From Chitinispirillaceae bacterium (lineage in GTDB: Bacteria; Fibrobacterota; Chitinivibrionia; Chitinivibrionales; Chitinispirillaceae): a DNA stretch of 64,000 nucleotides. The stretch is from positions 1-64,000 of the forward strand of contig JAFGIN010000068.1 of NCBI GenBank assembly GCA_016929595.1. Direction: 5' to 3'. Both the position numbers and the translations under genes were made by a program. Of this stretch, positions 1-64,000 are shown piece by piece. Every line of letters begins with the position of its first letter. Within the stretch, counting starts at the first letter, position 1. The notes beneath the pieces were generated by a model. It saw only the letters and a list, made by a program, of their open reading frames with translations, did not search any database and had not been told where the DNA came from.

Positions 1-507
1 AATTTCGAGATCAGTGACCCAGGCTTCCCACGGGTTCTTTTCTTTACTGTCAACCCTTATGCCAATCCAGGGACAATTTAAAACCTGAACATTCATAATT
101 TTGATATGGCTCCCACCGTCGCTGCGGATTCCGTAGCCATTGGTACCACCTTTCAGGATCATATCGTGCACCTGGAATCCGTCAAACCTGTTTTTTATAC
201 CCCAGCCACTGAAATCTCTGGTAAGAGTATTGCCATGGCAATACAATTTCACGTTTGCTGCAGGCACGACGATCGTACCGGTCAACGATCCACCGGTTAA
301 AACATGGACTTCGCGGTTACTGCCCATGCAGCTGTTAATCGCCGTACTCAGGCTGGATGAAGTGCCGGCCTGTGTACCATTAATTTTCCAATAATACGTG
401 CTGCCTGACTTCCCGACTTCATTATCGTATGCATAAGCACCATTCAAGAATAGTGCCGCGAAAGATAAACATAAAACACTGTTGAATAATTTTTTGAATG
501 TTATCAT
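1..507 (-). CDS. Secreted parallel beta-helix (pectate-lyase-like) protein, 3' part cut by window edge
   Basis: The frame is open from an ATG at 507 to the left edge (169 codons), so the C-terminus is missing. An AAAGG ribosome-binding site lies nine bases before the ATG. Residues 1-26 form a signal peptide (MITFKKLFN, hydrophobic core, ending AYA). The mature part starts with a short strand-rich region and then runs of the type LKGGTNGYGIRSDGG and IKIMNVQVLNCPWIGI, which are typical rungs of a right-handed parallel beta-helix, the fold of pectate lyases and related polysaccharide lyases. No catalytic residue can be placed because the protein is incomplete. It lies downstream of the PL9-like gene on the same strand and is probably the last or near-last gene of the pectin/arabinan locus. 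The family assignment is by fold only. Confidence 0.6.
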   Translation of the reverse strand, partial: MITFKKLFNSVLCLSFAALFLNGAYAYDNEVGKSGSTYYWKINGTQAGTSSSLSTAINSCMGSNREVHVLTGGSLTGTIVVPAANVKLYCHGNTLTRDFSGWGIKNRFDGFQVHDMILKGGTNGYGIRSDGGSHIKIMNVQVLNCPWIGIRVDSKEKNPWEAWVTDLEI

Positions 508-756
508 TTTTAAAAGCCTTTCATTTGAGTTTTTGATTCACTGAATGATAGCTACATCCTGGGTCAAGCTGGATGTACACTCAAACCGATCACCACACTG
601 GTGGTTTTATTCAAAGAATCCCGTTTTTCAACAACTCATAACCTGACTATGTTTAAAATCGGTAAATTGATTAAAAAAAGAATCCGAACTATATTTCGCA
701 AGACGATGCATCGATCAGTCGTAAGTGATCTGCAATAAGACTATCAGGAGTGATTT

Positions 757-2301
757 TTATCGTAAGTTTAAAACTTTTGACCGACAATACGCTCCAGATG
801 GTGCGTTTATATCACGGATGATAATCTGGCAGCTTCGGTTACCAGTATGTACTATGCTGCGCCCCGACAAATCATATAAAATATCATTGGTATAGTTAAA
901 TGGCGTCGGCATCGCGGTGAGTACATGTGACATTTGGAATGCAGGTTTTGCACTGGTACCGGTTGTTGCCAGGTATTCAAAAGCTCCCAGATCCGGAGCG
1001 CTCCCTGAAAACGGCAGCCCGATATCCTTACCGGCATCAATCAGTTTACTTCCTTTGGCAAGTTTCATGAAATCGATATCCGGCAGACTTCCATCTGCTT
1101 TACGTGGCCCAAAAACGCCTGTGGTGTCGGTACTGACAAAATCATCTTCTGAAATTTTCAAACCGGGAATATCCCACGTGTTATTTGAGGCATCAATCCC
1201 GGAACCCTCACAGTTTCTCACGGTTCCGTTGAATGAAATATTGTTTCTCAGGATGGCTTTATCGACCCTGGTATATTTCGACCCTCCGGAGATGGTAATC
1301 CCCTGCATGAACACATTGCCGCCTTTATTGCCGAACGACGTATTGTTATACCATTTACACGGAACGGGATGATAATTTGCATTTAATCCCCGGTCGCCGT
1401 TCAGGAACGAGACACAGTTTCTGACAATGTTCTGCGGAAATATAGCAGGCAGTTTGTTCGGCGGCAGATCATAGCCGCCAGCTTTAATACCCTGCCCGTT
1501 ACCGGAAAGTGGTCGTTCCATTTTACCAGGTTTGTAGCCGTTAAGCCAGAACCAACTGTTTTCAAAAACGACAGCAGTATTCTGATGGATACAGTCGATA
1601 CCGTCATCAGAGTTCCACCATCCCCGGCAACCACTGATGATGGTAGTATCGGTAGCTGCCTCCTGGTAATGAATACCGAAACCGTCCGCGTTCTGACCAT
1701 CTCCCTGGCCCGATAACGGATCGTAGTTGTTGTATGAGTCACAATTAAGAATGAGATGCCCCCCCGTTCCATACAGCAAGGCAAGACCGGTTCCTCCATT
1801 ATCATGAAATGTACATAACTCGAAATTGACATGAGCGCTTCGGTTGACAACAACACAACAGGGGGTACCGGCATTGTACTGTGGAACATTGCAGAACTCA
1901 ATTCCTTTGAAATACAACCAGTCGCTGTTGCTGATACTTACTCCGTCGGTTTGTGTCGTTATTCCTGAAAAATCAAAAACTGGCCGTTCTTTCTGATAAG
2001 CTATGAAATAGATTCTTTTTTTGTCAGATGAACCACTTTTCCTCAGAGAAATGCCTGCTTTTAACTCATATTTCCCGCCTCGAATGTAGACTGTATCTCC
2101 TGCGACTGCTTTGTCACATCCTTTTTTAAGTGAGAGAAACGGTTTTTCTTTCGTACCGGAAGCAGCGTCATCTCCATTCGGTGCAACGAAATAAACTGCG
2201 GCTGACAAAATGTTGACAATAAAAAAGAAGATCGATAGTGAATCCCGGTAAATACGGGTATTTTGGTTGTTACTCCGGAACCAATTGTTAGTCATCATCA
2301 T
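757..2301 (-). CDS. Secreted right-handed beta-helix protein, PL9-like pectate lyase
   Basis: A 514-residue exported protein. A hydrophobic segment at about residues 20-36 is the likely signal sequence. It is followed by FVAPNGDDAASGTKEKPF and GDTVYIRGGKY, the N-terminal signature shared by PL9 pectate lyases and DUF1565-type beta-helix proteins. Further rungs include NSDDGIDCIHQNTAV and GDRGLNANYHPVPCKWYNN, which resemble the calcium-site and active-site region of PL9 enzymes that cleave polygalacturonate by beta-elimination with a lysine base. The last 60 residues (LYDLSGRSI and following) look like a T9SS-type sorting tail. An AAAGGAG box sits just before a run of three ATG codons, so the exact start may be 2301, 2298 or 2295. 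The PL9 family is an inference from motif similarity; a non-catalytic beta-helix protein is possible. Confidence 0.7.
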   Translation of the reverse strand: MMMTNNWFRSNNQNTRIYRDSLSIFFFIVNILSAAVYFVAPNGDDAASGTKEKPFLSLKKGCDKAVAGDTVYIRGGKYELKAGISLRKSGSSDKKRIYFIAYQKERPVFDFSGITTQTDGVSISNSDWLYFKGIEFCNVPQYNAGTPCCVVVNRSAHVNFELCTFHDNGGTGLALLYGTGGHLILNCDSYNNYDPLSGQGDGQNADGFGIHYQEAATDTTIISGCRGWWNSDDGIDCIHQNTAVVFENSWFWLNGYKPGKMERPLSGNGQGIKAGGYDLPPNKLPAIFPQNIVRNCVSFLNGDRGLNANYHPVPCKWYNNTSFGNKGGNVFMQGITISGGSKYTRVDKAILRNNISFNGTVRNCEGSGIDASNNTWDIPGLKISEDDFVSTDTTGVFGPRKADGSLPDIDFMKLAKGSKLIDAGKDIGLPFSGSAPDLGAFEYLATTGTSAKPAFQMSHVLTAMPTPFNYTNDILYDLSGRSIVHTGNRSCQIIIRDINAPSGAYCRSKVLNLR

Positions 2302-2392
2302 AAATCTCCTTTTGTATTGTTAACGAAATCGTAAATTAAAAAATCAAATTGTAAACGGATATTCAGAATTAAAGTGCATAAATTTATCAATT

Positions 2393-4078
2393 TTATCTAC
2401 CATCATTTGCCGGGTCATTATAATATTCGAGCATGAATTCAAAAGGCGTATCTCGATTCGCAGTCAAAATACCGTTGTTTACTTGAAGCTGAGCGACCTG
2501 CAGGCAGGAACCTTCCTTACCTCCAATTTCTGCAAAGTAAACAATGTACGCTTTGTCCTTCTGTATAACCACACTGCAGTGTTTTCCATCCACGCCAGTT
2601 TCGCCAGAGCGTGACCCTGCGCCAGAAAGAATATTCGCCTGGGTAACCCAGCTGCGGCCATCTACAGACCGCTTTACTACCAGCCCTCCGTTCCTACTAT
2701 CACTAGTAGGATCCCATATGATCCAGTAGTAATTTTTCCAGTAAAAAACATACGGGGCTTCCCCGGTCCGGGGTGAAGAGCTGTTATCGACTTTCCAGTT
2801 CGTCAGGTCATTGCTTACCATCACGTCGGAAAATTTCCCCCATAAATACCATTTTCCGTCTCCTAGTTTGTGAACGGTGGCATCGATGCCCTGATGTATC
2901 GACTTGAAAGGAACCTGATCGTAACTCCATCCATCGAGGGGATCCGTTGCTGTCAGGTGTACAATAGAAGCAATGCTCTCATTCCAGGAGCTTAGAACTC
3001 CGGGAGTAATGGATGCATACATATGAAATAAACCCTTGTTGTAAATTACTTCGACAGCCCAGAAAGTATTTTTTTTCTGATCCCAGTTCAGGTCTTTTTT
3101 GCCGGTCAGTTTTGCAATTCCCCGGTATTGCCAGGTAGCACCGCCATCAAAGCTTGACGTAATACCTATATCTGTCCCGAACACCCATTGTACGCCGGTA
3201 CAACCCTGGCAACAATTTACCCGCCGGTTGGTGTAAAAAATCCAATACGCTTTTTCCTGTGGATTCCAGATGATGGTTGGATCTGCAGCACCATTGCAAA
3301 CCGGATCTCGAAAGAGCGGAGCCGGGGCTGTCTGTATTGAAGTAAGAGAGTCGAGTGTAATGTCATCAAGAGAGTCGGTGAGCTTTGAGAGTGCAATTTT
3401 TGTTGCTTTATAACCAGCCTTCCAAAGATGAAGAGTATCGGTGACTGAAGCTGCTGCAGAGGATGCAGATCTGATTGGCAAAGTTGCCCCTGTTTCTCCT
3501 CTGCCAATGCCAACTATTGTATTGTTAAACAATGTCACAAGGTGGTACTCCAATGTTGTTTGAGAGTCATCTTTGACTGTCAAGATGTAATTGCCTGACC
3601 ATGACTTTTTCGCTGCTGTATTTGAAATGAAGTTGATCTGATCTTTGTTATCGTTCTGATATACGACTCTTGTCAGATGCTTTCCTTGAAGATCATACAA
3701 ACTGATCGTGGTACCATATTGAAAACCGTCAGGTTTAAGGATTCCACCATTCCTAATAAGTAATTGAGTCGGTTTGAGCCCTCTTCGGTGGTTGTCGATT
3801 ACTACCTTTCCGTTACTAAGCAAAAATGAACCATCGACAGTTGAATAGACCGGCTGTCCTGCAACCAGAAGACGAACAATAACCGAATCGATGGGCTTCC
3901 CGCTTCCATGTGATGAAATAACCTTCCCTCTCAGAAATATTTGATTTTGTTCGGCTGTTGCTACTGTAGAAAACCCGATCATGCAGCATAATACAAAAAG
4001 TATTCTGACTGTCTCAGAATGAATTATTTCCTTTATTTCATTAAAAGACATTCCAAAAAATGAAACTGTTTTTAGCAT
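2393..4078 (-). CDS. Secreted GH43-type glycosidase with N-terminal sorting/Ig-like module
   Basis: A 561-residue protein. Residues 1-43 contain a long n-region and a hydrophobic signal segment ending ATA. Residues 45-235 hold a carboxypeptidase-regulatory-like strand region and a sort-domain-like motif (SLYDLQGKHLTRVV), here placed before the catalytic domain rather than at the C-terminus. From about residue 250 a five-bladed GH43-type propeller begins: AADPTII carries the candidate base Asp, GIDATVHKLGDG the pKa-modulating Asp, and GEAPYVFYW the acid Glu. Probable substrates are arabinan or arabinose side chains, judged from its neighbours; the subfamily cannot be fixed by eye. It is transcribed between the truncated GH43 remnant and the PL9-like gene. 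The start could also be the ATG nine codons further in (MSFNEI). Confidence 0.75.
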   Translation of the reverse strand: MLKTVSFFGMSFNEIKEIIHSETVRILFVLCCMIGFSTVATAEQNQIFLRGKVISSHGSGKPIDSVIVRLLVAGQPVYSTVDGSFLLSNGKVVIDNHRRGLKPTQLLIRNGGILKPDGFQYGTTISLYDLQGKHLTRVVYQNDNKDQINFISNTAAKKSWSGNYILTVKDDSQTTLEYHLVTLFNNTIVGIGRGETGATLPIRSASSAAASVTDTLHLWKAGYKATKIALSKLTDSLDDITLDSLTSIQTAPAPLFRDPVCNGAADPTIIWNPQEKAYWIFYTNRRVNCCQGCTGVQWVFGTDIGITSSFDGGATWQYRGIAKLTGKKDLNWDQKKNTFWAVEVIYNKGLFHMYASITPGVLSSWNESIASIVHLTATDPLDGWSYDQVPFKSIHQGIDATVHKLGDGKWYLWGKFSDVMVSNDLTNWKVDNSSSPRTGEAPYVFYWKNYYWIIWDPTSDSRNGGLVVKRSVDGRSWVTQANILSGAGSRSGETGVDGKHCSVVIQKDKAYIVYFAEIGGKEGSCLQVAQLQVNNGILTANRDTPFEFMLEYYNDPANDGR

Positions 4079-4086
4079 TGTCAGAG

Positions 4087-4476
4087 TTACCTTTCAGTCA
4101 AATTCCGTTTAAGGTAAATTCCTGCTGGTAATTTGCTGGTATTTATTCCACAGCATCGCTTTCCCAGAATCGAATAGATCTGTTCTTCGGATTTTAGCTT
4201 TTCATTTTTATAAATAAACCTTTTAACGATATCAGTGTGTTGTCTTTTTGCCTGTGTGTGGGTACTATTATGAATTATAGTTTGCCCACCGGTAATAATC
4301 GTACCTTTTTTAGGATCCATTGTGAGCCAATCTTCAGAATCAAGATAAACAGGTTTAATATTGAGAAGTGCATCTCCCGTTGGCGCAGTATAAGCATGGT
4401 AACTCATAAAGAGCGTATCATTTTCCCAGAAAAATCCGGAACAGCCCATGCCAGCATGCCGCACTGAACCATATTT
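4087..4476 (-). pseudogene. 5'-truncated GH43 gene remnant with intact C-terminal tail
   Basis: The reading frame opens directly after a TAA and encodes about 130 residues that begin in the middle of a fold: YGSVRHAGMGCSGFFWE and then DTLFMSYHAYTAPTGDALL. This matches the last blade of GH43 arabinanase-type enzymes, including the conserved His region (RHAG) and the SYHAY strand. A T9SS-like tail follows (IYSILGKRCCGINTSKLPAG). There is no ATG, signal peptide or catalytic Asp/Glu. The only possible start is a GTG at 4464 with no ribosome-binding site. The upstream neighbour ends 40 bases away and has its own complete C-terminus, so this is not a frameshifted part of that gene. It is best read as the surviving 3' end of a deleted or recombined GH43 gene. 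Confidence 0.75.
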
Positions 4477-4516
4477 TTATTTTTTTACATAAACGTCATC
4501 AAATCCGTATTATTTC

Positions 4517-5755
4517 TCACCAGATAAGTTTAGAGTTATATTTTTGATTTGCGCCAGAATAGATAAGAAAATACATGGAATTGGCGGTCATTGTTCTGCT
4601 CATATCTGATTTGTACATAATGGTTTTGTATTTTTTAATTTTACAGGTAAAAATAGATTTCCCATCCAGGGAAAAAAGCTGAACGCTGTTAAAAACATTC
4701 GGATCGGCAGAAATAACGAGTTGATTTTTCAAAATGGTTACTGTAGGAACATTGTCTTTGGAATTTGAACTGACAGCTTTGTTACCGGTGGTTTCGAAAT
4801 GAAAACCAGCAGTAGAATTGTCAAGTATGAGGCCGGTAGCTGAAAAAACGGTACCATGGCGTGCTCCGCTGGGTTTGACCATATTGTCGGATACACTGTT
4901 CCAGGTAATCAGATCTGCAGATTTTCGGATGCCATATCTGCTATTTCGATATAAATCATAGTAAAGGAGCCATTCATTTCCACGTTTGATTAGAGAGGGG
5001 CCTTCGACCCAGTCTGAACCAGTAGGTAGAACTTTCGAAAGGTTACCATACGGCCCGGTAATTGAATCTGCTGTTGCGATGCGAAAATTTTTAGCTGCAG
5101 GGGAGCAGGTCTCATCCTTAAATACAAGGATATATTTTCTGTCATTCCGAATAATAAATCCATCTATACAGTTAAAACCAGGATTATAGAAAAGTTTTGT
5201 ATCGGAAAATGTTTTACAATCCTTTGATGTAACATAATACAAACGATGATTGTAGCTGTTATCACATGTAGCAGCTGTTTCATTGAATTTCCCCGGAATT
5301 GTTGTTGACCAGATAATGATGTAATTTGATGATATCTCATCATAAAAAATTTCAGGTGCCCAGCAGTTACGTGCCTTTGGTTCATTTTTCATGACAAAAA
5401 TGGAATCCTGGCGGGACCAGTTGACCAGATCAGCAGATTCCGAATAGCCGATACACCGGTCAGTCCAGCCACTTGTCCAGACCATATGAAATAATCCATC
5501 AGGTCCCCGAACGATACTTGGATCGCGCATCAATCGATCTTTGCCTATTTGAGGACGTAATAATGGTTTATCACGATTTAATGGTGTAAAGCTGATTCCA
5601 TCGGTACTATATGCCAGATACAACCCATTTTGACCATTATCTTTAAAGAAACAAAACAGATATGAAGGATTCCGGACACTGGCTGAAGTATAAGATAAAA
5701 ACAGAGCCAGAATAATAAGTAGCCCATTGAGACTGTGTTGAAGAAAACTTCTCAT
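4517..5755 (-). CDS. Secreted GH43-type glycosidase
   Basis: A 412-residue protein from the ATG at 5755; a longer frame from a TTG at 5782 only adds a charged stretch before the signal peptide. The signal peptide is residues 1-26 (MRSFLQHSL plus a hydrophobic core ending TSAS). The catalytic propeller spans about residues 28-315. LMRDPSIVRGPDG carries the candidate base Asp, CIDGFIIRNDRKY the modulating Asp, WVEGPSLIKR the acid Glu and GARHGTVFS a metal-site His. NCWAPEIFYDE is the typical GH43 blade-two motif. The C-terminal 80 residues form a T9SS-like domain (QLFSLDGKSIFTCKI). Exo-acting arabinosidase or galactosidase activity is plausible from the family, but the subfamily is not resolved. 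Its neighbours are the GH43 remnant downstream and the beta-propeller protein upstream. Confidence 0.75.
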   Translation of the reverse strand: MRSFLQHSLNGLLIILALFLSYTSASVRNPSYLFCFFKDNGQNGLYLAYSTDGISFTPLNRDKPLLRPQIGKDRLMRDPSIVRGPDGLFHMVWTSGWTDRCIGYSESADLVNWSRQDSIFVMKNEPKARNCWAPEIFYDEISSNYIIIWSTTIPGKFNETAATCDNSYNHRLYYVTSKDCKTFSDTKLFYNPGFNCIDGFIIRNDRKYILVFKDETCSPAAKNFRIATADSITGPYGNLSKVLPTGSDWVEGPSLIKRGNEWLLYYDLYRNSRYGIRKSADLITWNSVSDNMVKPSGARHGTVFSATGLILDNSTAGFHFETTGNKAVSSNSKDNVPTVTILKNQLVISADPNVFNSVQLFSLDGKSIFTCKIKKYKTIMYKSDMSRTMTANSMYFLIYSGANQKYNSKLIW

Positions 5756-5844
5756 AGTATCGCTTTCGTATCTATAGGTCAAATTGTATCATATTGTAAA
5801 TTCAAGGCAGGTCACCAATAAATAGTGTCACTGTCCCGAATCAT

Positions 5845-7422
5845 TTATTCAGGAAAATGATTATGCTCTGATAACACTCGCAATAAATATGTTCCCCGAC
5901 TCTTTTCAATCAAATTAAATTTATTTACATTAGTATGTGTTGAATTTACACGCGCAATCATCTTTCCTTGAAGATCAAAAAGCTGAAATGTATAGTGGGA
6001 AATGCTATTGGTTAATGCATCAGGAGTTATTGTTGTTGAAGAAATGCTCTGAATACGTAACGTATTCTGAAAGTCTGTTCCTGACATCTTTTTTGATGCT
6101 GAATTTACAACTCCGGTGGTAATTGTATTTTTGACATACTCACCACCCCAATACCTGGTAAAGAGGTAATGTCGTTTCTGTTGCGGTCGGGGAGCAGGGC
6201 AACCATTGGCGACCTTAGTGATATCGAAATTGTTTTTTGAATAGATCGAGGCATTTGTTTCCGTAAAACTGATAATCTCATCGATACCATCACCATTGAT
6301 ATCTCCAGCCATCATGTAGCCTTCATCAAATGATGCAACTTTACTTACTGCACCATCAAAAAGTGCAGGCTTTTCCGGGCCGCGCCAGATCATTAGATGA
6401 TCTGCTCCCGATCCATCCCAGTTATGGCACATGTAGGCTATGCTTCCCCAGCCCGGTCGGGTTTTATAGTAGCTGGTTTTTCCAGTTCCTGAGATCACAA
6501 AGATTGCTTCACTTCCAGGAGTTCCCCGGTCAACCCGATCCTGCCCGCCGATCTCCAGGCCCGGCTGATTGGGAAGAAAATCTCCAATGGTAATATTCTG
6601 TGGCTCGACTGGCTGGTCATTTCGCCACATAAGTTTTCCGTTCTGATGATAGACGGTGACGTCATTTCCTCCGACCGCGATTTCAGTGCCATTTGATGGG
6701 TCCTGATCGATATCACCTACCCAGATACAATCCGCATGACCCTGCTGGTTCATTGACCATTGCTTTTTTCCATCTGGCGTAAGATAATCGAAGCCGCAGA
6801 AAACCTCTTCACGTCCATCATTATCAAAATCAAAAGGCCAGGGAAAATGACCAGTGTTGCCTTTATATGTCCACAGCTGCTTTCCTGTTCTGTCCATTGC
6901 CCAGATCTGATCATAACGATCTTTAAGAATGATGTCCTGCGGTTTTGCCTTACCTGTCAAATTGGCGATAATGATGCAATCGTGGGCGTTCTGATGCGGG
7001 TAGGAAAAAGAAGATTCCTCCTTACCATCTTTACCATTAAAGATACGCACTTTCCCATTCATGCAGGCAAGTACCTCATTAAAGCCGTCCTGATCGATAT
7101 CATACACCTGAGCAGGGATGTCGGATCCTGCGGATGCACCCTTTGAGGGGTCACCCACCTGCCACAACTTTTTACCGTCACAGTCGTAAACGGTAAGCGA
7201 GTTGACTTCATGACCGATGTACCGATCGTCAGCCATGTTATCAGCCTGCATCATCACCATCTCAAGACGCCCATCACCGGTAACATCACCAAGGAGCATT
7301 CTTTTACCGGTTCCTGCTGCACTGATATCGATCTTTTTAATCAGTACCGGTTGTGAAAATATCGCAGCATTCAAAAAAGTCAAAAGAAGTGAGATGAATA
7401 GAATATTTTTATGATTCTGCAT
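5845..7422 (-). CDS. Secreted FG-GAP/calcium-loop beta-propeller protein, possible rhamnogalacturonan lyase relative
   Basis: A 525-residue exported protein with a signal peptide at residues 1-23 (MQNHKNILF, ending FSQ). The mature part is a series of blades carrying calcium-loop motifs DVTGDGRLE, DIDQDGFNE, DFDNDGREE and DINGDGIDE, interleaved with PQQ/WD-like strands such as DCDGKKLWQVG and DRTGKQLWTYKG. This is the pattern of the propeller in family PL11 rhamnogalacturonan lyases, and also of non-enzymatic FG-GAP proteins. The C-terminus (QLFDLQGKMIARV) is a T9SS-like sorting domain. A good AAAGG site precedes the ATG. Its setting among arabinan and pectin enzymes favours a role on the rhamnogalacturonan backbone, but the N-terminal fibronectin-like domain of classic PL11 enzymes is not evident. 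The activity is therefore an inference. Confidence 0.6.
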   Translation of the reverse strand: MQNHKNILFISLLLTFLNAAIFSQPVLIKKIDISAAGTGKRMLLGDVTGDGRLEMVMMQADNMADDRYIGHEVNSLTVYDCDGKKLWQVGDPSKGASAGSDIPAQVYDIDQDGFNEVLACMNGKVRIFNGKDGKEESSFSYPHQNAHDCIIIANLTGKAKPQDIILKDRYDQIWAMDRTGKQLWTYKGNTGHFPWPFDFDNDGREEVFCGFDYLTPDGKKQWSMNQQGHADCIWVGDIDQDPSNGTEIAVGGNDVTVYHQNGKLMWRNDQPVEPQNITIGDFLPNQPGLEIGGQDRVDRGTPGSEAIFVISGTGKTSYYKTRPGWGSIAYMCHNWDGSGADHLMIWRGPEKPALFDGAVSKVASFDEGYMMAGDINGDGIDEIISFTETNASIYSKNNFDITKVANGCPAPRPQQKRHYLFTRYWGGEYVKNTITTGVVNSASKKMSGTDFQNTLRIQSISSTTITPDALTNSISHYTFQLFDLQGKMIARVNSTHTNVNKFNLIEKSRGTYLLRVLSEHNHFPE

Positions 7423-7525
7423 AGCTGGCCTTTCTTATGAAATAATTTTTTACCTCAGTGGCGATGCATGCGCCAATTCGGATATAATGTTTACAGATAC
7501 ATTGTACACATCTCCCGGCGCACTC

Positions 7526-8791
7526 TTAATGAACCATGAATTTTTCATATACGATCCGTTTGTCCCCATACATGCAGGCGACATGCAAACCAGGTTTAAA
7601 CTGTGAAACATTAAAAAACAGTTCCATTGTATTGACGTTATTGTGTCGTGCGACAATTTTACCTGCAAGATCCGTAACGCTGATTGAATTCAGCGTAAAA
7701 CCGCTTTTTATCACCAGTCGCTTGCCGGATATAGCTAAACGGCACACAGACACCCTTTTATCAACAGGTTGACGATTTTTTGCAGGAGTAACAAACTCAT
7801 CACCTTTATCCTGCATAAAATCAGGAAACCCGTCTTCTTTCCAGAGTAATACCCGCGCACGGGTATGTCGATTAGGATCACCTAACGGGTCACCCTTGAT
7901 ATTTTTATAGTCACGGGCATGATAAATCATAATATCTGTTTTTCCATCTTCTGCTATCGTAAATGAATTATGCCCGGGTCCATACCGCTTTAGCGCTTCA
8001 TTAGTAAAAAATACGGGTTGTGGAGATTTATGCCAGTTTTTCGCACTTAGTAAATCTGCCTTTTCATCAATCCACAATAGTCCCATGCAGTAGTTGAAAT
8101 CAGTGGCACTCGCTGAATAGGTCACAAATATTTTTCCGTTTCTTTTAATCACCGCCGGGCCTTCATTGACATTATGTCCCTTTCTTTCCCAGGCTAAATC
8201 GGGTTTTGTTATAATTACTTCAGGACCAGTCAGTTTAGTTGCACTTACCATCTGCGATAATAGTAGTGCCGTACCATCTCCTCTGGTTTGCGCCCATATC
8301 AGATATCTTTTTCCATTGTGTTCAAATGATGTGGCATCCAATGAAAAGCCATCTTGCCGGGTGACAATTCTGCCTTCTTCTGTCCAGGTTCCAACCATCG
8401 GGTCCTGTGCTTGATTTGACAGTACAAACATACGGATTTTCCAGGTATCGACCGCTTCACCCGCTGCAAAATAGATGTACCATTTTCCATCAACCTTATG
8501 TAATTCAGGTGCCCAGATATGTGATCCCATTTCACCAGTACGATGTTTATTCCACAATACTTTTTCTGTTGCATACTTCAATCCATTTATACTGTTTGCT
8601 TTCCGCAATACTATACGATCATACGCCGGAACTGTAGCAATCAGATAATAGGTACCATCATCATTTTTATATATCCAGGGATCGGCACGTTTTTCTGCTA
8701 TGGGGTTTTCAAATACAGGTGTTTGTGCTAAACACAGGGAAGGTAAAACAACAGCTATAAAAAAAGTTCTTATTATCTGAAGTAGTTTCAC
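7526..8791 (-). CDS. Secreted GH43 exo-alpha-L-arabinofuranosidase-like enzyme
   Basis: A 421-residue protein starting at a GTG with AGGA six bases upstream. The signal peptide is residues 1-22 (ending CLAQ). The catalytic domain is a well-preserved GH43 propeller: EKRADPWIYKND (base Asp), FSLDATSFEHNGKRY (modulating Asp), HNVNEGPAVIKRNGK (acid Glu), IWAPELHKVDGKWYIYF (blade two) and GPGHNSF (metal His). The overall pattern resembles the GH43 subfamily of exo-1,5-arabinofuranosidases, which release arabinose from linear arabinan. A C-terminal T9SS-like tail follows (SVTDLAGKIVARHN). The product would complement the endo-arabinanase encoded at 11792-13021. About 100 bases without a recognisable signal separate it from the propeller gene downstream. 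Confidence 0.82.
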   Translation of the reverse strand: MKLLQIIRTFFIAVVLPSLCLAQTPVFENPIAEKRADPWIYKNDDGTYYLIATVPAYDRIVLRKANSINGLKYATEKVLWNKHRTGEMGSHIWAPELHKVDGKWYIYFAAGEAVDTWKIRMFVLSNQAQDPMVGTWTEEGRIVTRQDGFSLDATSFEHNGKRYLIWAQTRGDGTALLLSQMVSATKLTGPEVIITKPDLAWERKGHNVNEGPAVIKRNGKIFVTYSASATDFNYCMGLLWIDEKADLLSAKNWHKSPQPVFFTNEALKRYGPGHNSFTIAEDGKTDIMIYHARDYKNIKGDPLGDPNRHTRARVLLWKEDGFPDFMQDKGDEFVTPAKNRQPVDKRVSVCRLAISGKRLVIKSGFTLNSISVTDLAGKIVARHNNVNTMELFFNVSQFKPGLHVACMYGDKRIVYEKFMVH

Positions 8792-8875
8792 AATAGATCC
8801 TTTTTGTTAGATCACGTATGTATTTATTCTAAGCAAACTGATTCCCATAGAGAAATGCACCTCTTGTAACCTGTT

Positions 8876-10537
8876 TTAATCATTACCCACCGTAATTCTC
8901 ACTATTCTGGACAAAAGCCCATCCTTCTGAATATTTACAATGTAAGTACCCTTTGACAACTTACGCTCAACCGGAATCTTCACCAGACCATTCTCATTAC
9001 TGCTGATTAGATACGATCCGATTTTTTTCCCCTGCAGATCTGTAATGGTTATACAATCATAGTCGACTTCATCCAGCGGTGAAACCTGTATTGTCTGACA
9101 CCTGTTATTAAAAACTGCTGTCAGTTCCTTTGAAGGTGTCGTTTTGATTCTTTTCTCAGAGACAGCAGTTGCACTCTTTTCTTCCAGAATCCACTGCTGA
9201 TTTTCAGCCCGCAGATATGGATAAATGATAACATTGGCACCATTCTGTAATGACAGATCAAGTACATCGAGGCATTTTCCACTTGCGACATTCACAAAAG
9301 CATAATGGTTACCACCCGCTCCAACGGGTTTCCATCTCTGTGTTTTACTGCTGGCAGTAATTGTCTGCTGCTCAACATTTGCAGCATCCTTTGTGGAATT
9401 GGCTGCAGTTCCAAGGCACAATCCACTGTTGACATTTATAATTCGATAGACCCCAGTCCCTGCGGAATCAAATCTCCACAGTTGGTTCTCAGCAGGGGTA
9501 ACACCTGCACTGATTTGATTCTGCTGAACGTTTGCTCCACTTGATTTAGAACTGTTTGCGACTTCCAGGGCCTTATTACTTTTCTTACATGTAAGCAAAT
9601 AGTTGCCACCGCCAAAAGGTGATGGAGCAAGAGCGGCAGCGCCGGCATTTGTCATTACAACAGATTTGATAGTGCCGTCATTATTGTAAAAGAGTTCATC
9701 GATACAGACAGACCGTTTATAAGGTCCCCCTCCGGGAAGCGCTGCATTGTGATAAACAATGTACCATTTATCCCTGAACTCAACAATTGCCTGATGACTG
9801 GTTTCTGAAGGAAGTCGCTCATTTATCAACCGTCCTCTGTGAGTCCATGGTCCGAGAGAAGAATTGCTCGTTGCATAATCGATGTATTCCGGAAACAGCG
9901 CCGCATAGCTAAGATAATAAATATCATTTCGCTTATGTATCCACGGGGCCTCAGTAAAATCCTTGAGTTTAAAATAGCTAAATGCACCATCGGTACTGAT
10001 CATATCACTTTTCAGTTTTACACCCTTACAACTTGTATTCCCCCAGTAAAGATACGCCTGACCATCATCATCAACAAAAGCTGTAGGATCGATATCATCC
10101 CAGGAGATGCTGACATCTTTTGTCATCTGATTGGTAATAAGAGCCGTGCCTCTGGCATCCTTGAATGGTCCCAGCGGATGCTCTCCAACGGCTACTCCAA
10201 CCCCCTTACCTCCACCGCGTTGCTCGGCACAGATATACCAGTAAAATTTCCCGTTTTTCTCGATCACCTGAGACGCCCAGGCATCTTTTGAAGCCCAGGA
10301 AAAATCGCTTACTTTCAGTCTCGGTCCATGGTCTGTCCAGTGGACCAGATCGGTTGAAGAGAATACATACCAGTCCCGCATTACATATCCCGTCGAGCCT
10401 TCATCATGTCCTGCATAGATATAAAAGGTATCCTTATAAACAAGTGCACCTGGATCAGCAGTATATAGATGATTAAAAAGCGGATTCTCCGCTGATAAGG
10501 AAACAAAAAATAGAAAAACAACAAGTAGTTTTCTCAC
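8876..10537 (-). CDS. Secreted GH43 arabinofuranosidase-like enzyme with CBM13 (ricin-type) domain
   Basis: A 553-residue protein starting at GTG behind a GAGGGT site. The signal peptide is about 16 residues (MRKLLVVFLFFVSLSA). The GH43 domain runs to about residue 300: LYTADPGALVYKD (base Asp), DDIDPTAFVDDDGQAY (modulating Asp), DFTEAPWIHKRND (acid Glu) and ETSHQAIVEF (metal His region). Residues 310-450 are a ricin-type beta-trefoil with three QxW repeats (NQLWRF, TQRWKP, NQQWIL), the CBM13 carbohydrate-binding module. The C-terminal 80 residues are a T9SS-like sorting domain (ITDLQGKKIGSYL). It resembles arabinoxylan or arabinan arabinofuranohydrolases. It is a clear paralogue of the gene 18 bases downstream, which lacks the trefoil. 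Confidence 0.8.
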   Translation of the reverse strand: MRKLLVVFLFFVSLSAENPLFNHLYTADPGALVYKDTFYIYAGHDEGSTGYVMRDWYVFSSTDLVHWTDHGPRLKVSDFSWASKDAWASQVIEKNGKFYWYICAEQRGGGKGVGVAVGEHPLGPFKDARGTALITNQMTKDVSISWDDIDPTAFVDDDGQAYLYWGNTSCKGVKLKSDMISTDGAFSYFKLKDFTEAPWIHKRNDIYYLSYAALFPEYIDYATSNSSLGPWTHRGRLINERLPSETSHQAIVEFRDKWYIVYHNAALPGGGPYKRSVCIDELFYNNDGTIKSVVMTNAGAAALAPSPFGGGNYLLTCKKSNKALEVANSSKSSGANVQQNQISAGVTPAENQLWRFDSAGTGVYRIINVNSGLCLGTAANSTKDAANVEQQTITASSKTQRWKPVGAGGNHYAFVNVASGKCLDVLDLSLQNGANVIIYPYLRAENQQWILEEKSATAVSEKRIKTTPSKELTAVFNNRCQTIQVSPLDEVDYDCITITDLQGKKIGSYLISSNENGLVKIPVERKLSKGTYIVNIQKDGLLSRIVRITVGND

Positions 10538-10555
10538 TTTACCCTCAATATATCT

Positions 10556-11767
10556 TTACTGACCAGTAAACGTACCATTCTCACTGATTTTTCTGATCAC
10601 TTGTATATAAATTCCAGAAGCGGAAGTAAGTTTTTTTGTTAATTTTACCCCTGAAGGGGTAAAAATTGATGTACCCTGAAACGCATTGCAGTTTCTCTCC
10701 GGATTAGCGGCAATAACCATTGTCTGTTTTGATGATCGTTCAAAATTCTTAATGCCGTTCTTAAAGGATGATCTCTCCGGAATATCTACGATTGGAATCG
10801 CAGGAACACCCGTTGTCGTTCGAATGACTTTTTTAATAGTCCCGTCACTATTGTATTCAAGTTTATCAATACATACAGAACGCCTGTATGTGCCCCCTCC
10901 GGGCAGACCACCATTGTGATATATAAAATACCAGTTCCCTTTGAACTGTAGAATTGCCTGATGATTTGTTTCGGAATTTTCAAGAAGATCATTGATAATA
11001 CCCTTATATGTCCAAGGGCCCCTGATACTGCTGCCGGTACAGTATTTCGTTGTCGAAGGGTATCCTGATGCATACGAAAGATAATAGAGTTTATCTCTTT
11101 TATGTATCCAGGGGGCCTCAAAAAAGTCCTTCGCATTGACAGTCTCAACTGAGCCATCGAGTTCGGTCATACTGTTCTTCAACTTAACCATCCTGGCTGC
11201 ACCCCAGGAGCCCCAGAAAAGCCATGGGGTTCCATTGTCAATATACACTGCAGGATCGATATTCAAAGTAACAGAATTGGCGGTCTTATCTGTTATCAAT
11301 GGATGTCCGACATCTTTGTAGGGACCAAGCGGATGATCGGCAACAGCGACCCCGATTGAAAACCCTTCACCTACCTTGATAGATTTGTGAGTTACCGATA
11401 CATACCACCAGAACTTTCCATTATGTTCTACAACATGCCCGGCAAATGCATTCCCGCTTGCCCAGGAAAAATCTCCCGCTTTTAATCTGGTTCCATGATT
11501 TGTCCATTTGACCATATCGGCTGAAGAAAAAATATACCAGTCACGCATCAGAAACGATTTACCACTCTGAGTCTGTTCATCATGCCCGGTAAATACATAC
11601 AGGGTATCTTTATAAACAAGCGCACATGGATCGGCAGTAAAAAGCCCTTTGAACAAGGGGTTTCCACTGTACTGCGCCTGTTGAGCATTCAAATCAAATG
11701 ATAATAACAGAAACAAAATGAAATAAAATGATGTACTATTTTTCAACGGAACGCTCCATTTTGACAA
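10556..11767 (-). CDS. Secreted GH43 arabinofuranosidase-like enzyme, paralogue of upstream-strand neighbour
   Basis: A 403-residue protein. The first codon is a TTG eight bases after GAGAAG; another TTG seven codons in is an alternative. The signal peptide covers about residues 1-28 (ending NAQ). Its motifs parallel the 8876-10537 product: LFTADPCALVYKDTLYVFTG (base Asp), NIDPAVYIDNGTPWLFWG (modulating Asp), DFFEAPWIHKRDKLYYLSYA (acid Glu) and ETNHQAILQF. The shared wording of whole blades (DFSWAS, WKYIFSS-like strands, AVADHPLGPYKD) indicates a tandem duplication. It has no CBM13 domain. The tail (IFTPSGVKLTKKLTSASGIY) is a shorter T9SS-like end. Only 24 bases separate it from the endo-arabinanase, which suggests co-transcription. 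Confidence 0.78.
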   Translation of the reverse strand: MSKWSVPLKNSTSFYFILFLLLSFDLNAQQAQYSGNPLFKGLFTADPCALVYKDTLYVFTGHDEQTQSGKSFLMRDWYIFSSADMVKWTNHGTRLKAGDFSWASGNAFAGHVVEHNGKFWWYVSVTHKSIKVGEGFSIGVAVADHPLGPYKDVGHPLITDKTANSVTLNIDPAVYIDNGTPWLFWGSWGAARMVKLKNSMTELDGSVETVNAKDFFEAPWIHKRDKLYYLSYASGYPSTTKYCTGSSIRGPWTYKGIINDLLENSETNHQAILQFKGNWYFIYHNGGLPGGGTYRRSVCIDKLEYNSDGTIKKVIRTTTGVPAIPIVDIPERSSFKNGIKNFERSSKQTMVIAANPERNCNAFQGTSIFTPSGVKLTKKLTSASGIYIQVIRKISENGTFTGQ

Positions 11768-11791
11768 TGTTTCAACTTCTCAATAGTTCTT

Positions 11792-13021
11792 CTACATTAT
11801 TGAAATTAGCTTTTCATACTTAAGACCGGAATTCTGCTCCAGCACAAAAAGATAAAGACCACGGCTGAGAGTACATGCGTTCAGTTGCAGATGATTCACC
11901 CCTGCTTTTGCCCCTCGGGAAACTGTTGAGAGAACAACCTTACCGGAAACGGTGAAAAGATGCATATTGACAGAACTCTCTTTTTCCATAAAAAAGGTAA
12001 TTTTCCCATCTGCATATCCGGCGTTAAAAGGCCCGTTACGCTTTACTTCAATACAATTGTTAATTGCTACAGGAGTACAGGGATTGAAATCAGTATTCAC
12101 TTCCGGCCAGCCATCTTTCCAGGAGAGAGTGCTGATTTTCAGTTTTGATGCTCCATTCTGGTTTTTATCATAAAAATGATATGACATGTATTCTTTGCCA
12201 TTTTCAGTAAAAAATCCAAAATGACCCGGTCCGATATATCTGCCCTGCGTTTTCAGAATAGTGGTTCCGCCTCCGCTGCTGGTTGATTTACCATTCTTAT
12301 CAAGATATGGTCCGGTAGGAGATGTAGACCGCCCTACATTTATATAATAAGTACTTTTTACGCCATCACAACATTTTCCGCGATTGAAAAACAGATAATA
12401 ATAATCACCATGATGAATAATACCGGCAGCTTCAGGATCATTATTTGCAATATATTTCAAATTATCTTTCCTGACAGGCTTGCCTGTGGTCGAATCGAGT
12501 TCTGTGATGACAATACCCGACCAGAAAGATCCATATGCAAGCCAGACTTTACCATCATGACGCATAATAGCCGCATCAATTGCGTTATGGTTGGAGGAAT
12601 TGGTAGTGGAAACCACCATCCCTTTATCCTCCCATTTCGGGTTTCTGAGAGATGTCGTGGTGGCCAATCCGATTGCTGATTGACGGGAACCAAACGATGA
12701 GCACGAATAGTAAACATTCCAGCGGTTGTTCATATAGAATACATCAGGAGCCCAGAAGTGACCGGCAAAACCTGACACATGCGTTTTAATCCATGATGGA
12801 AAACCTGATGGAAAAATCGCCCCGCTGCGACGCCAGGTGCATAGATCAGTTGAATATGCATACTCAACACCATTACTGGTATAAAAGGTGTAATAACGAT
12901 CGTTCTCCTTAACAATTGTCGATGGATCATGCACACCGTAATCCTTCTGTGCATATACCCAAGATAAACACGTTACGATACTTAACACAATCATACTGAC
13001 AGGATTATTTTTTTTTATCAT
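11792..13021 (-). CDS. Secreted GH43 endo-1,5-alpha-L-arabinanase
   Basis: A 409-residue protein from the ATG at 13021, chosen because GGAGG lies five bases upstream and the signal peptide (MIKKNNPVSMIV, ending VYAQ) then starts normally; an in-frame upstream start at 13081 lacks these. The GH43 propeller begins at once: YGVHDPSTIVKENDRYY (base Asp), SGFAGHFWAPDVFYMNN (blade two), HNAIDAAIMRHDGKVWLAYG (modulating Asp), NNDPEAAGIIHHGDYYYLFF (acid Glu) and YIGPGHFGFF (metal His). This combination, with LAYGSFWSGI, is characteristic of endo-arabinanases, which cut the alpha-1,5 arabinan backbone. The C-terminal domain (HLFTVSGKVVLSTV) is a T9SS-like sorting domain. Family and activity are the best supported of the locus. 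Confidence 0.87.
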   Translation of the reverse strand: MIKKNNPVSMIVLSIVTCLSWVYAQKDYGVHDPSTIVKENDRYYTFYTSNGVEYAYSTDLCTWRRSGAIFPSGFPSWIKTHVSGFAGHFWAPDVFYMNNRWNVYYSCSSFGSRQSAIGLATTTSLRNPKWEDKGMVVSTTNSSNHNAIDAAIMRHDGKVWLAYGSFWSGIVITELDSTTGKPVRKDNLKYIANNDPEAAGIIHHGDYYYLFFNRGKCCDGVKSTYYINVGRSTSPTGPYLDKNGKSTSSGGGTTILKTQGRYIGPGHFGFFTENGKEYMSYHFYDKNQNGASKLKISTLSWKDGWPEVNTDFNPCTPVAINNCIEVKRNGPFNAGYADGKITFFMEKESSVNMHLFTVSGKVVLSTVSRGAKAGVNHLQLNACTLSRGLYLFVLEQNSGLKYEKLISIM

Positions 13022-13089
13022 GGATCCCTCCCTTAAAATAATGTCAACAAGCATCGTATGTAAAAACGATATTACACACATTTTCCATA

Positions 13090-14751
13090 TTATCTGAATT
13101 CAACCAGTACATCTTCTTCCTTCTGGTTCATGTAGCACAATTTTATCCATTGAGCTTCAGGTACCAGGTTCATGATTCGTACTTCGTCAATTTTACCATC
13201 GAAATAGGCACATCCCTGTATCTGTGGTAACAAATCAAGCCGCAAATGACATCCTATAGTAAAATCATACCCCGTAATCCGTTCCTCAGTATTTGGATTA
13301 AGTAACATAGTATCAATTACAAGCTCACCATTGACATAAAGATATTGTCTGTTTCCAGCACGTACTCCGGTAAGGTAAATCCATTGATTTATTCCTGGAG
13401 CCGGTGTCTTTTTGAATTCGCTATATTGCCAACCTGTACGGCTTTTAAACTCTACAAATTCCCATGACGCAGCAGTGTCATGGAAACATTTGTACTGTAA
13501 ATAATACTGTTGATAACCTTTACTAACTATACCATGCCAGATGGTATCTATAGAATCAGCATTCGCCCATAGCGATACCGAATAATTGCCGTTTTCAGGG
13601 AAATTGATTTTACTGTCTGCGGTGCTAAGGATAAGTATATAGCTGCTTTTTCCATCAAATTCCAATGCTTTCCCAATGATCCCCAAAACTGACGATGATG
13701 TGTTCATACCGTATTGGGTACCATTGTAACTATTCATGGTTGCATCAAAGGAGATTGAACCGGGCGGTTCTGCCAGATGCCATACTCCCTGAAAACCCTT
13801 TGCTGTATCAAAAACCGATTCACTCGTTGATACCGGTCGGGCATCAGGATTTCCCCAATACATGACAAAATACTGATGATCACTATTACCATATACGGTG
13901 TCAACCTTTACCCAGACAGCCGCTTGTTTACTTTCAGCATCGTAGCTTTCAATTTCAAAAGGAAGCGGAGTATCATCGGGTTTCTTGAAACGCAGATCAC
14001 TCCCATCAGGTCGTGCAAGTCCAAAATCGAAATGGTCATTCGAAAGTCTGATCAGAACAGGGAACTGATATACATTACCCGATACACCTGCACCACTTGC
14101 GGTTGTATTGAGTCCGATTTTCATTGAATGCTTCCACCCTGAATAATCAGCGATTACCATTGTCTCGCCAGCAGCAAGGGACATTCCGTTTTTAACAGAG
14201 TGAATATTCTGATCCTCCTGGTTAACATAATATAATGCTGGTATATACCCGGCCGGAACTGAATCCAGATATCCGATACCATTACGGATCGCTCCGAAAC
14301 AGGATGTACCGGGAACATATACATAACAACCAGGAGTGATTGCGCATTCAGGAATCTGAACCTCAATCCTGCCAGGTTCTGCAAGCGAAAGTGCCGATGC
14401 ATAGGTAATACTTGTATCAACCAGTACCGATGTGACAAGTGCACGCTTACCATTTTCAATAGAAACAGCTTCTATGGTATAGATACCCGATGGCAGACTG
14501 TCAAACTCGTATTTTCCTTCCGAATCGGTTGTATCTATACCTGGTAAAATGGTATCACAAAAAGGATCATAATCAGCTGTCCTGAGAGTTACCCGGGTAT
14601 TTCGAGCCGGTAAATTATTTTCCAGGCTGACGATACCGGTAATCTTACCATTATCAGTTGAACTGCTTCCTCCCGCAACATCAACAGGGCTGCAGTAGAA
14701 ACCGGTTGTCATTACAACCAGAAATAGTGTCTTAAAAATATGATTTTTCAT
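13090..14751 (-). CDS. Exported DUF2341-LamG protein coupled to TIGR02147 regulator
   Basis: A 553-residue exported protein. A hydrophobic segment at residues 5-19 ends in a Cys (TGFYC), which may be a weak lipobox. Residues 35-205 contain two carboxypeptidase-regulatory-like beta-sandwiches (GKITGIVSLENNLPARNTRV, DSEGKYEFDSLPSGIYTIEA). Residues 210-315 match DUF2341 (FPVLIRLSNDHFDFGLARPD, DHQYFVMYWGNPDA). Residues 320-553 form a LamG/concanavalin-A-like lectin domain (GVWHLAEPPG, GKALEFDGKSSYI, FDGKIDEVRIMN). No catalytic signature is seen, so binding of a glycan is the likely role. Its ATG overlaps the regulator's stop as ATGA, which points to translational coupling. The same N-terminal layout recurs in the lipoprotein at 16833-19175, next to the other TIGR02147 gene. 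Confidence 0.75.
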   Translation of the reverse strand: MKNHIFKTLFLVVMTTGFYCSPVDVAGGSSSTDNGKITGIVSLENNLPARNTRVTLRTADYDPFCDTILPGIDTTDSEGKYEFDSLPSGIYTIEAVSIENGKRALVTSVLVDTSITYASALSLAEPGRIEVQIPECAITPGCYVYVPGTSCFGAIRNGIGYLDSVPAGYIPALYYVNQEDQNIHSVKNGMSLAAGETMVIADYSGWKHSMKIGLNTTASGAGVSGNVYQFPVLIRLSNDHFDFGLARPDGSDLRFKKPDDTPLPFEIESYDAESKQAAVWVKVDTVYGNSDHQYFVMYWGNPDARPVSTSESVFDTAKGFQGVWHLAEPPGSISFDATMNSYNGTQYGMNTSSSVLGIIGKALEFDGKSSYILILSTADSKINFPENGNYSVSLWANADSIDTIWHGIVSKGYQQYYLQYKCFHDTAASWEFVEFKSRTGWQYSEFKKTPAPGINQWIYLTGVRAGNRQYLYVNGELVIDTMLLNPNTEERITGYDFTIGCHLRLDLLPQIQGCAYFDGKIDEVRIMNLVPEAQWIKLCYMNQKEEDVLVEFR

Positions 14752-15599
14752 ACATCTTTCTCCGCATTGCCGCCAGCTTCAAGTTTTCTGCTTAGCGGAA
14801 AGAGCTGCATTTGCATCTGATACACGCGGTCAGAACATTTATCGTTATTCACTATAGAAACCAACCGGTCCCGGAATGCTGCCATTTCCGCAACCAGCAC
14901 ATTATAACACTCTTTTGAGATTCCAACTGTAACTCCATAGATCTGTCGTTCCTCAATAGAAGTCTCATCCAGTGCAATTTCTGCTTTTTTGAGCATCTCC
15001 CGATTGAATGAACGCACAGCCATGCGACCGACACTGCTGTCAGATATGATCGCAGCTGCGGTCTGCCTGAAAGTCCCATTCGGAGCCAGCTCTATGAGAT
15101 TAAGATCTTTTAAGAGTTTGACAGCAAAACGCGCCTCCCGGACTGCAATCGGAGGCGAAACGGCTGCAGCCAGTTCTTTGTAATTACCCCTGAAATCAAA
15201 GTGACAGACAACTTCACGAATAACAGGGACGAACCAGTGGTTGTAATATTCGTGCTGAAGAGCGGTAAGCCGCTGCTCTCTTACCGACTGCATCATCGAG
15301 AGCATCATCGTGTAGTGTTGCTGCTTCTCTCTGGCCAATTTTGCCTGGTTGAAAAACACCAGGTGCCTGAAAAAGGCTGCTTCCTTATCACTGAACTTTA
15401 AAGCTGCAAGAAATTTTTCTATGGATATTGTTGTAAGGTTTCGCTTTGACTCAATCACCTGTTTGAGAAAACTTGGGGAATTGATTCCTGCTTTGGTAGA
15501 AAAATACCGGTAGGAAAAATATTTTGATTTCTCTTTGTTTTCCTCATAATAGTCTTTTAGAAATAAACGGTAATTTATATATGAAAAAATTGAGTCCAT
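14748..15599 (-). CDS. TIGR02147-family (DUF4423) regulator at head of the arabinan/pectin locus
   Basis: A 283-residue cytoplasmic protein. The start at ATG 15599 is chosen by alignment with the paralogue at 15995: MDSIFSYINYRLFLKDYYEE matches the family's N-terminal FxYxxYRxFLxDYYE pattern. The frame remains open to 15659. Residues 1-65 include a helix-turn-helix-like segment (FSTKAGINSPSFLKQVIESK). The remainder is helical and matches the DUF4423 region (PPIAVREARFAVKLLKDLNL, then FRQTAAAIISDS). No signal peptide or membrane segment is present. The family is known from Fibrobacter and related phyla without an assigned function; DNA binding is an inference. The stop codon overlaps the next gene's ATG. 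About 13 kb of secreted carbohydrate-active genes follow on the same strand. Confidence 0.8.
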   Translation of the reverse strand: MDSIFSYINYRLFLKDYYEENKEKSKYFSYRYFSTKAGINSPSFLKQVIESKRNLTTISIEKFLAALKFSDKEAAFFRHLVFFNQAKLAREKQQHYTMMLSMMQSVREQRLTALQHEYYNHWFVPVIREVVCHFDFRGNYKELAAAVSPPIAVREARFAVKLLKDLNLIELAPNGTFRQTAAAIISDSSVGRMAVRSFNREMLKKAEIALDETSIEERQIYGVTVGISKECYNVLVAEMAAFRDRLVSIVNNDKCSDRVYQMQMQLFPLSRKLEAGGNAEKDV

Positions 15600-15994
15600 A
15601 GTAGTGTAATATAAGCCGCCTGAGCACTCCCGGTATCGGAAATACGCATCAACAATCAAATAGTGTATACGCAGCGTATACGATCATCAACATAACACAT
15701 TGAAATACAACAGTTATTAACTATTACATTTTTAAAATTTAACTTTTTTTGTATACTCAACCATATTATGACATCCAATGAAAAGAATTGCGTTCCTGCT
15801 CAGAGAAAAGAACGGCATCCAGGAAGATATTGCGCTGACTGAGAAACCATCCTGCCATCAAATAGCTTTTTAATATCAACAATAACAATGACTTACGTAG
15901 CATTTTGCTGACCACACTGAAGCGTTTTATAATAATACCGGATGCAGATGTCTGTCAAATAAGGTAGATTATACTATGAAAGGGTCTTTTGCAC
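15600..15994. promoter_or_regulatory. Divergent control region of the two TIGR02147 modules
   Basis: This 395-base stretch separates two oppositely transcribed regulators. It holds no convincing gene and contains the perfect palindrome at 15665-15681. A second GTATAC hexamer, the core of that palindrome, occurs at about 15750, followed by an AT-rich patch. The region must carry both promoters unless transcription starts inside the reading frames; no promoter hexamers could be assigned with confidence. Confidence 0.55.
15665..15681. promoter_or_regulatory. Perfect palindrome GTATACGC-A-GCGTATAC, candidate operator
   Basis: Two perfect 8-base arms flank a single A. The site lies 66 bases before the chosen start of the minus-strand regulator and about 315 bases before the plus-strand one. 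Its size and dyad symmetry suit a homodimeric DNA-binding protein. Autoregulation by the TIGR02147 protein is an inference. Confidence 0.5.
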
Positions 15995-16843
15995 GTGAAA
16001 AAATCTATATACAGTTATACCGACTATCGTAAATACCTCAGTGATATGTATCTGCAGATGAAAGCAAAGCGTTCATCATGCTCACATCGGTATATTGAAC
16101 AGCATGTAGGTATATCCCAGGGATATTTTTCGCGTATTATAAGTGGTACCAAAAATATTACCGACAGGGTCATTCAGCAGTTTATTCAATTTTTAAAGCT
16201 CTCAAAAAATGAGGGACGTTTTTTTGAAAATCTTGTGAAATATACCCAGACCGATGATCCATCAGTAAAACAGATGTACTATTCGCGCATGATGACTCTT
16301 GCATCCCCTTCAGTAGCACCTCTGGCGAAGGAACAGTTTTCCTACTTTACCGAGGTTCATCATGTCGCAGTCCGTGCACTGGTCGAGCTTACCCCGATCG
16401 ATGATCAATCTGATTTTGATAAAATCGGGAGTCTTTTAATGCCGCCGGTATCAGGAAATGCATTACAGGAATCTATACGTCTGCTCGAAAAGCTTGGGCT
16501 TGTTACAAAAGATGAAAATGGCAGCTATCACGTAACAGAACGGATCGTTTCGACGGGCAGTCATCCCGGTGACCTGGTTATTCGAACGTATCTTCAAAAC
16601 TCTCTTAAAACTGCCTGTGAAGCACTCAATACGGTTATTGCCAAAGAACGGATGGCATCTGTCATGACCGTTTCAATCTCTCCGCAAACCTATGAACAGG
16701 TACTTGAGCTCTTAGCTGAGACACGTGCAAGGATCAACACACTGGTTGAGCAGGAAAATGATGCAACACGAATTTACCAACTGTCTATGAATCTTGTTCC
16801 TGTTTCGAAACAGATTGACAGAGGTAGATCAGATGAGAATTAA
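15995..16843 (+). CDS. TIGR02147-family (DUF4423) regulator, second copy
   Basis: A 282-residue cytoplasmic protein paralogous to 14748-15599. The GTG at 15995 gives a start (VKKSIYSYTDYRKYL) that lines up with its paralogue and lies ten bases after AAAGGG; a TTG at 15989 is the alternative. The helix-turn-helix-like segment is HVGISQGYFSRIISGTKNIT, followed by the helical DUF4423 region (GNALQESIRLLEKLGLVTKD, then YHVTERIVSTGSHPGDL). No export signal is present. Its stop codon lies inside the next gene, whose ATG starts eleven bases earlier, so the two are translationally linked. Downstream are an LRR lipoprotein and a GH116-type glycosidase. A role in their control is inferred from order only. 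Confidence 0.8.
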   Translation: MKKSIYSYTDYRKYLSDMYLQMKAKRSSCSHRYIEQHVGISQGYFSRIISGTKNITDRVIQQFIQFLKLSKNEGRFFENLVKYTQTDDPSVKQMYYSRMMTLASPSVAPLAKEQFSYFTEVHHVAVRALVELTPIDDQSDFDKIGSLLMPPVSGNALQESIRLLEKLGLVTKDENGSYHVTERIVSTGSHPGDLVIRTYLQNSLKTACEALNTVIAKERMASVMTVSISPQTYEQVLELLAETRARINTLVEQENDATRIYQLSMNLVPVSKQIDRGRSDEN

Positions 16844-19175
16844 TTGTGGACTGTTCTTTTTTGATTCCACGGTACTGCAACGTTTTTTCGTTTCTTCCCT
16901 GTCATCGATTTCCGGTCATCAGCTGAAAGAGTGGCTCAGGCCAGTCCCGATTTTCTTTATGTCAACATTTCTATTTTTAAGCTGTCAAATCGATGTGACT
17001 TCCGGCGGCCCTGGAACCAGCACTGAAGTGGTTGGTTGTATTAAAACCGCTGATGAAAAAGCCGCTTCCGGCCTTACGGTTACCCTGTACCGCTATAGTG
17101 AGGGCACAAATTCCTACAGCAGTTCTAAAGTGGTAACCAGCATAAATGGAGAGTTCAGGTTTGATGATATCGATACCGGCCTGTATCTTCTTGATGCAAC
17201 CGATCAACATGGCAACCGTGTAATGCAGGTAGTTACTCTGAGTGCTGATCCTCAAAGTCGTCATCTGGGAACCTGCTACATTGAACCGATGGGATCTCTG
17301 AGTGGATATATTGCGAACACAACAGATACATTAATTGGTGTAGACGCAAGGGTACTTATCTTTAAAGACAAGTTTTCCATTGATCGTATAGAAGGTGTGA
17401 ATGATGGTTTTACGATTAACACACTTCCTCCTGGAATGTTTGACATCACGATCCTTGGACTGATCGTACGTTCAGACAGTCGAATGCCAATAGATGTAAC
17501 TTTTCTTGAATCAACCGTAAAAGTTTCTTCCAATTCATCAACAGTCATCGATACAATCGATCTCAACGAAGCCACGATTCTCAACAATGATACAAGCATT
17601 GCAGAACTGAATCTGTTAAAAGATTTTCTGGAAAAAGCAGGTAGTACTCAGTCTGTTCCTGCAAGCTGGTTTCATCCTACTACCGGACACCTTGGTTCTA
17701 TTGATGTACATTCGACAAATAAGATGTCTCTTGATAGTGCAATCCGGATACTTGCATCTTTTCCCGGCCTCGAGAGACTCCATCTGTCCGGATTTGGAGG
17801 AGCACACATCCCAGAGACGCTTTTTACTTTCAAGTCCCTCTCGGAGCTTTCACTAACCAACGGGGAAATTGTCACCATCCCCGAAGAGATTGTCAATTTA
17901 AAATTTCTGCGTTCGATGCGATTTATTAATAATAAAATAACTACACTTCCTGATTATATTCTTAACAAAAGTCTTCCGCGTCTGGAACGTATTGACATTA
18001 CAGGTAATCCTTTAAAACGAATCGAATGGGAACAGCAGCAACTGATAAATTCATTGCTCGATGACATGATAGAAGTTGTCCTCGCAGAAGTACCTTTTGC
18101 AATAAATGAACGGGATTACCGCGCACTTCTTGCCATTTTCGATAAAAACAATCTTAATGACAGAATGGTGCACTCCTATATCGCTACAGGAAGCGGATTA
18201 AATGACCGCGATGCAGTTGTTAAACTTTCCATCAGCGATGCAACTATATCTACTTTACCGGATGAGTTGAGTGATCTTATTAACCTCCGGTCGTTGCATA
18301 TCTTCAGGAATTCGATGGATACACTTCCGGAAGTATTCGGATCACTTTACAGCCTGGAGAATCTGCACATTACCAATGGTACCATACGTGCATTGCCATC
18401 TCAAATGGGGCGATGCACAAACCTTAAAACGATCAATTTTTCAAATAATTACATTCAACGTCTGCCAAAATGGCTTGGTCTTTTACGTTCTTTGAAATGC
18501 GCAGATTTTTCCAACAACTGTATTGATACGACAAACACAATTATCCCGTCTACCTGTATTGTTGACCAGCTGCAGTGTGGTATTTCATCACCTGCACCAG
18601 ACTCACTTTACCTTAAAGATATATCAATTGTTAACAAAATTATCAACTTCAATAATGCTGCAGATTTACCACTAATGGAATATATACAGTGCCGTAATAA
18701 TCGCGTGGTACTGCTTCGGATGGTTCTTAAAGATAATGCCAGTCTTGCATCCTATGATACCCTCTGCGCCATGGCTCTTGAACTGGACAGTCTTAAAACT
18801 CTGCATGTAGTATTAGGTAATACAGAAGAAAAACTCCCTGTGACCTCAAAAATATTCCCGTCTCTGGAGGGATTTATCGGAACTGGCGGCGCACTTCAAT
18901 TCATAGATCATTCATTTGCAATTTCATTCCCATCATTGAAAAGTATTGCTCTTCCCGGAAACAGGTTCTCCAGGATACCCGAAGCAATCAAATCTCTGCC
19001 ATTACTTGTTTCGATAGATCTGTATTTCAATTTCTTATCAGGCCTGTCGAACGAAGACTCGCTCTGGCTTAGTTTACGGTCTAATCCTGACCGGCGGGTA
19101 TTATGGGATCACGATTTTGGTTATTCGTACATGCAGGGCCTTTACTGGAGTGAATCACAATTCAGTGGCAATTAA
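16833..19175 (+). CDS. LRR lipoprotein coupled to TIGR02147 regulator
   Basis: A 780-residue protein from the ATG at 16833, which follows GAGGTAGATCAG. A longer frame from 16794 has no ribosome-binding site. The n-region is unusually long (about 35 residues) before the hydrophobic stretch FFMSTFLFLSC, whose Cys is a plausible lipidation site. Next come two carboxypeptidase-regulatory-like beta-sandwiches (residues about 60-250: VVGCIKTADEKAASGLTVTL, DGEFRFDDI-like INGEFRFDDIDTGLYLL). Leucine-rich repeats fill the rest, for example LERLHLSGFGGAHIPETLF, LRSLHIFRNSMDTLPEVFG and LKTINFSNNYIQRLPKWLG. LRR domains usually bind proteins or glycans, and no enzyme motif is visible. It shares its stalk design with the LamG protein at 13090-14751. 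Confidence 0.77.
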   Translation: MRINCGLFFFDSTVLQRFFVSSLSSISGHQLKEWLRPVPIFFMSTFLFLSCQIDVTSGGPGTSTEVVGCIKTADEKAASGLTVTLYRYSEGTNSYSSSKVVTSINGEFRFDDIDTGLYLLDATDQHGNRVMQVVTLSADPQSRHLGTCYIEPMGSLSGYIANTTDTLIGVDARVLIFKDKFSIDRIEGVNDGFTINTLPPGMFDITILGLIVRSDSRMPIDVTFLESTVKVSSNSSTVIDTIDLNEATILNNDTSIAELNLLKDFLEKAGSTQSVPASWFHPTTGHLGSIDVHSTNKMSLDSAIRILASFPGLERLHLSGFGGAHIPETLFTFKSLSELSLTNGEIVTIPEEIVNLKFLRSMRFINNKITTLPDYILNKSLPRLERIDITGNPLKRIEWEQQQLINSLLDDMIEVVLAEVPFAINERDYRALLAIFDKNNLNDRMVHSYIATGSGLNDRDAVVKLSISDATISTLPDELSDLINLRSLHIFRNSMDTLPEVFGSLYSLENLHITNGTIRALPSQMGRCTNLKTINFSNNYIQRLPKWLGLLRSLKCADFSNNCIDTTNTIIPSTCIVDQLQCGISSPAPDSLYLKDISIVNKIINFNNAADLPLMEYIQCRNNRVVLLRMVLKDNASLASYDTLCAMALELDSLKTLHVVLGNTEEKLPVTSKIFPSLEGFIGTGGALQFIDHSFAISFPSLKSIALPGNRFSRIPEAIKSLPLLVSIDLYFNFLSGLSNEDSLWLSLRSNPDRRVLWDHDFGYSYMQGLYWSESQFSGN

Positions 19176-19243
19176 TACAACAGCACAGATAGTTTGATCA
19201 GAGTTATACAATTTAATGATAGATAACAGATGTGAGGATGTAT

Positions 19244-21976
19244 ATGTTTAACAATGCAGAAAGAATCTTTTTTTTCATTATTGGAATAATGTGTGCAGAA
19301 GTACTGTCTCTTTCAGAAACCGGCGGCATTCCAACAGGTGGTATGGGCACTGGATATGTCAAATACAATGCCCGCTCAGGTGAATTTGCTGTAAGTGGGA
19401 AAATTCCACCTGCAGCGTCTGATATGGAAAATGAGTTCAGCCAGAAGAAATCAATCAGTTCGGGATTTCATCTCTTTGCAGGAGGGAAATCCGTTATCAA
19501 AGCCCGGACAAACGACGAAAGTGCGCATTTCCCTTTGTATACAGCAAGGTACACTCCTCTTTATACAGCATCTGACGAAATCAACAAGGTAAATTTTTCA
19601 CTTAAAGCCTTCTGTCCGTTTATTCCGGGAGACAATCCTCTTTACTATCAACTGGCAACTTCACCTCTGGCTTTTTTTGAAATCACAGCAGAAAACAGTA
19701 GCAATGCGGCTGTTGATGTAGCAGTGGCAATGGAATTTACCAACAGGTCTGCACTACAAAATCTCTTAGGTGGAGCTGATACCGGGACAATAATAATTCA
19801 GGACACATGCAGTGCAGTCTCTTATTCTGGAAACACACTTGATGGTAATGCATATTTGTTAATGAAATGTGATGGTAATTCACCTGTATACAGTGCCGGA
19901 TTTAAAGACAGCTTTGCAATTAGCGGTGATCTTGCAAGTTCTACAGGTTATGGAAATTGTGTATCTGCAAAATGCATCATACCTCCAGGTGAATCTGTAC
20001 GTTTTAAATTTACGTTAGCCTGGTGGAGGTTATTCGTTTCGGATACAGATCGTTATGGCACTGGTGTAAATGATAGCGACAACTACTACTATCACAACTT
20101 TTACACAACATCCGGAGATGCCGCTCATTTTGGAGAGCAGTACTTTAATCTCGTTCGCGATGGTGTTACAACCATGGTCAATCGGACAATGGGTTCAAAT
20201 TTTCCAGAATGGTATAAAGAGAGGCTTTTAAACAACCTGTATCCTATGGTCAATAACGCAATTTGCGCCAAAGATGGGCGCACAGCATTCTGGGAGGGAC
20301 AATATCCAGTTATCGGCAGTATCGATCAGGCCCAGCATGCATCACTCTGGTTTACATTCAACTGGCCGAAAAATCAATGGCATGAATTGCAGTATTGGAG
20401 CCGCACAGCGCATACCGGAATAAATGAGGATACGACTCTGAAGGGACAAATACATCATGATTTTAATCAGGGTCCGGAAAAATTTACTTTTGATGCACAT
20501 TTCATGTGTCCGTGGGATAATTACCTTCGTAACGATTACTGGTATTGTCCTAATTCCACCACCTGGTCGGATCTCAACGTAATGGCAATCTTTAAACTAT
20601 ATGAATTAATGCTGGCGACAGGTGACCGAGATTCTCTTCTGGTATATTATCCAAAAATTCTCCTGACCGCAGAACGGTTACTCTTACAATGCACCCAATC
20701 ACAGTCCAGATTGCCTCTGAACACCAGAAGCACGTATGACTCTGATAATTTTATTCTTCCACAATACGTTTCCGGAATCTCACTTGTAGCATTTCTCGCA
20801 ATGGAAGAGCTTGCAAAATTTTCAGGTGACACTCTTACCGCACAAAAGTTCCGTGAATGGTATACTGCTGCACGCAGCGAATTCAGAACAGTTCTGTTCA
20901 ATACAGAATTCTGCAACCGCAGGAGCAACGCTGAAGGTGATATAGCGGGATACAGCTGGGGGAATTTTTTCTCTCTTGAATCGATCATGGATGCAGACGT
21001 CATTAACACCGGATGTCAAAGACTCTGGAATGTTTACGCTGTCGAGACCAGAAATAAACTGGGGAGCTGGCACTTTTATACATGTGATCACTGGGGAGGA
21101 GCAGAAATAGCACGCGGCGCTCCGGATACGGCGATGAGCCTTTTTAAACTGGATTATGACTATCATCATGATTCAAACAGAAGCTACGTATTCTGGCAGA
21201 GTCTCTGGAACTCCAACAAAACACATGACAGTTATGTAACTGCCCCAAGCGCCTGGCGTTCCTATTTCCAGATGACCGGCTACATGATTGACAATGCTAA
21301 CAACCGTCTCTGGATCAGACCAAAAGTTCCATCATCAATGGAAGGTAAAATAACCAACGCACCCCTACCCAATCCCGGAGGATGGGGTATGCTTAACTAT
21401 CAGGAAACGCCATCCACACCTGGCAGTTTTACACAGAGTATCCGGGTAATGTTTGATTCACTTGTCGCCGTAAATGAACTTGTTCTGAAAAATAATACCG
21501 GTTCAGATACACCTTTTATTAAAGTCAATAACCTGACTCCGGAAACCGGTAGTTTTACTGTTACCACACAGGACTGGGGAATCGAAAAAAATATCCGGAT
21601 CGCATTTGCCACTCCTTTATCTATTGATAAAAACGGAATATCTGTTCAGGCATCTTCTCAACCGATATCCGTTAATCCATCAAGGCCCATCAAGGCCAGG
21701 TCCCGTTTGTCTATTTTATCCGGATCGCTCAACATCGGTAAGCCAATCCGTTTTTCAACCGGCAGTGCTGGAACGATTACCGTAGAATTACTCTCATTAA
21801 ACGGGGCAAAACTCGCAACGTTATACAAACAGAATGTCCTTGAGGCCGGAAATCATTCATTTATCTGGAACGGAGCGACACGCGGAACAAGAGGTTTAAC
21901 AACACAGATAATGATTTTAAGGATTTCTTCCCCAGATGGGTGTGTGTCCAGGCAGGTGATCGTGAATGGTCATTAG
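19244..21976 (+). CDS. Secreted GH116-type glycosidase
   Basis: A 910-residue protein from the ATG at 19244, six bases after GAGG; GTG 19232 and ATG 19238 are in frame but have poorer spacing. The signal peptide is residues 1-22. SETGGIPTGGMGTGYVKYNA is the conserved N-terminal opening of GBA2/GH116 beta-glucosidase-like enzymes. The all-alpha catalytic domain includes RTAFWEGQYPVIG, with Glu351 at the family's nucleophile position, and NTRSTYDSDNF, with Asp499 at the acid/base position. Known members cleave beta-glucosides or beta-xylosides. The C-terminal 90 residues are a FlgD-like/T9SS domain (GTITVELLSLNGAKLATLYK). It follows the LRR lipoprotein by 68 bases and is the only enzyme of this small plus-strand module. 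Confidence 0.75.
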   Translation: MFNNAERIFFFIIGIMCAEVLSLSETGGIPTGGMGTGYVKYNARSGEFAVSGKIPPAASDMENEFSQKKSISSGFHLFAGGKSVIKARTNDESAHFPLYTARYTPLYTASDEINKVNFSLKAFCPFIPGDNPLYYQLATSPLAFFEITAENSSNAAVDVAVAMEFTNRSALQNLLGGADTGTIIIQDTCSAVSYSGNTLDGNAYLLMKCDGNSPVYSAGFKDSFAISGDLASSTGYGNCVSAKCIIPPGESVRFKFTLAWWRLFVSDTDRYGTGVNDSDNYYYHNFYTTSGDAAHFGEQYFNLVRDGVTTMVNRTMGSNFPEWYKERLLNNLYPMVNNAICAKDGRTAFWEGQYPVIGSIDQAQHASLWFTFNWPKNQWHELQYWSRTAHTGINEDTTLKGQIHHDFNQGPEKFTFDAHFMCPWDNYLRNDYWYCPNSTTWSDLNVMAIFKLYELMLATGDRDSLLVYYPKILLTAERLLLQCTQSQSRLPLNTRSTYDSDNFILPQYVSGISLVAFLAMEELAKFSGDTLTAQKFREWYTAARSEFRTVLFNTEFCNRRSNAEGDIAGYSWGNFFSLESIMDADVINTGCQRLWNVYAVETRNKLGSWHFYTCDHWGGAEIARGAPDTAMSLFKLDYDYHHDSNRSYVFWQSLWNSNKTHDSYVTAPSAWRSYFQMTGYMIDNANNRLWIRPKVPSSMEGKITNAPLPNPGGWGMLNYQETPSTPGSFTQSIRVMFDSLVAVNELVLKNNTGSDTPFIKVNNLTPETGSFTVTTQDWGIEKNIRIAFATPLSIDKNGISVQASSQPISVNPSRPIKARSRLSILSGSLNIGKPIRFSTGSAGTITVELLSLNGAKLATLYKQNVLEAGNHSFIWNGATRGTRGLTTQIMILRISSPDGCVSRQVIVNGH

Positions 21977-22309
21977 TTTTTATCGGAATCGGTATGGTCA
22001 TCGAAAATTACTGTAATTTTTATTCGCGCAATTAAATAGTACTCACTGTAATCTCGCTAAAGCTTATAATTTTGAATCCTGTCCTTAAGAACAGGCCACC
22101 CTTAGGTGTTGAACGGGTACTATTTAATTGCCGATGTAATAAGGATCGATTCCGATGCCGATATCGACCCCGACTGCGAAATTTGCCTATTAACTGGAAG
22201 CGTATCAGAATACCAGCCGACCATTACTATCCAGGTCACGATTTTTGCTACTACCTTAGATAGCTATTGATTTCCATCAATTCAACAAGCCATAACAAAG
22301 CGAGAATTT
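21977..22309. other. Gene-free stretch with a 15-bp inverted repeat and repeat fragments
   Basis: No supported gene is seen; a 63-codon frame at 22072 is not credible. The stretch contains the inverted-repeat element 22028-22131, a near-perfect palindrome at about 22079-22096 (CCTGT..CTTAAG..ACAGG), and a copy of the TCGG repeat (22147-22161) that also occurs at 35441. Confidence 0.6.
22028..22131. repeat. 15-bp perfect inverted repeat enclosing structured DNA
   Basis: GCAATTAAATAGTAC at 22028-22042 is repeated in exact reverse complement at 22117-22131, 74 bases apart. The enclosed DNA contains the palindrome CCTGTC-CTTAAG-AACAGG (one mismatched pair) and a small CACC/GGTG hairpin. The whole could fold into a multi-branched structure. 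It resembles a short non-autonomous mobile element or a structured RNA; no family was recognised. Confidence 0.55.
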
Positions 22310-23344
22310 ATGAATTCATACCTGCCTGAATTACAATCCACTATTGAAAAAATCCTCTCGGGTCCGCGCGGACTTCTTGCTGCTGATGAAAGTTTTGGCA
22401 CGATCGGAAAAAGGTTTGCAAAGAACAGTATCGAATCCACTCCTGAAACAAGACGCACCTACCGGGAACTTCTTTTTTCAACTCCCGGCATTGAAAACTA
22501 TATCTCTGGTGTGATACTGTTTGATGAAACGATTCATCAGAAGACTTCGACGGGAGTTGCTTTTCCGGAATATCTAAAGAAAAAAGGTATTATCCCCGGA
22601 ATAAAAGTAGATAAAGGTACCATTGAATTATCAAACTATACCGGAGATAAAATTACTGAAGGTCTTGATGGCCTTTTGAACCGATGCATTGAATATAAAG
22701 AAAAAGGTGCCCTCTTTACTAAGTGGAGAGCCCTGTTTCACATCGGACCCTCAATACCGTCTTCTTTTGCGATTGAGGCGAATGCCTTCGTTCTATCACG
22801 ATTCGCTTCAATATGTCAATCATGCGGACTGGTTCCGATCGTTGAACCGGAAGTCAGTATAGAGGGAACACATGACATCGGCATGTGTGAAGAAGTGACC
22901 GAAACAGTCCTGAAATCGGTATTCAATTTTTTACATTTTCATAAAGTATACCTTGAAGGAATCATTTTAAAACCGAATATGGTCCTGAGCGGTAAAGATA
23001 ACCCGAAAAAAGCCTCATCTGAGGAGGTCGCCGAGAGGACACTGAGGACACTTCGCAGGAGTGTACCTGCAGCGGTCCCGGCAATAGCGTTTCTTTCCGG
23101 AGGACAATCGCCGCTTGAAGCTACCCAACATCTTGCTGCAATAAATAAAGCTAAAAACCAGCCCTGGGCTCTTACCTTCTCATTCTCCCGTGCACTTCAG
23201 GACCTGCCGCTTCAGGCATGGAAAGGCAACCAGTCAAATCTCATCGCAGCACAGCAGCTGTTTCTTCATCGGGCACAGTGTAACAGCGCAGCCCGCGAAG
23301 GTACCTGGTCTGCACTTATGGAATCTGAGCCCCCTCGTTTATAA
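22310..23344 (+). CDS. Class I fructose-bisphosphate aldolase
   Basis: A 344-residue cytoplasmic enzyme of glycolysis/gluconeogenesis that interconverts fructose 1,6-bisphosphate with two triose phosphates. It matches the eukaryote-like class I (Schiff-base) type throughout: RGLLAADESFGTIGKRF near the N-terminus, ISGVILFDETIHQKT, LVPIVEPEVSIEGTHDI, and GIILKPNMVLSG with the Schiff-base Lys221. FLSGGQSPLEATQHLAAIN supplies the phosphate loop, and LTFSFSRALQDLPLQAWKG the conserved C-terminal barrel strand. The family's C-terminal tyrosine tail is not obvious. It ends 11 bases before the Ku gene, so the two may be co-transcribed, an odd partnership. Confidence 0.92.
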   Translation: MNSYLPELQSTIEKILSGPRGLLAADESFGTIGKRFAKNSIESTPETRRTYRELLFSTPGIENYISGVILFDETIHQKTSTGVAFPEYLKKKGIIPGIKVDKGTIELSNYTGDKITEGLDGLLNRCIEYKEKGALFTKWRALFHIGPSIPSSFAIEANAFVLSRFASICQSCGLVPIVEPEVSIEGTHDIGMCEEVTETVLKSVFNFLHFHKVYLEGIILKPNMVLSGKDNPKKASSEEVAERTLRTLRRSVPAAVPAIAFLSGGQSPLEATQHLAAINKAKNQPWALTFSFSRALQDLPLQAWKGNQSNLIAAQQLFLHRAQCNSAAREGTWSALMESEPPRL

Positions 23345-23355
23345 AGAGGTACTAC

Positions 23356-24153
23356 ATGCGTGCAATCTGGTCGGGAGCTTTGAGTTTCGGGTTAATTTAT
23401 ATTCCGGTAAAGCTGTATGATGCAACCCAAAGCCACACCATAGATTTTGATCTCCTTCGCCGCTCGGATTATTGCAGAATCCATTATGCAAAAGTCTGTA
23501 GAGAAACAGGCGAAGAGATCCCTAAGGAAGAGATTGTCCGGGGGTATCAATACAGCAAAGGAAAATATGTCATCGTTGATGAGGATGATTTCAGACGGGC
23601 AAATGTCAAAAAGAGTCAGACAATTGAAATCGTAGCGTTTGTTAAAGAATCCGAAGTCGATATCAGGTTTCTTGAAAAGCCCTATTTTACTGAACCGGCT
23701 AAGGAGGCTGGTAAAGCATACGCACTTCTGCGAGAAGCGCTGCTTAGCAGTGGAAAAGCCGCTATCGCCCGATACGTTATGAGACGACGTGAACATCTGG
23801 CGCTGATCAAGGCTTCAGAATCGGTAATCATTCTTAACAATCTGAGATTCGCCGATGAACTTCGCAGCTCCGAAGAACTCGATCTGCCTGCAAGAGGTAC
23901 AGCTCAATTAAATGACAAAGAATTCGATCTGGCTGTCAAACTTATCGATCAATTAACAGAAAAGTGGGAACCTCATCAATATAAAGACACCTACTATGAG
24001 GAACTGAAAGAATTGCTCAAAAGAAAAATCGAAGGTAAAGCTGAAGAGGCACCACCAGAAGTCGTTTCTCCACAGCCTGCTGTTGCCGACCTTTTCGCAC
24101 GTCTTAATCAAAGCCTTGAACTGGCACGAACAAAAAACAGAAAAGCGGCGTAA
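23356..24153 (+). CDS. ku: Ku protein (non-homologous end joining)
   Basis: A 265-residue protein. Prokaryotic Ku forms a ring-shaped homodimer that threads on broken DNA ends and recruits LigD. The N-terminus MRAIWSGALSFGLIYIPVKL is the diagnostic opening of the family. HYAKVCRETGEEIPKEEIVR, IVDEDDFRRANVKKSQTIEI and YFTEPAKEAGKAYALLREAL follow in the usual order, and the length is normal. The C-terminal tail is lysine/glutamate-rich, typical of the DNA- and LigD-interacting end. It lies ten bases before ligD, which makes a two-gene NHEJ operon. Confidence 0.95.
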   Translation: MRAIWSGALSFGLIYIPVKLYDATQSHTIDFDLLRRSDYCRIHYAKVCRETGEEIPKEEIVRGYQYSKGKYVIVDEDDFRRANVKKSQTIEIVAFVKESEVDIRFLEKPYFTEPAKEAGKAYALLREALLSSGKAAIARYVMRRREHLALIKASESVIILNNLRFADELRSSEELDLPARGTAQLNDKEFDLAVKLIDQLTEKWEPHQYKDTYYEELKELLKRKIEGKAEEAPPEVVSPQPAVADLFARLNQSLELARTKNRKAA

Positions 24154-24162
24154 GCCATTTGC

Positions 24163-26691
24163 ATGTCACTTGAGAGTTATCGAAACAAACGCGACTTCAG
24201 GGAATCCAATGAGCCTCCGGGAAATGTCAAATCACCGCAGGAATCCCACTTACGATTTGTCGTGCATAAACATCAGGCATCACACCTGCATTACGATCTG
24301 AGGCTTGAACTCTATGGAGTCCTTAAAAGCTGGGCTGTTCCCAAAGAGATAACTCTTGACCCCTCTCAAAAGAAACTTGCAATCATGGTTGAAGATCATC
24401 CCTTTGAATATCGTGATTTTGAGGGAATCATACCAGAAGGTAACTATGGAGCCGGAACCGTAATGATCTGGGATGAAGGCTGGTATGAGGTCCCTGGAAT
24501 CGATGATGACAAAATCAGTGTGCAGTCAGAAATGGACCGGATGCTCACAAAGGGTCATGTAACAATATCTTTACATGGTCAGAAACTTAGAGGTTCATTT
24601 CACCTGATCAGATTACATAGCACTGAAAAGCAAAATAACTGGTTACTATTCAAAAAAGAAGATGAGTATTCATCAGCGGTTTCAATTCTTGACCATCGGT
24701 CAGTGCGAAGTTCGAGAACTATGGATGAAATACGTTCGGGAATCTCTGAAACTGTACTTAACGATCAAAGTGATCATACTGAAGCAGAAAAAAATTCCAG
24801 TAACGATTTAAACAGATCATTTCCTATACAGCCAATGCTGGCTTCGATGGTTGAGAAACCATTTGACAGAAAAAATTGGATTTTCGAAATAAAATGGGAT
24901 GGCTACAGAGCGATTGCAGAAATATATGACCATTCCTGCCGATTATATTCCCGTAATGGAAAACATTTAAATGAAAACTATCCGCAGGTGGTAAAAGATC
25001 TCAGTACACTACCCTTTAATGCAGTGCTTGATGGAGAACTGGTTGTTGTAAACAGTCTTGGTAAAGCTGATTTTGAGGCACTGCAAAATTTCAGCCGAAC
25101 GCAAAAAGGCGCTATCAGGTATTATGTTTTTGACCTGCTCTATTATAATGAGAAAGATCTGCGTAATGACTCCTTACTTATCAGAAAAAACCTGTTGAAG
25201 AGTGTTCTGCCATCTCTACCCACTGTCTTCTATAATGAACATGTAGAGGAGTTCGGGAATGACTTTTTTAAAATTGTAGAAGAAAACAGTATTGAGGGAA
25301 TTGTTGCAAAAGATGGTAACAGCCCCTATATTGAAGGTAAACGTACCCGTTACTGGCTCAAAATAAAAACATACCGGGAGCAGAATTTCGTTATTGCCGG
25401 GTTTACAGAACCAAAAGGTGGACGAAACGGCTTTGGTGCACTTCTCCTGGGCTGTTATCATGAAAACAGATTACACTTTGCAGGTAGTGTGGGAAGTGGA
25501 TTCTCCGATAATGAGCTTCAGGAGATTTTTAAGCGCCTTGAACCGCTAATAACGAATAACACCCCTTTTGACCGTATCCCGATTCCCACTACCAGAGTCA
25601 CCTGGATAACACCGAAGATTGTATGTCAAGTTACATTTTCAGAGTGGACTGCCAACGGTCTTTTACGTCATCCTGTATTTATGCGATTCAGAGATGATAT
25701 TGACCCACTCTCTGTTCAAAGAGAGGAGATTGAACCTACAGTAAAGCACTATTTTCACCTCTCAGATTCATCCGCTAAGGATACGACAATTATGATCGGT
25801 GATAAAACTCTCAGGCTGACCAATCTCAATAAGATATTCTGGCCCGACGACATGATCACCAAAGGTGCCCTTATGGATTATTATCAACAAATAGCTTCTG
25901 TCATTCTCCCTCACCTTAGAGATCGTCCACAGTCACTGAACCGTTTTCCTGACGGCATTGAAGGCCCCCATTTTTTTCAGAAAGATTTCAAGGATTCACC
26001 CGAATGGATAGAAACATTTTCCAGCGAATCACAATCTCTGGATAAAACAATAAGATATCTTCTCTGTCAGGATGAAGCATCACTTATTTACATAATTAAT
26101 CTTGGCGCAATAGAACTTAATGTCTGGAGTTCGAGGATAACCCATCCGGATGAACCTGATTATATGGTTGTTGATCTCGATCCGTTAAGCTGCCCGTTCA
26201 ATTATGTAATCAGAACTGCAGTATCGGTACATTCGGTTATGGATGAGGTTCGTTTACCACACTATGTCAAAACATCCGGTGCAACAGGTTTACATATTTA
26301 TGTTCCGCTCAAGAGTGGTCACACCTTCGCACAGGCACGCCAGTTTTCTGAAATCATTTGTATAATCGTACACAATTTACTTCCCGATATCACAAGCCTC
26401 GAACGCTCACCACAAAAAAGATATGGTAAGGTTTATCTCGATTTCCTTCAGAATTCATCAGGAAAAACAATGGCTGCCCCCTATTGTGTACGTCCACAAC
26501 CTCATGCAACCGTTTCAACACCACTGCTCTGGGAAGAACTCAAAAATGGAATCACACCCGAACAATTCACTATCAATACGATTCTGCCACGTATCGATCA
26601 TTATGGTGATCTGTGGAAATCTTTGTATGAAAATGAAATCGATATTGTGGATTACCTGTCTCGATTACAAGCACTGTACACCAGACTTTAA
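24163..26691 (+). CDS. ligD: Multifunctional DNA ligase D (PE-Lig-Pol order)
   Basis: An 842-residue protein with the three LigD activities in the order phosphoesterase, ligase, polymerase. The PE domain (about residues 25-160) contains HKHQASHLHYDLRLELYGVL and EGIIPEGNYGAGTVMIWDEG. The ATP-dependent ligase domain (about 220-520) has the KxDG motif IKWDGYRA with nucleophile Lys244, VLDGELVV and EGIVAKDG. The primase/polymerase domain (about 545-842) has LTNLNKIFWPDD, HFFQKDF and the metal-binding VVDLDPL. Together with Ku it would trim, fill and seal double-strand breaks without a template. All catalytic motifs are intact. No strong ribosome-binding site is seen, which suggests coupling to the ku gene. 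Confidence 0.95.
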   Translation: MSLESYRNKRDFRESNEPPGNVKSPQESHLRFVVHKHQASHLHYDLRLELYGVLKSWAVPKEITLDPSQKKLAIMVEDHPFEYRDFEGIIPEGNYGAGTVMIWDEGWYEVPGIDDDKISVQSEMDRMLTKGHVTISLHGQKLRGSFHLIRLHSTEKQNNWLLFKKEDEYSSAVSILDHRSVRSSRTMDEIRSGISETVLNDQSDHTEAEKNSSNDLNRSFPIQPMLASMVEKPFDRKNWIFEIKWDGYRAIAEIYDHSCRLYSRNGKHLNENYPQVVKDLSTLPFNAVLDGELVVVNSLGKADFEALQNFSRTQKGAIRYYVFDLLYYNEKDLRNDSLLIRKNLLKSVLPSLPTVFYNEHVEEFGNDFFKIVEENSIEGIVAKDGNSPYIEGKRTRYWLKIKTYREQNFVIAGFTEPKGGRNGFGALLLGCYHENRLHFAGSVGSGFSDNELQEIFKRLEPLITNNTPFDRIPIPTTRVTWITPKIVCQVTFSEWTANGLLRHPVFMRFRDDIDPLSVQREEIEPTVKHYFHLSDSSAKDTTIMIGDKTLRLTNLNKIFWPDDMITKGALMDYYQQIASVILPHLRDRPQSLNRFPDGIEGPHFFQKDFKDSPEWIETFSSESQSLDKTIRYLLCQDEASLIYIINLGAIELNVWSSRITHPDEPDYMVVDLDPLSCPFNYVIRTAVSVHSVMDEVRLPHYVKTSGATGLHIYVPLKSGHTFAQARQFSEIICIIVHNLLPDITSLERSPQKRYGKVYLDFLQNSSGKTMAAPYCVRPQPHATVSTPLLWEELKNGITPEQFTINTILPRIDHYGDLWKSLYENEIDIVDYLSRLQALYTRL

Positions 26692-26714
26692 ATATCAGAT
26701 TCTTTACGAACTTT

Positions 26715-26921
26715 TCACGTTTTCAGCGCCCCACATAATAACTGATCACAGGATTCACTTAGCTCCGTCTTAGTGATGCATTCTTCATTGTTGTACCAAT
26801 AGCGAATAGTGAATAGCCCACGTGGCGGTTGATTACAGGACTCACTTCCATCTGCTTGTTTTGAAATACTCACATATTTTCCAGTAATAATGTTTTCACA
26901 GCTCAATTTTTCATAGTAATG
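26715..26921 (-). CDS. Short unrecognised cysteine-containing reading frame
   Basis: The frame is open from just after a TAA at 26922-26924 and encodes up to 69 residues. The only starts are a TTG at 26906 or nothing, and there is no ribosome-binding site. The composition looks coding-like (KYVSISKQADGSES, FTIRYWYNNEECIT) and an SESCxQ motif occurs twice (SESCNQPP, SESCDQLL). No family was recognised. It overlaps the left edge of the first Hip operator. It may be a relic of a longer gene's 3' end or a chance frame. The remainder of the 330-base gap before hipB holds only the operators. Confidence 0.25.
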   Translation of the reverse strand, partial: HYYEKLSCENIITGKYVSISKQADGSESCNQPPRGLFTIRYWYNNEECITKTELSESCDQLLCGALKT

Positions 26922-26922
26922 T

Positions 26923-26940
26923 TATACCCGATATGGTATA
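26923..26940. promoter_or_regulatory. HipB-type operator 1 (TATACC-N6-GGTATA)
   Basis: A perfect 6-base dyad with a 6-base spacer. Its size and shape resemble the TATCC-N8-GGATA operators of E. coli HipB. It is the most upstream of three similar sites before the hipB gene. Confidence 0.75.
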
Positions 26941-26963
26941 TTTAGAACAATTAGCGATAGATT

Positions 26964-26981
26964 TATACCCTAAAAGGTATA
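26964..26981. promoter_or_regulatory. HipB-type operator 2 (TATACC-N6-GGTATA)
   Basis: A second perfect copy of the dyad, 41 bases from the first, which is close to four helical turns. The promoter probably lies between or within the sites. Confidence 0.75.
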
Positions 26982-27002
26982 ATTTTAAACTAAATCAAAT
27001 AA

Positions 27003-27020
27003 ATAAACCCGAACGGGTAT
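27003..27020. promoter_or_regulatory. HipB-type operator 3 (TAAACC-N6-GGTATA), adjacent to start codon
   Basis: A third copy with one mismatch in the left arm, 39 bases from operator 2 and ending four bases before the hipB ATG. It occupies the place where a ribosome-binding site would be; no purine-rich site is present. Transcripts might therefore be leaderless or poorly translated. Confidence 0.65.
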
Positions 27021-27024
27021 AAAA

Positions 27025-27255
27025 ATGCAAAAAACGGATACCTCAAAAACACCTTTCAGCCACTTTCTAAAACAAAAACGGAAAGAGACTAATCTCACGC
27101 AGCAAGAGCTCGCACAAAAAGCTGGTGTTGGTTTAAGATTTGTGCGGGAGGTCGAACAGGGAAAAAACAGCATTCGGTTAGATAAGTTAAACAATATTCT
27201 CTCATTGTTTGGCTATGAAGCAGGCCCGGTTCGACAGGAGATCAGCGGCAGATGA
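27025..27255 (+). CDS. hipB: HipB-type antitoxin/repressor (XRE helix-turn-helix)
   Basis: A 76-residue DNA-binding protein. Residues 12-66 form an XRE/Cro-type helix-turn-helix (FLKQKRKETNLTQQELAQKA, GVGLRFVREVEQGKNSIRLD). It ends GYEAGPVRQEISGR, like other small HipB proteins. Three TATACC/GGTATA dyads lie immediately upstream and are its likely binding sites, giving autorepression. Its TGA overlaps the next gene's ATG (ATGA). In the HipBST systems of the family the repressor acts with a separate HipS antitoxin. The symbol is given by analogy of order and domains. Confidence 0.85.
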   Translation: MQKTDTSKTPFSHFLKQKRKETNLTQQELAQKAGVGLRFVREVEQGKNSIRLDKLNNILSLFGYEAGPVRQEISGR

Positions 27256-27578
27256 TTCTCAGGAAAGGTAAGGTACTATTTAAAAATGAGCTTGCTGGCT
27301 ACATAGAGGAAACTGATGAGGGGTATCGTTTCACTTATGATAGTTCCTTTCTTAATTCACCATCCGCACATGCTGTCAGTGTAACGATGCCTCTTCAGAC
27401 AGAGCCTTTTGACTCAAAAACACTACACCCTTTTTTTGATGGACTTATACCTGAAGGCTGGATACTGGGAATTGTCATAAAGAACTGGAAAATGGATCCA
27501 AGGGACAGGATGGGATTACTCTTGACTGTATGCAAAGATTGCATTGGCGCGGTCAGTATCGAGGAACATCATGGATAA
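27252..27578 (+). CDS. hipS: HipS-type protein (stand-alone HipA N-terminal subdomain)
   Basis: A 108-residue protein corresponding to the N-subdomain 1 of HipA (LFKNELAGYIEETDEGYRFT, SVTMPLQTEPFDSKTLHPFF, DGLIPEGWILGIVIKNWKMD, DRMGLLLTVCKDCIGAVSIE). In ordinary HipA this segment is fused to the kinase. Here it is a separate gene, as in the HipBST system of enteropathogenic E. coli O127, where HipS neutralises the kinase HipT. It overlaps hipB by four bases and hipT by eight. An antitoxin role is inferred from that precedent. Confidence 0.85.
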   Translation: MILRKGKVLFKNELAGYIEETDEGYRFTYDSSFLNSPSAHAVSVTMPLQTEPFDSKTLHPFFDGLIPEGWILGIVIKNWKMDPRDRMGLLLTVCKDCIGAVSIEEHHG

Positions 27579-28515
27579 TAAATGCCTCATTTGTTATAAT
27601 CCAACAGATGATGCCACAGGCTATCACCCCCGCTGTTCCAGAACGTTTTTCGGTGTGTATCCTCCGCCATCCCTCGATTTGACACTCGACGATGTCCAGC
27701 AATTTGCAGCACAATCGATTCTCGCCAGGACAACGGTTACCGGTGTACAGAAAAAGCTCTCACTTGGTCTGGAAGGTAACGGAAAGGATACTCGCCTTAC
27801 AGTTGTGGGTCTGTGGGGGAAATTTATTCTTAAACCACCCTCTGAAGATTATCCGTTTCTTCCTGAAAATGAAGATACCGTTATGCATATTGCATCATCA
27901 TTGAAAATTCCGGTTGTACCTCATGCAGTAATTCGTCTTTCCTCTGGAGAGCTCTCTTACATTACAAAACGAATTGATCGCGATAATAAAAATAATAAAA
28001 TTCCCATGGAGGATTTTTGTCAGATCTCCGGGCGACTTACTGAAGATAAGTACAAAGGTTCCGTGGAAAGGGTTGGAAAACTTCTGCGGACATATTCAGT
28101 ATACCCGGGGCTTGATGTTGCAGATCTTTTTGAAAGAATCCTTTTTAATTTTGTTATTGGCAATTCAGATATGCATTTAAAAAATTATTCTCTTATTGAA
28201 ACTCAACAGGGTATGCGCCTGTCACCAGCTTACGACCTGCTCTCTACAGTACTGGCGATTCCTGAAGACAACGAAGAAAGCGCACTTACAATAAATGGTA
28301 AGAAAGCCAGACTTTCTGTAAAAGACTTTAAGGCTCTGGCGCAAAATCTGAATATACCTGAGGTTGTCAGTTCAAAACTGTATAAAAAATTTTCCAGTGA
28401 AAAAGATACCATCTGTAATATTATTGACAAAGAATGGTTACGGTCCGATTTAAAAGAGATACTGAAATCTCTGGTCAAAGAAAGAATTTCAGTTCTCAAT
28501 CCTGAAATTATTTAA
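27571..28515 (+). CDS. hipT: HipT-type serine/threonine kinase toxin (split HipA)
   Basis: A 314-residue HipA-like kinase without the N-terminal subdomain; the ATG at 27571 follows GAGGAAC. It opens with a possible zinc knuckle (Cys5, Cys8, His19, Cys22: CLICYN...YHPRC). The Gly-rich loop is RTTVTGVQKK (Thr55-Val-Thr57), where E. coli HipT has a Ser-Ile-Ser. LWGKFILKPP is the nucleotide-binding lysine strand, NSDMHLKNYS holds the catalytic Asp200 and AYDLLS the metal-binding Asp222. All kinase motifs are intact, so it is probably active. E. coli HipT phosphorylates tryptophanyl-tRNA synthetase; the target here is unknown. The operon structure and overlaps suggest tightly balanced expression. 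Confidence 0.85.
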   Translation: MDNKCLICYNPTDDATGYHPRCSRTFFGVYPPPSLDLTLDDVQQFAAQSILARTTVTGVQKKLSLGLEGNGKDTRLTVVGLWGKFILKPPSEDYPFLPENEDTVMHIASSLKIPVVPHAVIRLSSGELSYITKRIDRDNKNNKIPMEDFCQISGRLTEDKYKGSVERVGKLLRTYSVYPGLDVADLFERILFNFVIGNSDMHLKNYSLIETQQGMRLSPAYDLLSTVLAIPEDNEESALTINGKKARLSVKDFKALAQNLNIPEVVSSKLYKKFSSEKDTICNIIDKEWLRSDLKEILKSLVKERISVLNPEII

Positions 28516-28519
28516 TTAC

Positions 28520-28610
28520 TTACAGCCCCGCAATTTCAAACACTCTTTTCATATCAATACTTGATTCAACAATATCGGCAAGACGATCTGTCTCATCATT
28601 GATCTGGTTA
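28520..28610 (-). pseudogene. Possible 3' relic of a cobyric-acid-synthase-like gene
   Basis: On the minus strand a frame reads DETDRLADIVESSIDMKRVF and ends EIAGL before a TAA at 28520-28522. This resembles the C-terminal helix of CobQ/CbiP amidotransferases (xxLADxVExxLDMxxI). No other part of such a gene is present; upstream the DNA encodes the LamG lipoprotein in a different frame. It may be a residue left by a rearrangement, or coincidence. Confidence 0.3.
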
Positions 28611-29375
28611 CTTGCCGAATCTGGAATGCTCTGATTTTATCTCAGTTACACTCCAGGCTCTGCGTTCAATTTTAATTTCGTCAATATTACCCCTGTAATG
28701 ATTCCTATTGGCAACATCGGCCCCAATTCGAAAATTATGAGTGTTTTTGAGCGTTATACCTTCAGAACTGATCGAACTCATTTTAGCATTCAGATACAAA
28801 AAATATGCCCCCTCTTTACGACTAAACACTACGTGATTCCAGGATGAAGGCAACAGAGTGTCCTCATGAAGCCGCGCAAAACTGCCAAGAAAAACACCCG
28901 GTTTCTTATCACGTATCATTATGGCATAGCTGCTTAATGTTGCGGTATCACCTTTTGAAACCAGTATCGCATTACTATTGACTTGCAATCCAGGCTTACA
29001 CCAGAGTGATATGGTAAAATCGGTTAAAGGAAAATTCAGGGCTGTATCATTCAGCACATTTACATACGTATCTTTATTAAACAGCAGCGAAAGGCCTGAG
29101 CCACCGATACCCGTATCAAAAGAAACATCAGTTTCAATTGACGAAGTAGCCGCTGAAATGTTGGTGTAGGATGAGGAATTTACAAAATTCGTGCTGTCAT
29201 CACATCTCCAGTACGCCACCATTGTCAGTGGCATCTTTGGAATTACCGTGGTACCGGTATCATTTTCCTCCGGATCAATCCCCATCATCGGGTCATCGGG
29301 ATTGAACGGTCCAAAACAGGATAGTGACAGCAATAGCAGCCACACAAAAGATAGTATTTTGATAACCATTTTCAT
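28608..29375 (-). CDS. LamG-domain lipoprotein
   Basis: A 255-residue protein with a good lipobox (residues 1-20, LLLLSLSC followed by FGPFNPD). After a short acidic linker the whole mature part is a LamG/concanavalin-A-like jelly roll: MVAYWRCDDSTNFVNSSS, FTISLWCKPGLQVNSNAIL, WNHVVFSRKEGAYFLYLNAK and RGNIDEIKIERRAWS. This fold typically binds glycans or forms part of surface adhesins; no enzyme signature is seen. GGAG precedes the ATG. It stands alone, convergent with hipT and with no regulator beside it, unlike the LamG protein at 13090. Confidence 0.8.
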   Translation of the reverse strand: MKMVIKILSFVWLLLLSLSCFGPFNPDDPMMGIDPEENDTGTTVIPKMPLTMVAYWRCDDSTNFVNSSSYTNISAATSSIETDVSFDTGIGGSGLSLLFNKDTYVNVLNDTALNFPLTDFTISLWCKPGLQVNSNAILVSKGDTATLSSYAIMIRDKKPGVFLGSFARLHEDTLLPSSWNHVVFSRKEGAYFLYLNAKMSSISSEGITLKNTHNFRIGADVANRNHYRGNIDEIKIERRAWSVTEIKSEHSRFGK

Positions 29376-29737
29376 ATTTTCTCAACTCCGGTTGTTTTCC
29401 ATACACAGTAATTCTAAAACGATAAAAACAAATCAGGCTAAGAGCTAAGGTTGAGCTAAAAACAGGCACCTCAACCTTAATCTCAACCTCAACCTTAATC
29501 TCAACCTTGGGCTAAATATACATTATCGAACAACAAATACCCCATCCACAATACCTCGTTCTTCTCATCTCCTATAAAAACTCAGGACGAATTACACGTA
29601 TCCTGTTCTGGTGCATGAGCATGGTTAAAAAAACATCCATAAACAGACATTTTTATCTTCAGGAGAAAGATAGATTATAATTTTCCATTATCCCCGACGT
29701 ATTTTTAAACTCTTTTAACCGTTTTTCCGGAGATTAA
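29376..29737. other. Gene-free divergent region with a tandem/inverted repeat
   Basis: No gene is supported. It separates the LamG lipoprotein (minus) from the flippase-like gene (plus) and so should hold both promoters. The repeat at 29446-29508 is the only structured part; the rest is AT-rich and unremarkable. Confidence 0.6.
29446..29508. repeat. 18-bp tandem repeat with inverted flank
   Basis: The unit CTCAACCTTAATCTCAAC occurs twice in exact tandem (29470-29487 and 29488-29505), with a partial third. TAAGGTTGAG at 29446-29455 is the reverse complement of the first ten bases of the array, so a 10-bp stem with a 14-base loop can form. The unit itself is built from CAACCT/TAATCT half-units. 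Confidence 0.8.
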
Positions 29738-30748
29738 ATGAAATCCGTCCGCACTATTCTATTCACAACCCTTAAAATTGTGGTTACAATTGGAGTTATC
29801 CTTCTTCTGATCGGAAAACTGGGATGGGATGATATTCTATTAACGATTAAAAAAGCACATAGTCTCTGGCTTTTACCGGGACTTGCAGTTTTTCTTATCA
29901 GTGGATGGCTTGGAGTGATTCAATGGCAGCTTCTGCTGGTAAACCGTGGGATAAAACTTTCCTTCGGGAGAGCATTTCGACTCTATTTTATCGGTATGTT
30001 TTTCAACAATTTTGTTATGGGCGGTATTATAGGAGATGCGGTGAAAGTGGCATCGATCAAAACCGATGGCGGCAAAGGTAAAGCGGGACTTGCGGCAACA
30101 TTTCTCGATCGTTTTGCGGGATTATGGGCAATGTGCGGGTTTGCAGTCATCGGAAGCGCAATGTTGTTGATCCAGAAGGGGGAGCTGGTCAACGGTAAGA
30201 TTGGTACAGCAGTGATTGCACTTTTTGTCACGTTCATCATGTTTGCAGGAATAATGCTTTTTCTTGTAAACAAACCTCTTCAGGACTTTTTTTTCAAATG
30301 CTATGGTTACATTCCAATTCTGAAAAAAACAAAGCTTAAAGAGATTATCTCCGAGATGCTTATTGAAGCGCACGACTACCATATTCTGGTATCTGTTTCT
30401 CTCTTTTCATTTTTTATACAGTTGCTTAGAATTTCTGTTCACCTCTTTGTAGCAATCTCCCTTGGACTCTTGACTACTACAAATTACCAGTACTTTCTGA
30501 TTTTTGTACCGATAATCGCAATGCTCATGACAATCCCGCTTCCATTTGGTGTGCGTGAGGCTGCCGGTGGAGCTCTTTTTACATTTGCAGGTTTTCCGCC
30601 CGAAGAATCGTTCGTGATGGGATTTCTTGCGACACTGGTTGGTCTTGCAGCCAGTTTTCTCGGAGCTGTATTTTTCATAGCAGAAAAAAATATTCTGCGG
30701 AGTAAAAAAAATGCCCAAAATATCAATTGTCGTACCGCTCTTCAATGA
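29738..30748 (+). CDS. Lysylphosphatidylglycerol synthase TM-type (UPF0104) membrane protein
   Basis: A 336-residue integral membrane protein with about eight hydrophobic helices. GGAG lies before the ATG. Family signatures include FFNNFVMGGIIGDAVKVASI (the conserved N-terminal loop), AGLAATFLDRFAGLWAMCGF and IPLPFGVREAAGGALFTFAG. These proteins share the membrane part of MprF, which flips or transfers lipid-linked substrates; many stand beside glycosyltransferases with an unknown but flippase-like role. It overlaps the following GT2 gene by 38 bases, which supports a joint role in envelope glycan or lipid modification. Confidence 0.85.
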   Translation: MKSVRTILFTTLKIVVTIGVILLLIGKLGWDDILLTIKKAHSLWLLPGLAVFLISGWLGVIQWQLLLVNRGIKLSFGRAFRLYFIGMFFNNFVMGGIIGDAVKVASIKTDGGKGKAGLAATFLDRFAGLWAMCGFAVIGSAMLLIQKGELVNGKIGTAVIALFVTFIMFAGIMLFLVNKPLQDFFFKCYGYIPILKKTKLKEIISEMLIEAHDYHILVSVSLFSFFIQLLRISVHLFVAISLGLLTTTNYQYFLIFVPIIAMLMTIPLPFGVREAAGGALFTFAGFPPEESFVMGFLATLVGLAASFLGAVFFIAEKNILRSKKNAQNINCRTALQ

Positions 30749-31637
30749 AGAAGAGAGCCTTCCACTGCTTATCAAAGCAATAACCGATGTAATGCAGCGG
30801 GAGAACTATTCATTTGAAGTTATTTTCATTGATGATGGAAGTACCGATTCGTCATTTTCAGTGCTCAAGGAGATTCGATCAACGCATGGTAATCATGTAA
30901 AAATTTACCGTTTCAGTAGAAATTATGGTAAATCAGCAGCACTGTCAATCGGCATCAAACATGCTGCGGGTGATATAATTGTCACTATGGATGCAGATCT
31001 GCAGGATGATCCGGAAGCTATTCCGGAAATGATCCAAATCATTGACAAAGGATGGGATGTGGTGAGTGGCTGGAAAAAGAAACGCTATGATCCGCTCTCA
31101 AAAACACTCCCTTCGAAAGTCTGGAACACCGGGATTTCGATGCTTTGCGGGCTTAAACTGCACGATTTTAACTGCGGGTTCAAAGCTTATCGTAAAGAAA
31201 CAGCAAAATCGTTGGAGATCTATGGAGATCGTCATCGATATCTTCCGGCTCTGGCACATTGGAATGGATATAGAGTAACCGAAATGGTGGTGCCGCATCA
31301 TGCACGAAAATTCGGGAAATCTAAGTATGGTGTATGGAGAATGGTAAACGGGTTTCTGGATATGCTTACACTTCTGTTCCTCAAACGATATCTGAAAAGC
31401 CCTCTTCACTTTTTTGGTGTTCTCGGGTTCTTAATGATTTTCATCGGGACATCGATTCTGGGGTACTTCGGAGTTGAGTGGATTATAACACAGCAGATGC
31501 ATATCAGACCACTTACGATATTATCAATTGGCGCACTCATCGTAGGCATCCAGTTTCTCTCTTTTGGTTTTCTTGCGGAAATGCTGACGAATATGTCGCC
31601 AAGAGACTCTTATACCATCCGTGAATCGATAGAATGA
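30711..31637 (+). CDS. Family 2 glycosyltransferase (polyprenyl-phosphate sugar synthase-like)
   Basis: A 308-residue membrane-associated enzyme. The GT-A domain shows ISIVVPLFNEEESLP, VIFIDDGSTDSS, GKSAALSIGIKHAAGDIIVT and the metal-binding DADLQDDPE. Two C-terminal membrane helices lie at about 230-255 and 265-290. This layout matches dolichyl/undecaprenyl-phosphate mannose or glucose synthases and ArnC-like enzymes, which load a sugar on a lipid carrier at the inner membrane. The gene starts inside the upstream flippase-like gene and its TGA overlaps the next ATG. Confidence 0.87.
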   Translation: MPKISIVVPLFNEEESLPLLIKAITDVMQRENYSFEVIFIDDGSTDSSFSVLKEIRSTHGNHVKIYRFSRNYGKSAALSIGIKHAAGDIIVTMDADLQDDPEAIPEMIQIIDKGWDVVSGWKKKRYDPLSKTLPSKVWNTGISMLCGLKLHDFNCGFKAYRKETAKSLEIYGDRHRYLPALAHWNGYRVTEMVVPHHARKFGKSKYGVWRMVNGFLDMLTLLFLKRYLKSPLHFFGVLGFLMIFIGTSILGYFGVEWIITQQMHIRPLTILSIGALIVGIQFLSFGFLAEMLTNMSPRDSYTIRESIE

Positions 31638-32704
31638 AACTGCTTTGTATATGCCCGATCGGGATCGGAAATTATCTTCTGTTTTATCCTGCTGTTGAGG
31701 TACTAAAAGCGTGCAGGCCAGATCTCGAACTGCATCTTCTTGCATTACGTAAAGCAATCAGAGAGTTTGCTGACGGGGATTCTCTCTGGAGTGAAATACA
31801 TGTCATGGATCCAACAAAAATCCATGGCATCCACGAAAAATTTGCGTACATCAAGCATTTGGCATCATATAACTTCGATGCATCACTGAGTTATTTCCCG
31901 TCAAATCGTTGGGAATACAATCTTCTTCCATTTCTGTGCCGCATTAAAGAGCGCTATGCCTTTCAATATCATCTCAAAAGAATAGAGTCGCTCTCCTTTT
32001 TAAACAACCGGTTGCTTCCGGTGGATGGCACTCAGCATGACCTTCATCAGAATATCCGCCTCTCATCGCAGTTTCTGCACCGGGACCTTCATGACCGCAG
32101 ACTTGTTTTCCCCACTCTTTTTTCTCAACAGGACAAAACGCGGGCGCAGGATTTGCTTTCTGGTTCGTTACCGGTCAGAATCGCCATACATCCTGGTTCC
32201 AGTATTGAGCATGGAATGGATGCAAAACGGTGGGATGCAGATCGCTTCGGATTGCTTGCCGACCGGATTTGTGAGGAAACGGGAGCTGAAGCACTGATTT
32301 TTGGTGGGCCGGATGAGCTGGAATTGAAAAACACTGTTGCATCAGTAATGAAACAACCCCATCGGTGTATCGATCCGATACCCCTGAAATTGACATCAGC
32401 ACTTATCTCGCAATGCAGACTCTGCCTCTGTAATGATTCAGGGCTTATGCATTGTGCTGCAGTTGCAGGAATACCGGTCGCGGCACTTTTTGGCCCTACA
32501 GATGAACATCGTAATGGCCCTCCAGGTAAAGGCCATCTCATTCTGCGGAAAAAGATGGATGGATACCCCCTCTGGACTGCCCGAAATGTTGGAGTCCGTT
32601 ATATTCCAAAAGGATGTGACCCATCATCAAGTTTAAAAGCTCTTACGGTAGATGATGCGTGGCAGATGGTCAAGCCATGGCTTGAGACGATCTTTGGAAC
32701 GTAG
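31634..32704 (+). CDS. Family 9 glycosyltransferase (heptosyltransferase-like)
   Basis: A 356-residue GT-B enzyme. The N-terminus LLCICPIGIGNYLLFYPAVE is the GT9 acceptor-domain opening. IAIHPGSSIEHGMDAKRW, EALIFGGPDELEL and CNDSGLMHCAAVAGIPVAAL with FGPTDEHRNGPP are the C-terminal ADP-heptose/nucleotide-sugar site motifs. Such enzymes add heptose or related sugars to the LPS core. It overlaps the GT2 gene by four bases, so the three genes form one translationally linked envelope-glycan operon. A WaaC/WaaF identity cannot be decided. Confidence 0.87.
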   Translation: MKLLCICPIGIGNYLLFYPAVEVLKACRPDLELHLLALRKAIREFADGDSLWSEIHVMDPTKIHGIHEKFAYIKHLASYNFDASLSYFPSNRWEYNLLPFLCRIKERYAFQYHLKRIESLSFLNNRLLPVDGTQHDLHQNIRLSSQFLHRDLHDRRLVFPTLFSQQDKTRAQDLLSGSLPVRIAIHPGSSIEHGMDAKRWDADRFGLLADRICEETGAEALIFGGPDELELKNTVASVMKQPHRCIDPIPLKLTSALISQCRLCLCNDSGLMHCAAVAGIPVAALFGPTDEHRNGPPGKGHLILRKKMDGYPLWTARNVGVRYIPKGCDPSSSLKALTVDDAWQMVKPWLETIFGT

Positions 32705-32728
32705 TTCCCCGCACCGGGCCGGGTAAAA

Positions 32729-32763
32729 AGTAACTGGTATGATCATTTCAATTACCTGTTACT
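32729..32763 (+). terminator. Hairpin after the glycosyltransferase operon
   Basis: AGTAACTGGT pairs with ACCTGTTACT across a 15-base loop (nine of ten pairs). No T-run follows, so it may be a weak or factor-dependent terminator or only an mRNA-stabilising hairpin. Confidence 0.4.
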
Positions 32764-32867
32764 TATCATGAGCATCAGCAAAAAATTAAGAATAGAAAAA
32801 TTTTATAGAAATAATGTATATTGAAAAATAAATCAGTTCTGATATCTGTTCGTTTAAAGGAGGCTAC

Positions 32868-35162
32868 ATGGTGCGTTTGAATCTGCTTCTATGCAGTGCA
32901 GTATTGTTAGGAGCTGTAACGATCAATGGTTCGACATTTCGGGTTAATGTCGAAAGTGGCAGTGTAACTGTAATTCAGAAATCATCGATGGCCGGATTGA
33001 CTATCACTGATTCCGGTACTATTTCCACCGGCGATTCACTGATAGTGCCAATGGGATCCAGCGCCCGTATTAACCTCGAAGAATCATCACGGCTGCACTG
33101 CAAAGGACCGATAAATTGCGGGTTAAATGGTGATAATATCTCTTTAAAGATCAACCTTGATGGTGAGGGGCAGATATTTCTTGACAGAAAGAAACCTTAC
33201 ACCCTGGGCTGGATAGAAATAGCTTCAAAAGGATTTTTATTCAGACCAATCGGAACATCAGCAGCTATAAAAACGGCAGGAAATGGAAATCCAAGCACAG
33301 CAGTCCTTGACGGTAAGATGAATATGCAATCGCCGCAAGGTGAAGTTCTTATAATCGAAAAAGGGAATTTTGGAACGGTTGACTCAGATGGTAAACTGAC
33401 ATCAGGGAGACTCCCTCCCAAAGCTGTTGAATCTCTTCAGCGATGGATCAAATCAGAAGACACATCAGGCAGTACCACACCAGCCCCTTCAAGTCAGCTG
33501 CAGCAGAACAGCCCCGTTGTTCTGGAGGTAGCTCAGGCAGAACCTGTTTCAACACAGGCTTCACAAAGTTCAGCAGATCAGCCCCAATCGACAGCTGCAG
33601 CCAGCGGTGCAAATGAAAAGAGTGGCAGTAACAATGATGCCGCTGAAGGTGATGCAGAAAAAACAGATGATAACAGTACAGATCGCAGCAGCAATGCAGC
33701 ACCATCATCGAGTCCGAAATGGGAGATCGGTGCGGGATTGGTGACTGTTGACAATGAGCAGTGGACCCGAATTGCACTGGGCGTTGATGTACCGATCTGG
33801 AAATTTGGAGTCTTCTTTGATCTTGAACTGTTTGTTGATGCTGATGGAAAAATTTCTGATAAAGGATGGAACTTCAAGGACGACTGGTTTGAAGCGCTTA
33901 CACGCAAAATCCGGTATATCCGTTTCGGACAGGAGACTGACCCTCTCTTTGTAAAGGTTGGCGGTCTATCTGATGTCTCCCTTGGATATGGATTCCTTGT
34001 CGACCGTTTCACGAACATGCTCCACTACCCGGATCAGAAACTGCTTGGATTGCAGTTCAATTTAAACGATCTAACACCGATCGGTCTGTCGTTGCAGACT
34101 GTTGTAGCCGATTTTAAAGATTTCCGCGATGATGGTGGTGTCCTTGGAGCACGTCTAGGTGTAAAGCCTCTTAAAATGACACAGATCCCGATTCTTGGTG
34201 GATTAAATATTGCAGCATCATATGCTGTTGACCTGAACCAGTATGCACCCGCAAGAAAGTGGGATTTCACTTTACCACAAGACAAATGGGATAGAGATCA
34301 GGATGGAATCACCGATTCAACATACTTATACAATATGTATTCAAAAACAGACATATATGATCAAATAAAGGACGTACATCGCAGAAGCGGTGATCTTGAT
34401 ACTATAATTGAGCACAAAGATAAATGGGCATCCCGGGAAGAAGATCAGTACGGCCTTATCGGTGGTGATGCAAGTCTCCCTCTTATCAGTTCGAAAATTC
34501 TTAACCTTGATCTTTATGGTCAGGCGGGTATACGTGATGATGGAAAACATGGCTGGGGTATCGGAGCGCCCGGTGTTGCACTTAAACTTGCCATGTTCTG
34601 GGCGAATATTGAGTATCGCCGTGTTGAAGGAAGGTTTACACCAGGATATTTCAATACCTGGTATCTCGATGAAAGAATTATTCGGAACTATGCAGATCTC
34701 GCAGGTACCAAAATCAGCATAAAAGAGGATCGCCTTCACGATGACGATCTCAATGGTATCTTTGGACGACTGGGTTTTAATATCTCAAACGTACTCGTTA
34801 TCGATGGTTCATATCAGTATATGGTGGGAAAAAACCGGGACAATACCGACCAGCGTTTCGAGGTCACCGGCGCAATTGGCGACCTTATAATTCAGAAAGT
34901 GCCTAAAATCAACATGCTTGAAGCTTATTATACAAAAACAGAAATCGGAAACTATGTTCTGTTAACCGATGTCAAGGGTAAAGACTATTATGATAAGTTC
35001 TTTGATGAAACACCATTTATGTATTATGGATATCGTGTTGGTTTTGAGATTACTCAAGGTGCATCACTGATCTGGGACTGGCGCTTCGGGTATAAGACAA
35101 AAAATGATGGTAAACTGATATCGAATAACTTTTTAACAGTTCAAACTGCAATTACATTTTAA
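32868..35162 (+). CDS. FecR-domain outer-membrane beta-barrel protein
   Basis: A 764-residue secreted protein behind a strong AAAGGAGG site. The signal peptide is residues 1-21 (ending NGS). Residues 22-185 resemble a FecR-type beta-sandwich: FRVNVESGSVTVIQKSS, GDSLIVPMGSSARINLEESS, VLDGKMNMQSPQGEVLIIEK. Residues about 205-285 are a low-complexity Ser/Ala/Gln/Asp linker. From about 285 to the end are alternating strands with aromatic girdles, ending FLTVQTAITF with a terminal Phe, as expected for an outer-membrane barrel. The FecR family normally senses or anchors in the periplasm; fusion to a barrel is uncommon. Its substrate and role are unknown. Confidence 0.72.
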   Translation: MVRLNLLLCSAVLLGAVTINGSTFRVNVESGSVTVIQKSSMAGLTITDSGTISTGDSLIVPMGSSARINLEESSRLHCKGPINCGLNGDNISLKINLDGEGQIFLDRKKPYTLGWIEIASKGFLFRPIGTSAAIKTAGNGNPSTAVLDGKMNMQSPQGEVLIIEKGNFGTVDSDGKLTSGRLPPKAVESLQRWIKSEDTSGSTTPAPSSQLQQNSPVVLEVAQAEPVSTQASQSSADQPQSTAAASGANEKSGSNNDAAEGDAEKTDDNSTDRSSNAAPSSSPKWEIGAGLVTVDNEQWTRIALGVDVPIWKFGVFFDLELFVDADGKISDKGWNFKDDWFEALTRKIRYIRFGQETDPLFVKVGGLSDVSLGYGFLVDRFTNMLHYPDQKLLGLQFNLNDLTPIGLSLQTVVADFKDFRDDGGVLGARLGVKPLKMTQIPILGGLNIAASYAVDLNQYAPARKWDFTLPQDKWDRDQDGITDSTYLYNMYSKTDIYDQIKDVHRRSGDLDTIIEHKDKWASREEDQYGLIGGDASLPLISSKILNLDLYGQAGIRDDGKHGWGIGAPGVALKLAMFWANIEYRRVEGRFTPGYFNTWYLDERIIRNYADLAGTKISIKEDRLHDDDLNGIFGRLGFNISNVLVIDGSYQYMVGKNRDNTDQRFEVTGAIGDLIIQKVPKINMLEAYYTKTEIGNYVLLTDVKGKDYYDKFFDETPFMYYGYRVGFEITQGASLIWDWRFGYKTKNDGKLISNNFLTVQTAITF

Positions 35163-35178
35163 GTATTGCAAATTCTTA

Positions 35179-35202
35179 GAGGGGTAAGACAAAGTACCCC
35201 TC
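35179..35202 (+). terminator. Hairpin after the FecR/barrel gene
   Basis: GAGGGGTA pairs perfectly with TACCCCTC across the loop AGACAAAG, 17 bases after the stop codon. Only TTATC follows rather than a long T-run, so intrinsic termination may be incomplete. Confidence 0.6.
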
Positions 35203-35530
35203 TTATCACCAAATCAACTATTTTAAAGGTTATTCTTGCGAGTATCTGCATTTAAAGGAAAACAAAATCTTACCTTTACCACATTATGTATAGTGAAACT
35301 GATTTTCACTTCGTATTTCAGGAACGTATTTCAGTTCATTACAGCAAGCTTCAGGTATATCGGTTGTTTAGGTTTTTTAAAACAAATTGTAAATATTAAT
35401 GTTCTCATAATTATCGGCATAGTAGTTATCGAGGTCGCTGTCGGCATCGGAATCGGTATAGATACCGATTCCGAAGTGAAAACCGGTGCGTTGTATTATG
35501 ATACAGTTAATAAAATGAGGAAAGCTGCAT
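35203..35530. other. Gene-free stretch with TCGG repeat palindrome
   Basis: A 100-codon frame spans most of it, but it has no ribosome-binding site, a composition dictated by the repeat (VAVGIGIGIDTD) and an end overlapping the next gene, so it is not taken as real. The repeat with a perfect palindrome lies at 35428-35474. The transpeptidase promoter should be in this region. Confidence 0.55.
35428..35474. repeat. TCGG-type hexamer repeat ending in a 13-bp perfect palindrome
   Basis: A series of TATCGAGG/TCGGCATCGG/AATCGG units leads into TCGGAATCGGTAT, AG, ATACCGATTCCGA (35447-35474), a perfect 13-base stem with a two-base centre. The 15-mer at 35441-35455 recurs in reverse complement at 22147-22161, so the sequence is dispersed in this genome. 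Confidence 0.75.
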
Positions 35531-36982
35531 ATGAGTGATTCTTCTCCTATGATACGTCGTGTGTTGCGTGATGGAACACCCCGTAAACCGCTGATTCCGC
35601 GAAAAGGACGGATTCGTGTAGCGCTGCTTATTACCCTTATTGCTGCACTGACATGGCTGCAACTATCAGGAGCGTTATCATGTGATAAAAAAGAGAATCA
35701 GGATACTACAAAAAAAGTTGAAAATAAAAAGGTAAAAAAGAAAAATAGGAAAACGGCAACAAAAACCTCTTTGGTGGCAAAGACATCAGCTCCGGTAGTT
35801 AATAAGAAACCCGAATTCGGATCTGTAGAAATCAAGGAGTTGCTTTCCCGGGTACCCGGTTCCTGGTTAAAACCATGCGACACCGTCTCTGATGGTAAAA
35901 AAGATCTTATCGTTTGCTACAGTCTCGATTCATCCCTTCAGAAACTCGGGAAATCATTGATGAAAAGGTATAAACCGCTCTATGGAGCGATTGTCGCTAT
36001 ACATCAAGGAACTGGACGTGTGCTATCCCTTATTTCATGGAACCACGACAGTGTCCCCTCTTTAGGTAATAATCTGTTCTGTAAAAGTTTTTTTCCTGCT
36101 GCATCGATATTTAAAACAGTAACAGCCGCTGCTGCAATTGAGCTTGCAGGGTTTACATCAGAAAGCCAGATTCTCCACACAGGCAGAAATCATACACTAT
36201 ACCGATATCAACTTGAAAAGGAACTTGCAGTTTTCAAAGAAATCTCCCTTGAGTTTGCATATGCAAATTCGGTAAATCCTGCATTTGCGCGTATCGGGAT
36301 GTATTCGCTTCCACAAAATGCTCTCGTCGATTTCGGTAATCGCTTTGGTTTCAATACTGAGATGCAATTTGAGCTGCCAGTTGAGCCATCGAACCTCCCA
36401 ACTCCAGACTCTTCATTCACCATTGCGGAGCTTGCATCCGGATTTAATCAGAATACTACATTGTCCCCTCTCCATGGTGCATTGATCGCTTCGGCAATTT
36501 CCCAACAAGGCAGAATTCATTACCCCTACATCGTTGACAGCATCGTTAGTGGTAAATCGGCAATTTACAGGGCCGGTGCCCCGAAAATCTGGAAAACAAT
36601 CATGCAGGAGCGAACAGCGGCAGAGCTCTCCGGAATGATGAAATGTGTTGCACGATACGGGACTGCACGCAAATCGTTCAAATATATGAAAAACTCGAGA
36701 CGTTTTGATGATATTGACTATGGCGGTAAAACCGGATCCGTTGATAAAGATGGCATTGGAAGAGTTGACTGGTTCATAGGTTTCGCAAAGCATCCTCAAG
36801 ATAAACGACAACAGATCGCTGTTAGTGTCCTGACAGTACATGGGGCATACTGGACTGTCCATTCGAGTTATATCGCATCCGAATATTTCCGTAAATATTT
36901 GAGGAGTATACAACTCGAAGATGAAAAGGCATTGAAAATGGTTGCATCTGCAGAAGATAGTTCTATTAACAGATCTGAATAA
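35531..36982 (+). CDS. Penicillin-binding transpeptidase-domain protein
   Basis: A 483-residue inner-membrane protein with its active part in the periplasm. A short basic tail precedes one membrane helix (about residues 32-50), then a Lys-rich linker (52-80). The transpeptidase domain has all three motifs: AASIFKT with nucleophile Ser192 and Lys195, NSVNP (Ser247-Val-Asn249) and GGKTGS (Lys400). It cross-links peptidoglycan and would be a beta-lactam target. The glycosyltransferase domain of class A proteins and the usual class B N-terminal dimerisation domain are missing or much reduced, so it is smaller than FtsI or PBP2. GAGGAAAG lies before the ATG. It stands upstream of era. Confidence 0.85.
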   Translation: MSDSSPMIRRVLRDGTPRKPLIPRKGRIRVALLITLIAALTWLQLSGALSCDKKENQDTTKKVENKKVKKKNRKTATKTSLVAKTSAPVVNKKPEFGSVEIKELLSRVPGSWLKPCDTVSDGKKDLIVCYSLDSSLQKLGKSLMKRYKPLYGAIVAIHQGTGRVLSLISWNHDSVPSLGNNLFCKSFFPAASIFKTVTAAAAIELAGFTSESQILHTGRNHTLYRYQLEKELAVFKEISLEFAYANSVNPAFARIGMYSLPQNALVDFGNRFGFNTEMQFELPVEPSNLPTPDSSFTIAELASGFNQNTTLSPLHGALIASAISQQGRIHYPYIVDSIVSGKSAIYRAGAPKIWKTIMQERTAAELSGMMKCVARYGTARKSFKYMKNSRRFDDIDYGGKTGSVDKDGIGRVDWFIGFAKHPQDKRQQIAVSVLTVHGAYWTVHSSYIASEYFRKYLRSIQLEDEKALKMVASAEDSSINRSE

Positions 36983-36987
36983 CGAAT

Positions 36988-37032
36988 CGTCTCACCTCCT
37001 TGCCCCCTCTCCACTTATTGATGAAGAGGGAG
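36988..37032. repeat. Partial copy of the composite CTCACC/CCCTCTCC palindrome
   Basis: It begins CGTCTCACC, then CCCCCTCTCCA, a short spacer and TGAAGAGGGAG, so CCCTCT (37005-37010) pairs with AGAGGG (37025-37030). The ends match, in inverted orientation, the right half of the element at 52637-52767. It may also act as a terminator for the transpeptidase gene, since AAAAAA follows on the plus strand. Confidence 0.6.
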
Positions 37033-37173
37033 ATAAAAAAGGGTTGTTATACATACCATTTGATAACAAAAACAGACAGATTCCTGTTTTTAAATATCGA
37101 TTATCGAATTACGAATCTTGAATATCGAACTGTTAAAAAAATATTAATTATAAAAATGAATGGACTCTCAAAC

Positions 37174-38094
37174 ATGGATAACACTACAGAAAAAACCTTC
37201 AGGTCGGCGTTTGTCGCTCTTGTTGGAAGGCCAAACAGCGGTAAATCCAGTATCCTCAATAACATTCTCAAAGAGAATCTCTCGATTGTTACTCCGCTTC
37301 CACAAACTACCCGCAAAAACATGCGGGGAATCTACACAACCGATTCCATACAGATTGTTTTTGTTGATACTCCGGGAGTTCACAAGGGAAAGCATTCTCT
37401 TAACAAAGCTATGCTCACCGAAGTAAAAGAGATGCTTGACGAAGGCGGGATTGACTGTGTTGGGTATGTTGTTGACTGTTCAAGAGAATTTGGCATCGAG
37501 GAAGAAGCGGTTGCAGAACTTGTTGGAAAACAATCGGTCGGGAAACTGATTATCTTTAACAAAATAGATATAACCCGAAATATCAATGAAGTTATAACCT
37601 CTTTTTTTAATAAATTCCCCACATTGAAAGATTCACCTCATCTGAAAATCTCTGCACTTGACCACAATAGCGGAGAACTGGTACTCCAACAGCTCGATCC
37701 ATTTATCCATGAAGGTCCCCGGTTTTATGACCCGGATGAGATTACTGATGCAAGCCTCCGATTTTTCGCTGCAGAATACCTCCGAAAGTACATCATTCTC
37801 AACAACAGGGAAGAAGTACCTCACGCTGCATTCATTGAGATTGAATCGTATAAAGAAACTCCTGAACGTCACGAGATCGTTGCTACAATCCATGTGGAAA
37901 CCAATGGGCAGAAAGGCATTGTCATTGGAAAAAATGGCACAGGTATCGAGAAAATTAGAAAAGGTGCCCGTCTTGAGATTAAAAAGCTTGTTGGATGTCC
38001 GGTATCACTAACCTGCCATGTAAAAGTTTCGCCTGGATGGCGCGATAATGATTCTTTTCTACGTTTGATGGGTTTACCCGTAGGGAAGAAGTAG
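37174..38094 (+). CDS. era: GTPase Era
   Basis: A 306-residue GTPase that binds the 3' end of 16S rRNA and aids 30S ribosome assembly. The G1 motif is GRPNSGKSS, G3 is DTPGVHKGKH, G4 is FNKIDIT, and TRKN supplies the switch I threonine region. The C-terminal KH domain contains GQKGIVIGKNGTGIEKIRKG. Length is usual for the family when the ATG at 37174 is used. An ATG at 37156 adds six residues, and the frame remains open to 37000, but that leader has no homology value. The 170 bases before it contain a palindromic repeat and ATCGAAT-type repeats. A strong terminator follows. Confidence 0.95.
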   Translation: MDNTTEKTFRSAFVALVGRPNSGKSSILNNILKENLSIVTPLPQTTRKNMRGIYTTDSIQIVFVDTPGVHKGKHSLNKAMLTEVKEMLDEGGIDCVGYVVDCSREFGIEEEAVAELVGKQSVGKLIIFNKIDITRNINEVITSFFNKFPTLKDSPHLKISALDHNSGELVLQQLDPFIHEGPRFYDPDEITDASLRFFAAEYLRKYIILNNREEVPHAAFIEIESYKETPERHEIVATIHVETNGQKGIVIGKNGTGIEKIRKGARLEIKKLVGCPVSLTCHVKVSPGWRDNDSFLRLMGLPVGKK

Positions 38095-38101
38095 CCTTTC
38101 C

Positions 38102-38131
38102 GACTTTTTTCCACCTGAATGGAAAAAAGTC
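38102..38131 (+). terminator. Strong hairpin after era
   Basis: GACTTTTTTCCA pairs perfectly over 12 bases with TGGAAAAAAGTC across the six-base loop CCTGAA, eight bases after the era stop. The arms are A/T-rich, so it could work in both directions. The following 230 bases to 38363 hold no recognisable gene. Confidence 0.75.
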
Positions 38132-38363
38132 TGAACCATTTTCCGTTCTGATGAATTTTGTCGTATATGCATAATAAAAGATGTGCGGGTAATGCGTATT
38201 ATCGTGTGTAGATTTTCAGATCACTCACCGGACAGAAATCTTCGCTACGTTTCTTCAAAGTACTCCCTTGAAGCCATTTAACTGGTGAGAAATTTACGTA
38301 ATGATTTTACAGCTAATGTAGGTGTCCATAACACGAAGCGGTTTCTTTCTCAGCCTTATTTAT

Positions 38364-38403
38364 AAAAAAAGAATGGGCAGAGGTAAAAAACTCCACCCAT
38401 TCC
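38364..38403 (-). terminator. Rho-independent terminator of the TonB/CheX/kinase operon
   Basis: Read on the minus strand, GAATGGGTGGAG pairs with CTCTGCCCATTC (two non-Watson-Crick pairs) across TTTTTTAC, and a run of seven T follows. It lies 24 bases after the TonB-dependent receptor stop. It marks the end of the eight-gene minus-strand operon. Confidence 0.85.
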
Positions 38404-38426
38404 ATTCAAATGAGAAAGGACGCGTA

Positions 38427-40994
38427 TTAGAAGTTCTTTGTAACGGTAATACCTAAAGTGCGCTGATCCGCTGAATACAAATCTCTTTGGTCAAGTCCGT
38501 AAACCTGTGATTTACGAAATGTATTTACAGTATTCCGATCCAATTTGTCATTGTCAATTGAATGGTTATCAGTGCCAAGTATGTTGTAAGCATAGAAATT
38601 TACATCAAACTGTTTTGGCAGATAAAAACTCAAACTGAAATTCCACTTTTTTGAGACTGAACGCATAATAAAATCTCTCAAAGATTGTCCTCCGCGTTCA
38701 TCATGGTAAAACCCGTAATAATAAGATGTATCACCATATTCTCTTATGACGGGTAACATACCAGGTAAACCCCAGTTAAGCCTTAGACTAGTCCCTAATG
38801 ACATCCATTCAAACGGAGAATAGATCATATAAAGTTTTGTCAAATGATCCGGAAGGCTCATAAAGTGATCCCCATCAAATGTGACTGATGTTTTGACAAC
38901 ATTCAGATCAACTGGAGCACTTTTTGAGTAGTAACCCTGATATAGGGAATCTCCATTTACATCATATCCATTGAAATATCCGAAGCTGCCATGTCCGGTT
39001 GAATCGAGTCGGTATATATTATATGTTTTTTTCTCTTTATCAGGGTCGGTTCTAACAGGACGCTGATAGGTGTGAGCTGCACCGATCTGAAGTTTCTTTG
39101 TTGAATATTTTACATTGAGGTCAGCATTTATAAACTCATATTGACCCACATTAACTACCCGGAAAAGTGCATCTGTCCATCCAAACAGATCCATTATTTT
39201 ATTCCAGGAAAATGATGGTTCAATAGTGAGTGCATCCATGAACTGTCCAACATACGTAAACTCAACAGAATGAACCTTCTCTGGTTTTAGTTCATGTAAA
39301 ATTTTATCTGATGGTGCAGGTTGGACGATTCCCCCACCACCATTGACTGTCACTGGATTAATTAAATTAGGATCAGTATTTACATTCTGTAAAACAGGCA
39401 TTTTATTTATTTTTCCTTCATCGTCTACATGATATCTGTTAATCTCATAGTTATCAACGGTACCATTATTGGATGCAGATTGATATATTAACTTAAGAGA
39501 GTGTTTTTCATTTGGTCTGCATATGAAAGCAACCTTGGGATTAAACATCACAGCTCTTGAATGGATATCAAGTCTAAATCCTGCATGAGCCCCGATTACA
39601 TCGGTAAAATCATAAAACCCTTCACCGAACAACGATAGATTGTAATATGTTTCATCTTTAATAATAAATTTCTTTTCATTCCGGAATGCTTCATTATTTC
39701 CATCCATATCATTTCCAAAATCATCGATTCTAAATTCAGTACCCAGCGCAGTCTGAAGCTTATCAATTGATTTCAACAGAAATGTCGCATTTGCGAGATA
39801 GCGTGTATCGCCAAATGTCTCCGCAACTTTTCCATTTCTGTATGTTTTATCTGGAAAGTATGCATCAAGTTTTTCTTCCTGAGTTCGCGAAGTACTCTTA
39901 TCGAACGCAAGTTTTAACTTAAGACTGTTTTCATTGATCGGAACCTCATAACTACCTTCTATCATGAGTGCATCACTAACATATTGACGCATTCCGTTTC
40001 GCCAACTCTCCGTTGTAATCCAGTAGGGATCATTATTAGCAACTGTTTTTCCATCAACAATGGTACTGCGGGCATTGTCACCAGACCACAGTGGTTGTCC
40101 TGAGAGTTCAGGCCATGGATCAAGTACAAAGTATGGAGCGGCATTTTCAACCTGATGAGTAGCTCTGGCATAGATATTGAATTTGTCCCATGTCCAGTCT
40201 GCAGCAACTTTCCAGTTACCGTCAGTTGACCCCAGGCGCCCATCTGTTGGAGCACCCTGACGGAAACCGGGAGCACCCGGCCAACCGGCGGTACCATATA
40301 CTCTGGTTTTAAAATAATCAAGGCCCTCACTCTGACGAAACCCAGCAGAAACTGACAGTTTCTGATCATCAGAAGGAGTTGCATACAGATTGGCTTCTAT
40401 GGATTTTGAACCATCAGTACCACCACTCATTGATACTGAAGATCCCGGTTCTTCAGCTTTTTTCGCAACGACATTGATAATACCCGCTATAGCTCCGGTA
40501 CCATATACTAAGCCGGCTGGTCCTCTGAGCACTTCAACACGTTCAATGTCACCAAGTAAACCAAGTACTGTTTCACTCTGGAAACCATCACGGGTCTGTG
40601 TGTTCATCTTGTGGCCATTTACGAGGTAGATTATCTTGGTATTGCGGTCATTAGAAACACCGCGCATTCCCCATATTGTACCATTCCACTTATTTATATT
40701 GTAGATAAACCCGGGAACATAGATCTCAAGTAACTCAGACATATGTCGTGCACCGGAATTTCGGATCATATCTTTTGTAATAACGGTCATGGACAATGGT
40801 GATTTTTTCAAATCAAGCTCAAGGAACGACCCGGTTGTAATCTTCATCGTAAGAATATCACCTAACGATAACTCATCAAGTACAGTTTCACTTACTTCGC
40901 TGGCAGCATCCTCCTCTTCAGAAAACGCATACCATTGGGGAAACAGGCTTGCAGAGGCTACCAGCATCCCGATTCCCGCTAATTTTTTAATCAT
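38427..40994 (-). CDS. TonB-dependent outer-membrane receptor
   Basis: An 855-residue receptor. The signal peptide is residues 1-24. The plug domain (about 55-175) shows LDLKKSPLSMTVITKDMIRN, SGARHMSELLEIYVPGF, TKIIYLVNGHKMNTQTRDGF, DIERVEVLRGPAGLVYG and GAIAGIINVVAK. The 22-strand barrel ends RTLGITVTKNF with a C-terminal Phe. The TonB box is not obvious; LSLGDILTMKI is a candidate. These receptors import large or scarce ligands using the proton motive force. The substrate is unknown. It is the last gene of an operon that starts with two CheA-like kinases, and it has a ribosome-binding site GGAAGG. Its place beside a substrate-binding protein suggests joint transport or sensing. Confidence 0.88.
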   Translation of the reverse strand: MIKKLAGIGMLVASASLFPQWYAFSEEEDAASEVSETVLDELSLGDILTMKITTGSFLELDLKKSPLSMTVITKDMIRNSGARHMSELLEIYVPGFIYNINKWNGTIWGMRGVSNDRNTKIIYLVNGHKMNTQTRDGFQSETVLGLLGDIERVEVLRGPAGLVYGTGAIAGIINVVAKKAEEPGSSVSMSGGTDGSKSIEANLYATPSDDQKLSVSAGFRQSEGLDYFKTRVYGTAGWPGAPGFRQGAPTDGRLGSTDGNWKVAADWTWDKFNIYARATHQVENAAPYFVLDPWPELSGQPLWSGDNARSTIVDGKTVANNDPYWITTESWRNGMRQYVSDALMIEGSYEVPINENSLKLKLAFDKSTSRTQEEKLDAYFPDKTYRNGKVAETFGDTRYLANATFLLKSIDKLQTALGTEFRIDDFGNDMDGNNEAFRNEKKFIIKDETYYNLSLFGEGFYDFTDVIGAHAGFRLDIHSRAVMFNPKVAFICRPNEKHSLKLIYQSASNNGTVDNYEINRYHVDDEGKINKMPVLQNVNTDPNLINPVTVNGGGGIVQPAPSDKILHELKPEKVHSVEFTYVGQFMDALTIEPSFSWNKIMDLFGWTDALFRVVNVGQYEFINADLNVKYSTKKLQIGAAHTYQRPVRTDPDKEKKTYNIYRLDSTGHGSFGYFNGYDVNGDSLYQGYYSKSAPVDLNVVKTSVTFDGDHFMSLPDHLTKLYMIYSPFEWMSLGTSLRLNWGLPGMLPVIREYGDTSYYYGFYHDERGGQSLRDFIMRSVSKKWNFSLSFYLPKQFDVNFYAYNILGTDNHSIDNDKLDRNTVNTFRKSQVYGLDQRDLYSADQRTLGITVTKNF

Positions 40995-41022
40995 AATACA
41001 TCCGCCTTCCTATTAAGGAGAA

Positions 41023-42021
41023 CTATTTTAATATTTTATCTACCACTTTCAACTTTTGTTCTGTTGCATTAAAATTCTTTTTGGCTTGTCTAAAATTAAT
41101 AATTTTGTAAACAGAGATAGGAGGATCGACCTTTTCATTCTCACATTGCCAGTCGTTTTCCATGATATCATAGATCTTCCCGGCAGCCTGACTCCCAAGA
41201 AATACATGATCCGGGAGAACTGCATATGTTCCAAAATCAAGCTGAGGACTGACAAGAATTTCAACACCAACAATCACTGGCTTTTTCTTCTTCCTGACGG
41301 TTGGTACCCAGACGTTCTGTATTATATCTGGCTTGAGAAATGCATTGTCGTTAGGAACCCACAGAACATCTACATTATGTTCTTCGAAAAGCGTTTTCAG
41401 CCCCTTTTTAAGTAACTTTTTGTATTCACTGCTTTTATTTGGAAGTGTAACTTCAACAATTTCTATTCCCTCCATCATGCAGAATTTTTTATTCTGCGTC
41501 AAAAATCTGTCAAGAAATTCCCTGTGAATTACTCCCACTTTTTTCACGGGAACATCTAATACCGACCGCAGACTTACCACACTGGTTACTATTGGTATTT
41601 CGTACGATATACCAGTTGCGTTCTTTATCTCCTTTATTGCATCAGCTATGAAAACGCCCATTATTGACAATGATGGCAAAACAGTTTCGCCATCCTTTAA
41701 AGTTGACTGATATTTTTTGAAGAGTGTTATTGAAGTGTTATCCATCAGGACTACAAGTTTTGGATTAGTTGCGTCAATTTCAAGTTTGATTTCATCAACC
41801 TCCGACTTTCTGGTAATGACTTTATCCTTGATAGTAAAATCGCTTTTCAGTTCTTCAATAAGGCCTTTAAGCGCATCCTCAAAATCTTTTCCATCCTGAC
41901 GAACTACCAGCAGTGTATCTTTCGCCAGAACGACATTTACTACGATAAACAGAATTACTGTAAAAGTCCTTATATGTGGCATTGTCAAACCAGCCTTGCA
42001 TAGTACTTCTTTTATTTCCAT
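41023..42021 (-). CDS. ABC-type substrate-binding protein (PF04392-like)
   Basis: A 332-residue exported protein. With the ATG at 42021 (GAGG seven bases upstream) the signal peptide has a long n-region; the second ATG (MPHIRTFTVIL, 41982) gives a more normal signal ending VLAKD. The mature protein has two Rossmann-like lobes: ATNPKLVVLMDNTSITLFKK, KKVGVIHREFLDRFLTQN, NVDVLWVPNDNAFLKPDIIQ and FGTYAVLPDHVFLGSQAAGK, the layout of the ABC_sub_bind family (tryptophan/tyrosine-type ligands and others). No permease or ATPase gene is nearby. A sensory role for the kinases upstream or a carrier role for the receptor downstream is an inference. It overlaps the preceding small gene by ten bases. Confidence 0.75.
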   Translation of the reverse strand: MEIKEVLCKAGLTMPHIRTFTVILFIVVNVVLAKDTLLVVRQDGKDFEDALKGLIEELKSDFTIKDKVITRKSEVDEIKLEIDATNPKLVVLMDNTSITLFKKYQSTLKDGETVLPSLSIMGVFIADAIKEIKNATGISYEIPIVTSVVSLRSVLDVPVKKVGVIHREFLDRFLTQNKKFCMMEGIEIVEVTLPNKSSEYKKLLKKGLKTLFEEHNVDVLWVPNDNAFLKPDIIQNVWVPTVRKKKKPVIVGVEILVSPQLDFGTYAVLPDHVFLGSQAAGKIYDIMENDWQCENEKVDPPISVYKIINFRQAKKNFNATEQKLKVVDKILK

Positions 42022-42335
42022 AAATCCACCTCAAAAAAAGAGCATAATTCCTTATCGGCAGATTTTAGTGCGGAAGCGACCTTATCTGCATTCCCTCCTG
42101 TTTTTACTGCAAGAGCAACAATACCATCTTTTAAATCCGGAAGTTTAGTGATTACGAAGTTCAAAATGGACGTTGATTTAAAATACAAAACATCAGGCTC
42201 CTGCACACTTTTCTGTATTTTATCCTGTACTGCCTGAGGACGGATAACCGAAGGATAAAACACATACACGTTGTCCTTCGAAAGGGGGTTACTTACCCAT
42301 AACACTAAGAGAGTTATAAGTAGTTTTTTTCTCAT
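42012..42335 (-). CDS. Small secreted protein of unknown function
   Basis: A 107-residue protein with a signal peptide (MRKKLLITLLVLWVSNPLSK). The mature part of about 87 residues has a mixed alpha/beta pattern (VYVFYPSVIRPQAVQDKIQK, then DGIVALAVKTGGNADKVASA). No known family was recognised. It might be a shortened periplasmic binding domain. It lies between CheY and the substrate-binding protein, overlaps the latter by ten bases, and is thus very likely expressed and part of the same system. Confidence 0.65.
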   Translation of the reverse strand: MRKKLLITLLVLWVSNPLSKDNVYVFYPSVIRPQAVQDKIQKSVQEPDVLYFKSTSILNFVITKLPDLKDGIVALAVKTGGNADKVASALKSADKELCSFFEVDLWK

Positions 42336-42371
42336 ACTTTTTTACTCATACCAATAATGAAAAAAGCATCA

Positions 42372-42755
42372 TTACTGATTGAAAATTTCACTAACTGTTT
42401 CCTTGAAATCATTGACGAATTCACTATCTGCAAATTTTAATGGTTTTTCTACATACCCTTTTGCACCTGCGCTCATACATTCAAGCATCGCACTGCCTCG
42501 TACCGCTGAAATCATAAGTATATTTGCATCAGGAAAATCCTTAATAATTTCTTTCATCGCATCCATACCATCTTTGTTTGGCATGGTTATATCGAGAGTA
42601 ATAAGATCAGGTTTGAATTTTGTATACAGTTCTATAGCTTCATTTCCGTCATTTCCAGTACCTAGTACCTGGAATTCAAGTTGTTTCTCAAAAAAATCGA
42701 CAATCTGCTTTATCAGAAACTTCGAATCATCTACTACAACTACTGTTTTTGACAT
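42372..42755 (-). CDS. CheY-type single-domain response regulator
   Basis: A 127-residue receiver domain with no output domain. The acidic pair Asp9/Asp10 (VVVVDDSKF), the phosphorylation site Asp55 (LITLDITMPNKDGMDAM), the switch Ser in LMISAVRGS and Lys in GYVEKPLKF are all present. GAGG precedes the ATG. It should receive phosphate from the two Hpt-containing kinases and be reset by the two CheX-like phosphatases of the operon. Its final target (flagellar or other) cannot be read from the sequence; no motility gene is nearby. Confidence 0.92.
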   Translation of the reverse strand: MSKTVVVVDDSKFLIKQIVDFFEKQLEFQVLGTGNDGNEAIELYTKFKPDLITLDITMPNKDGMDAMKEIIKDFPDANILMISAVRGSAMLECMSAGAKGYVEKPLKFADSEFVNDFKETVSEIFNQ

Positions 42756-42787
42756 ATCGCATCCTCACTTTACATATAAACTGCATA

Positions 42788-43297
42788 CTACTTATTTTTA
42801 ATTGCAAATCCAACCAGCAATTCTTCATCATTGACTGCTACAGATCCATTGACACCGGAGATAAAAGGCAGAAACGGGATTCCTTTTGTATAGAGTATTG
42901 GAACAGTCTGGTTCAGAAAACCAAATTGTTCTGTAAAATCAACCCGATCCATCAACACAGCAAACCACGTATTGGCTAACTCTCCGAACACATCACAGAA
43001 CTCACTTTGCTCGAGTTCCTGCCCAGTAAGTTCAACTATACATTTGTTATTTACTCCTAAGGTCAGTATTGACTGATACTTCTCGCTTGCACTTCCCATC
43101 ATTAATATATACTGACTATCGATTTCAATATGTTTATTGGAACACCAGGCCTTATCAACCAAAGCGTTCCTGCCAAAAAGAGCCTCGATACTCAAACAGG
43201 TAGTTTCTGAAAAAACAGTGATCATCTTTTCTAACTTTTTCTGGATGGCATCATCATTACTTTTATTTTTCAATGCTCCGTTAATATTTGTCGCCAT
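42788..43297 (-). CDS. CheX-like phosphatase domain protein
   Basis: A 169-residue cytoplasmic protein from the ATG at 43297; TTG 43321 and ATG 43318 are in-frame alternatives. It matches the CheC/CheX phosphatase fold: an ILMMGSASEKYQSILTLGVN strand pair and the catalytic ExxN motif in FGELANTWFAVLMD (Glu106, Asn109). CheX dimers dephosphorylate CheY-P by inserting Glu and Asn into its active site. The C-terminal segment (NGSVAVNDEELLVGFAIKN) matches the last two strands. It is a paralogue of the next gene upstream (43364-43843). Confidence 0.8.
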   Translation of the reverse strand: MATNINGALKNKSNDDAIQKKLEKMITVFSETTCLSIEALFGRNALVDKAWCSNKHIEIDSQYILMMGSASEKYQSILTLGVNNKCIVELTGQELEQSEFCDVFGELANTWFAVLMDRVDFTEQFGFLNQTVPILYTKGIPFLPFISGVNGSVAVNDEELLVGFAIKNK

Positions 43298-43363
43298 AAT
43301 TTCCGTGTCCCTGTCCATCAAATTTCTGCGCTTATAACGATAATCCAGTAATGGTACCGTCTC

Positions 43364-43843
43364 TCACACCAACAACTTCCTTATTGCAAATCCAATATTA
43401 ATTTCATGATCATCAGTTGTAACTATTGTTCCGCAAAAAGCCCAGGCTTTTGAATAAAAGACATCACCACTGGAATATTGTGGTATAGATTGTGTCAGAT
43501 ATCCGAAATTTCCGGTAAACTCACTCTTGTCCATTAACATACCGCAGTATGTATTTGCAAATTCACCCCAGGCGTCGATCAACTCTTCAAAACATGATGA
43601 AGCAATCAGTCCCATATCAGCGTCTGATTTGAAACTGATCGCAAGAATCGCCTGATAAAGATTATTTCCGGTACCAAGCATTATATTGTGAGGATTGTTA
43701 CCGGGTAATCGTTCCAGAATTACCCATGGCTCAACAACCCGTCCTTTTACACCTGCGAACGCTTCTACGCACTCGATACCAATTGCAGGGAATATTTCGT
43801 CGCATTGCTCAAGTTTTTCTTTTATTTCATTGTCAAGTATCAA
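43364..43843 (-). CDS. CheX-like phosphatase domain protein
   Basis: A 159-residue cytoplasmic protein starting at a TTG eight bases after GGAG. It has the same fold and length as its neighbour: NIMLGTGNNLYQAILAISFK, the ExxN motif in AWGEFANTYCGMLMD (Glu94, Asn97) and a closing TTDDHEINIGFAIRK. Two separate CheX-like genes plus a third CheX-like domain in a kinase is an unusual dose of phosphatase for one CheY. They might form heterodimers or serve different phospho-donors; this is speculation. Confidence 0.8.
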   Translation of the reverse strand: MILDNEIKEKLEQCDEIFPAIGIECVEAFAGVKGRVVEPWVILERLPGNNPHNIMLGTGNNLYQAILAISFKSDADMGLIASSCFEELIDAWGEFANTYCGMLMDKSEFTGNFGYLTQSIPQYSSGDVFYSKAWAFCGTIVTTDDHEINIGFAIRKLLV

Positions 43844-43864
43844 CGTTAAAACTCCGTTTAATTT

Positions 43865-46228
43865 TCAGGATGGCAGGATTATGGTAAAAGTAGTTCCTTT
43901 TCCAAGACGCGTGTTTATCTCAATTTTTCCTCCAAGACCTTCAATTTTTTCTTTTACCACATTCATTCCGACTCCACGTCCCGATGTGTCGGTTATCGCA
44001 TCGGCAGTTGATATCCCAGCATGAAACATCAACATTAACTTATCCTGCTCAGTCATCGATTGAAGATCTTCCGTTTTGATTATACCTTTTTGTATCGACT
44101 TTTCAACCAGTTTTTCAGTATCGATTCCACGCCCGTCATCAGAAATCAGAATCACTTTTTGTCTGTCATTCTTTGAATATTCAAGCTTTATTCTTCCAAT
44201 ACCTTTACCCATCTCTTCCCGAACTTCTGGTTCTTCAATTCCATGATCTACTGCATTTCGCATAAGATGAAGTATGGCATCATCAATAGCACAGAGCTCA
44301 TCAGCGGGGTAAAGTACAGCATCATTAACAACTTCAAATTCAACATTCTTATTCTGTTTTCTTATTGCCCTCTGAATAATTTTCAGGTATTTACGTGTTA
44401 AAGTTTTCAACGGCTTCCATGTTAACATCATACATTCAATGGCAAGTGGTTTAATTACATTATCGGACACTTTTGATTCTAAACCTTTACACATATCCTG
44501 AATCTTAAGAATACGATTTTCGGGTATTCTTACTGTAATTTCATCATCTTTGCCAAACACAAGCTTTATTTTCTGATGAATATCTTCCATAGCCTCATCC
44601 ATTTTTCCCAGGTATTCAGTAATCATTCCAAGACTGTCACCTCGCCGCATTTTGACAGGTTGCCGTAACTCCTCAAGCATATCCTCCGCTTTATGGGCAA
44701 TCGCAGAAATCAGTTCAAAACCATAAGATCCCGCATTTCCTTTAATAGTATGAATATGACGATACATTGCGTCAATTTTTTCTTTCGTCACAACATATTC
44801 GGGTCCATCGGGATGATTAGTACGCTGTTTTATAACACCTTCCATGTGCACTTTTACCTCTTTATGAAGGTCAAACAAACGATCCTTTGTATCATCCATA
44901 AACTCCACAATCTCTTCCGGGGGGGTATTTGCTATTCCCAGAATCGCTTTCACTTCGTTTTCATGTTTGAACCTCTCTGCAGCCATCTGAAGATCCTTCA
45001 TCCGTTTCTCGGTCTCATCCATCGCAAGAATCATTATCTTTGAAAGATTTCCTGCCTTATCGAAAACTTTCTGATATGATATCGCCACATACTGCTGAGA
45101 ATTTTCCTCATTCTGCAGCAGTTCAAGTTCCTGAACCGGTGCAAGTTTTGTCAGTTTCTTCCAGCGCTGTGATGCGTGACGGGTTTTCACCAGTTTCAAC
45201 CATTCATCAAATGCACGTTTCTGATTACCATCCAGCCGTAAGAGCTGGTTAAGATTATATGATGCAATATCATCGACTTTAAGTATCTCATTGGCACGTG
45301 CAGAGTATTCTTTATTAACCGTTCCATCCAGATTAATTGTAAAAAGCCCCTGATCGATATTGTTAAGGATATCATTGACCTGCTGCATCTTTTCATCGAT
45401 CAAATCCTGTAAATGATCAGTATATTGTTTGATAGTTGCACGCATTGTTTCAAAATGTTCCGCAAGATTTCCAATTTCATCATTACTATCTGATGTAACA
45501 GCTGTATTGTAATTACCGCCTGCAATAGCCTGCGCAGATGTTACCAAAGAGCCAATAGGTCTGGTAATCTTCGTTGCAATCTGCTTTATAAGTATGTATC
45601 CTGTGGCAAGAGAAATGGTGCCTAATAAAAGCAGTATACCTATTGAGATATTTCGAGATACCCGCCCCCCAGCAAGAATATCATCAATCATCGCATACAT
45701 CTTTTTTGTACTTAATCCGTACCGTATACAACCAAGTTTTTCATCTTCTGAAGTAACCGGAGCAGCAAATTCTATAAATTCAAGGTTTCCAATATAATGA
45801 GTTCTGTACGACACGGCTTCTAAAGCTGCAGCCCATTGTGTCATACTGTCATTAAGAGGCTCCGGAGATGAAACTGTACCTTCAGGATTATCACTAGTCG
45901 CATATACCCAGGGAATGTTATTCTCATTCATATAAATTCCGTAGGAAACATAGTCATCATCTTTTACGGTTGATGAAACCAGTGCCTGGATAGCAGTGAA
46001 AGCATTATCTTCAGCCATTCCTGTCATCGCCATACTGTTGTTCTTTACCAGAGTTTTACCATTGGAAATCAGGTTATCCATTATGCTTTTCTTCTGCTTT
46101 GCGATATTTTTTTCAACTGACATGACATTCATTATTATAATGACAGAAAGAACACACGCGAATATCACTGAAATCAGTACCATTGTACTGGAAATCAACT
46201 TGGTTTTTATACTTACCATTTTTTTCAT
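43865..46228 (-). CDS. Membrane CheA-like histidine kinase (Cache-HAMP-PAS-Hpt-HATPase)
   Basis: A 787-residue sensor kinase. It has one membrane helix at about 11-33, a periplasmic single-Cache-like sensor (about 35-190: YVSYGIYMNENNIPWVYATS, CIRYGLSTKKM) and a second helix at 195-215. A HAMP linker (KITRPIGSLVTSAQAIAGGN), a PAS-like domain (285-400) and an Hpt domain with phosphoryl His493 (HIHTIKGNAGSYGF) follow. The CheA-type ATPase domain has HLMRNAVDHGIEEPEV, SDDGRGID and SGRGVGMNVVKE. It ends at the ATPase and lacks the CheW-like P5 domain of true CheA, so it would not join receptor arrays. It starts one base after the upstream kinase's stop, behind AAAGGTG. Confidence 0.87.
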   Translation of the reverse strand: MKKMVSIKTKLISSTMVLISVIFACVLSVIIIMNVMSVEKNIAKQKKSIMDNLISNGKTLVKNNSMAMTGMAEDNAFTAIQALVSSTVKDDDYVSYGIYMNENNIPWVYATSDNPEGTVSSPEPLNDSMTQWAAALEAVSYRTHYIGNLEFIEFAAPVTSEDEKLGCIRYGLSTKKMYAMIDDILAGGRVSRNISIGILLLLGTISLATGYILIKQIATKITRPIGSLVTSAQAIAGGNYNTAVTSDSNDEIGNLAEHFETMRATIKQYTDHLQDLIDEKMQQVNDILNNIDQGLFTINLDGTVNKEYSARANEILKVDDIASYNLNQLLRLDGNQKRAFDEWLKLVKTRHASQRWKKLTKLAPVQELELLQNEENSQQYVAISYQKVFDKAGNLSKIMILAMDETEKRMKDLQMAAERFKHENEVKAILGIANTPPEEIVEFMDDTKDRLFDLHKEVKVHMEGVIKQRTNHPDGPEYVVTKEKIDAMYRHIHTIKGNAGSYGFELISAIAHKAEDMLEELRQPVKMRRGDSLGMITEYLGKMDEAMEDIHQKIKLVFGKDDEITVRIPENRILKIQDMCKGLESKVSDNVIKPLAIECMMLTWKPLKTLTRKYLKIIQRAIRKQNKNVEFEVVNDAVLYPADELCAIDDAILHLMRNAVDHGIEEPEVREEMGKGIGRIKLEYSKNDRQKVILISDDGRGIDTEKLVEKSIQKGIIKTEDLQSMTEQDKLMLMFHAGISTADAITDTSGRGVGMNVVKEKIEGLGGKIEINTRLGKGTTFTIILPS

Positions 46229-46229
46229 A

Positions 46230-48362
46230 TCAGTTCACCTTTGCCTGTAGTTCAATTTCCGGAACCGGAATAATAAGTGTAACAATGGATCCTTTCCCTT
46301 TTTCACTCTTTATTTTCACATGGCCTCCAATTTTTGTCAATGTATGATCCACAAAATCCATCCCGACCCCACTTCCTGACAACATTGTTACTGTCGAACA
46401 GGTGGTAAAGCCGGGTTTGAACAGGTAACTATATAGTTCTTCCAGGCTTAATTTAGCGACCTCATCCTGGCTCATTTTGTAGATACTTTTGATTTTTTCC
46501 ATTACAACTGGAATATCAATCCCCCTTCCATCATCCTCGAAAGAGATGATGTAGGAATTATTTTCTTTCTTACCGGAAATTACTATGACTCCATTTTCAA
46601 TTTTTCCAGCTTTCAGACGCTCCTCCGGAAGTTCGATACCATGATCAATCGCATTATTGATCAGGTGTATAAAGCATTGGTGAATCGCACGAATAATCTC
46701 GATCTCGATTCCGATGTCCATTGCAATAGATAGTGCGACCTTCTTATTTACCTTCTCACTGCTGTTTTTAGCCAGAGATTCGAGTGATGACAGGAAAAAA
46801 GAGAGCTTCATTCTTTTCAGATCACAAAGTGCATCATGGCACTGGCTCATCTCTTCTATAAAAAAATCATCTTTGATTAAGTTTTTACTTTTAAGAAGTA
46901 TTCTCTTGCACCGTATCCTCAGATCATCGATATCCTGAGAACTAACCATAATAGTATTGGGATCTCTGTCAGCTTTCTGCCGTAATGTCTCTTCTTTACC
47001 ACCAAGTTTAGTACGAATATCTTTAATACGGGAAATGTAGTTTTTTGCATCTTCGATTGACGTTTTAACTTCTGATATAATTCCCGGATCTATATTGTAT
47101 GTTTGATTTCGATAACGTCGTAAATGATCTTCAACCTTGTGTGCCATCTCCTGGAGCGCTCTGAATTGAAACTGCCCGGAGCTGCCCTTGAGCGTATGAA
47201 ATGTCCTGAACAATTCATTTACAAATTCGTGATCGCAGCTGTCTCCCTCAACAATTCTTTGTGCATCTGTCAGTAGTTGAGAAGAATCATAGATAAAATT
47301 TGTCACTTCATCGGGATTGATATTGATTACCTGTGAAATCAGTTCAAGGTTTTCCTGATGCCGTTTGTTTAATTCATCCATCTTCTTTTCAAGTTCCCGC
47401 TGCTTTGTTATATCCTCAATAACAACAAGTAGTTTTTCGAGTATATTATTTACATTATCAATTACAGGCAGCCAGTCAAGTTTAAGTATTCTACCATTGT
47501 TTGTTTTAACCTCATTGATTTCACATAATTCTTTCAGATCTTTGAATGGAATCAAATCAAACTTCTTAAATACCAGATCCAACCAGTTTTTCCAGGAACC
47601 ACCAACACCGGCATCGATTTTGAGGATGTCGGGCAAAAAACAACCTGTTATTGATATGCATTCATCTATACAGGCAACAGCTTTCATTGATTTGCTATGC
47701 CCAGGGAGAATTATCCCTAACTGATCTATAGCTACCAATCCGACAGGCAAAAGCTCCAGTATACTCGAAATATTTTTCTGAGCCTCCAGTGCTTCAGCAG
47801 TTTTCTTTTCAAGGTCAACAAGGGCTTCCTCGAGTTTTTGACCTATGCGTAAATTTGCAAGGTTCAGTGAAAAACCACACAATATGTTTCCATGTTCACT
47901 TTCCAGAAGAACATTTCCTGAGAGGAAATCGGGAAACTCCAGTTCACCATACACAACAGTGCTGGGATTAAATGTCAAATCTCCAAAATTCTTTTCAAGT
48001 TCAACAATCGACTGCCCTACCGATAAATTGAGAACCTCTTTTACAAATCCGCTGAAATCGCCACGCATCTCCCGAATCTGCTCCTCGGACATCCCATCTG
48101 AAAAAGCGCCCATAATTTTCAATGCAGCAGCTTCATCAAGACTGCACAAATAATTTCCCTGAATTGTTCCCGAGAATGATATGAATGTGATCATTTTAAA
48201 CGATGAAACAAAGGAGGATTCACTGAAAGAACTTTCTTTTACAGTGAATGATACACCTACCATGTCATTTATTGACTGGCACATCTTTGCAGCGAAATTC
48301 AACGTGTTGGATTTAAGATACCCGTCTCCTGGAGTTGATACCAATATTGCACCCCCGATCAT
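46230..48362 (-). CDS. Soluble CheA-like kinase with N-terminal CheX-like domain
   Basis: A 710-residue cytoplasmic protein from the ATG at 48362; a TTG at 48410 would add 16 residues, and neither has a good ribosome-binding site. Residues 1-165 match the CheX fold, with the ExxN motif in FVKEVLNLSVGQ (Glu109, Asn112). A coiled-coil (KLEEALVDLEKKTAEALEAQ) leads into a PAS-like domain (about 195-325) and a second coil. The Hpt domain carries phosphoryl His389 (FRTFHTLKGSSGQFQF). The ATPase has HLINNAIDHGIELPEE, FEDDGRGIDI and SGSGVGMDFVDHTL. There is no CheW-like domain. A putative phosphatase fused to a kinase of the same pathway is notable. It is the first gene of the operon; its promoter must lie in 48363-48505. 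Confidence 0.83.
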   Translation of the reverse strand: MIGGAILVSTPGDGYLKSNTLNFAAKMCQSINDMVGVSFTVKESSFSESSFVSSFKMITFISFSGTIQGNYLCSLDEAAALKIMGAFSDGMSEEQIREMRGDFSGFVKEVLNLSVGQSIVELEKNFGDLTFNPSTVVYGELEFPDFLSGNVLLESEHGNILCGFSLNLANLRIGQKLEEALVDLEKKTAEALEAQKNISSILELLPVGLVAIDQLGIILPGHSKSMKAVACIDECISITGCFLPDILKIDAGVGGSWKNWLDLVFKKFDLIPFKDLKELCEINEVKTNNGRILKLDWLPVIDNVNNILEKLLVVIEDITKQRELEKKMDELNKRHQENLELISQVININPDEVTNFIYDSSQLLTDAQRIVEGDSCDHEFVNELFRTFHTLKGSSGQFQFRALQEMAHKVEDHLRRYRNQTYNIDPGIISEVKTSIEDAKNYISRIKDIRTKLGGKEETLRQKADRDPNTIMVSSQDIDDLRIRCKRILLKSKNLIKDDFFIEEMSQCHDALCDLKRMKLSFFLSSLESLAKNSSEKVNKKVALSIAMDIGIEIEIIRAIHQCFIHLINNAIDHGIELPEERLKAGKIENGVIVISGKKENNSYIISFEDDGRGIDIPVVMEKIKSIYKMSQDEVAKLSLEELYSYLFKPGFTTCSTVTMLSGSGVGMDFVDHTLTKIGGHVKIKSEKGKGSIVTLIIPVPEIELQAKVN

Positions 48363-48505
48363 TATGTCTGATAACAGGCTAATTGTAATATCAGGCCATT
48401 GAAGTGGCAACTCTATTCATGTATGCGATAGAAAATCAACTGGTTATGAAAATTATCGTGAGGCAGGTTTCTGAAGAAAGCTCAAAATTCGCTCATGAGA
48501 TTACA

Positions 48506-51500
48506 TTAATGTGGTGGATGAATTACCAGCTTGCATATCTTACTTTTTGAATTTTTCTTCACACCGGATGAATAGAGCTGCACCTGATACAGATAGACAT
48601 CAGGACTCAATGATCTGCCTCTCTGGTCCGTTCCATCCCACATTTGACCATTCTCAGCATCTTTGATCACCCTGATAAGTTTACCGGAGAGCGAATAAAT
48701 TCGTATCATGGCACGAAAGTGCGAACCAGTCTCATGCGAGGTAGAGCTGTGATAGAAATAAAATCTGGTAGAACCACCATGGACCATTGGATTAGGGTAA
48801 TTAAACACTCTATCAAGAGACAGATCGCTTTCATTCGTTATTATTAATTGGAATGTTTTTTTTGTTTTATTACCAGAGAGATCAGCCGCACAGATAGTAA
48901 GTTCATAGTCACCCGTCCCCAGAACACTTTTGTCAAAATCCAGTACCGCAGTGCCTGTCCTGAAATCCCCTTCACTGAATTGAAACCATGAATTGATATT
49001 CTGTCTATCAATGACATCCTTAACATAATATGACAATCCCTCATCCGGACCGGTACCCGTGACATCGATACCACTCTCATCATCAATAACAATCTCGCAC
49101 TGCATCGGCAGCGACGAAGTAATTCTGTCAGTAAATGAAATTGCCGGTTTACTCATTTTGCTGTCAGCATACAGAGGTCTTATCAAAATCCGGGGTCCCG
49201 TACTATCATCATGCGTCCCATTCTCAGACCCATTGAAGGTCAGATCATCACGATACCCGCCACCAGATTCACCGGTGCGTTCCCGCCACGCGTATGCAGT
49301 CAGACGTGTACCTGGTTTGTTAAATGGTACATTTTCACCGATTTTTAATGTTTGTGAAAAAATCCCCCTTTTTACTTCGACTTTTCCAAGAAAAACCGGT
49401 TTACCCGGGAGTTGATATTTTTCATCTCTGTCGATACCGTCCTTCCTTGATGCGCTGTCTGGCGGATTAAATAATCCAATCTGTACAAACGCCCGATCAT
49501 TCGATGTTCCGAAGGACTCATTAAGAACTCCATTACCAGTGACTTGTCCGCTAATGACAATTTTCTGCCGCGCTTTTATCTGGTTTATCTGCTTTCCAGC
49601 GGAATCGGTAACATCAAGATCAATTCTGTACATCGAGTTTACTAATTTAAGCGAAGGATCACCAAAATAAATGTACTTGTATGATGATTCACCGACAACA
49701 AGTTTTGCCAGTGTCAGCATATATCCCATACTGTTTACTTTATGATTTGTATCGAGGACAACACTGAAAAACAAGTCACCAAGAGGTCCATTGTCATGAG
49801 CAAACGATGAGCGACTACTTCCAATCGCTGCAATAGCCCCGGCATCCGGAGCACATACGAATGATTCAGATAGACAGGATGAAGATTGATCAAATTTACC
49901 AACAGAACATGAGAATGATGCAATCAGGGGGTATTTTTTTTTATTGGAAAGAAGGCTAATTTTATTGGACGTCATTACCTGCTCATCAGCCCAGAGGTCA
50001 TGACTGCCATGCCCGTAATAGCATACAAATCCCGCACCGTTCTGTATTTGATTTATAATTGCAGCTGCTGCCCCGGGCTTGTGGTAACCGGTATTGTCAA
50101 AACCATAGTCAAATAGCGGTATCACTCGTATATCCGCAGATCCAAATGTTTTACCGAAAAGATCAGCGGTATTTTCACTGTAGGTACGATGTTTGATTGG
50201 ATCAACTTTACCAAGTTGATCATCATCATCATATACAAACACAGCCCGGTTTCGCCATTCTCCAAAATCAGCCGTCCCAGGCAGTTCATACTGCCTGATT
50301 TTATCGACCACAACAAGCGCTTCCCGCAATGAGCGACACGATATTCTTCCAATACTCTTTACAGGAATATCGTTAATAATACAGAAATACTCATCCTGTG
50401 GTACATTCCCTCCAGAATAGTAGGATGGAATGAAACATTTACTATTTGCATATACTTTCCTGACATCAAAATGTGCCCCGCCCATCAGAAGAACATACTC
50501 GAGGTTTTCACCATCTTTCCAGCCGGAATTATGCACATACTGTAAAAAATTCCTTATCGCCGCAGGGTCTGTATTTCCGCCGCTGAATGACCTGTATACA
50601 TTATTGATATCAACTATCATGGGGTTTACAAAACCCATCTGTTTTTTATGTTCACAAAGTTTTTCTGCCGCAGTTATAAAATCCGGGTGAGTAATGATAA
50701 GATAATCAGACTGATTATGATGATTATATAAATCGTTAATAATTGTGTCATTGCTACTATGAACAACATACTCTTCATTAGGTGGAAGATCTCTTAATGC
50801 CGACTCTTTGCAAAGCAAATACCTGTTTCCTTTACCACCGCTATCAGTCCAGCTGAACGTATCACCACTCCCCGATCTCACTGTATCGATCAGCGCAATA
50901 TAACTTTCATCTGCCGGAACTTTAAAAATGTATACATACTCAGAATCGATGCCACTCACCCGATACCTGTGTAAACCTTCAGAAGTATCAGAAAATACAG
51001 TCAATAAAGAGTCTTTTCCGATATGGATTTTATCAGTAAAAGTGAGACCTATTTCATAAATTTCAGCAAATGATGCCTCTTTCGATGGATTATTAGCATC
51101 AAATTCAAATGATATTTTTCTATCCTTCCAGCCGCTGACTTGGAATGTTTGTCTTGACCAGGAATGGCATGCGCTTTTTATCACACTCCCGGCGGAAAAG
51201 AACAAGGAACCATTATTGACATATGCCATTACATTAAGAGTGGCTTTTCCATGTTCAGGAAGCCCTGGATTGAGATAAAAGCTTACGTTTTCTTTACTTT
51301 CATAAAGAGATTCCCACACCCATAGCAGGCCGCCCTCGCTTTGATGCGGCATTGCAGCAGGCCTTCTGAAACAGATCCTGTTAGTAAAGGTATCTGCAGG
51401 TATTCCAACAGGATCGACAGGATCCATCTTATTTACAGTTAATCCATTATTCCCTTTTACTAACCAGTAATGACGATAATCATCATACCGATTCAATTTC

Positions 51501-52495
51501 ATTTCAAAATTACTGTTCTTAAAACACCAATCTGAAGCTCCGGTAACATATGCGACAAAGTAATCTGTACTGTCGACAAGATTATCTCTATTAAGATCAA
51601 CACGAAGCAGTGGTATTTCCTTCAATCCTGATGGTATGCCTCCTACATTGTCATCGGGCAGCTCCCCTTTGTATGAACCATACAATTGAACATCAGAAAC
51701 AGCCGTTATCCCGAAATTTGACATGATTTCAGTACCGGTAATTCTGATCAGACCATTTTCCTTTATCGTCCCCTCATTGAATGCAGTATTTCCGTCACCA
51801 ATACGAAAATGATATACCTTGCGGTTATTAAGTGGAAAAGATTCTGCAGTTCTTCTCTTATATAAAGAGAGCGGCTTTCGCCACCTCTTTGCCACATCGT
51901 AATTAATCAGAAGAGCAGAGAGCATTTTCTCATATTCTGAATTATTCAACTGCCTGATACTATTTTCGACTACTGGAAACGATACAATCAGTTCCCCGCT
52001 TAAACATTGTACTACCGTCCCATCAGGATTAAACTTAACAGGGCAGATCACCAGTGAAACCGTTCGCAGATCCCTCAAAAATTGATAACGTATCTCCGGA
52101 ATCCACTCCACACCAGACGAACTTGAAATATCTGAAGAGTTTACCGGCCCCTTCCCTTCAGGCGGTATTTTAGTTGTCAAGTTCCTGATAACTTCGGGTG
52201 TAAAAGATATTGCCGCTTCTCCTGCAGAAGGTATACCAATCCATAACCGGTACCCCGGAACCTGACCTGATGATGTGGAAATTACAGTATTTTGTCCCCG
52301 AAACGAGAACCCATCCACTTTCGATCCATTTTCAGAAGCACTAAACGTATCGACACCATCAATACTCCATTTCAGATGAAGAACAGTGCTACTGTTTTTA
52401 ATAACAGTGATCTGAGCAAAGCCGTTGCGCCATGTAATAAGCAGCAGGATTGAAACAAAAAATACTATACGCGGAAGCATTATTGATCTGCACAT
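48506..52495 (-). CDS. porU: Type IX secretion C25 peptidase (PorU-like)
   Basis: A 1329-residue protein with a signal peptide (LPRIVFFVSILLLITW, ending FAQ). PorU is the outer-membrane sortase that removes the C-terminal sorting domain of T9SS cargo and anchors it. The long N-terminal beta region (to about residue 600) is followed by the gingipain-type C25 caspase-like domain: YLIITHPDFITAAEKLCEHK, YVLLMGGAHFD, GFVCYYGHGSHDLW with His829, and LIASFSCSVGKFD with Cys863. GDPSLKLVN closes the domain. A FlgD-like C-terminal domain (IRIYSLSGKLIRVIK) follows. Both catalytic residues are present. It fits with the T9SS-like tails on the glycosidases at 757-13021 and 19244-21976. No other por/gld gene is in the window. 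Confidence 0.85.
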   Translation of the reverse strand: MCRSIMLPRIVFFVSILLLITWRNGFAQITVIKNSSTVLHLKWSIDGVDTFSASENGSKVDGFSFRGQNTVISTSSGQVPGYRLWIGIPSAGEAAISFTPEVIRNLTTKIPPEGKGPVNSSDISSSSGVEWIPEIRYQFLRDLRTVSLVICPVKFNPDGTVVQCLSGELIVSFPVVENSIRQLNNSEYEKMLSALLINYDVAKRWRKPLSLYKRRTAESFPLNNRKVYHFRIGDGNTAFNEGTIKENGLIRITGTEIMSNFGITAVSDVQLYGSYKGELPDDNVGGIPSGLKEIPLLRVDLNRDNLVDSTDYFVAYVTGASDWCFKNSNFEMKLNRYDDYRHYWLVKGNNGLTVNKMDPVDPVGIPADTFTNRICFRRPAAMPHQSEGGLLWVWESLYESKENVSFYLNPGLPEHGKATLNVMAYVNNGSLFFSAGSVIKSACHSWSRQTFQVSGWKDRKISFEFDANNPSKEASFAEIYEIGLTFTDKIHIGKDSLLTVFSDTSEGLHRYRVSGIDSEYVYIFKVPADESYIALIDTVRSGSGDTFSWTDSGGKGNRYLLCKESALRDLPPNEEYVVHSSNDTIINDLYNHHNQSDYLIITHPDFITAAEKLCEHKKQMGFVNPMIVDINNVYRSFSGGNTDPAAIRNFLQYVHNSGWKDGENLEYVLLMGGAHFDVRKVYANSKCFIPSYYSGGNVPQDEYFCIINDIPVKSIGRISCRSLREALVVVDKIRQYELPGTADFGEWRNRAVFVYDDDDQLGKVDPIKHRTYSENTADLFGKTFGSADIRVIPLFDYGFDNTGYHKPGAAAAIINQIQNGAGFVCYYGHGSHDLWADEQVMTSNKISLLSNKKKYPLIASFSCSVGKFDQSSSCLSESFVCAPDAGAIAAIGSSRSSFAHDNGPLGDLFFSVVLDTNHKVNSMGYMLTLAKLVVGESSYKYIYFGDPSLKLVNSMYRIDLDVTDSAGKQINQIKARQKIVISGQVTGNGVLNESFGTSNDRAFVQIGLFNPPDSASRKDGIDRDEKYQLPGKPVFLGKVEVKRGIFSQTLKIGENVPFNKPGTRLTAYAWRERTGESGGGYRDDLTFNGSENGTHDDSTGPRILIRPLYADSKMSKPAISFTDRITSSLPMQCEIVIDDESGIDVTGTGPDEGLSYYVKDVIDRQNINSWFQFSEGDFRTGTAVLDFDKSVLGTGDYELTICAADLSGNKTKKTFQLIITNESDLSLDRVFNYPNPMVHGGSTRFYFYHSSTSHETGSHFRAMIRIYSLSGKLIRVIKDAENGQMWDGTDQRGRSLSPDVYLYQVQLYSSGVKKNSKSKICKLVIHPPH

Positions 52496-52636
52496 AAATA
52501 CACTTCATAATAAGTTAAAAGATTATAAGCTGGATATGAGTTTGTACTTATTACAATTAAGGCAGAACTTTTATTGTTTGTTTTATTGAAGCGTACCGGC
52601 AGATACCCGAACCATCCCACTATCGCAGTGATTGGG

Positions 52637-52767
52637 TTTCGCCTCACCCCCGGCCCCTCTCCACGTGTGGAGAGGGGAGAAGAAGTGTCAGATTACTATA
52701 TTTTACGCTTGTTTCTCTTCTTCCTCTCCATTTACTATGAAGAGGTGGCAAAGAAGGTGAGACGAAA
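52637..52767. repeat. Composite palindromic element with inverted ends
   Basis: The ends TTTCGCCTCACC (52637-52648) and GGTGAGACGAAA (52756-52767) are inverted copies with one mismatch. Inside are a perfect 11-bp stem CCCCTCTCCAC/GTGGAGAGGGG with a two-base centre (52654-52677) and a smaller CCTCT/AGAGG hairpin (52723-52745). A partial copy lies at 36988. It sits between porU and glnN and abuts the glnN stop, where it may also terminate transcription. Confidence 0.75.
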
Positions 52768-52769
52768 GA

Positions 52770-54965
52770 TCAGCTGATAAAAAGCATCTCTCTGTACTTT
52801 GGTAATGACCAGAGAGAATCTGACATGGACTGCTCCAGAGCATCAACATGACGCCGGATATGTGCCATATGTTCTTTAACATCTTTGCAAATAAATGCTG
52901 TACGCGCTTCAAGAGCCATTGATTGAACATTGTTAAGTGCCGCTTCAAGTTCTTTGATATTCTTTCTTATATAGTAGATATCAGCAGTAAGCTGAGTAAG
53001 AACTTCCTTGCGATCCTCAAGAGCTCCATCAACAAATGATACAATCATTGAATCATTGAGTCCTTTGAGCAGTTCAAAACCGCTTGCAAGATCTGCCTGA
53101 TATTCATATGCAGGCGGTAATATCTGCGTTTTGACAATATCTATAAGTGTCTTTGCTTCAATATCAAGCATCTTTTCGTATGCTTCCAGCCAGATGATAT
53201 AACGGGCCTGCAGTTCAACTTTTGAGAAAACCCCATGACGCTCAAACATTGAGATTGCTTTTGGAGTTACGAATGCCTTTAGAGCTTCAGGTGTAGATGC
53301 GACGTTTGGAAGTCCACGCTTTTGAGCTTCTTTCTTCCATTCATCAGAGTAGTTATTACCCTCAAACAGAATTGCTCTTGATTCTTTAATAACTCCGGAA
53401 AGCACTTTGAGAACTGCCGCACTGAATTCACCACCCTTTGCGGTTTCAGCTCTGATTCTCTCTGCAACAATCGCCATGGAATCGGCAACGATAGTATTGA
53501 TTACAGCCAGTGATGTAGAAATATTCATCGAGCTGCCGCAGGCTCTGAATTCGAATTTGGCCCCAGTAAAAGCAAATGGAGACGTCCGGTTGCGATCTGT
53601 TGTATCTTTTATAAACTTTGGAAGCAATTTGACACCAAGGTCAACAAGATCCTGTGGCTTTGCTTTTTCAAACTTACCGGATTCTATCATATTGACAACA
53701 TTAGTAAGCTGTTCACCAAGGAAGACGCTGATAATTGCCGGTGGAGCTTCATTGGCGCCCAAACGATGTTCGTTACCGGCAGATGCTATAGCTGCACGCA
53801 AAATATCACTATTAGTATAAACAGCATGGATAACACAGCTCAGTACAGTGAGGAACAACAGATTAACCTGTGGTGTATCGCCCGGATTAAGCAGGTTGTT
53901 CCCTTTACTGTCCGATAGTGACCAGTTGACATGTTTTCCGCTGCCATTAACACCAGCAAACGGCTTCTCATGAAGAAGACAGACCAGACCGTGGCGATGT
54001 GCAACCCGCTTCATGATATCCATCAAAAGCTGGTTGTGATCCGCAGCGAGATTTGAAGGTTCAAATATCGGTGCAAATTCATACTGATGCGGAGCGACTT
54101 CGTTATGTTTTGTCGTTACGGGAATCCCGAGTTTGTATGCTTCAACAGAAACATCATGCATGTAATTGAGAACCCGGTCTTTAATCGATCCAAAATACTG
54201 ATCTTCAAGCTGCTGTCCCTTTGGAGATGGTGCACCAAGAAGGGTACGGCCTGTCAGAAGAAGGTCTGAACGCATACGATAGTATGCTTCATCAACCAGA
54301 AAGTACTCCTGTTCAGGACCACATGTTGAATAAACATGTGAAACATCATTATGGCCAAAGAGCTTTAAAAGGTCGATAGCAACCTTATTGATAGCCGCAT
54401 CACTGCGAAGAAGCGGCAATTTTTTATCAAGTGCTTCACCGGTATAGGAAACAAAGATTGTCGGTATACACAATGTCTTACCATTGTCTACTTCAGTGAT
54501 AAATGCCGGTGATGAAGGATCCCAGGCAGTATATCCACGGGCTTCAAATGTCGCACGAATCCCACCGGAAGGAAAGGAAGATGCATCCGGCTCACCTTGA
54601 ATCAGTTTCGACCCGCTGAATTTTTCGATGACACTGCCAACACTGCTGATGGAGATGAAAGCATCATGTTTTTCAGCTGTCAAACCTGTCATAGGCTGAA
54701 ACCAGTGAGTATAAGCAGTCGCACCTTTATTTATTGCCCAGTCTTTCATCGCCAGAGCAATTTCATCGGCCTGAGCTGAAGAAATCACCGGTCCACCATC
54801 CTGCCACTTTTTAAATGAACAAAAAGTCTTCTCAGAGATCATCTTCTGCATGACAACTTCACTGAACGTATTAACACCGTAATAGGTTGATGCCTGTAGT
54901 GGAAGATGAATTTTCTCTGTCACTTTTGGCTCGATCAGCTGTGTTACTTCGCATCTGCTAGTCAT
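52770..54965 (-). CDS. glnN: Type III glutamine synthetase
   Basis: A 731-residue cytoplasmic enzyme that makes glutamine from glutamate, ammonia and ATP. The start at ATG 54965 follows GAAAGG; an extension to 55058 has no homology. Length and motifs fit GSIII: VSYTGEALDKKLPLLRS, AGPEQEYFLVDE-like CGPEQEYFLVDEAYY, KHNEVAPHQYEFAPIFEPSN, GVNGSGKHVNWSLSD and LGANEAPPAIISVFLG, with the GSIII C-terminal helices. GSIII is common in Bacteroidetes, Fibrobacter and rumen bacteria. It is divergent from gltBD across a 440-base control region, so the GS-GOGAT cycle is encoded together. Confidence 0.95.
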   Translation of the reverse strand: MTSRCEVTQLIEPKVTEKIHLPLQASTYYGVNTFSEVVMQKMISEKTFCSFKKWQDGGPVISSAQADEIALAMKDWAINKGATAYTHWFQPMTGLTAEKHDAFISISSVGSVIEKFSGSKLIQGEPDASSFPSGGIRATFEARGYTAWDPSSPAFITEVDNGKTLCIPTIFVSYTGEALDKKLPLLRSDAAINKVAIDLLKLFGHNDVSHVYSTCGPEQEYFLVDEAYYRMRSDLLLTGRTLLGAPSPKGQQLEDQYFGSIKDRVLNYMHDVSVEAYKLGIPVTTKHNEVAPHQYEFAPIFEPSNLAADHNQLLMDIMKRVAHRHGLVCLLHEKPFAGVNGSGKHVNWSLSDSKGNNLLNPGDTPQVNLLFLTVLSCVIHAVYTNSDILRAAIASAGNEHRLGANEAPPAIISVFLGEQLTNVVNMIESGKFEKAKPQDLVDLGVKLLPKFIKDTTDRNRTSPFAFTGAKFEFRACGSSMNISTSLAVINTIVADSMAIVAERIRAETAKGGEFSAAVLKVLSGVIKESRAILFEGNNYSDEWKKEAQKRGLPNVASTPEALKAFVTPKAISMFERHGVFSKVELQARYIIWLEAYEKMLDIEAKTLIDIVKTQILPPAYEYQADLASGFELLKGLNDSMIVSFVDGALEDRKEVLTQLTADIYYIRKNIKELEAALNNVQSMALEARTAFICKDVKEHMAHIRRHVDALEQSMSDSLWSLPKYREMLFIS

Positions 54966-55405
54966 AATAAACCTTTCCGAAAAAAGTTCGAATACTGAAC
55001 CTGCGTTTTCAATCTTTATTCCATTACACCGAAAAAAACAAGTACCAAACCGCACCATTTATGCAAAATTCGAGCCAGTTACTAACAATCGATGAGATTT
55101 TGGTAGCAAGGCCATTTTTTGATAAAATCATCGAAGAAAAATCACTCTATTGGATAAACTGCATTTCGTTTTTCACCCAGTTTTAAGACCAGCGGTACAA
55201 AATTGTACCACACAAATACATTTTTGTATCTCCACGAACAATCAATTCATCTCCGTAAGCCTTGAACCCTGTAAAAATCAGGTTTTGTTAGTGGTACACT
55301 TTTTGTATACCGTACACCTTTCGGTAACGTAAAATACTGAAACTGACAGGTACAAAACGAATCATAGTAAAATAACTATTCACAAATTCGAGGCACAAAA
55401 AACGC
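54966..55405. promoter_or_regulatory. glnN/gltB divergent control region with GGTACAA dyads
   Basis: No gene is supported in these 440 bases. GGTACAA-AA-TTGTACC (55194-55209) is a perfect 7-base dyad. Related pieces occur nearby: GTGGTACACTTTTTGTATACC at about 55290-55310 and AGGTACAAAAC at about 55349. They could be binding sites of a nitrogen regulator; none was recognised. Promoters could not be assigned. Confidence 0.5.
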
Positions 55406-58400
55406 ATGAAAAAGCAGGGATTGTACGATCCGTTTTACGAACACGACAGCTGCGGTGTCGGTTTTGTTGTCAATGTAAATGGTGAGCGGACACACGGTAT
55501 TGTCAGCGATGGAATAACCATACTCAAAAAACTTTCCCATCGCGGGGCTATCGGTGGTGATTCCAAAACCGGTGATGGCGCAGGGATGCTTCTTCAGTTG
55601 CCACACTCATTCTTTGTTAAAGAAGCTCAAAAAATTGGTTTCAATCTTCCACCGCAGGGAGAATACGGAGTTGCGATGCTGTTTCTCCCGCAACATCCCA
55701 AAAAGCGCGCAACTGCCACTTCGATCATCTCTTCAATAATTACCAGTGAAGGTGGCACCATTGCAGGATGGCGTGATGTACCAGTCAATTCAGACTGTCT
55801 TGGTGATATGGCCAGATCCTGCATGCCTTTTATGCAGCAGGTTTTTATTCAATTCGGTATAAGTACAGGTGATACACTTGAGAGAAAATTGTATTTAACC
55901 CGGAAATGTATGGAGAGGGAAGCCATTCGCCAACATTTTACCATAGAAGAGTTCTATATCGTTTCTTGTTCCAGTAAAACTATTACCTATAAAGGAATGT
56001 TTGTTGCAGATCAGTTTGAGCAGTTCTTTCCTGACCTTGCAGACCCGACATTTGAGAGTGCAATGGCACTGATCCACCAAAGATACAGTACCAACACCTT
56101 CCCCTCCTGGCCGCTTGCACAGCCATTCAGATATATGGCTCACAATGGTGAAATCAATACCCTCAGAGGTAATATCAATAAGATGATCGCCCGTGAAAAA
56201 ACACTCTCCTCACCGCTATTCGGTGATGAGATCAGGAAACTTTCACCGATCATCGATCTCAATATGAGTGATTCCGGAATCTTTGACAATGTTTTCGAAC
56301 TGCTCTCATGGAGCGGACGTTCCGTTGAACACTCCATGATGATGATGGTGCCGGAGGCCTTCGGAGCAAGGTATCATATCAGTGAAGACAAACGTTCCTT
56401 TTTTGAATATCATGCATCAATTATGGAACCCTGGGATGGTCCTGCTGCCATTGCATTTACCGATGGTACGAAAATAGGTGCTACACTTGACCGGAACGGA
56501 TTACGTCCGGGACGGTTCGTGATTACTAAAGGTGGAAAAGTCGTAATGGCATCAGAGGTCGGTGTTCTTGACATTGCGCCTGAAGATGTTCTTCAGAAAG
56601 GCCGGCTGGCTCCGGGTAAGATGTTTATTGTTGACACTGCAGACAACCGTATCATTTACGATAACGAACTCAAAGCATCGATTTCACGCCGCAAACCATA
56701 CCGTCGCTGGCTCGAAAAGAACCGTATCGAACTCAAAGGCCTTTTCCAGGTGCCCGGCCCGGTAGCGATCGAACGCGAGTCACTTCTGCGCCGTCAATGG
56801 ACATTCGGTTACACTCTTGAAGATATCAAATCGATTCTCATTCCCATGACGGAAACTGCACAGGAACCGGTTAACTCGATGGGTAACGATGCTGCTCTGG
56901 CGGCCCTGTCCGACAAGCCGCAACTTCTTTACAACTATTTCAAGCAGCTCTTCGCACAGGTTACCAATCCACCGATCGATCCATATCGTGAGAGCCTTGT
57001 CATGTCGCTCATGAGTTTTATTGGCCGGGTAGGTAATCTCCTGGATGAAACTCCTGAGCATTGCCATCAGCTTAAATTACCGCATCCGGTCCTCTCCAAT
57101 GATGACATGAAAAAGTTGTACAATCTCGATATTGATACCTACAAATCATGTGTCCTGCCGATGCATTTCAGTGCTGAACCAGGTGCAAAAGGACTTGAAC
57201 CGGCTATTGCAGAATTGTGTAAAAAAGCAGAACAGAAAGTTGATGAAGGGTACTCACTGCTGATTCTTTCTGATCGTGATATCAGTGAATCGAAAGCACC
57301 GATTCCGGCACTGCTTGCCACATCTGCAGTACATCATCATCTGATCAAAGTGCAGAAGAGGCAGTTGACCGGACTTATCATCGAAACCGGTGAAGCTCGT
57401 GATGTCATGCACTTTGCCTGTCTTATTGGATTTGGTGCAAGCGCTGTCAATCCCTACCTTGCTTTTGAGCTCATTGCAAAACTCAATGAAGAGGGAAAAA
57501 TTCAGGGCAAACCCGAAATGGCTATCGAATCCTATATTACCGCTATCAAAAAAGGTCTCCTCAAAGTCATGTCGAAAATGGGCGTTTCGACGATCAGAAG
57601 CTATCGTGGTGCCCAGATCTTTGAAGCTGTCGGTCTCAATGAAGAATTTGTCAATCGTTTCTTTCCCGGAACATCATCACGGATCGGCGGTGTCGACATC
57701 GAAATCATCGCTGAAGAGGTTCTTAAACGCCATAGAGTCGCATTTTCAGGTGATGATGAAGCCCTTGAAGCACTCGACTCGGGTGGTAACATCCAGTTCC
57801 GTCGCTTCTCGGAGAAACATCTATACACACCAGAAGCAATTACGCTCATACACCGCGCTGTTCGTGAAAGCAGCTATGCTTTTTATAAACAGTATGCAGC
57901 GACAATAAACGATTCCAGTAAAAACCTCTGTACACTCCGCGGCCTGTTCACATTCAAGCCTCGAAAGAGCATTCCGATAAAGGAGGTTGAACCAGTAGAA
58001 TCAATTGTCAAACGTTTCGTTACCTCTGCAATGTCGTTCGGATCAATCAGTAAAGAAGCACATGAAACGATCGCCATCGCCATGAACCGCCTAGGTGCAT
58101 CAAGCAACTCCGGTGAAGGTGGTGAAGACGAGGCACGATACCTGCCGCTTCCAAACGGCGATCTAAAAAAGAGCATGATCAAACAGGTTGCATCAGGACG
58201 TTTCGGCGTCACCAGCAATTACCTTGTTAACTCAAAGGAGTTGCAAATCAAGATGGCACAGGGTGCAAAGCCCGGTGAAGGCGGACAGCTTGCCGGACTC
58301 AAAGTTGACGAAGTCATTGCAAGGGTTCGTTTCTCAACCCCGGGAGTGACACTTATCTCTCCCCCGCCGCACCATGATATCTACTCGATCGAAGATCTGG

Positions 58401-59932
58401 CACAATTGATATTCGACCTTAAAAACGCCAACCCGCAGGCACGTATCTCTGTCAAACTCGTCGCCGAGGTCGGTGTAGGAACAGTCGCGGCCGGCGTTGC
58501 AAAAGGTAAAGCTGACATGGTACTTATCAGCGGTCATGACGGTGGAACCGGTAACTCACCGATTTCATCAATCAAGCATGCCGGAATACCCTGGGAGATC
58601 GGACTTGCAGAAACGCAGCAGACATTGGTGCTCAACCGTCTGCGGGACAGAATCAGAGTTCAGACTGATGGTCAGATGAGAACCGGACGTGATATTGTTA
58701 TCGCAGCGCTTCTTGGTGCTGAAGAGTACGGGTTTGGTACTGCGACACTTGTTTCACTGGGATGTATCATGATGAGAAAATGTCATGTGAATACCTGCCC
58801 GGTCGGTGTTGCAACACAGGATCCTCGTCTGCGGGATAAATTCTGCGGCAAACCGGAACATGTCATGAATTTTATGAATTATGTCGCTCAGGATGTACGT
58901 GAAATCATGGCAGAGCTAGGATTCAAAACCATCGATGAGATGGTTGGACGCGCGGATATTCTTGATATCAACAAAGCAATCGATCACTGGAAAGCAAACG
59001 GCCTCGATTTCAGCAAACTGCTCACAATGCCTGCACTTCCTGAAGGGGGCAGCCTGCGATGCACCAGATCACAGGATCATGACTTTTCACTGTCAATAGA
59101 CAACGATCTTATTGAGAAATCAAAAGCAGCTATCGAAGAGCAGGTTCCGGTGAAACTCGATGTACCAGTTTATAATTATAACCGTACGGTCGGAGCGACA
59201 CTTTCATCAGCCATCTCCAGAAAATATGGCTCTGCAGGATTGCCCCCCGATACGATCCATGTTAAATTCACCGGCAGCGCAGGACAGAGTTTCGGTGCAT
59301 TCCTTGCTCCGGGAGCTACGTTCGAACTCGAGGGTGATGCAAACGACTACTTCGGTAAAGGTCTCTCAGGTGGTAAGCTTATCATCTATCCGCACCACAA
59401 ATCGACCTTCAGACCACATAAAAACAGTATTACTGGAAACGTCAACCTCTTCGGTGCGACTTCCGGGAGAGTTTTTATCAATGGTATGGCAGGTGAACGG
59501 TTTGCTGTCCGAAACAGTGGAGCTGTCGCTGTTGTTGAAGGAATTGGTGATCATGGCTGCGAATACATGACCGGGGGTATTGTCGTTGTTCTGGGTCGAA
59601 CCGGAGTGAACTTCGCTGCCGGAATGAGTGGCGGTATCGCGTTTGTCCTTGATGAGGATCAGCTTTTTGATACAAAGTGCAATCTTGAAATGGTTGATAT
59701 AGAACCAGTCGTTGACGCAGAAGATAAAAATCTGCTGTACAGCCTGATTCAGGAACATGTCAAAGTGACAAACAGCGAATATGCATCGGCCATTCTGCGT
59801 GACTGGACCGAGCTGCTGCCTCAGTTTGTCAAAGTAATGCCAATTGATTATCGTCTCGCCCTCGAACGGTTCAGAAAAGCTGAGTCCAAAGAGACCGAGA
59901 CTGTGGCTCTTACCGAGGAGGTTTTCAGATAA
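55406..59932 (+). CDS. gltB: Glutamate synthase large subunit
   Basis: A 1508-residue enzyme that, with GltD, turns glutamine and 2-oxoglutarate into two glutamates. The glutaminase (GATase type 2) domain starts at Cys16 (EHDSCGVGFVVN) after a short propeptide. IHQRYSTNTFPSWPLAQPFR and MAHNGEINTLRGN belong to it. The central domain is followed by the FMN/2-oxoglutarate domain (VASGRFGVTSNYL, AQGAKPGEGGQLAG, SGHDGGTGNSPISS) and the 3Fe-4S site with Cys spaced CIMMRKCHVNTC. The C-terminal GXGXG helix domain ends the protein. All parts are intact and length is normal. The TAA overlaps the gltD ATG by one base (TAATG). Confidence 0.97.
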   Translation: MKKQGLYDPFYEHDSCGVGFVVNVNGERTHGIVSDGITILKKLSHRGAIGGDSKTGDGAGMLLQLPHSFFVKEAQKIGFNLPPQGEYGVAMLFLPQHPKKRATATSIISSIITSEGGTIAGWRDVPVNSDCLGDMARSCMPFMQQVFIQFGISTGDTLERKLYLTRKCMEREAIRQHFTIEEFYIVSCSSKTITYKGMFVADQFEQFFPDLADPTFESAMALIHQRYSTNTFPSWPLAQPFRYMAHNGEINTLRGNINKMIAREKTLSSPLFGDEIRKLSPIIDLNMSDSGIFDNVFELLSWSGRSVEHSMMMMVPEAFGARYHISEDKRSFFEYHASIMEPWDGPAAIAFTDGTKIGATLDRNGLRPGRFVITKGGKVVMASEVGVLDIAPEDVLQKGRLAPGKMFIVDTADNRIIYDNELKASISRRKPYRRWLEKNRIELKGLFQVPGPVAIERESLLRRQWTFGYTLEDIKSILIPMTETAQEPVNSMGNDAALAALSDKPQLLYNYFKQLFAQVTNPPIDPYRESLVMSLMSFIGRVGNLLDETPEHCHQLKLPHPVLSNDDMKKLYNLDIDTYKSCVLPMHFSAEPGAKGLEPAIAELCKKAEQKVDEGYSLLILSDRDISESKAPIPALLATSAVHHHLIKVQKRQLTGLIIETGEARDVMHFACLIGFGASAVNPYLAFELIAKLNEEGKIQGKPEMAIESYITAIKKGLLKVMSKMGVSTIRSYRGAQIFEAVGLNEEFVNRFFPGTSSRIGGVDIEIIAEEVLKRHRVAFSGDDEALEALDSGGNIQFRRFSEKHLYTPEAITLIHRAVRESSYAFYKQYAATINDSSKNLCTLRGLFTFKPRKSIPIKEVEPVESIVKRFVTSAMSFGSISKEAHETIAIAMNRLGASSNSGEGGEDEARYLPLPNGDLKKSMIKQVASGRFGVTSNYLVNSKELQIKMAQGAKPGEGGQLAGLKVDEVIARVRFSTPGVTLISPPPHHDIYSIEDLAQLIFDLKNANPQARISVKLVAEVGVGTVAAGVAKGKADMVLISGHDGGTGNSPISSIKHAGIPWEIGLAETQQTLVLNRLRDRIRVQTDGQMRTGRDIVIAALLGAEEYGFGTATLVSLGCIMMRKCHVNTCPVGVATQDPRLRDKFCGKPEHVMNFMNYVAQDVREIMAELGFKTIDEMVGRADILDINKAIDHWKANGLDFSKLLTMPALPEGGSLRCTRSQDHDFSLSIDNDLIEKSKAAIEEQVPVKLDVPVYNYNRTVGATLSSAISRKYGSAGLPPDTIHVKFTGSAGQSFGAFLAPGATFELEGDANDYFGKGLSGGKLIIYPHHKSTFRPHKNSITGNVNLFGATSGRVFINGMAGERFAVRNSGAVAVVEGIGDHGCEYMTGGIVVVLGRTGVNFAAGMSGGIAFVLDEDQLFDTKCNLEMVDIEPVVDAEDKNLLYSLIQEHVKVTNSEYASAILRDWTELLPQFVKVMPIDYRLALERFRKAESKETETVALTEEVFR

Positions 59933-61362
59933 TGGGAAAAGTTACTGGTTTTTTAGATTACTCCCGTGTAACCGGGACCTATCGTTCAGTAAAAGAACGG
60001 CTCAACGATTATAAAGAGTTCACCATCGCTCCTCCGGAATCGGAACTCCGTAATCAGGGGGCCCGCTGTATGGACTGCGGTATCCCCTATTGCCATGCAA
60101 TGGGCTGTCCGCTGTACAACCTGATTCCCGAATGGAACGATGCAGTTTATAGAAACGACTGGCGTGAAGCACTCATCCGCCTTGAAGCCACCAACAATCT
60201 GCCGGAGATTACCGGAAGAATCTGTCCGGCTCCCTGTGAAGCTGCCTGTACACTTTCGATCAGCAATGCCCCCGTTTCGATTAAGCAGATCGAGCTATCG
60301 ATTGTCGAACGGGGCTTTAAAGAGGGCATCATAGTCCCACGGCCTCCACGTAAACTTACTGGAAAGTCAGTTGCGATCATTGGCAGTGGTCCAGCTGGTC
60401 TGGCGGCTGCGCAACAGCTGCGCAGAATGGGTCACAATGTCACCCTTTTTGAACAGTCTGCTAAACTTGGCGGGATTCTTCGTTATGGTATTCCCGATTT
60501 CAAACTTGAAAAGCATATCATCGACCGCCGCCTTGAACAGATGCGCCAGGAAGGAGTCGTGTTCGAACCGAACGTTTCTATCGGGGAGGACATCAGCTTA
60601 CGCTATTTACGCAAGACATTCGATGTGATCCTTCTTACCATGGGTGCAGGTGAACCTCGGGACCTTGTAGTTCCCGGTCGCGCCCTTGAAGGTATCCATT
60701 TCGCAATGGAGTATCTCAAACAATCAAACAGAGCTATTGCTGGAGAACTCTTACCTGATGAAAAAACAATAAGTGCGAAAGGAAAAAATGTCCTTGTTAT
60801 CGGTGGTGGTGATACCGGCTCAGACTGTGTTGGAACAGCAAACAGACAAGGTGCGAAAAAGATTTACCAATTTGAACTGCTGGGTAAACCGCAAGTCTGG
60901 GAAAACAGCTGGAACCCCAATTGGCCCTACTGGCCACAGATCCTGCGCACATCATCTTCACACGATGAGGGGTGCGAACGCGACTGGTCAATTCAAACAA
61001 AATCGTTTTCCGGAAAAGGCGACATTCACATTCAGGAAGGTCAGTTCATCCGCCTTAATTGGCAAAAAGATGGCAAGGGTGGCATGAAAATGACAGAGAT
61101 TCCTGGAAGCGAATTTTCCCTCAAAGTTGATCTGGTACTACTCGCAATGGGTTTTGTCCATGTCGAACATAACAAGCTCCTTGATGAACTCGAAGTTCAG
61201 TTCGATCAGCGCGGCAATATCAAATATAATAACGATTACCAGACATCTTCAAAAGGTGTCTTCGTCGCCGGTGACGCCGGTACGGGAGCATCACTTGTCG
61301 TACGGGCGATTTTTCATGGACGCATGGCTGCGGAAGCGATTAACAACTATTTGGGTAAGTGA
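59932..61362 (+). CDS. gltD: Glutamate synthase small subunit
   Basis: A 476-residue FAD/NADPH subunit that passes electrons to GltB. The N-terminal iron-sulfur region has CMDCGIPYCHAMGCPLYN and a second Cys set (GRICPAPCEAACTLS). The FAD site is IIGSGPAGLAAAQQLRRMG, and the NADPH site is VLVIGGGDTGSDCVG. The C-terminal FAD contact is GVFVAGDAGTGASLVV. The length is typical. It is coupled to gltB by the TAATG overlap and ends before a strong terminator. Confidence 0.97.
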   Translation: MGKVTGFLDYSRVTGTYRSVKERLNDYKEFTIAPPESELRNQGARCMDCGIPYCHAMGCPLYNLIPEWNDAVYRNDWREALIRLEATNNLPEITGRICPAPCEAACTLSISNAPVSIKQIELSIVERGFKEGIIVPRPPRKLTGKSVAIIGSGPAGLAAAQQLRRMGHNVTLFEQSAKLGGILRYGIPDFKLEKHIIDRRLEQMRQEGVVFEPNVSIGEDISLRYLRKTFDVILLTMGAGEPRDLVVPGRALEGIHFAMEYLKQSNRAIAGELLPDEKTISAKGKNVLVIGGGDTGSDCVGTANRQGAKKIYQFELLGKPQVWENSWNPNWPYWPQILRTSSSHDEGCERDWSIQTKSFSGKGDIHIQEGQFIRLNWQKDGKGGMKMTEIPGSEFSLKVDLVLLAMGFVHVEHNKLLDELEVQFDQRGNIKYNNDYQTSSKGVFVAGDAGTGASLVVRAIFHGRMAAEAINNYLGK

Positions 61363-61405
61363 TTTGTAGAAAACATTTTTATTTTCAGTCACAACTGAAA
61401 AACAG

Positions 61406-61440
61406 GGCCGGAGATTGAATGCCTGTCTCCGGCCTTTTTT
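61406..61440 (+). terminator. Rho-independent terminator of gltBD
   Basis: GGCCGGAGA pairs perfectly with TCTCCGGCC across an 11-base loop and TTTTTT follows. It lies 44 bases after the gltD stop and borders the stop codon of the convergent hydrolase gene. Confidence 0.93.
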
Positions 61441-62416
61441 AGTAGCATTCATCCCCCACGTCAGCAATTTTATGAGCAGTCCCACTGTCAGCCATCCTGG
61501 AAGCAATACGATACATTTGAATTAACTCCTGTATACCATCACTGACCAACTCCTGTTTATCCTTATGAAACATGTGGCTCGCGGAGCTGTCGATATATTG
61601 CCGGGCATCATTAACTCCATTGAGGATACTGCCTTGCATTTGAGCCCAGACATTTAAATCATCCGGTGTATATCCGAAGGTAGTAGCCCACTTCCCGTGT
61701 TTCTTACCTGTATACATTCTGACTGGAATCTGTGCAGGAATCTTTTTTCCTCTGATTGAATCGCACAGGCTTGAATAACATGACAGCTCCGCTTTTGCCG
61801 GTTTTTTCATTTTCCTTTTTTCAGGATCAAAAAAGCTATTAAAAAATTGAAGTTCTTCAGGAGTGTGATGTGACCTGATATAGGCGAACCAGTCCTCGTG
61901 TGGCGCGTCAACAAATACCAAACCGGCTACCTGGTCAGGATAAAGGTACGCGAAATATCGTATGAGAAATCCACCCATCGAATGTCCAACAAGAATATAA
62001 GGTGGAGCAATATGCTTTACCTCAAGAAGGGCTTTCAACTCGCGGGTAAAGTTATCGATAGTTCTTGGTTTGCCATTATAGGTAGATCGCCCTATTCCGA
62101 TATGATCATACGACAGTACGCGTGTATAATTGGAAACTTCACGAAACAAGCTGTCATAGAGCATAGTATTGCAAGTCAGTCCATTTTCAATGATAACGAC
62201 AGGATTCCCGGTACCGCAATCTTTAACGTAAAGCTTATAGCCCTTAAATTTAATATACTCCCCACCATCGGATGGAGTTCTTGAATGATGACAGGTAAAA
62301 AACAGTACAGAGATCATTACTGTAAAAAATAACCAGGCACTATGCCCTCTACGGTTCCCATGGGATCGTTTGTAGTATCCTGATAGAATATTGTTATTTA
62401 CAATGATATTTTTCAT
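61439..62416 (-). CDS. Exported alpha/beta hydrolase
   Basis: A 325-residue protein from the ATG at 62416 (GAGGAACAG upstream); the frame extends to 62494 but that part lies inside the next gene. A membrane/signal segment at about 27-43 ends in a Cys (SVLFFTCHH), possibly a lipidation site. The alpha/beta-hydrolase core has VVIIENGLTCNTMLYD (oxyanion strand), the nucleophile elbow VGHSMGGFLIRYFA and GLVFVDAPHEDW. The acid/His residues are less certain; SSASHMFHKDKQ holds the likely His. The substrate is unknown. It overlaps the SGNH gene by 23 bases, so a link to surface-glycan acylation is possible. Confidence 0.8.
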   Translation of the reverse strand: MKNIIVNNNILSGYYKRSHGNRRGHSAWLFFTVMISVLFFTCHHSRTPSDGGEYIKFKGYKLYVKDCGTGNPVVIIENGLTCNTMLYDSLFREVSNYTRVLSYDHIGIGRSTYNGKPRTIDNFTRELKALLEVKHIAPPYILVGHSMGGFLIRYFAYLYPDQVAGLVFVDAPHEDWFAYIRSHHTPEELQFFNSFFDPEKRKMKKPAKAELSCYSSLCDSIRGKKIPAQIPVRMYTGKKHGKWATTFGYTPDDLNVWAQMQGSILNGVNDARQYIDSSASHMFHKDKQELVSDGIQELIQMYRIASRMADSGTAHKIADVGDECY

Positions 62417-63311
62417 TCTGTTCCTCATTTTCAAGGTATTTCTTAAAATAATCTGTAACAATCGGAGCTCCACAGGAGTTAACATGATCACCATCAGGTA
62501 GATAGCAGGAATCTGCCATGGTCAAGCCATTGAAATCATAAACCGGCAGATTGTGCTCTGTTATAAAATGTTGATAAGCATCAATATATTCCCGTGGAAT
62601 CGAATTGCAATACCTGCTGTGCTGCGGTGTTGTGATTGCAATTATTTTTATGCCGTTCTTTTTACACAAATCAATAATTCTGACAAGGAATGCAACATTC
62701 ATTTTTGAAAAGGGCGCAACAGTATTATTCTGATAATATTGTTCCTGAACTCTTTTAACCATTTTACCATGATCCAATTTCTGCAGCATATTTTCAGATG
62801 GGAACGAACCAAAAGGAGTATGATTCCTTTTGAAAAGCATCTCGATCCCTTTCCGTAAAAAAATCGGACTCATTGTGATTACATTTTTCGGGTTTGAAAT
62901 CAGTAAGGTCATATAATCCTGTAACCCAAGTATTTCAATGTAGCGATAAAAAAAGGACAATGATCTTTTGCCAAAAATGTAATCGTCATAATAACCTGAG
63001 AGATTATGAAAGCTCAACCCAAGGTACAATTTTTCAATTTTATTACCCTGTTTCAAAAGATGTGCAAGTTTGGCATACGTATAAATATATCCTTCAGCAT
63101 TAAGCGAAATGTTCCGAACTCCTTTTAATTTTCGGTCATCTATTGACCACATCGTATGAGAATCACCAGCAATAACTGTAGTGATTGAATCCCCAAGCCT
63201 GTATTTTTTTAAGCAGATTTTGTTAAGCGACAAAACGGCAGTGATAACCGTTATATAAATAAAAGTAAAAAACAACATAAATAAGATCAATTTTCGAATA
63301 AAAAGTTTCAT
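62394..63311 (-). CDS. SGNH/DltD-like membrane protein for polysaccharide acetylation
   Basis: A 305-residue protein from the ATG at 63311, just after the MBOAT gene's stop; the frame open to 63464 overlaps that gene and is not used. One N-terminal membrane helix (LILFMLFFTFIYITVITAVL) anchors a periplasmic domain with VIAGDSHTMWSID (GDSH, nucleophile Ser), LYLGLSFHNLSGYYDD, IIAITTPQHSRYC and DGDHVNSCGA (DxxH). These are features of the SGNH proteins, such as AlgJ/AlgX and DltD, that work with an MBOAT transferase to acylate surface polymers. Co-transcription with the MBOAT gene is likely. Confidence 0.8.
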   Translation of the reverse strand: MKLFIRKLILFMLFFTFIYITVITAVLSLNKICLKKYRLGDSITTVIAGDSHTMWSIDDRKLKGVRNISLNAEGYIYTYAKLAHLLKQGNKIEKLYLGLSFHNLSGYYDDYIFGKRSLSFFYRYIEILGLQDYMTLLISNPKNVITMSPIFLRKGIEMLFKRNHTPFGSFPSENMLQKLDHGKMVKRVQEQYYQNNTVAPFSKMNVAFLVRIIDLCKKNGIKIIAITTPQHSRYCNSIPREYIDAYQHFITEHNLPVYDFNGLTMADSCYLPDGDHVNSCGAPIVTDYFKKYLENEEQNEKYHCK

Positions 63312-63316
63312 ATATA

Positions 63317-64000
63317 TCAGAACTGGAAATAGATGAATGTTTGCTGCCTGCCACTGAAATAAATAATCATAAGTATAAGTAAGGAGTAGGAAGACCATCT
63401 GAGAATTTTTGAATCTAATACCTGCACCAGAGATAGTCCGTGCGCATTTTTGCGGTTGATCCACTCAATTACTAGTAATATCATAATGGTCAGGAAAAGC
63501 GGATAAGGGTGGATCTCCGGAATGGTGAACATTGTCGTTGAAAACATTCTCGATATATATCCAAAAGCTGCAGTCAGATTATCTGATCGGAAAACGATCC
63601 AGCCTGTGATGACAATAAGAAATGTTGACACTATAGATAAAGCACTGACTCCTGCAGATAAGGCTCCTTTTCCACCGATCGGTTCAATATGTTTACGATT
63701 GACCTTGAAAAGTATCAAAGGCAGAAAATACAATGCATGAAGCAATCCCCATGTAATAAATGTCCAGTTTGCACCATGCCAGAAACCGCTGACAACAAAT
63801 ACAATTACCGTATTCCTCATTTGCAGAAGTGTACCATCTCTGCTGCCTCCCAGAGGTATATAGATATAATCTCTAAACCACGTCGAAAGCGAAATATGCC
63901 ATCTTCGCCAGAATTCAGCAATGTCCCTTGAAAAATAGGGAAATGAAAAATTTTGCATAAGATCGAAACCAAATAATCGTGCTGTACCGATGGCAATATC
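63317..64000 (-). CDS. MBOAT O-acyltransferase (AlgI/DltB-like), 5' end outside window
   Basis: The frame is open to the right edge (227 codons visible before the stop), so the N-terminus is missing. The visible part starts DIAIGTARLFGFDLMQNF and continues FPYFSRDIAEFWRRWHISLS and FRDYIYIPLGGSRDGT, the core MBOAT signature. SGFWHGANWTFITWGLLHAL carries the catalytic His. Several membrane helices follow. Proteins of this type move acetyl groups across the inner membrane to polysaccharides such as alginate or cell-wall polymers. The partner is the SGNH protein five bases downstream. Confidence 0.9.
   Translation of the reverse strand, partial: DIAIGTARLFGFDLMQNFSFPYFSRDIAEFWRRWHISLSTWFRDYIYIPLGGSRDGTLLQMRNTVIVFVVSGFWHGANWTFITWGLLHALYFLPLILFKVNRKHIEPIGGKGALSAGVSALSIVSTFLIVITGWIVFRSDNLTAAFGYISRMFSTTMFTIPEIHPYPLFLTIMILLVIEWINRKNAHGLSLVQVLDSKILRWSSYSLLILMIIYFSGRQQTFIYFQF

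Follow-up and report, generated by a model that had tools for sequence, protein, structure and literature searches.

The window analysed here (the whole stretch of 64,000 nucleotides, from a Chitinispirillaceae bacterium) carries two divergent genes of the TIGR02147/DUF4423 family, each followed by the gene of an exported partner. Regulator 1, of 283 aa, is encoded at 14748..15599 on the minus strand, and regulator 2 at 15989..16843 on the plus strand, with TTG 15989 or GTG 15995 as its start. Both are full members of the family by score: against TIGR02147 (272 positions) they reach 267 and 222 bits (cut-off 50) over positions 1-271 and 2-271, and against DUF4423 of Pfam 86 and 89 bits (cut-off 30). 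Scores so far over the cut-offs bear out the two divergent family members of the original prediction, and the coordinates agree with the claimed overlaps, an ATGA between regulator 1 and lipoprotein 1 (14748-14751, minus strand) and 11 bases between regulator 2 and lipoprotein 2 (16833-16843, plus strand).

Lipoprotein 1 (553 aa; 13090..14751, minus strand) consists of a lipobox cysteine (Cys20), a short motif behind it, CarboxypepD-like domains, DUF2341 and a LamG-like domain, and lipoprotein 2 (780 aa; 16833..19175, plus strand) of a lipobox cysteine (Cys51, after a long n-region), the same type of motif, a CarboxypepD-like domain and leucine-rich repeats; Pfam thus confirms that the two partners end differently, as had been proposed. 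Judged from their sequences the window partners are lipoproteins, since the signal peptide ends in a lipobox cysteine (called by a simple lipobox rule, not SignalP), and this cysteine is invariant across an alignment of 48 partners. The earlier view of a hydrophobic export segment therefore holds as to export, but the segment itself is a lipoprotein signal. As for the two carboxypeptidase-regulatory-like domains that had been assigned to each partner, CarboxypepD_reg gave a single match apiece (22.5 and 22.9 bits, below the curated cut-off of 32.3), while the N-terminal domains in the model of lipoprotein 1 are strand-rich and compatible with two sandwiches. The lectin-like C-terminal domain of lipoprotein 1 resembles, in fold only, domain 4 of AbnA among many jelly-roll domains; its fold matches to sialidases and to clostridial receptor-binding domains are read as a sign of the common lectin-like jelly-roll and of nothing more.

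The regulators had been taken for DNA-binding proteins, and both sequence and model evidence favour this. The AlphaFold model of regulator 1 (pLDDT 89.3) shows a predicted Xre-type HTH, then a winged helix, then C-terminal helices; Foldseek matches its N-terminal domain to the HTH domains of C.BclI, C.AhdI and SinR (prob 0.91-0.97), and a profile search with the regulator also matched C proteins (best E 0.004). The fold is, by prediction, that of a site-specific transcription regulator. Some recognition-helix positions vary among the regulators and adjoining ones are conserved. No TPR match was found in the regulator by Pfam, AlphaFold model or Foldseek, the winged helix and helices standing in its place, and no membrane segment was found in the regulators.

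About 82 bases before regulator 1 lies a 17-bp palindrome, GTATACGCAGCGTATAC (15665..15681), which we predict to be a private operator. It is kept as GTATACGTTTCGTATAC at the orthologous locus L111, next to a relative of 72% identity, and the 6.6 Mb genome has no second copy even when up to one mismatch is allowed. Shuffled sequences gave one as good in 51 of 300 cases, so that the palindrome is not significant alone; its weight comes from its being conserved and unique, on which grounds the site singled out originally appears to stand. When ortholog groups were tested systematically, some shared conserved palindromes, which differ between groups, and in several groups no shared palindrome was found. 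Palindromes are only modestly commoner upstream of regulators than upstream of other genes. TGTTG...CAACA precedes 5 of 51 regulators and none of 132 controls, and a single operator for all regulators was not found upstream of the 51.

Carbohydrate-active genes follow both pairs, as predicted. Behind lipoprotein 1 a same-strand run (757..13081, minus strand) begins 8 bases further on and contains six GH43 genes (11792, 10556, 8876, 7526, 4517 and 2393), an RGL11-like/FG-GAP protein (5845) and a Pel9A-like beta-helix protein (757), all on the minus strand, and a GH116-type gene (19232..21976, plus strand) lies 56 bases behind lipoprotein 2. The orthologous locus L111 leads a GH127 arabinofuranosidase gene, so that arabinan-type enzymes accompany both module 1 and its ortholog. 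Across the genome, 14 of 66 T9SS-tailed genes lie within 10 kb downstream of a module on the same strand, as do 7 of 15 GH43 genes (a clustered count), where about 4% would be expected in each case. The idea that the modules lead carbohydrate loci is often right, but about 40% of them have no co-directional gene close behind, and many consist of regulator and lipoprotein only, so that such a position is common, not general.

Pairing across the genome and the phylum

The genome holds 54 TIGR02147 genes, 51 of them full-length, and a lipoprotein gene comes directly after the regulator in 48 of these 51, which excludes chance as the source of the pairing. Exact 4-base overlaps occur in 24 pairs, ATGA being the commonest junction, and with a strict window of +/-30 bases about 44 of 51 regulators are paired as against 12 of 287 background ORFs. 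The reverse also holds: all 45 strong genome-wide matches to a profile of the partner N-terminus adjoin a TIGR02147 gene, none of them being an orphan. Beyond this genome, 62 of the 69 loci examined in relatives keep the pairing, as do all 30 loci of one other genus. The family is present in 113 of 120 genomes of Fibrobacterota, a few of which carry about 50 copies, and wherever sampling was broad the two genes were found paired. A single-protein query found one locus, in a Chitinispirillaceae MAG. The modular, repeated pairing that had been proposed, which a genome survey could have refuted, was in this way strongly confirmed.

The partners measure about 200-900 aa; those of this genome are all homologous at the N-terminus, and their outer domains differ (lectin-like, LRR, Kelch or other). 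An exchangeable ligand domain was part of the original prediction, but we rejected free exchange because orthologous regulators retain orthologous lipoproteins across genera; clusters built on C-terminal similarity were too loose to give a count of domain exchanges. The stalk co-varies weakly with the regulator (Mantel r 0.21, a value reached in 7 of 2000 permutations), and for the C-terminal domains the trend is unclear (r 0.11, reached in 104 of 2000). Signal peptides are about 12-38% identical between orthologous modules, and this lack of conservation led us to reject a pheromone model in which a signal-peptide fragment is the signal. A common relay gene inside the modules was likewise rejected, as even the most frequent neighbour family is found in no more than 7 of them.

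A motif behind the lipidated cysteine

Common to the partners is a short motif that follows the lipidated cysteine, roughly [AS]G[GT]x[ST][ED]TxN. In lipoprotein 1 it reads AGGSSSTDNG (residues 26-35; 14647..14676, minus strand) and falls for the most part in a region of predicted disorder; lipoprotein 2 has a diverged form, SGGPGTSTE (residues 57-65; 17001..17027, plus strand). It separates partners from other lipoproteins of this genome with an AUC of 0.98, and is absent from the other lipoproteins sampled in this genome and in G040, which speaks against a general lipoprotein sorting signal; it may be a sorting signal for this class of lipoprotein alone. The motif was also recovered de novo from another class of the phylum, at 9.1 per sequence (shuffled residues at most 5.9, other lipoproteins 5.7), and GTVTDTGNT occurs in all 17 members of one Fibrobacter-type group. 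It hardly varies from module to module. The codons that specify it are varied, which argues against a DNA or RNA element, although on the basis of just nine sequences that matched the strict form; from the predicted disorder and the varied codons it follows that the motif is conserved as protein. The stalk, which had been regarded as the shared element, is absent from many Fibrobacter-type partners, and the motif persists in another class without the neighbouring domain, so that what unites the partners of all classes is the motif rather than the stalk.

Possible roles of the paired genes

We tentatively favour, at somewhat less than an even chance, a reading of each TIGR02147-lipoprotein pair as a self-contained, cis-acting, closed-loop surface-recognition cassette. 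The soluble HTH/winged-helix regulator would bind a private operator ahead of the operon it belongs to, as sequence and model suggest; the genes run in the order regulator, lipoprotein and, in many cases, plant-wall enzymes, an order read from the sequence, and their usually overlapping or abutting ends suggest translational coupling. The lipoprotein would be displayed in the envelope, its outer domain binding a wall polymer, and a factor common to all modules would recognise the disordered motif and place or process the lipoprotein. In the weakest step, the loaded or free lipoprotein would feed back through this common factor on its own regulator, so that each surface protein would set the expression of its own operon. 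Because many modules hold only the two genes, the cis target of the regulator would often be the lipoprotein itself. The strict one-to-one pairing in this genome, its recurrence across the phylum, a motif exclusive to the partners, the predicted operators and the enzyme context all point to such a cassette. Against it stand the ortholog groups without a shared palindrome and the modest enrichment of palindromes upstream, as well as the weak co-variation within pairs and the fact that no membrane-spanning or third component recurs; and since every module has the motif, it cannot be what tells one pair from another. The trans-envelope signal of the original prediction is hypothetical for similar reasons, the regulators having no membrane segment, no third gene recurring and pair co-variation being weak. 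A bolder reading, possible but rather less likely than not, is a phylum-wide class of trans-envelope signalling with no kinase, sigma factor or membrane-spanning sensor, in which the lipoprotein would report its ligand via the short disordered motif near its anchor, one shared relay or protease would read this motif, and each lipoprotein would in this way control its own private HTH/winged-helix regulator.

The same lack of a membrane component and the same weak co-variation favour an open loop, which we regard as possible, if on the improbable side. Here an ordinary, local one-component regulator would respond in the cytoplasm to a metabolite or oligosaccharide that has been imported, and the lipoprotein, expressed along with it, would serve at the surface as an adhesin or glycan-binding protein. 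The motif would do no more than tag this class of lipoproteins for sorting, and no signal would cross the envelope. Near-uniformity between modules is what a sorting tag would lead one to expect, and the enzyme genes behind many modules and the lectin-like fold of lipoprotein 1 fit as well; however, an open loop alone leaves two things unaccounted for, the constant presence of this regulator beside the lipoprotein and the lack of a closely following gene in about 40% of modules, and no ligand-binding pocket was identified.

The many paralogous, surface-type and fast-evolving proteins, the modules without enzymes and a private operator that recurs nowhere else in the genome would also suit a control of repertoire, in which each regulator acts as the switch of the one surface lipoprotein paired with it and no specific glycan is sensed, for example to vary surface adhesins or receptors from cell to cell (fibre attachment, phage escape). 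We think this unlikely, as enzyme genes are enriched behind modules and both module 1 and L111 sit with arabinan-type enzymes. Finally, mere descent from one ancestral operon, duplicated many times and keeping pair and motif with no functional link, agrees with the homologous partner N-termini and the joint inheritance of pairs but seems very improbable, given that the paralogous regulators are mostly only 20-40% identical and yet almost no pair is broken, and that the motif survives in another class, without the neighbouring domain, in a predicted unstructured stretch that drift would erase.

Comparison with known regulators

TIGR02147 (Fsuc_second) in NCBIfam and DUF4423 in Pfam are, respectively, a paralog family and a domain of unknown function, and our literature search found no match for the former, the latter only in a Bdellovibrio protein list, and no description of a partner gene, motif or operator for the family. 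Our results propose a role for this large family. Fibrobacterota include major plant-fibre degraders and are poorly studied, and a review of hemicellulase regulation, which covers hybrid two-component systems, sigma/anti-sigma factors and catabolite repression, leaves the phylum out (PMC10766802). The cassettes have a specific protein motif, a fold predicted to bind DNA and putative operators, and so offer concrete tests of enzyme choice; if the motif were a docking or processing site, it would mark a new route of information across the Gram-negative envelope.

Clostridium thermocellum has nine RsgI, membrane-spanning anti-sigma factors that are cut by RseP and ClpXP, and the SigI/RsgI systems, which sense differing substrates, resemble the present modules in their multiple paralogous units and in the link of these to genes of plant-wall enzymes (PMC12203970). 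Unlike RsgI, the outer partner here is a lipoprotein that lacks any additional membrane helix, and its regulator does not belong to the sigma factors. With the hybrid two-component and ECF sigma/anti-sigma systems of Bacteroides the modules share a regulator encoded with the carbohydrate locus and, as we propose, glycan recognition outside the cytoplasm (PMC10766802); the difference is that Pfam finds no histidine kinase, receiver, sigma or anti-sigma domain in the window pair and that no third gene recurs. The order of an HTH regulator and then a gene for an exported product recalls the RRNPP/Rgg type (PMC9765709). Here, by contrast, the regulator has no TPR, the signal peptides of orthologs are not conserved and the partners are not short peptides. 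The SusD/E/F-type surface glycan-binding lipoproteins of Bacteroidota are lipid-anchored, have beta-sandwich or lectin folds and are encoded in carbohydrate operons. The partners described here, lipid-anchored as far as their sequences tell, resemble them in their predicted beta-sandwich or lectin-fold domains and in their place in carbohydrate operons, and differ from them in the domains themselves, in a dedicated motif behind the cysteine and in an obligatory HTH partner gene.

Pairing of TIGR02147 regulators with lipoproteins

The two TIGR02147 modules of the window belong to what we regard as a solid case of a phylum-wide two-gene cassette, in which a regulator of predicted HTH/winged-helix fold, with a putative operator of its own, is joined to a lipoprotein with a dedicated post-cysteine motif. 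Regulator 1 (14748-15599, minus strand) and regulator 2 (15989-16843, plus strand) diverge from one control region, score 267 and 222 bits for TIGR02147 (cut-off 50) and both carry DUF4423. The original prediction was right on the positions of these and of the two partner genes, on the divergence, on the family and on the overlaps with the genes for exported proteins (ATGA in module 1, 11 bases in module 2). Its hydrophobic export segments are indeed export signals, but of the lipoprotein type, with lipobox cysteines at Cys20 and Cys51, and its carboxypeptidase-regulatory-like domains are found as CarboxypepD_reg matches that score under Pfam's cut-off. Behind the GH116 gene, positions 22310-26691 hold the genes of a class I fructose-bisphosphate aldolase (by Pfam), of a product that is Ku-like by reading, and of a LigD in which Pfam marks polymerase, phosphoesterase and ligase domains; the putative Ku and LigD, co-directional with module 2, are likely an NHEJ pair.

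Of the 54 TIGR02147 matches in this genome (6.6 Mb, 224 contigs), 51 are full length. Every locus was fetched and the gene behind each was read: a lipoprotein gene directly follows 48 of the 51 full-length regulators, a count that takes in locus C160, whose partner was identified later within a longer frame. The repeated pairing envisaged by the original prediction is thus seen here, and also in relatives. An exact 4-base overlap is the most frequent junction (24 cases), and within ±30 bases the same detector found a lipoprotein partner for about 44 of the 51 regulators versus 12 of 287 other ORFs. No lipoprotein partner was read behind C12, a divergent copy, or behind C76 and C149, where the next gene encodes an exported-looking protein (L080:2364-5231 and L037:3138-6035; 955 and 965 aa), the first with weak TPR matches; these could represent a second partner type. 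Conversely, a profile (A4) built on residues 1-130 of 39 partners was searched over the complete genome and gave 45 matches with E < 1e-10, all beside a TIGR02147 gene and none an orphan. Of these, 44 lie behind a regulator as its partner, and C94:31163 points away from one. The weaker matches either are again partners or cover just part of the stalk domain. The lipoprotein gene divergent from the C94 regulator (L039:7445, plus strand), the one strong A4 match in the genome that lies elsewhere than behind a regulator, lacks the post-cysteine motif described below.

Of 120 genomes of the phylum, 113 carry TIGR02147. The genera g10 and g17, which have small genomes (2-2.9 Mb; G009, G015 and G018-G023 in g10, G029 and G038 in g17), lack it, while further genera in their family or order carry up to about 50 copies, making g10 and g17 natural controls for the role of the system. 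At further loci with enough sequence, a lipoprotein partner was scored for 61 of 69 regulators, in addition to L108, missed by the detector. G040, related at phylum level only, has a partner for 25 of 26 regulators, and a second sample from its genus, g24, was paired at 30/30 loci (L082 is counted in both the 69 and the 30). At first look, G118 (family f10, 6.8 Mb) has 88 TIGR02147 candidates, which may mean a larger expansion than that of the present genome. Two G040 loci, L117 and L120, each have three consecutive modules, probably through recent local duplication; the L117 partners have a QKGPFV-like segment in common.

Orthologous lipoproteins stay with orthologous regulators. Between module 1 and L111, from the nearest named relative (a Chitinispirillaceae MAG), regulator identity is 72% and lipoprotein identity 52-56%, the lipoprotein being the faster-changing member; conservation of the signal peptide between orthologous modules was not found. 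The correlation between regulator and stalk distances inside this genome is weak (Mantel r 0.21; 7/2000 permutations as high).

The post-cysteine motif and the outer domains

Right behind the lipidated cysteine, the partners of this genome share G-[GSA]-[GTS]-[ST]-[ED]-[TV]-[GT]-N-[GPA]. The median motif score is 12.0 for partners versus -4.7 for 58 other lipoprotein-like ORFs (AUC 0.98, with a matrix trained on the same partners), and the sole high scorer among the others turned out to be the C160 partner. A de novo search in G040 returned [AS]G[GT][TS][SE][ED][TEP]N at 9.1 per sequence, compared with a maximum of 5.9 for shuffled residues and of 5.7 for other lipoproteins, and a g24 group of 17 modules has GTVTDTGNT in 17/17. 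The stalk is no longer evident in many Fibrobacter-type partners, which keep the motif. In the lipoprotein 1 model (pLDDT 84.7 overall), residues 19-32 fall under 50, which places the motif largely inside a predicted disordered stretch. Codons inside the motif vary, and it looks like a short linear motif recognised by another factor.

The 48 partners display CarboxypepD_reg (36), LamG-like (19), DUF2341 (18), LRR (4) and Kelch (2) domains. At its lectin-like end, lipoprotein 1 is similar in fold to domain 4 of the arabinanase AbnA (TM 0.71, normalised by target length; identity 18%), one of many jelly-roll matches. The same-strand run behind module 1 holds six GH43 genes, one RGL11-like and one Pel9A-like, and L111 leads a GH127 arabinofuranosidase gene, which together suggest an arabinan or pectin theme. 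Genome-wide, the 10 kb downstream of modules on the same strand contain 7 of 15 GH43 genes (5 of the 7 within the window) and 14 of 66 genes with T9SS tails, against about 4% expected. The proposal that modules lead carbohydrate loci therefore holds in part: enzyme genes are enriched downstream, but some 40% of modules lack a co-directional gene in the next 400 bases, some of these ending at a contig edge.

Predicted operators and readings of the pair

Aligning the upstream DNA of orthologous regulators revealed palindromes preserved amid differing flanks: GTATACGCTGCGTATAC in the window versus GTATACGTTTCGTATAC in L111 (about -82 and -87), GGACAnnnnTGTCC in the C48 group (three genomes) and GTTTTCnnnnnGAAAAC-like sites in the C90:153260 group (three genomes). 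Systematic comparison with shuffled upstreams, supportive rather than conclusive since common descent was left uncorrected, favoured the window pair (arm 7; 0/200 shuffles as good), the C90 group of six, L084/L087 and the C175 group; in several other ortholog groups it gave no shared palindrome. With up to one mismatch, the window palindrome occurs once in 6.6 Mb, which fits a private, cis-acting predicted site and would leave regulator 1 no second site of this kind in the genome to act on. Upstream of the g24 regulators (L159-L180), the conserved element of the 17-member group looks like repeated TGTTCCC/GTGTTC words, direct and non-palindromic. In the recognition helix, positions 46, 47 and 50 are highly variable and the adjoining 45, 48 and 51 conserved, a pattern to be expected of paralogues that each read a different site.

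The two genes are inseparable and are often found by themselves, and for this reason we tentatively prefer a closed loop: the state of the lipoprotein would return to its own regulator, along a path for which the evidence is indirect. The motif is common to all modules, so its reader must be a common factor; that factor could be the sorting machinery, with the regulator an ordinary local transcription factor, an open loop that we consider possible though somewhat less likely. No membrane segment was found in the regulators. A literature search, mostly without subscription papers, returned no description of the pairing. The regulator model, built with 51 paralogues (pLDDT 89.3), has at its N-terminus a helical HTH domain (pLDDT about 98), followed by a winged helix in the centre and by helices at the C-terminus; Foldseek gave no match over its whole length, and for the HTH domain it returned C.BclI, C.AhdI and SinR (prob 0.91-0.97).

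Follow-up and report, generated by a model that had tools for sequence, protein, structure and literature searches.

In LuxPQ and TorTS, a binding protein feeds a membrane sensor kinase. LuxP and TorT are named in PMC5908839, according to which AioX is a periplasmic binding protein that is encoded together with a sensor kinase and thought to activate it. A different control is found in the PdcABC system of Burkholderia thailandensis, in which, as summarized in PMC9899790, a diguanylate cyclase is under the control of a lone receiver and a phosphatase of the CheC/CheX type. The same summary has the phosphorylated receiver bind the cyclase at a PAS domain and describes the phosphatase as a protein of its own (PMC9899790).

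Here we describe an operon in a window of 64,000 nucleotides of a Chitinispirillaceae bacterium (Fibrobacterota; GenBank assembly GCA_016929595.1, contig JAFGIN010000068.1, positions 1 to 64,000). The minus strand of the window holds eight genes in the order K1-K2-X3-X4-Y5-S6-B7-T8:

46230 to 48362, minus strand: K1, soluble kinase without P5 (ATG start preferred)
43865 to 46228, minus strand: K2, membrane kinase with Cache, HAMP, Hpt and a CheA P3/P4-type core, without P5
43364 to 43843, minus strand: X3, CheX-fold protein with GEFAN at residue 93
42788 to 43321, minus strand: X4, second CheX-like protein (by alignment to X3) with GELAN at residue 113
42372 to 42755, minus strand: Y5, single-domain CheY
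42012 to 42335, minus strand: S6, 107-aa putative remnant of a periplasmic binding protein of the AioX/PtxB-like fold family
41023 to 42021, minus strand: B7, periplasmic binding protein of the PF04392/TrpX class
38427 to 40994, minus strand: T8, TonB-dependent receptor, with Plug as its only Pfam match
38370 to 38403, minus strand: intrinsic terminator, a 13-pair stem followed by a T-run
48382 to 48410, minus strand: candidate promoter TTGCCA-17-TACAAT, just upstream of the K1 ATG

As in the AioX-AioS-AioR and ArrX-type systems, the operon pairs a sensor kinase with a binding protein, which in those systems is thought to be the ligand of the kinase (PMC5908839). The pairing is seen here as gene linkage. 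The operon differs from AioXSR in that it includes a TonB receptor, its binding proteins are of two kinds, its sensor domain is a Cache, and CheX and CheY accompany a CheA-type core; a DNA-binding regulator is absent. With LuxPQ and TorTS it would share a binding protein that feeds a membrane sensor kinase, as we propose for B7 and K2, but the kinase type differs and those systems are not known to include a TonB receptor. While the phosphatase of PdcABC stands alone, here a CheX-like domain is fused to the effector itself, and the sensor side (receptor, binding proteins and CheA-like kinase) is encoded with the receiver. The CheA P3/P4 core, the CheX fold with its ExxN motif and the CheY phosphorylation residues are common to the operon and to the CheA-CheX-CheY systems of Thermotoga and Borrelia, but the operon has no P5, CheW, chemoreceptor, CheR or CheB, and K2 has its own membrane sensor. 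The parts belong to known families. Their wiring and the use of a CheX-like domain as a reader of phospho-CheY may be undescribed, as no description of the operon unit or of a CheX-like input domain was found in the open-licence PubMed Central titles and abstract starts that were searched.

Organization of the operon

All eight open reading frames lie where an earlier note on this DNA had placed them, as packed minus-strand genes at 38364 to 48410, and the terminator that it described at the end of the operon is seen as the stem and T-run at 38403 to 38370. The intergenic gaps are 1, 21, 42, 32, 36, −10 and 28 bases in gene order. The tight packing therefore holds, while the gap of 66 bases given earlier disappears with these starts (range −10 to 42). 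The 13-pair stem is the longest among 10 terminator-like sites in 36000 to 50500, for which shuffled sequences give 9.4 sites on average. The region has 42 promoter-like sites, no more than its shuffled versions (42.6), as expected by chance. A convergent plus-strand gene flanks the operon on one side. On the other side, directly upstream and on the same strand, lies a gene for a PorU-type T9SS sortase (48506 to 52495, NCBIfam match over the cut-off).

Kinases K1 and K2

K1 is composed of a CheX-like domain, a PAS-like linker (recognized by eye), an Hpt domain and a CheA-type HATPase. Hpt and HATPase exceed the Pfam cut-off, and the CheX match is borderline: one Pfam search gave 23.8 bits, below the cut-off of 27, and another gave 27.4 bits, above the cut-off. 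The Hpt motif HTLKG is at residue 405 in the numbering of the TTG-started frame. The ATG at 48362 is preferred as the probable start over the TTG at 48410, because five long K1 relatives align by BLAST only from residues 22–38 onward; counter to this choice, the CheX-only relative L065 aligns from residue 2. No match was obtained in a first scan of genome contigs with the whole of K1 as query. One K1 relative (L061, 9504–11588, genome G027) is split by a stop codon into frames of 135 and 550 aa. In K2, the HAMP, Hpt and HATPase domains are above the Pfam cut-off, and the sCache match is weak (E 0.015); in the relative L084 it reaches 2.4e-13. A PAS-like linker is again recognized by eye, and the Hpt motif HTIKG is at residue 493. 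The active-site motifs are intact in the kinases, the receiver and the CheX proteins.

No CheW domain was matched by Pfam in nine proteins searched, including the eight of the operon, and no MCP domain in these eight. Aligned to CheA structures, the K2 profile covers P3 and P4 and stops at the end of P4, from which we conclude that P5 is absent. These results uphold two earlier statements, namely that both kinases lack the CheW-like P5 and that the operon encodes no CheW or MCP domain, adaptation enzyme, permease or ATPase (Pfam, eight proteins). Of the features of a canonical Che system, the operon thus lacks a CheA with a CheW-binding P5 together with CheW and a chemoreceptor, and it has a CheA-type P3/P4 kinase core with an Hpt phospho-acceptor.

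CheX-like proteins and CheY

For X3 and X4, Pfam yielded nothing usable; both keep the motif GExxN. The structure of X3 was predicted with a pLDDT of 93.9, and the 15 best PDB matches of the model in a fold search are CheX, CheC and CheC-like chains and one ‘putative chemotaxis protein’. The fold matches 1xko and 3hzh we take to be structures of the Thermotoga and Borrelia CheX systems. To be noted, these relatives came from the fold search only; PDB profile searches with the X3 and S6 alignments returned no meaningful relative. The hallmarks of a CheX phosphatase, a CheC/CheX fold and ExxN, are thus found, the fold in the X3 model and the motif in X3, X4 and K1. Accordingly, the three CheX-like domains that had been proposed are recovered in K1 (borderline Pfam match and ExxN), X3 (fold and motif) and X4 (motif and alignment to X3). 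The single CheY is Y5, which has a receiver match in Pfam and all phosphorylation residues in place (D9, D10, D55, S83 and K104). Its best matches among solved structures are CheY proteins, presumably from Thermotoga and archaea.

Binding proteins and receptor

S6 had been described as a small secreted protein. That this protein is intact is contradicted by its relatives: its 107 aa align to eight proteins of 231–254 aa, with an in-frame loss of about 125 internal residues. S6 is, as judged by this alignment, an internally deleted copy of an AioX/PtxB-fold binding protein of which only the ends are left in the window genome. The deletion may be either a natural event or an assembly fault. The end of S6 still overlaps the start of B7 by 10 bases, so translational coupling may be kept. 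An intact S6 relative was predicted with a pLDDT of 94.5, and the model resembles type II binding proteins, namely 7t1m (a sterol transporter), PtxB, AioX and ArrX. An assignment to the YfiR-like proteins, suggested by NCBIfam names, was rejected, as the fold matches are of the PtxB/AioX class and no YfiR is among the best 50 listed. Relatives therefore carry two binding proteins, one of which is reduced in the window genome.

B7 itself has no Pfam match. A homologue from Pleionea passes PF04392 (30.4 versus a cut-off of 25.9), which supports the original assignment as an ABC-type binding protein of this class. The Plug match likewise agrees with the naming of T8 as a TonB-dependent receptor. 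FecA-type signalling by T8 was considered and rejected, because no extra N-terminal domain was found on T8 (Pfam) and no FecR or sigma partner is among the eight operon proteins. The window genome has 14 matches to ExbD-family proteins, so TonB-type energy is probably available. A permease and an ATPase, which accompany the binding protein in ABC uptake, are missing from the operon (Pfam). In addition, in a motif scan of 57 loci, some of which stop earlier at a contig end, no ABC ATPase appeared at 3 kb or less from B7. Sensing therefore fits better than ABC import.

Linkage and distribution

A B7 match is present in 28 of 167 Fibrobacterota genomes, including all 26 genomes with a listed K2-type Cache sensor. 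Among the matches listed, B7 is no more than 10 kb away from 23 of the 31 K2-type Cache sensors, while 0.21 would be expected under uniform placement. For this count, HAMP-only rows, rows without a Cache part and two weak rows of G153 (42.3 and 37.7 bits) were left out of the sensor set, two partial contig-end rows (G026 and G165) were kept, and the B7 set comprised 42 of 51 rows, without fusions and matches of 140.1 bits or less. Some of the eight sensors without a nearby B7 lie at contig ends; those on G038 C797, G156 C100 and G158 C95 do not. A Plug gene is found within 10 kb of at least 14 of 20 sensors in 16 genomes (0.86 expected), and up to six of the 20 have no Plug within this distance among the Plug matches listed. 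In the nearest relative, G019, the genes K2-X3-Y5-S6-B7-T8 have the same order and strand as in the window. The recurring set is K2, X3, Y5, S6, B7 and T8, in varying order, and K1 and X4 are sometimes missing. The expectation that receptor, binding-protein and che-like genes recur together beyond the window genome was thus borne out, and the grouping appears to reflect unusual wiring among known parts more than a chance gathering of genes.

When loci were retrieved with B7 alone, S6 was adjacent in 48 of 57 (46 upstream and 2 downstream, measured from profile coordinates), and a Plug gene and a Cache sensor, counted anywhere in the locus, were each present in 41 of 57. The B7 loci from outside Fibrobacterota include records named as Gammaproteobacteria (Beggiatoa-type and others), Desulfobacterales, Caldithrix, and Myxococcales or Polyangiaceae. 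The input set of receptor, binding proteins and Cache sensor thus extends to Gammaproteobacteria, Desulfobacterota, Calditrichota and Myxococcota, and the output core behind it is in some cases a different one. Candidatus Parabeggiatoa and Halobeggiatoa have the CheX-like domain, K2, Y5, S6 and B7, and no stand-alone X3 was found in their loci. The Cache region of the window is 55% identical to that of Halobeggiatoa versus 57 and 64% for two members of its own family, and B7 is 43% identical versus 55 and 61%. These identities hint at horizontal transfer. Cache distances correlate with those of B7 (r 0.76), S6 (0.72) and T8 (0.44), above all 2000 permutations, a correlation that common descent alone could produce.

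Two kinase-free sets of receptor, B7 and S6 were also seen in the window genome, in L021 (6594–11799, contig C200) and L022 (6009–12318, contig C78). A B7-like protein with a DUF4388 domain is encoded on C78 and another in L100.

Exchangeable output cores

After removal of 15 duplicates, 51 distinct sensors of the K2 family were compared, and their neighbours were sought with six-frame profiles. By a 140-bit split set before the test, the core is CheA-like in 37 and of another kind in 14. Relatives of X3 or Y5 are found near 21 of the 37 and near none of the 14 (p 2e-4), nor near any of the remaining 13 when L079, whose core is cut by a contig end, is left out, which leaves the result almost unchanged. 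Within Fibrobacterota, the counts are 19 of 22 and 0 of 3. The p values are a guide only, since related genomes do not count as independent samples. S6 is near 32/37 sensors with CheA-like and 13/14 with other cores, and Plug near 24/37 and 12/14, respectively. The receptor, the binding proteins and the Cache sensor occur with both kinds of core and X3 and Y5 with one, which argues that the former make up one group and that CheX and CheY go with the CheA-like core. Since B7 was the bait for many of the loci, its count in this comparison is no evidence. With a 240-bit split, chosen after viewing the table, X3 is near 18 and Y5 near 20 of 24 sensors, and neither is near the other 27. Thirteen distant CheA-like cores (140–240 bits) have no X3 or Y5 nearby as far as the profiles, which were built from Fibrobacterota and may miss distant relatives, can detect at the score thresholds applied. 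The version with a Cache-HisKA sensor adjoins a sigma-54 response regulator, and hybrid kinases and SpoIIE are further cores found behind a K2-type Cache sensor.

CheX-like domain of K1 as a candidate output reader

The CheX-like domain of K1 is also found fused to GGDEF in seven proteins (Pfam), one of them in the window genome on contig C186, and to SpoIIE in three. Fusion to a range of output enzymes usually marks a domain as an input domain, and we propose on this ground that the CheX-like domain may read phospho-Y5. Across an alignment of 28 rows, in which one row is cut short, one has an R and two are the K1 of the window itself, the glutamate of ExxN is kept in 26 and the asparagine in 27. 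Y5-type CheY proteins are held by 16 of the 17 genomes with a K1-type CheX-like domain (Fisher 5e-16). Of 29 copies of the domain, counted as rows that cover the CheX part of the K1 profile matches, 12 lie within 10 kb of a Y5-type CheY (0.2 expected); without the kinase fusions the count is 6 of 21. Seven genomes have Y5 and no detected K1-type CheX-like domain, so CheX-domain proteins cannot be the sole output and others must exist.

A CheX-type protein and a receiver genetically tied to a putative cyclase, as in PdcABC, are seen in two relatives: in G146 a CheX-GGDEF gene is divergent from the operon, and in G015 such a gene follows X3-Y5-S6 in convergent orientation. The window genome has its CheX-GGDEF gene apart from the operon, on C186, and the neighbours of that gene match no profile of the operon parts. 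The motif is GGDEF in three of eight CheX-GGDEF proteins and GGDEI or GGDEM in the rest, GGDEI in the window genome, so cyclase activity is uncertain.

The earlier note had read the operon as a self-contained phosphorelay that senses a ligand. The recurring unit stands, and sensing fits it better than ABC import. Self-containment probably does not stand, since the CheX-like domain of K1 occurs also on GGDEF and SpoIIE proteins encoded elsewhere; and instead of a multi-step relay, CheA-to-CheY phosphotransfer would be the better description of the predicted parts. The output of the lone CheY, which was not evident from the operon, now has candidates in the CheX-domain effectors, by their GGDEF and SpoIIE fusions and their co-occurrence with Y5.

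Proposed mechanism and alternatives

The genes present and their predicted folds, the intact catalytic motifs, the conservation of the linkage and the varied cores behind one input set lead us to a model that we consider probable by a small measure: the operon would encode a ligand sensor that spans the envelope, with CheA-to-CheY signalling that is reset by CheX and read by CheX-domain effectors, perhaps via c-di-GMP. T8 would admit or detect the ligand at the outer membrane, and B7, in most relatives together with S6, would transfer it by presentation to the periplasmic Cache domain of K2. The CheA-type core of K2 would autophosphorylate the Hpt histidine and pass the phosphate on to Y5, the proposed direction of transfer. 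X3, X4 and the CheX-like domain of K1 may bind and dephosphorylate Y5, and binding of phospho-Y5 may tune K1 and a CheX-GGDEF protein, perhaps shifting c-di-GMP. The output would most likely be carried by CheX-domain effectors, because the CheX-like domain of K1 is found fused to a kinase, GGDEF or SpoIIE.

The operon might instead provide an accessory input to chemotaxis, in which K2 phosphorylates Y5 and Y5 acts on FliM, so that swimming is steered toward the ligand of the receptor. CheX phosphatases belong to chemotaxis, and the best structure matches of Y5 are, as described above, CheY proteins. In the window genome, CheW domains are found in five CheA frames, alongside 13 MCP-domain matches (two in one frame) and flagellar genes (judged by eye); with such canonical Che systems and apparent flagella, Y5 could act on a motor. 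FapA-family genes, named for flagellar assembly, also recur near K1, K2 or Y5 (L058, L065 and L142; Pfam). We nevertheless regard this reading as unlikely: the operon has neither adaptation enzymes nor chemoreceptors, the identical input set is found elsewhere with HisKA, hybrid, SpoIIE and sigma-54 partners, and the CheX-like domain has GGDEF and SpoIIE among its fusion partners.

It is quite improbable, in our judgement, that receptor and binding protein serve import while the kinase genes regulate or accompany them with no physical coupling. The sets on C200 and C78 indicate that receptor and binding proteins can exist without a kinase, and in L021 a gene that by eye resembles an ABC ATPase is found on the opposite strand, 2.8 kb away from the set. 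Against import stand the missing permease and ATPase in the operon, the result of the ATPase scan around B7 in the 57 loci, and the Cache sensor that accompanies the receptor and binding proteins across phyla and output cores. The Cache-B7 distance correlation (0 of 2000 permutations as high) points the same way, and shared ancestry also gives such a correlation.

Beyond the model of an envelope ligand sensor with CheX-domain outputs, a wider claim is possible and, in our view, rather doubtful: a hitherto undescribed cross-phylum system in which TonB receptors and binding proteins drive a CheA-type kinase without chemoreceptor or CheW, and in which CheX-like domains are phospho-CheY readers that switch kinase, GGDEF or SpoIIE enzymes. 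If true, a phosphatase fold would have been turned into a general input domain. Should CheX-like domains read phospho-CheY, sequence searches could identify candidate partners for lone CheY proteins. The system would link TonB-dependent outer-membrane receptors with chemotaxis-type phosphosignalling, two fields that are rarely joined. The input of receptor, binding proteins and Cache before CheA-like, HisKA, hybrid and SpoIIE cores forms a natural series, by which the coupling of a periplasmic ligand to a kinase is testable.

Two further gene groups were observed. Besides its FapA-family gene, L058 (7887–12926) contains genes for an HDOD-receiver protein, a receiver and a HisKA kinase (Pfam). 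In the window, two adjacent genes at 23356 to 26691 resemble, by eye, Ku and LigD of end-joining repair.
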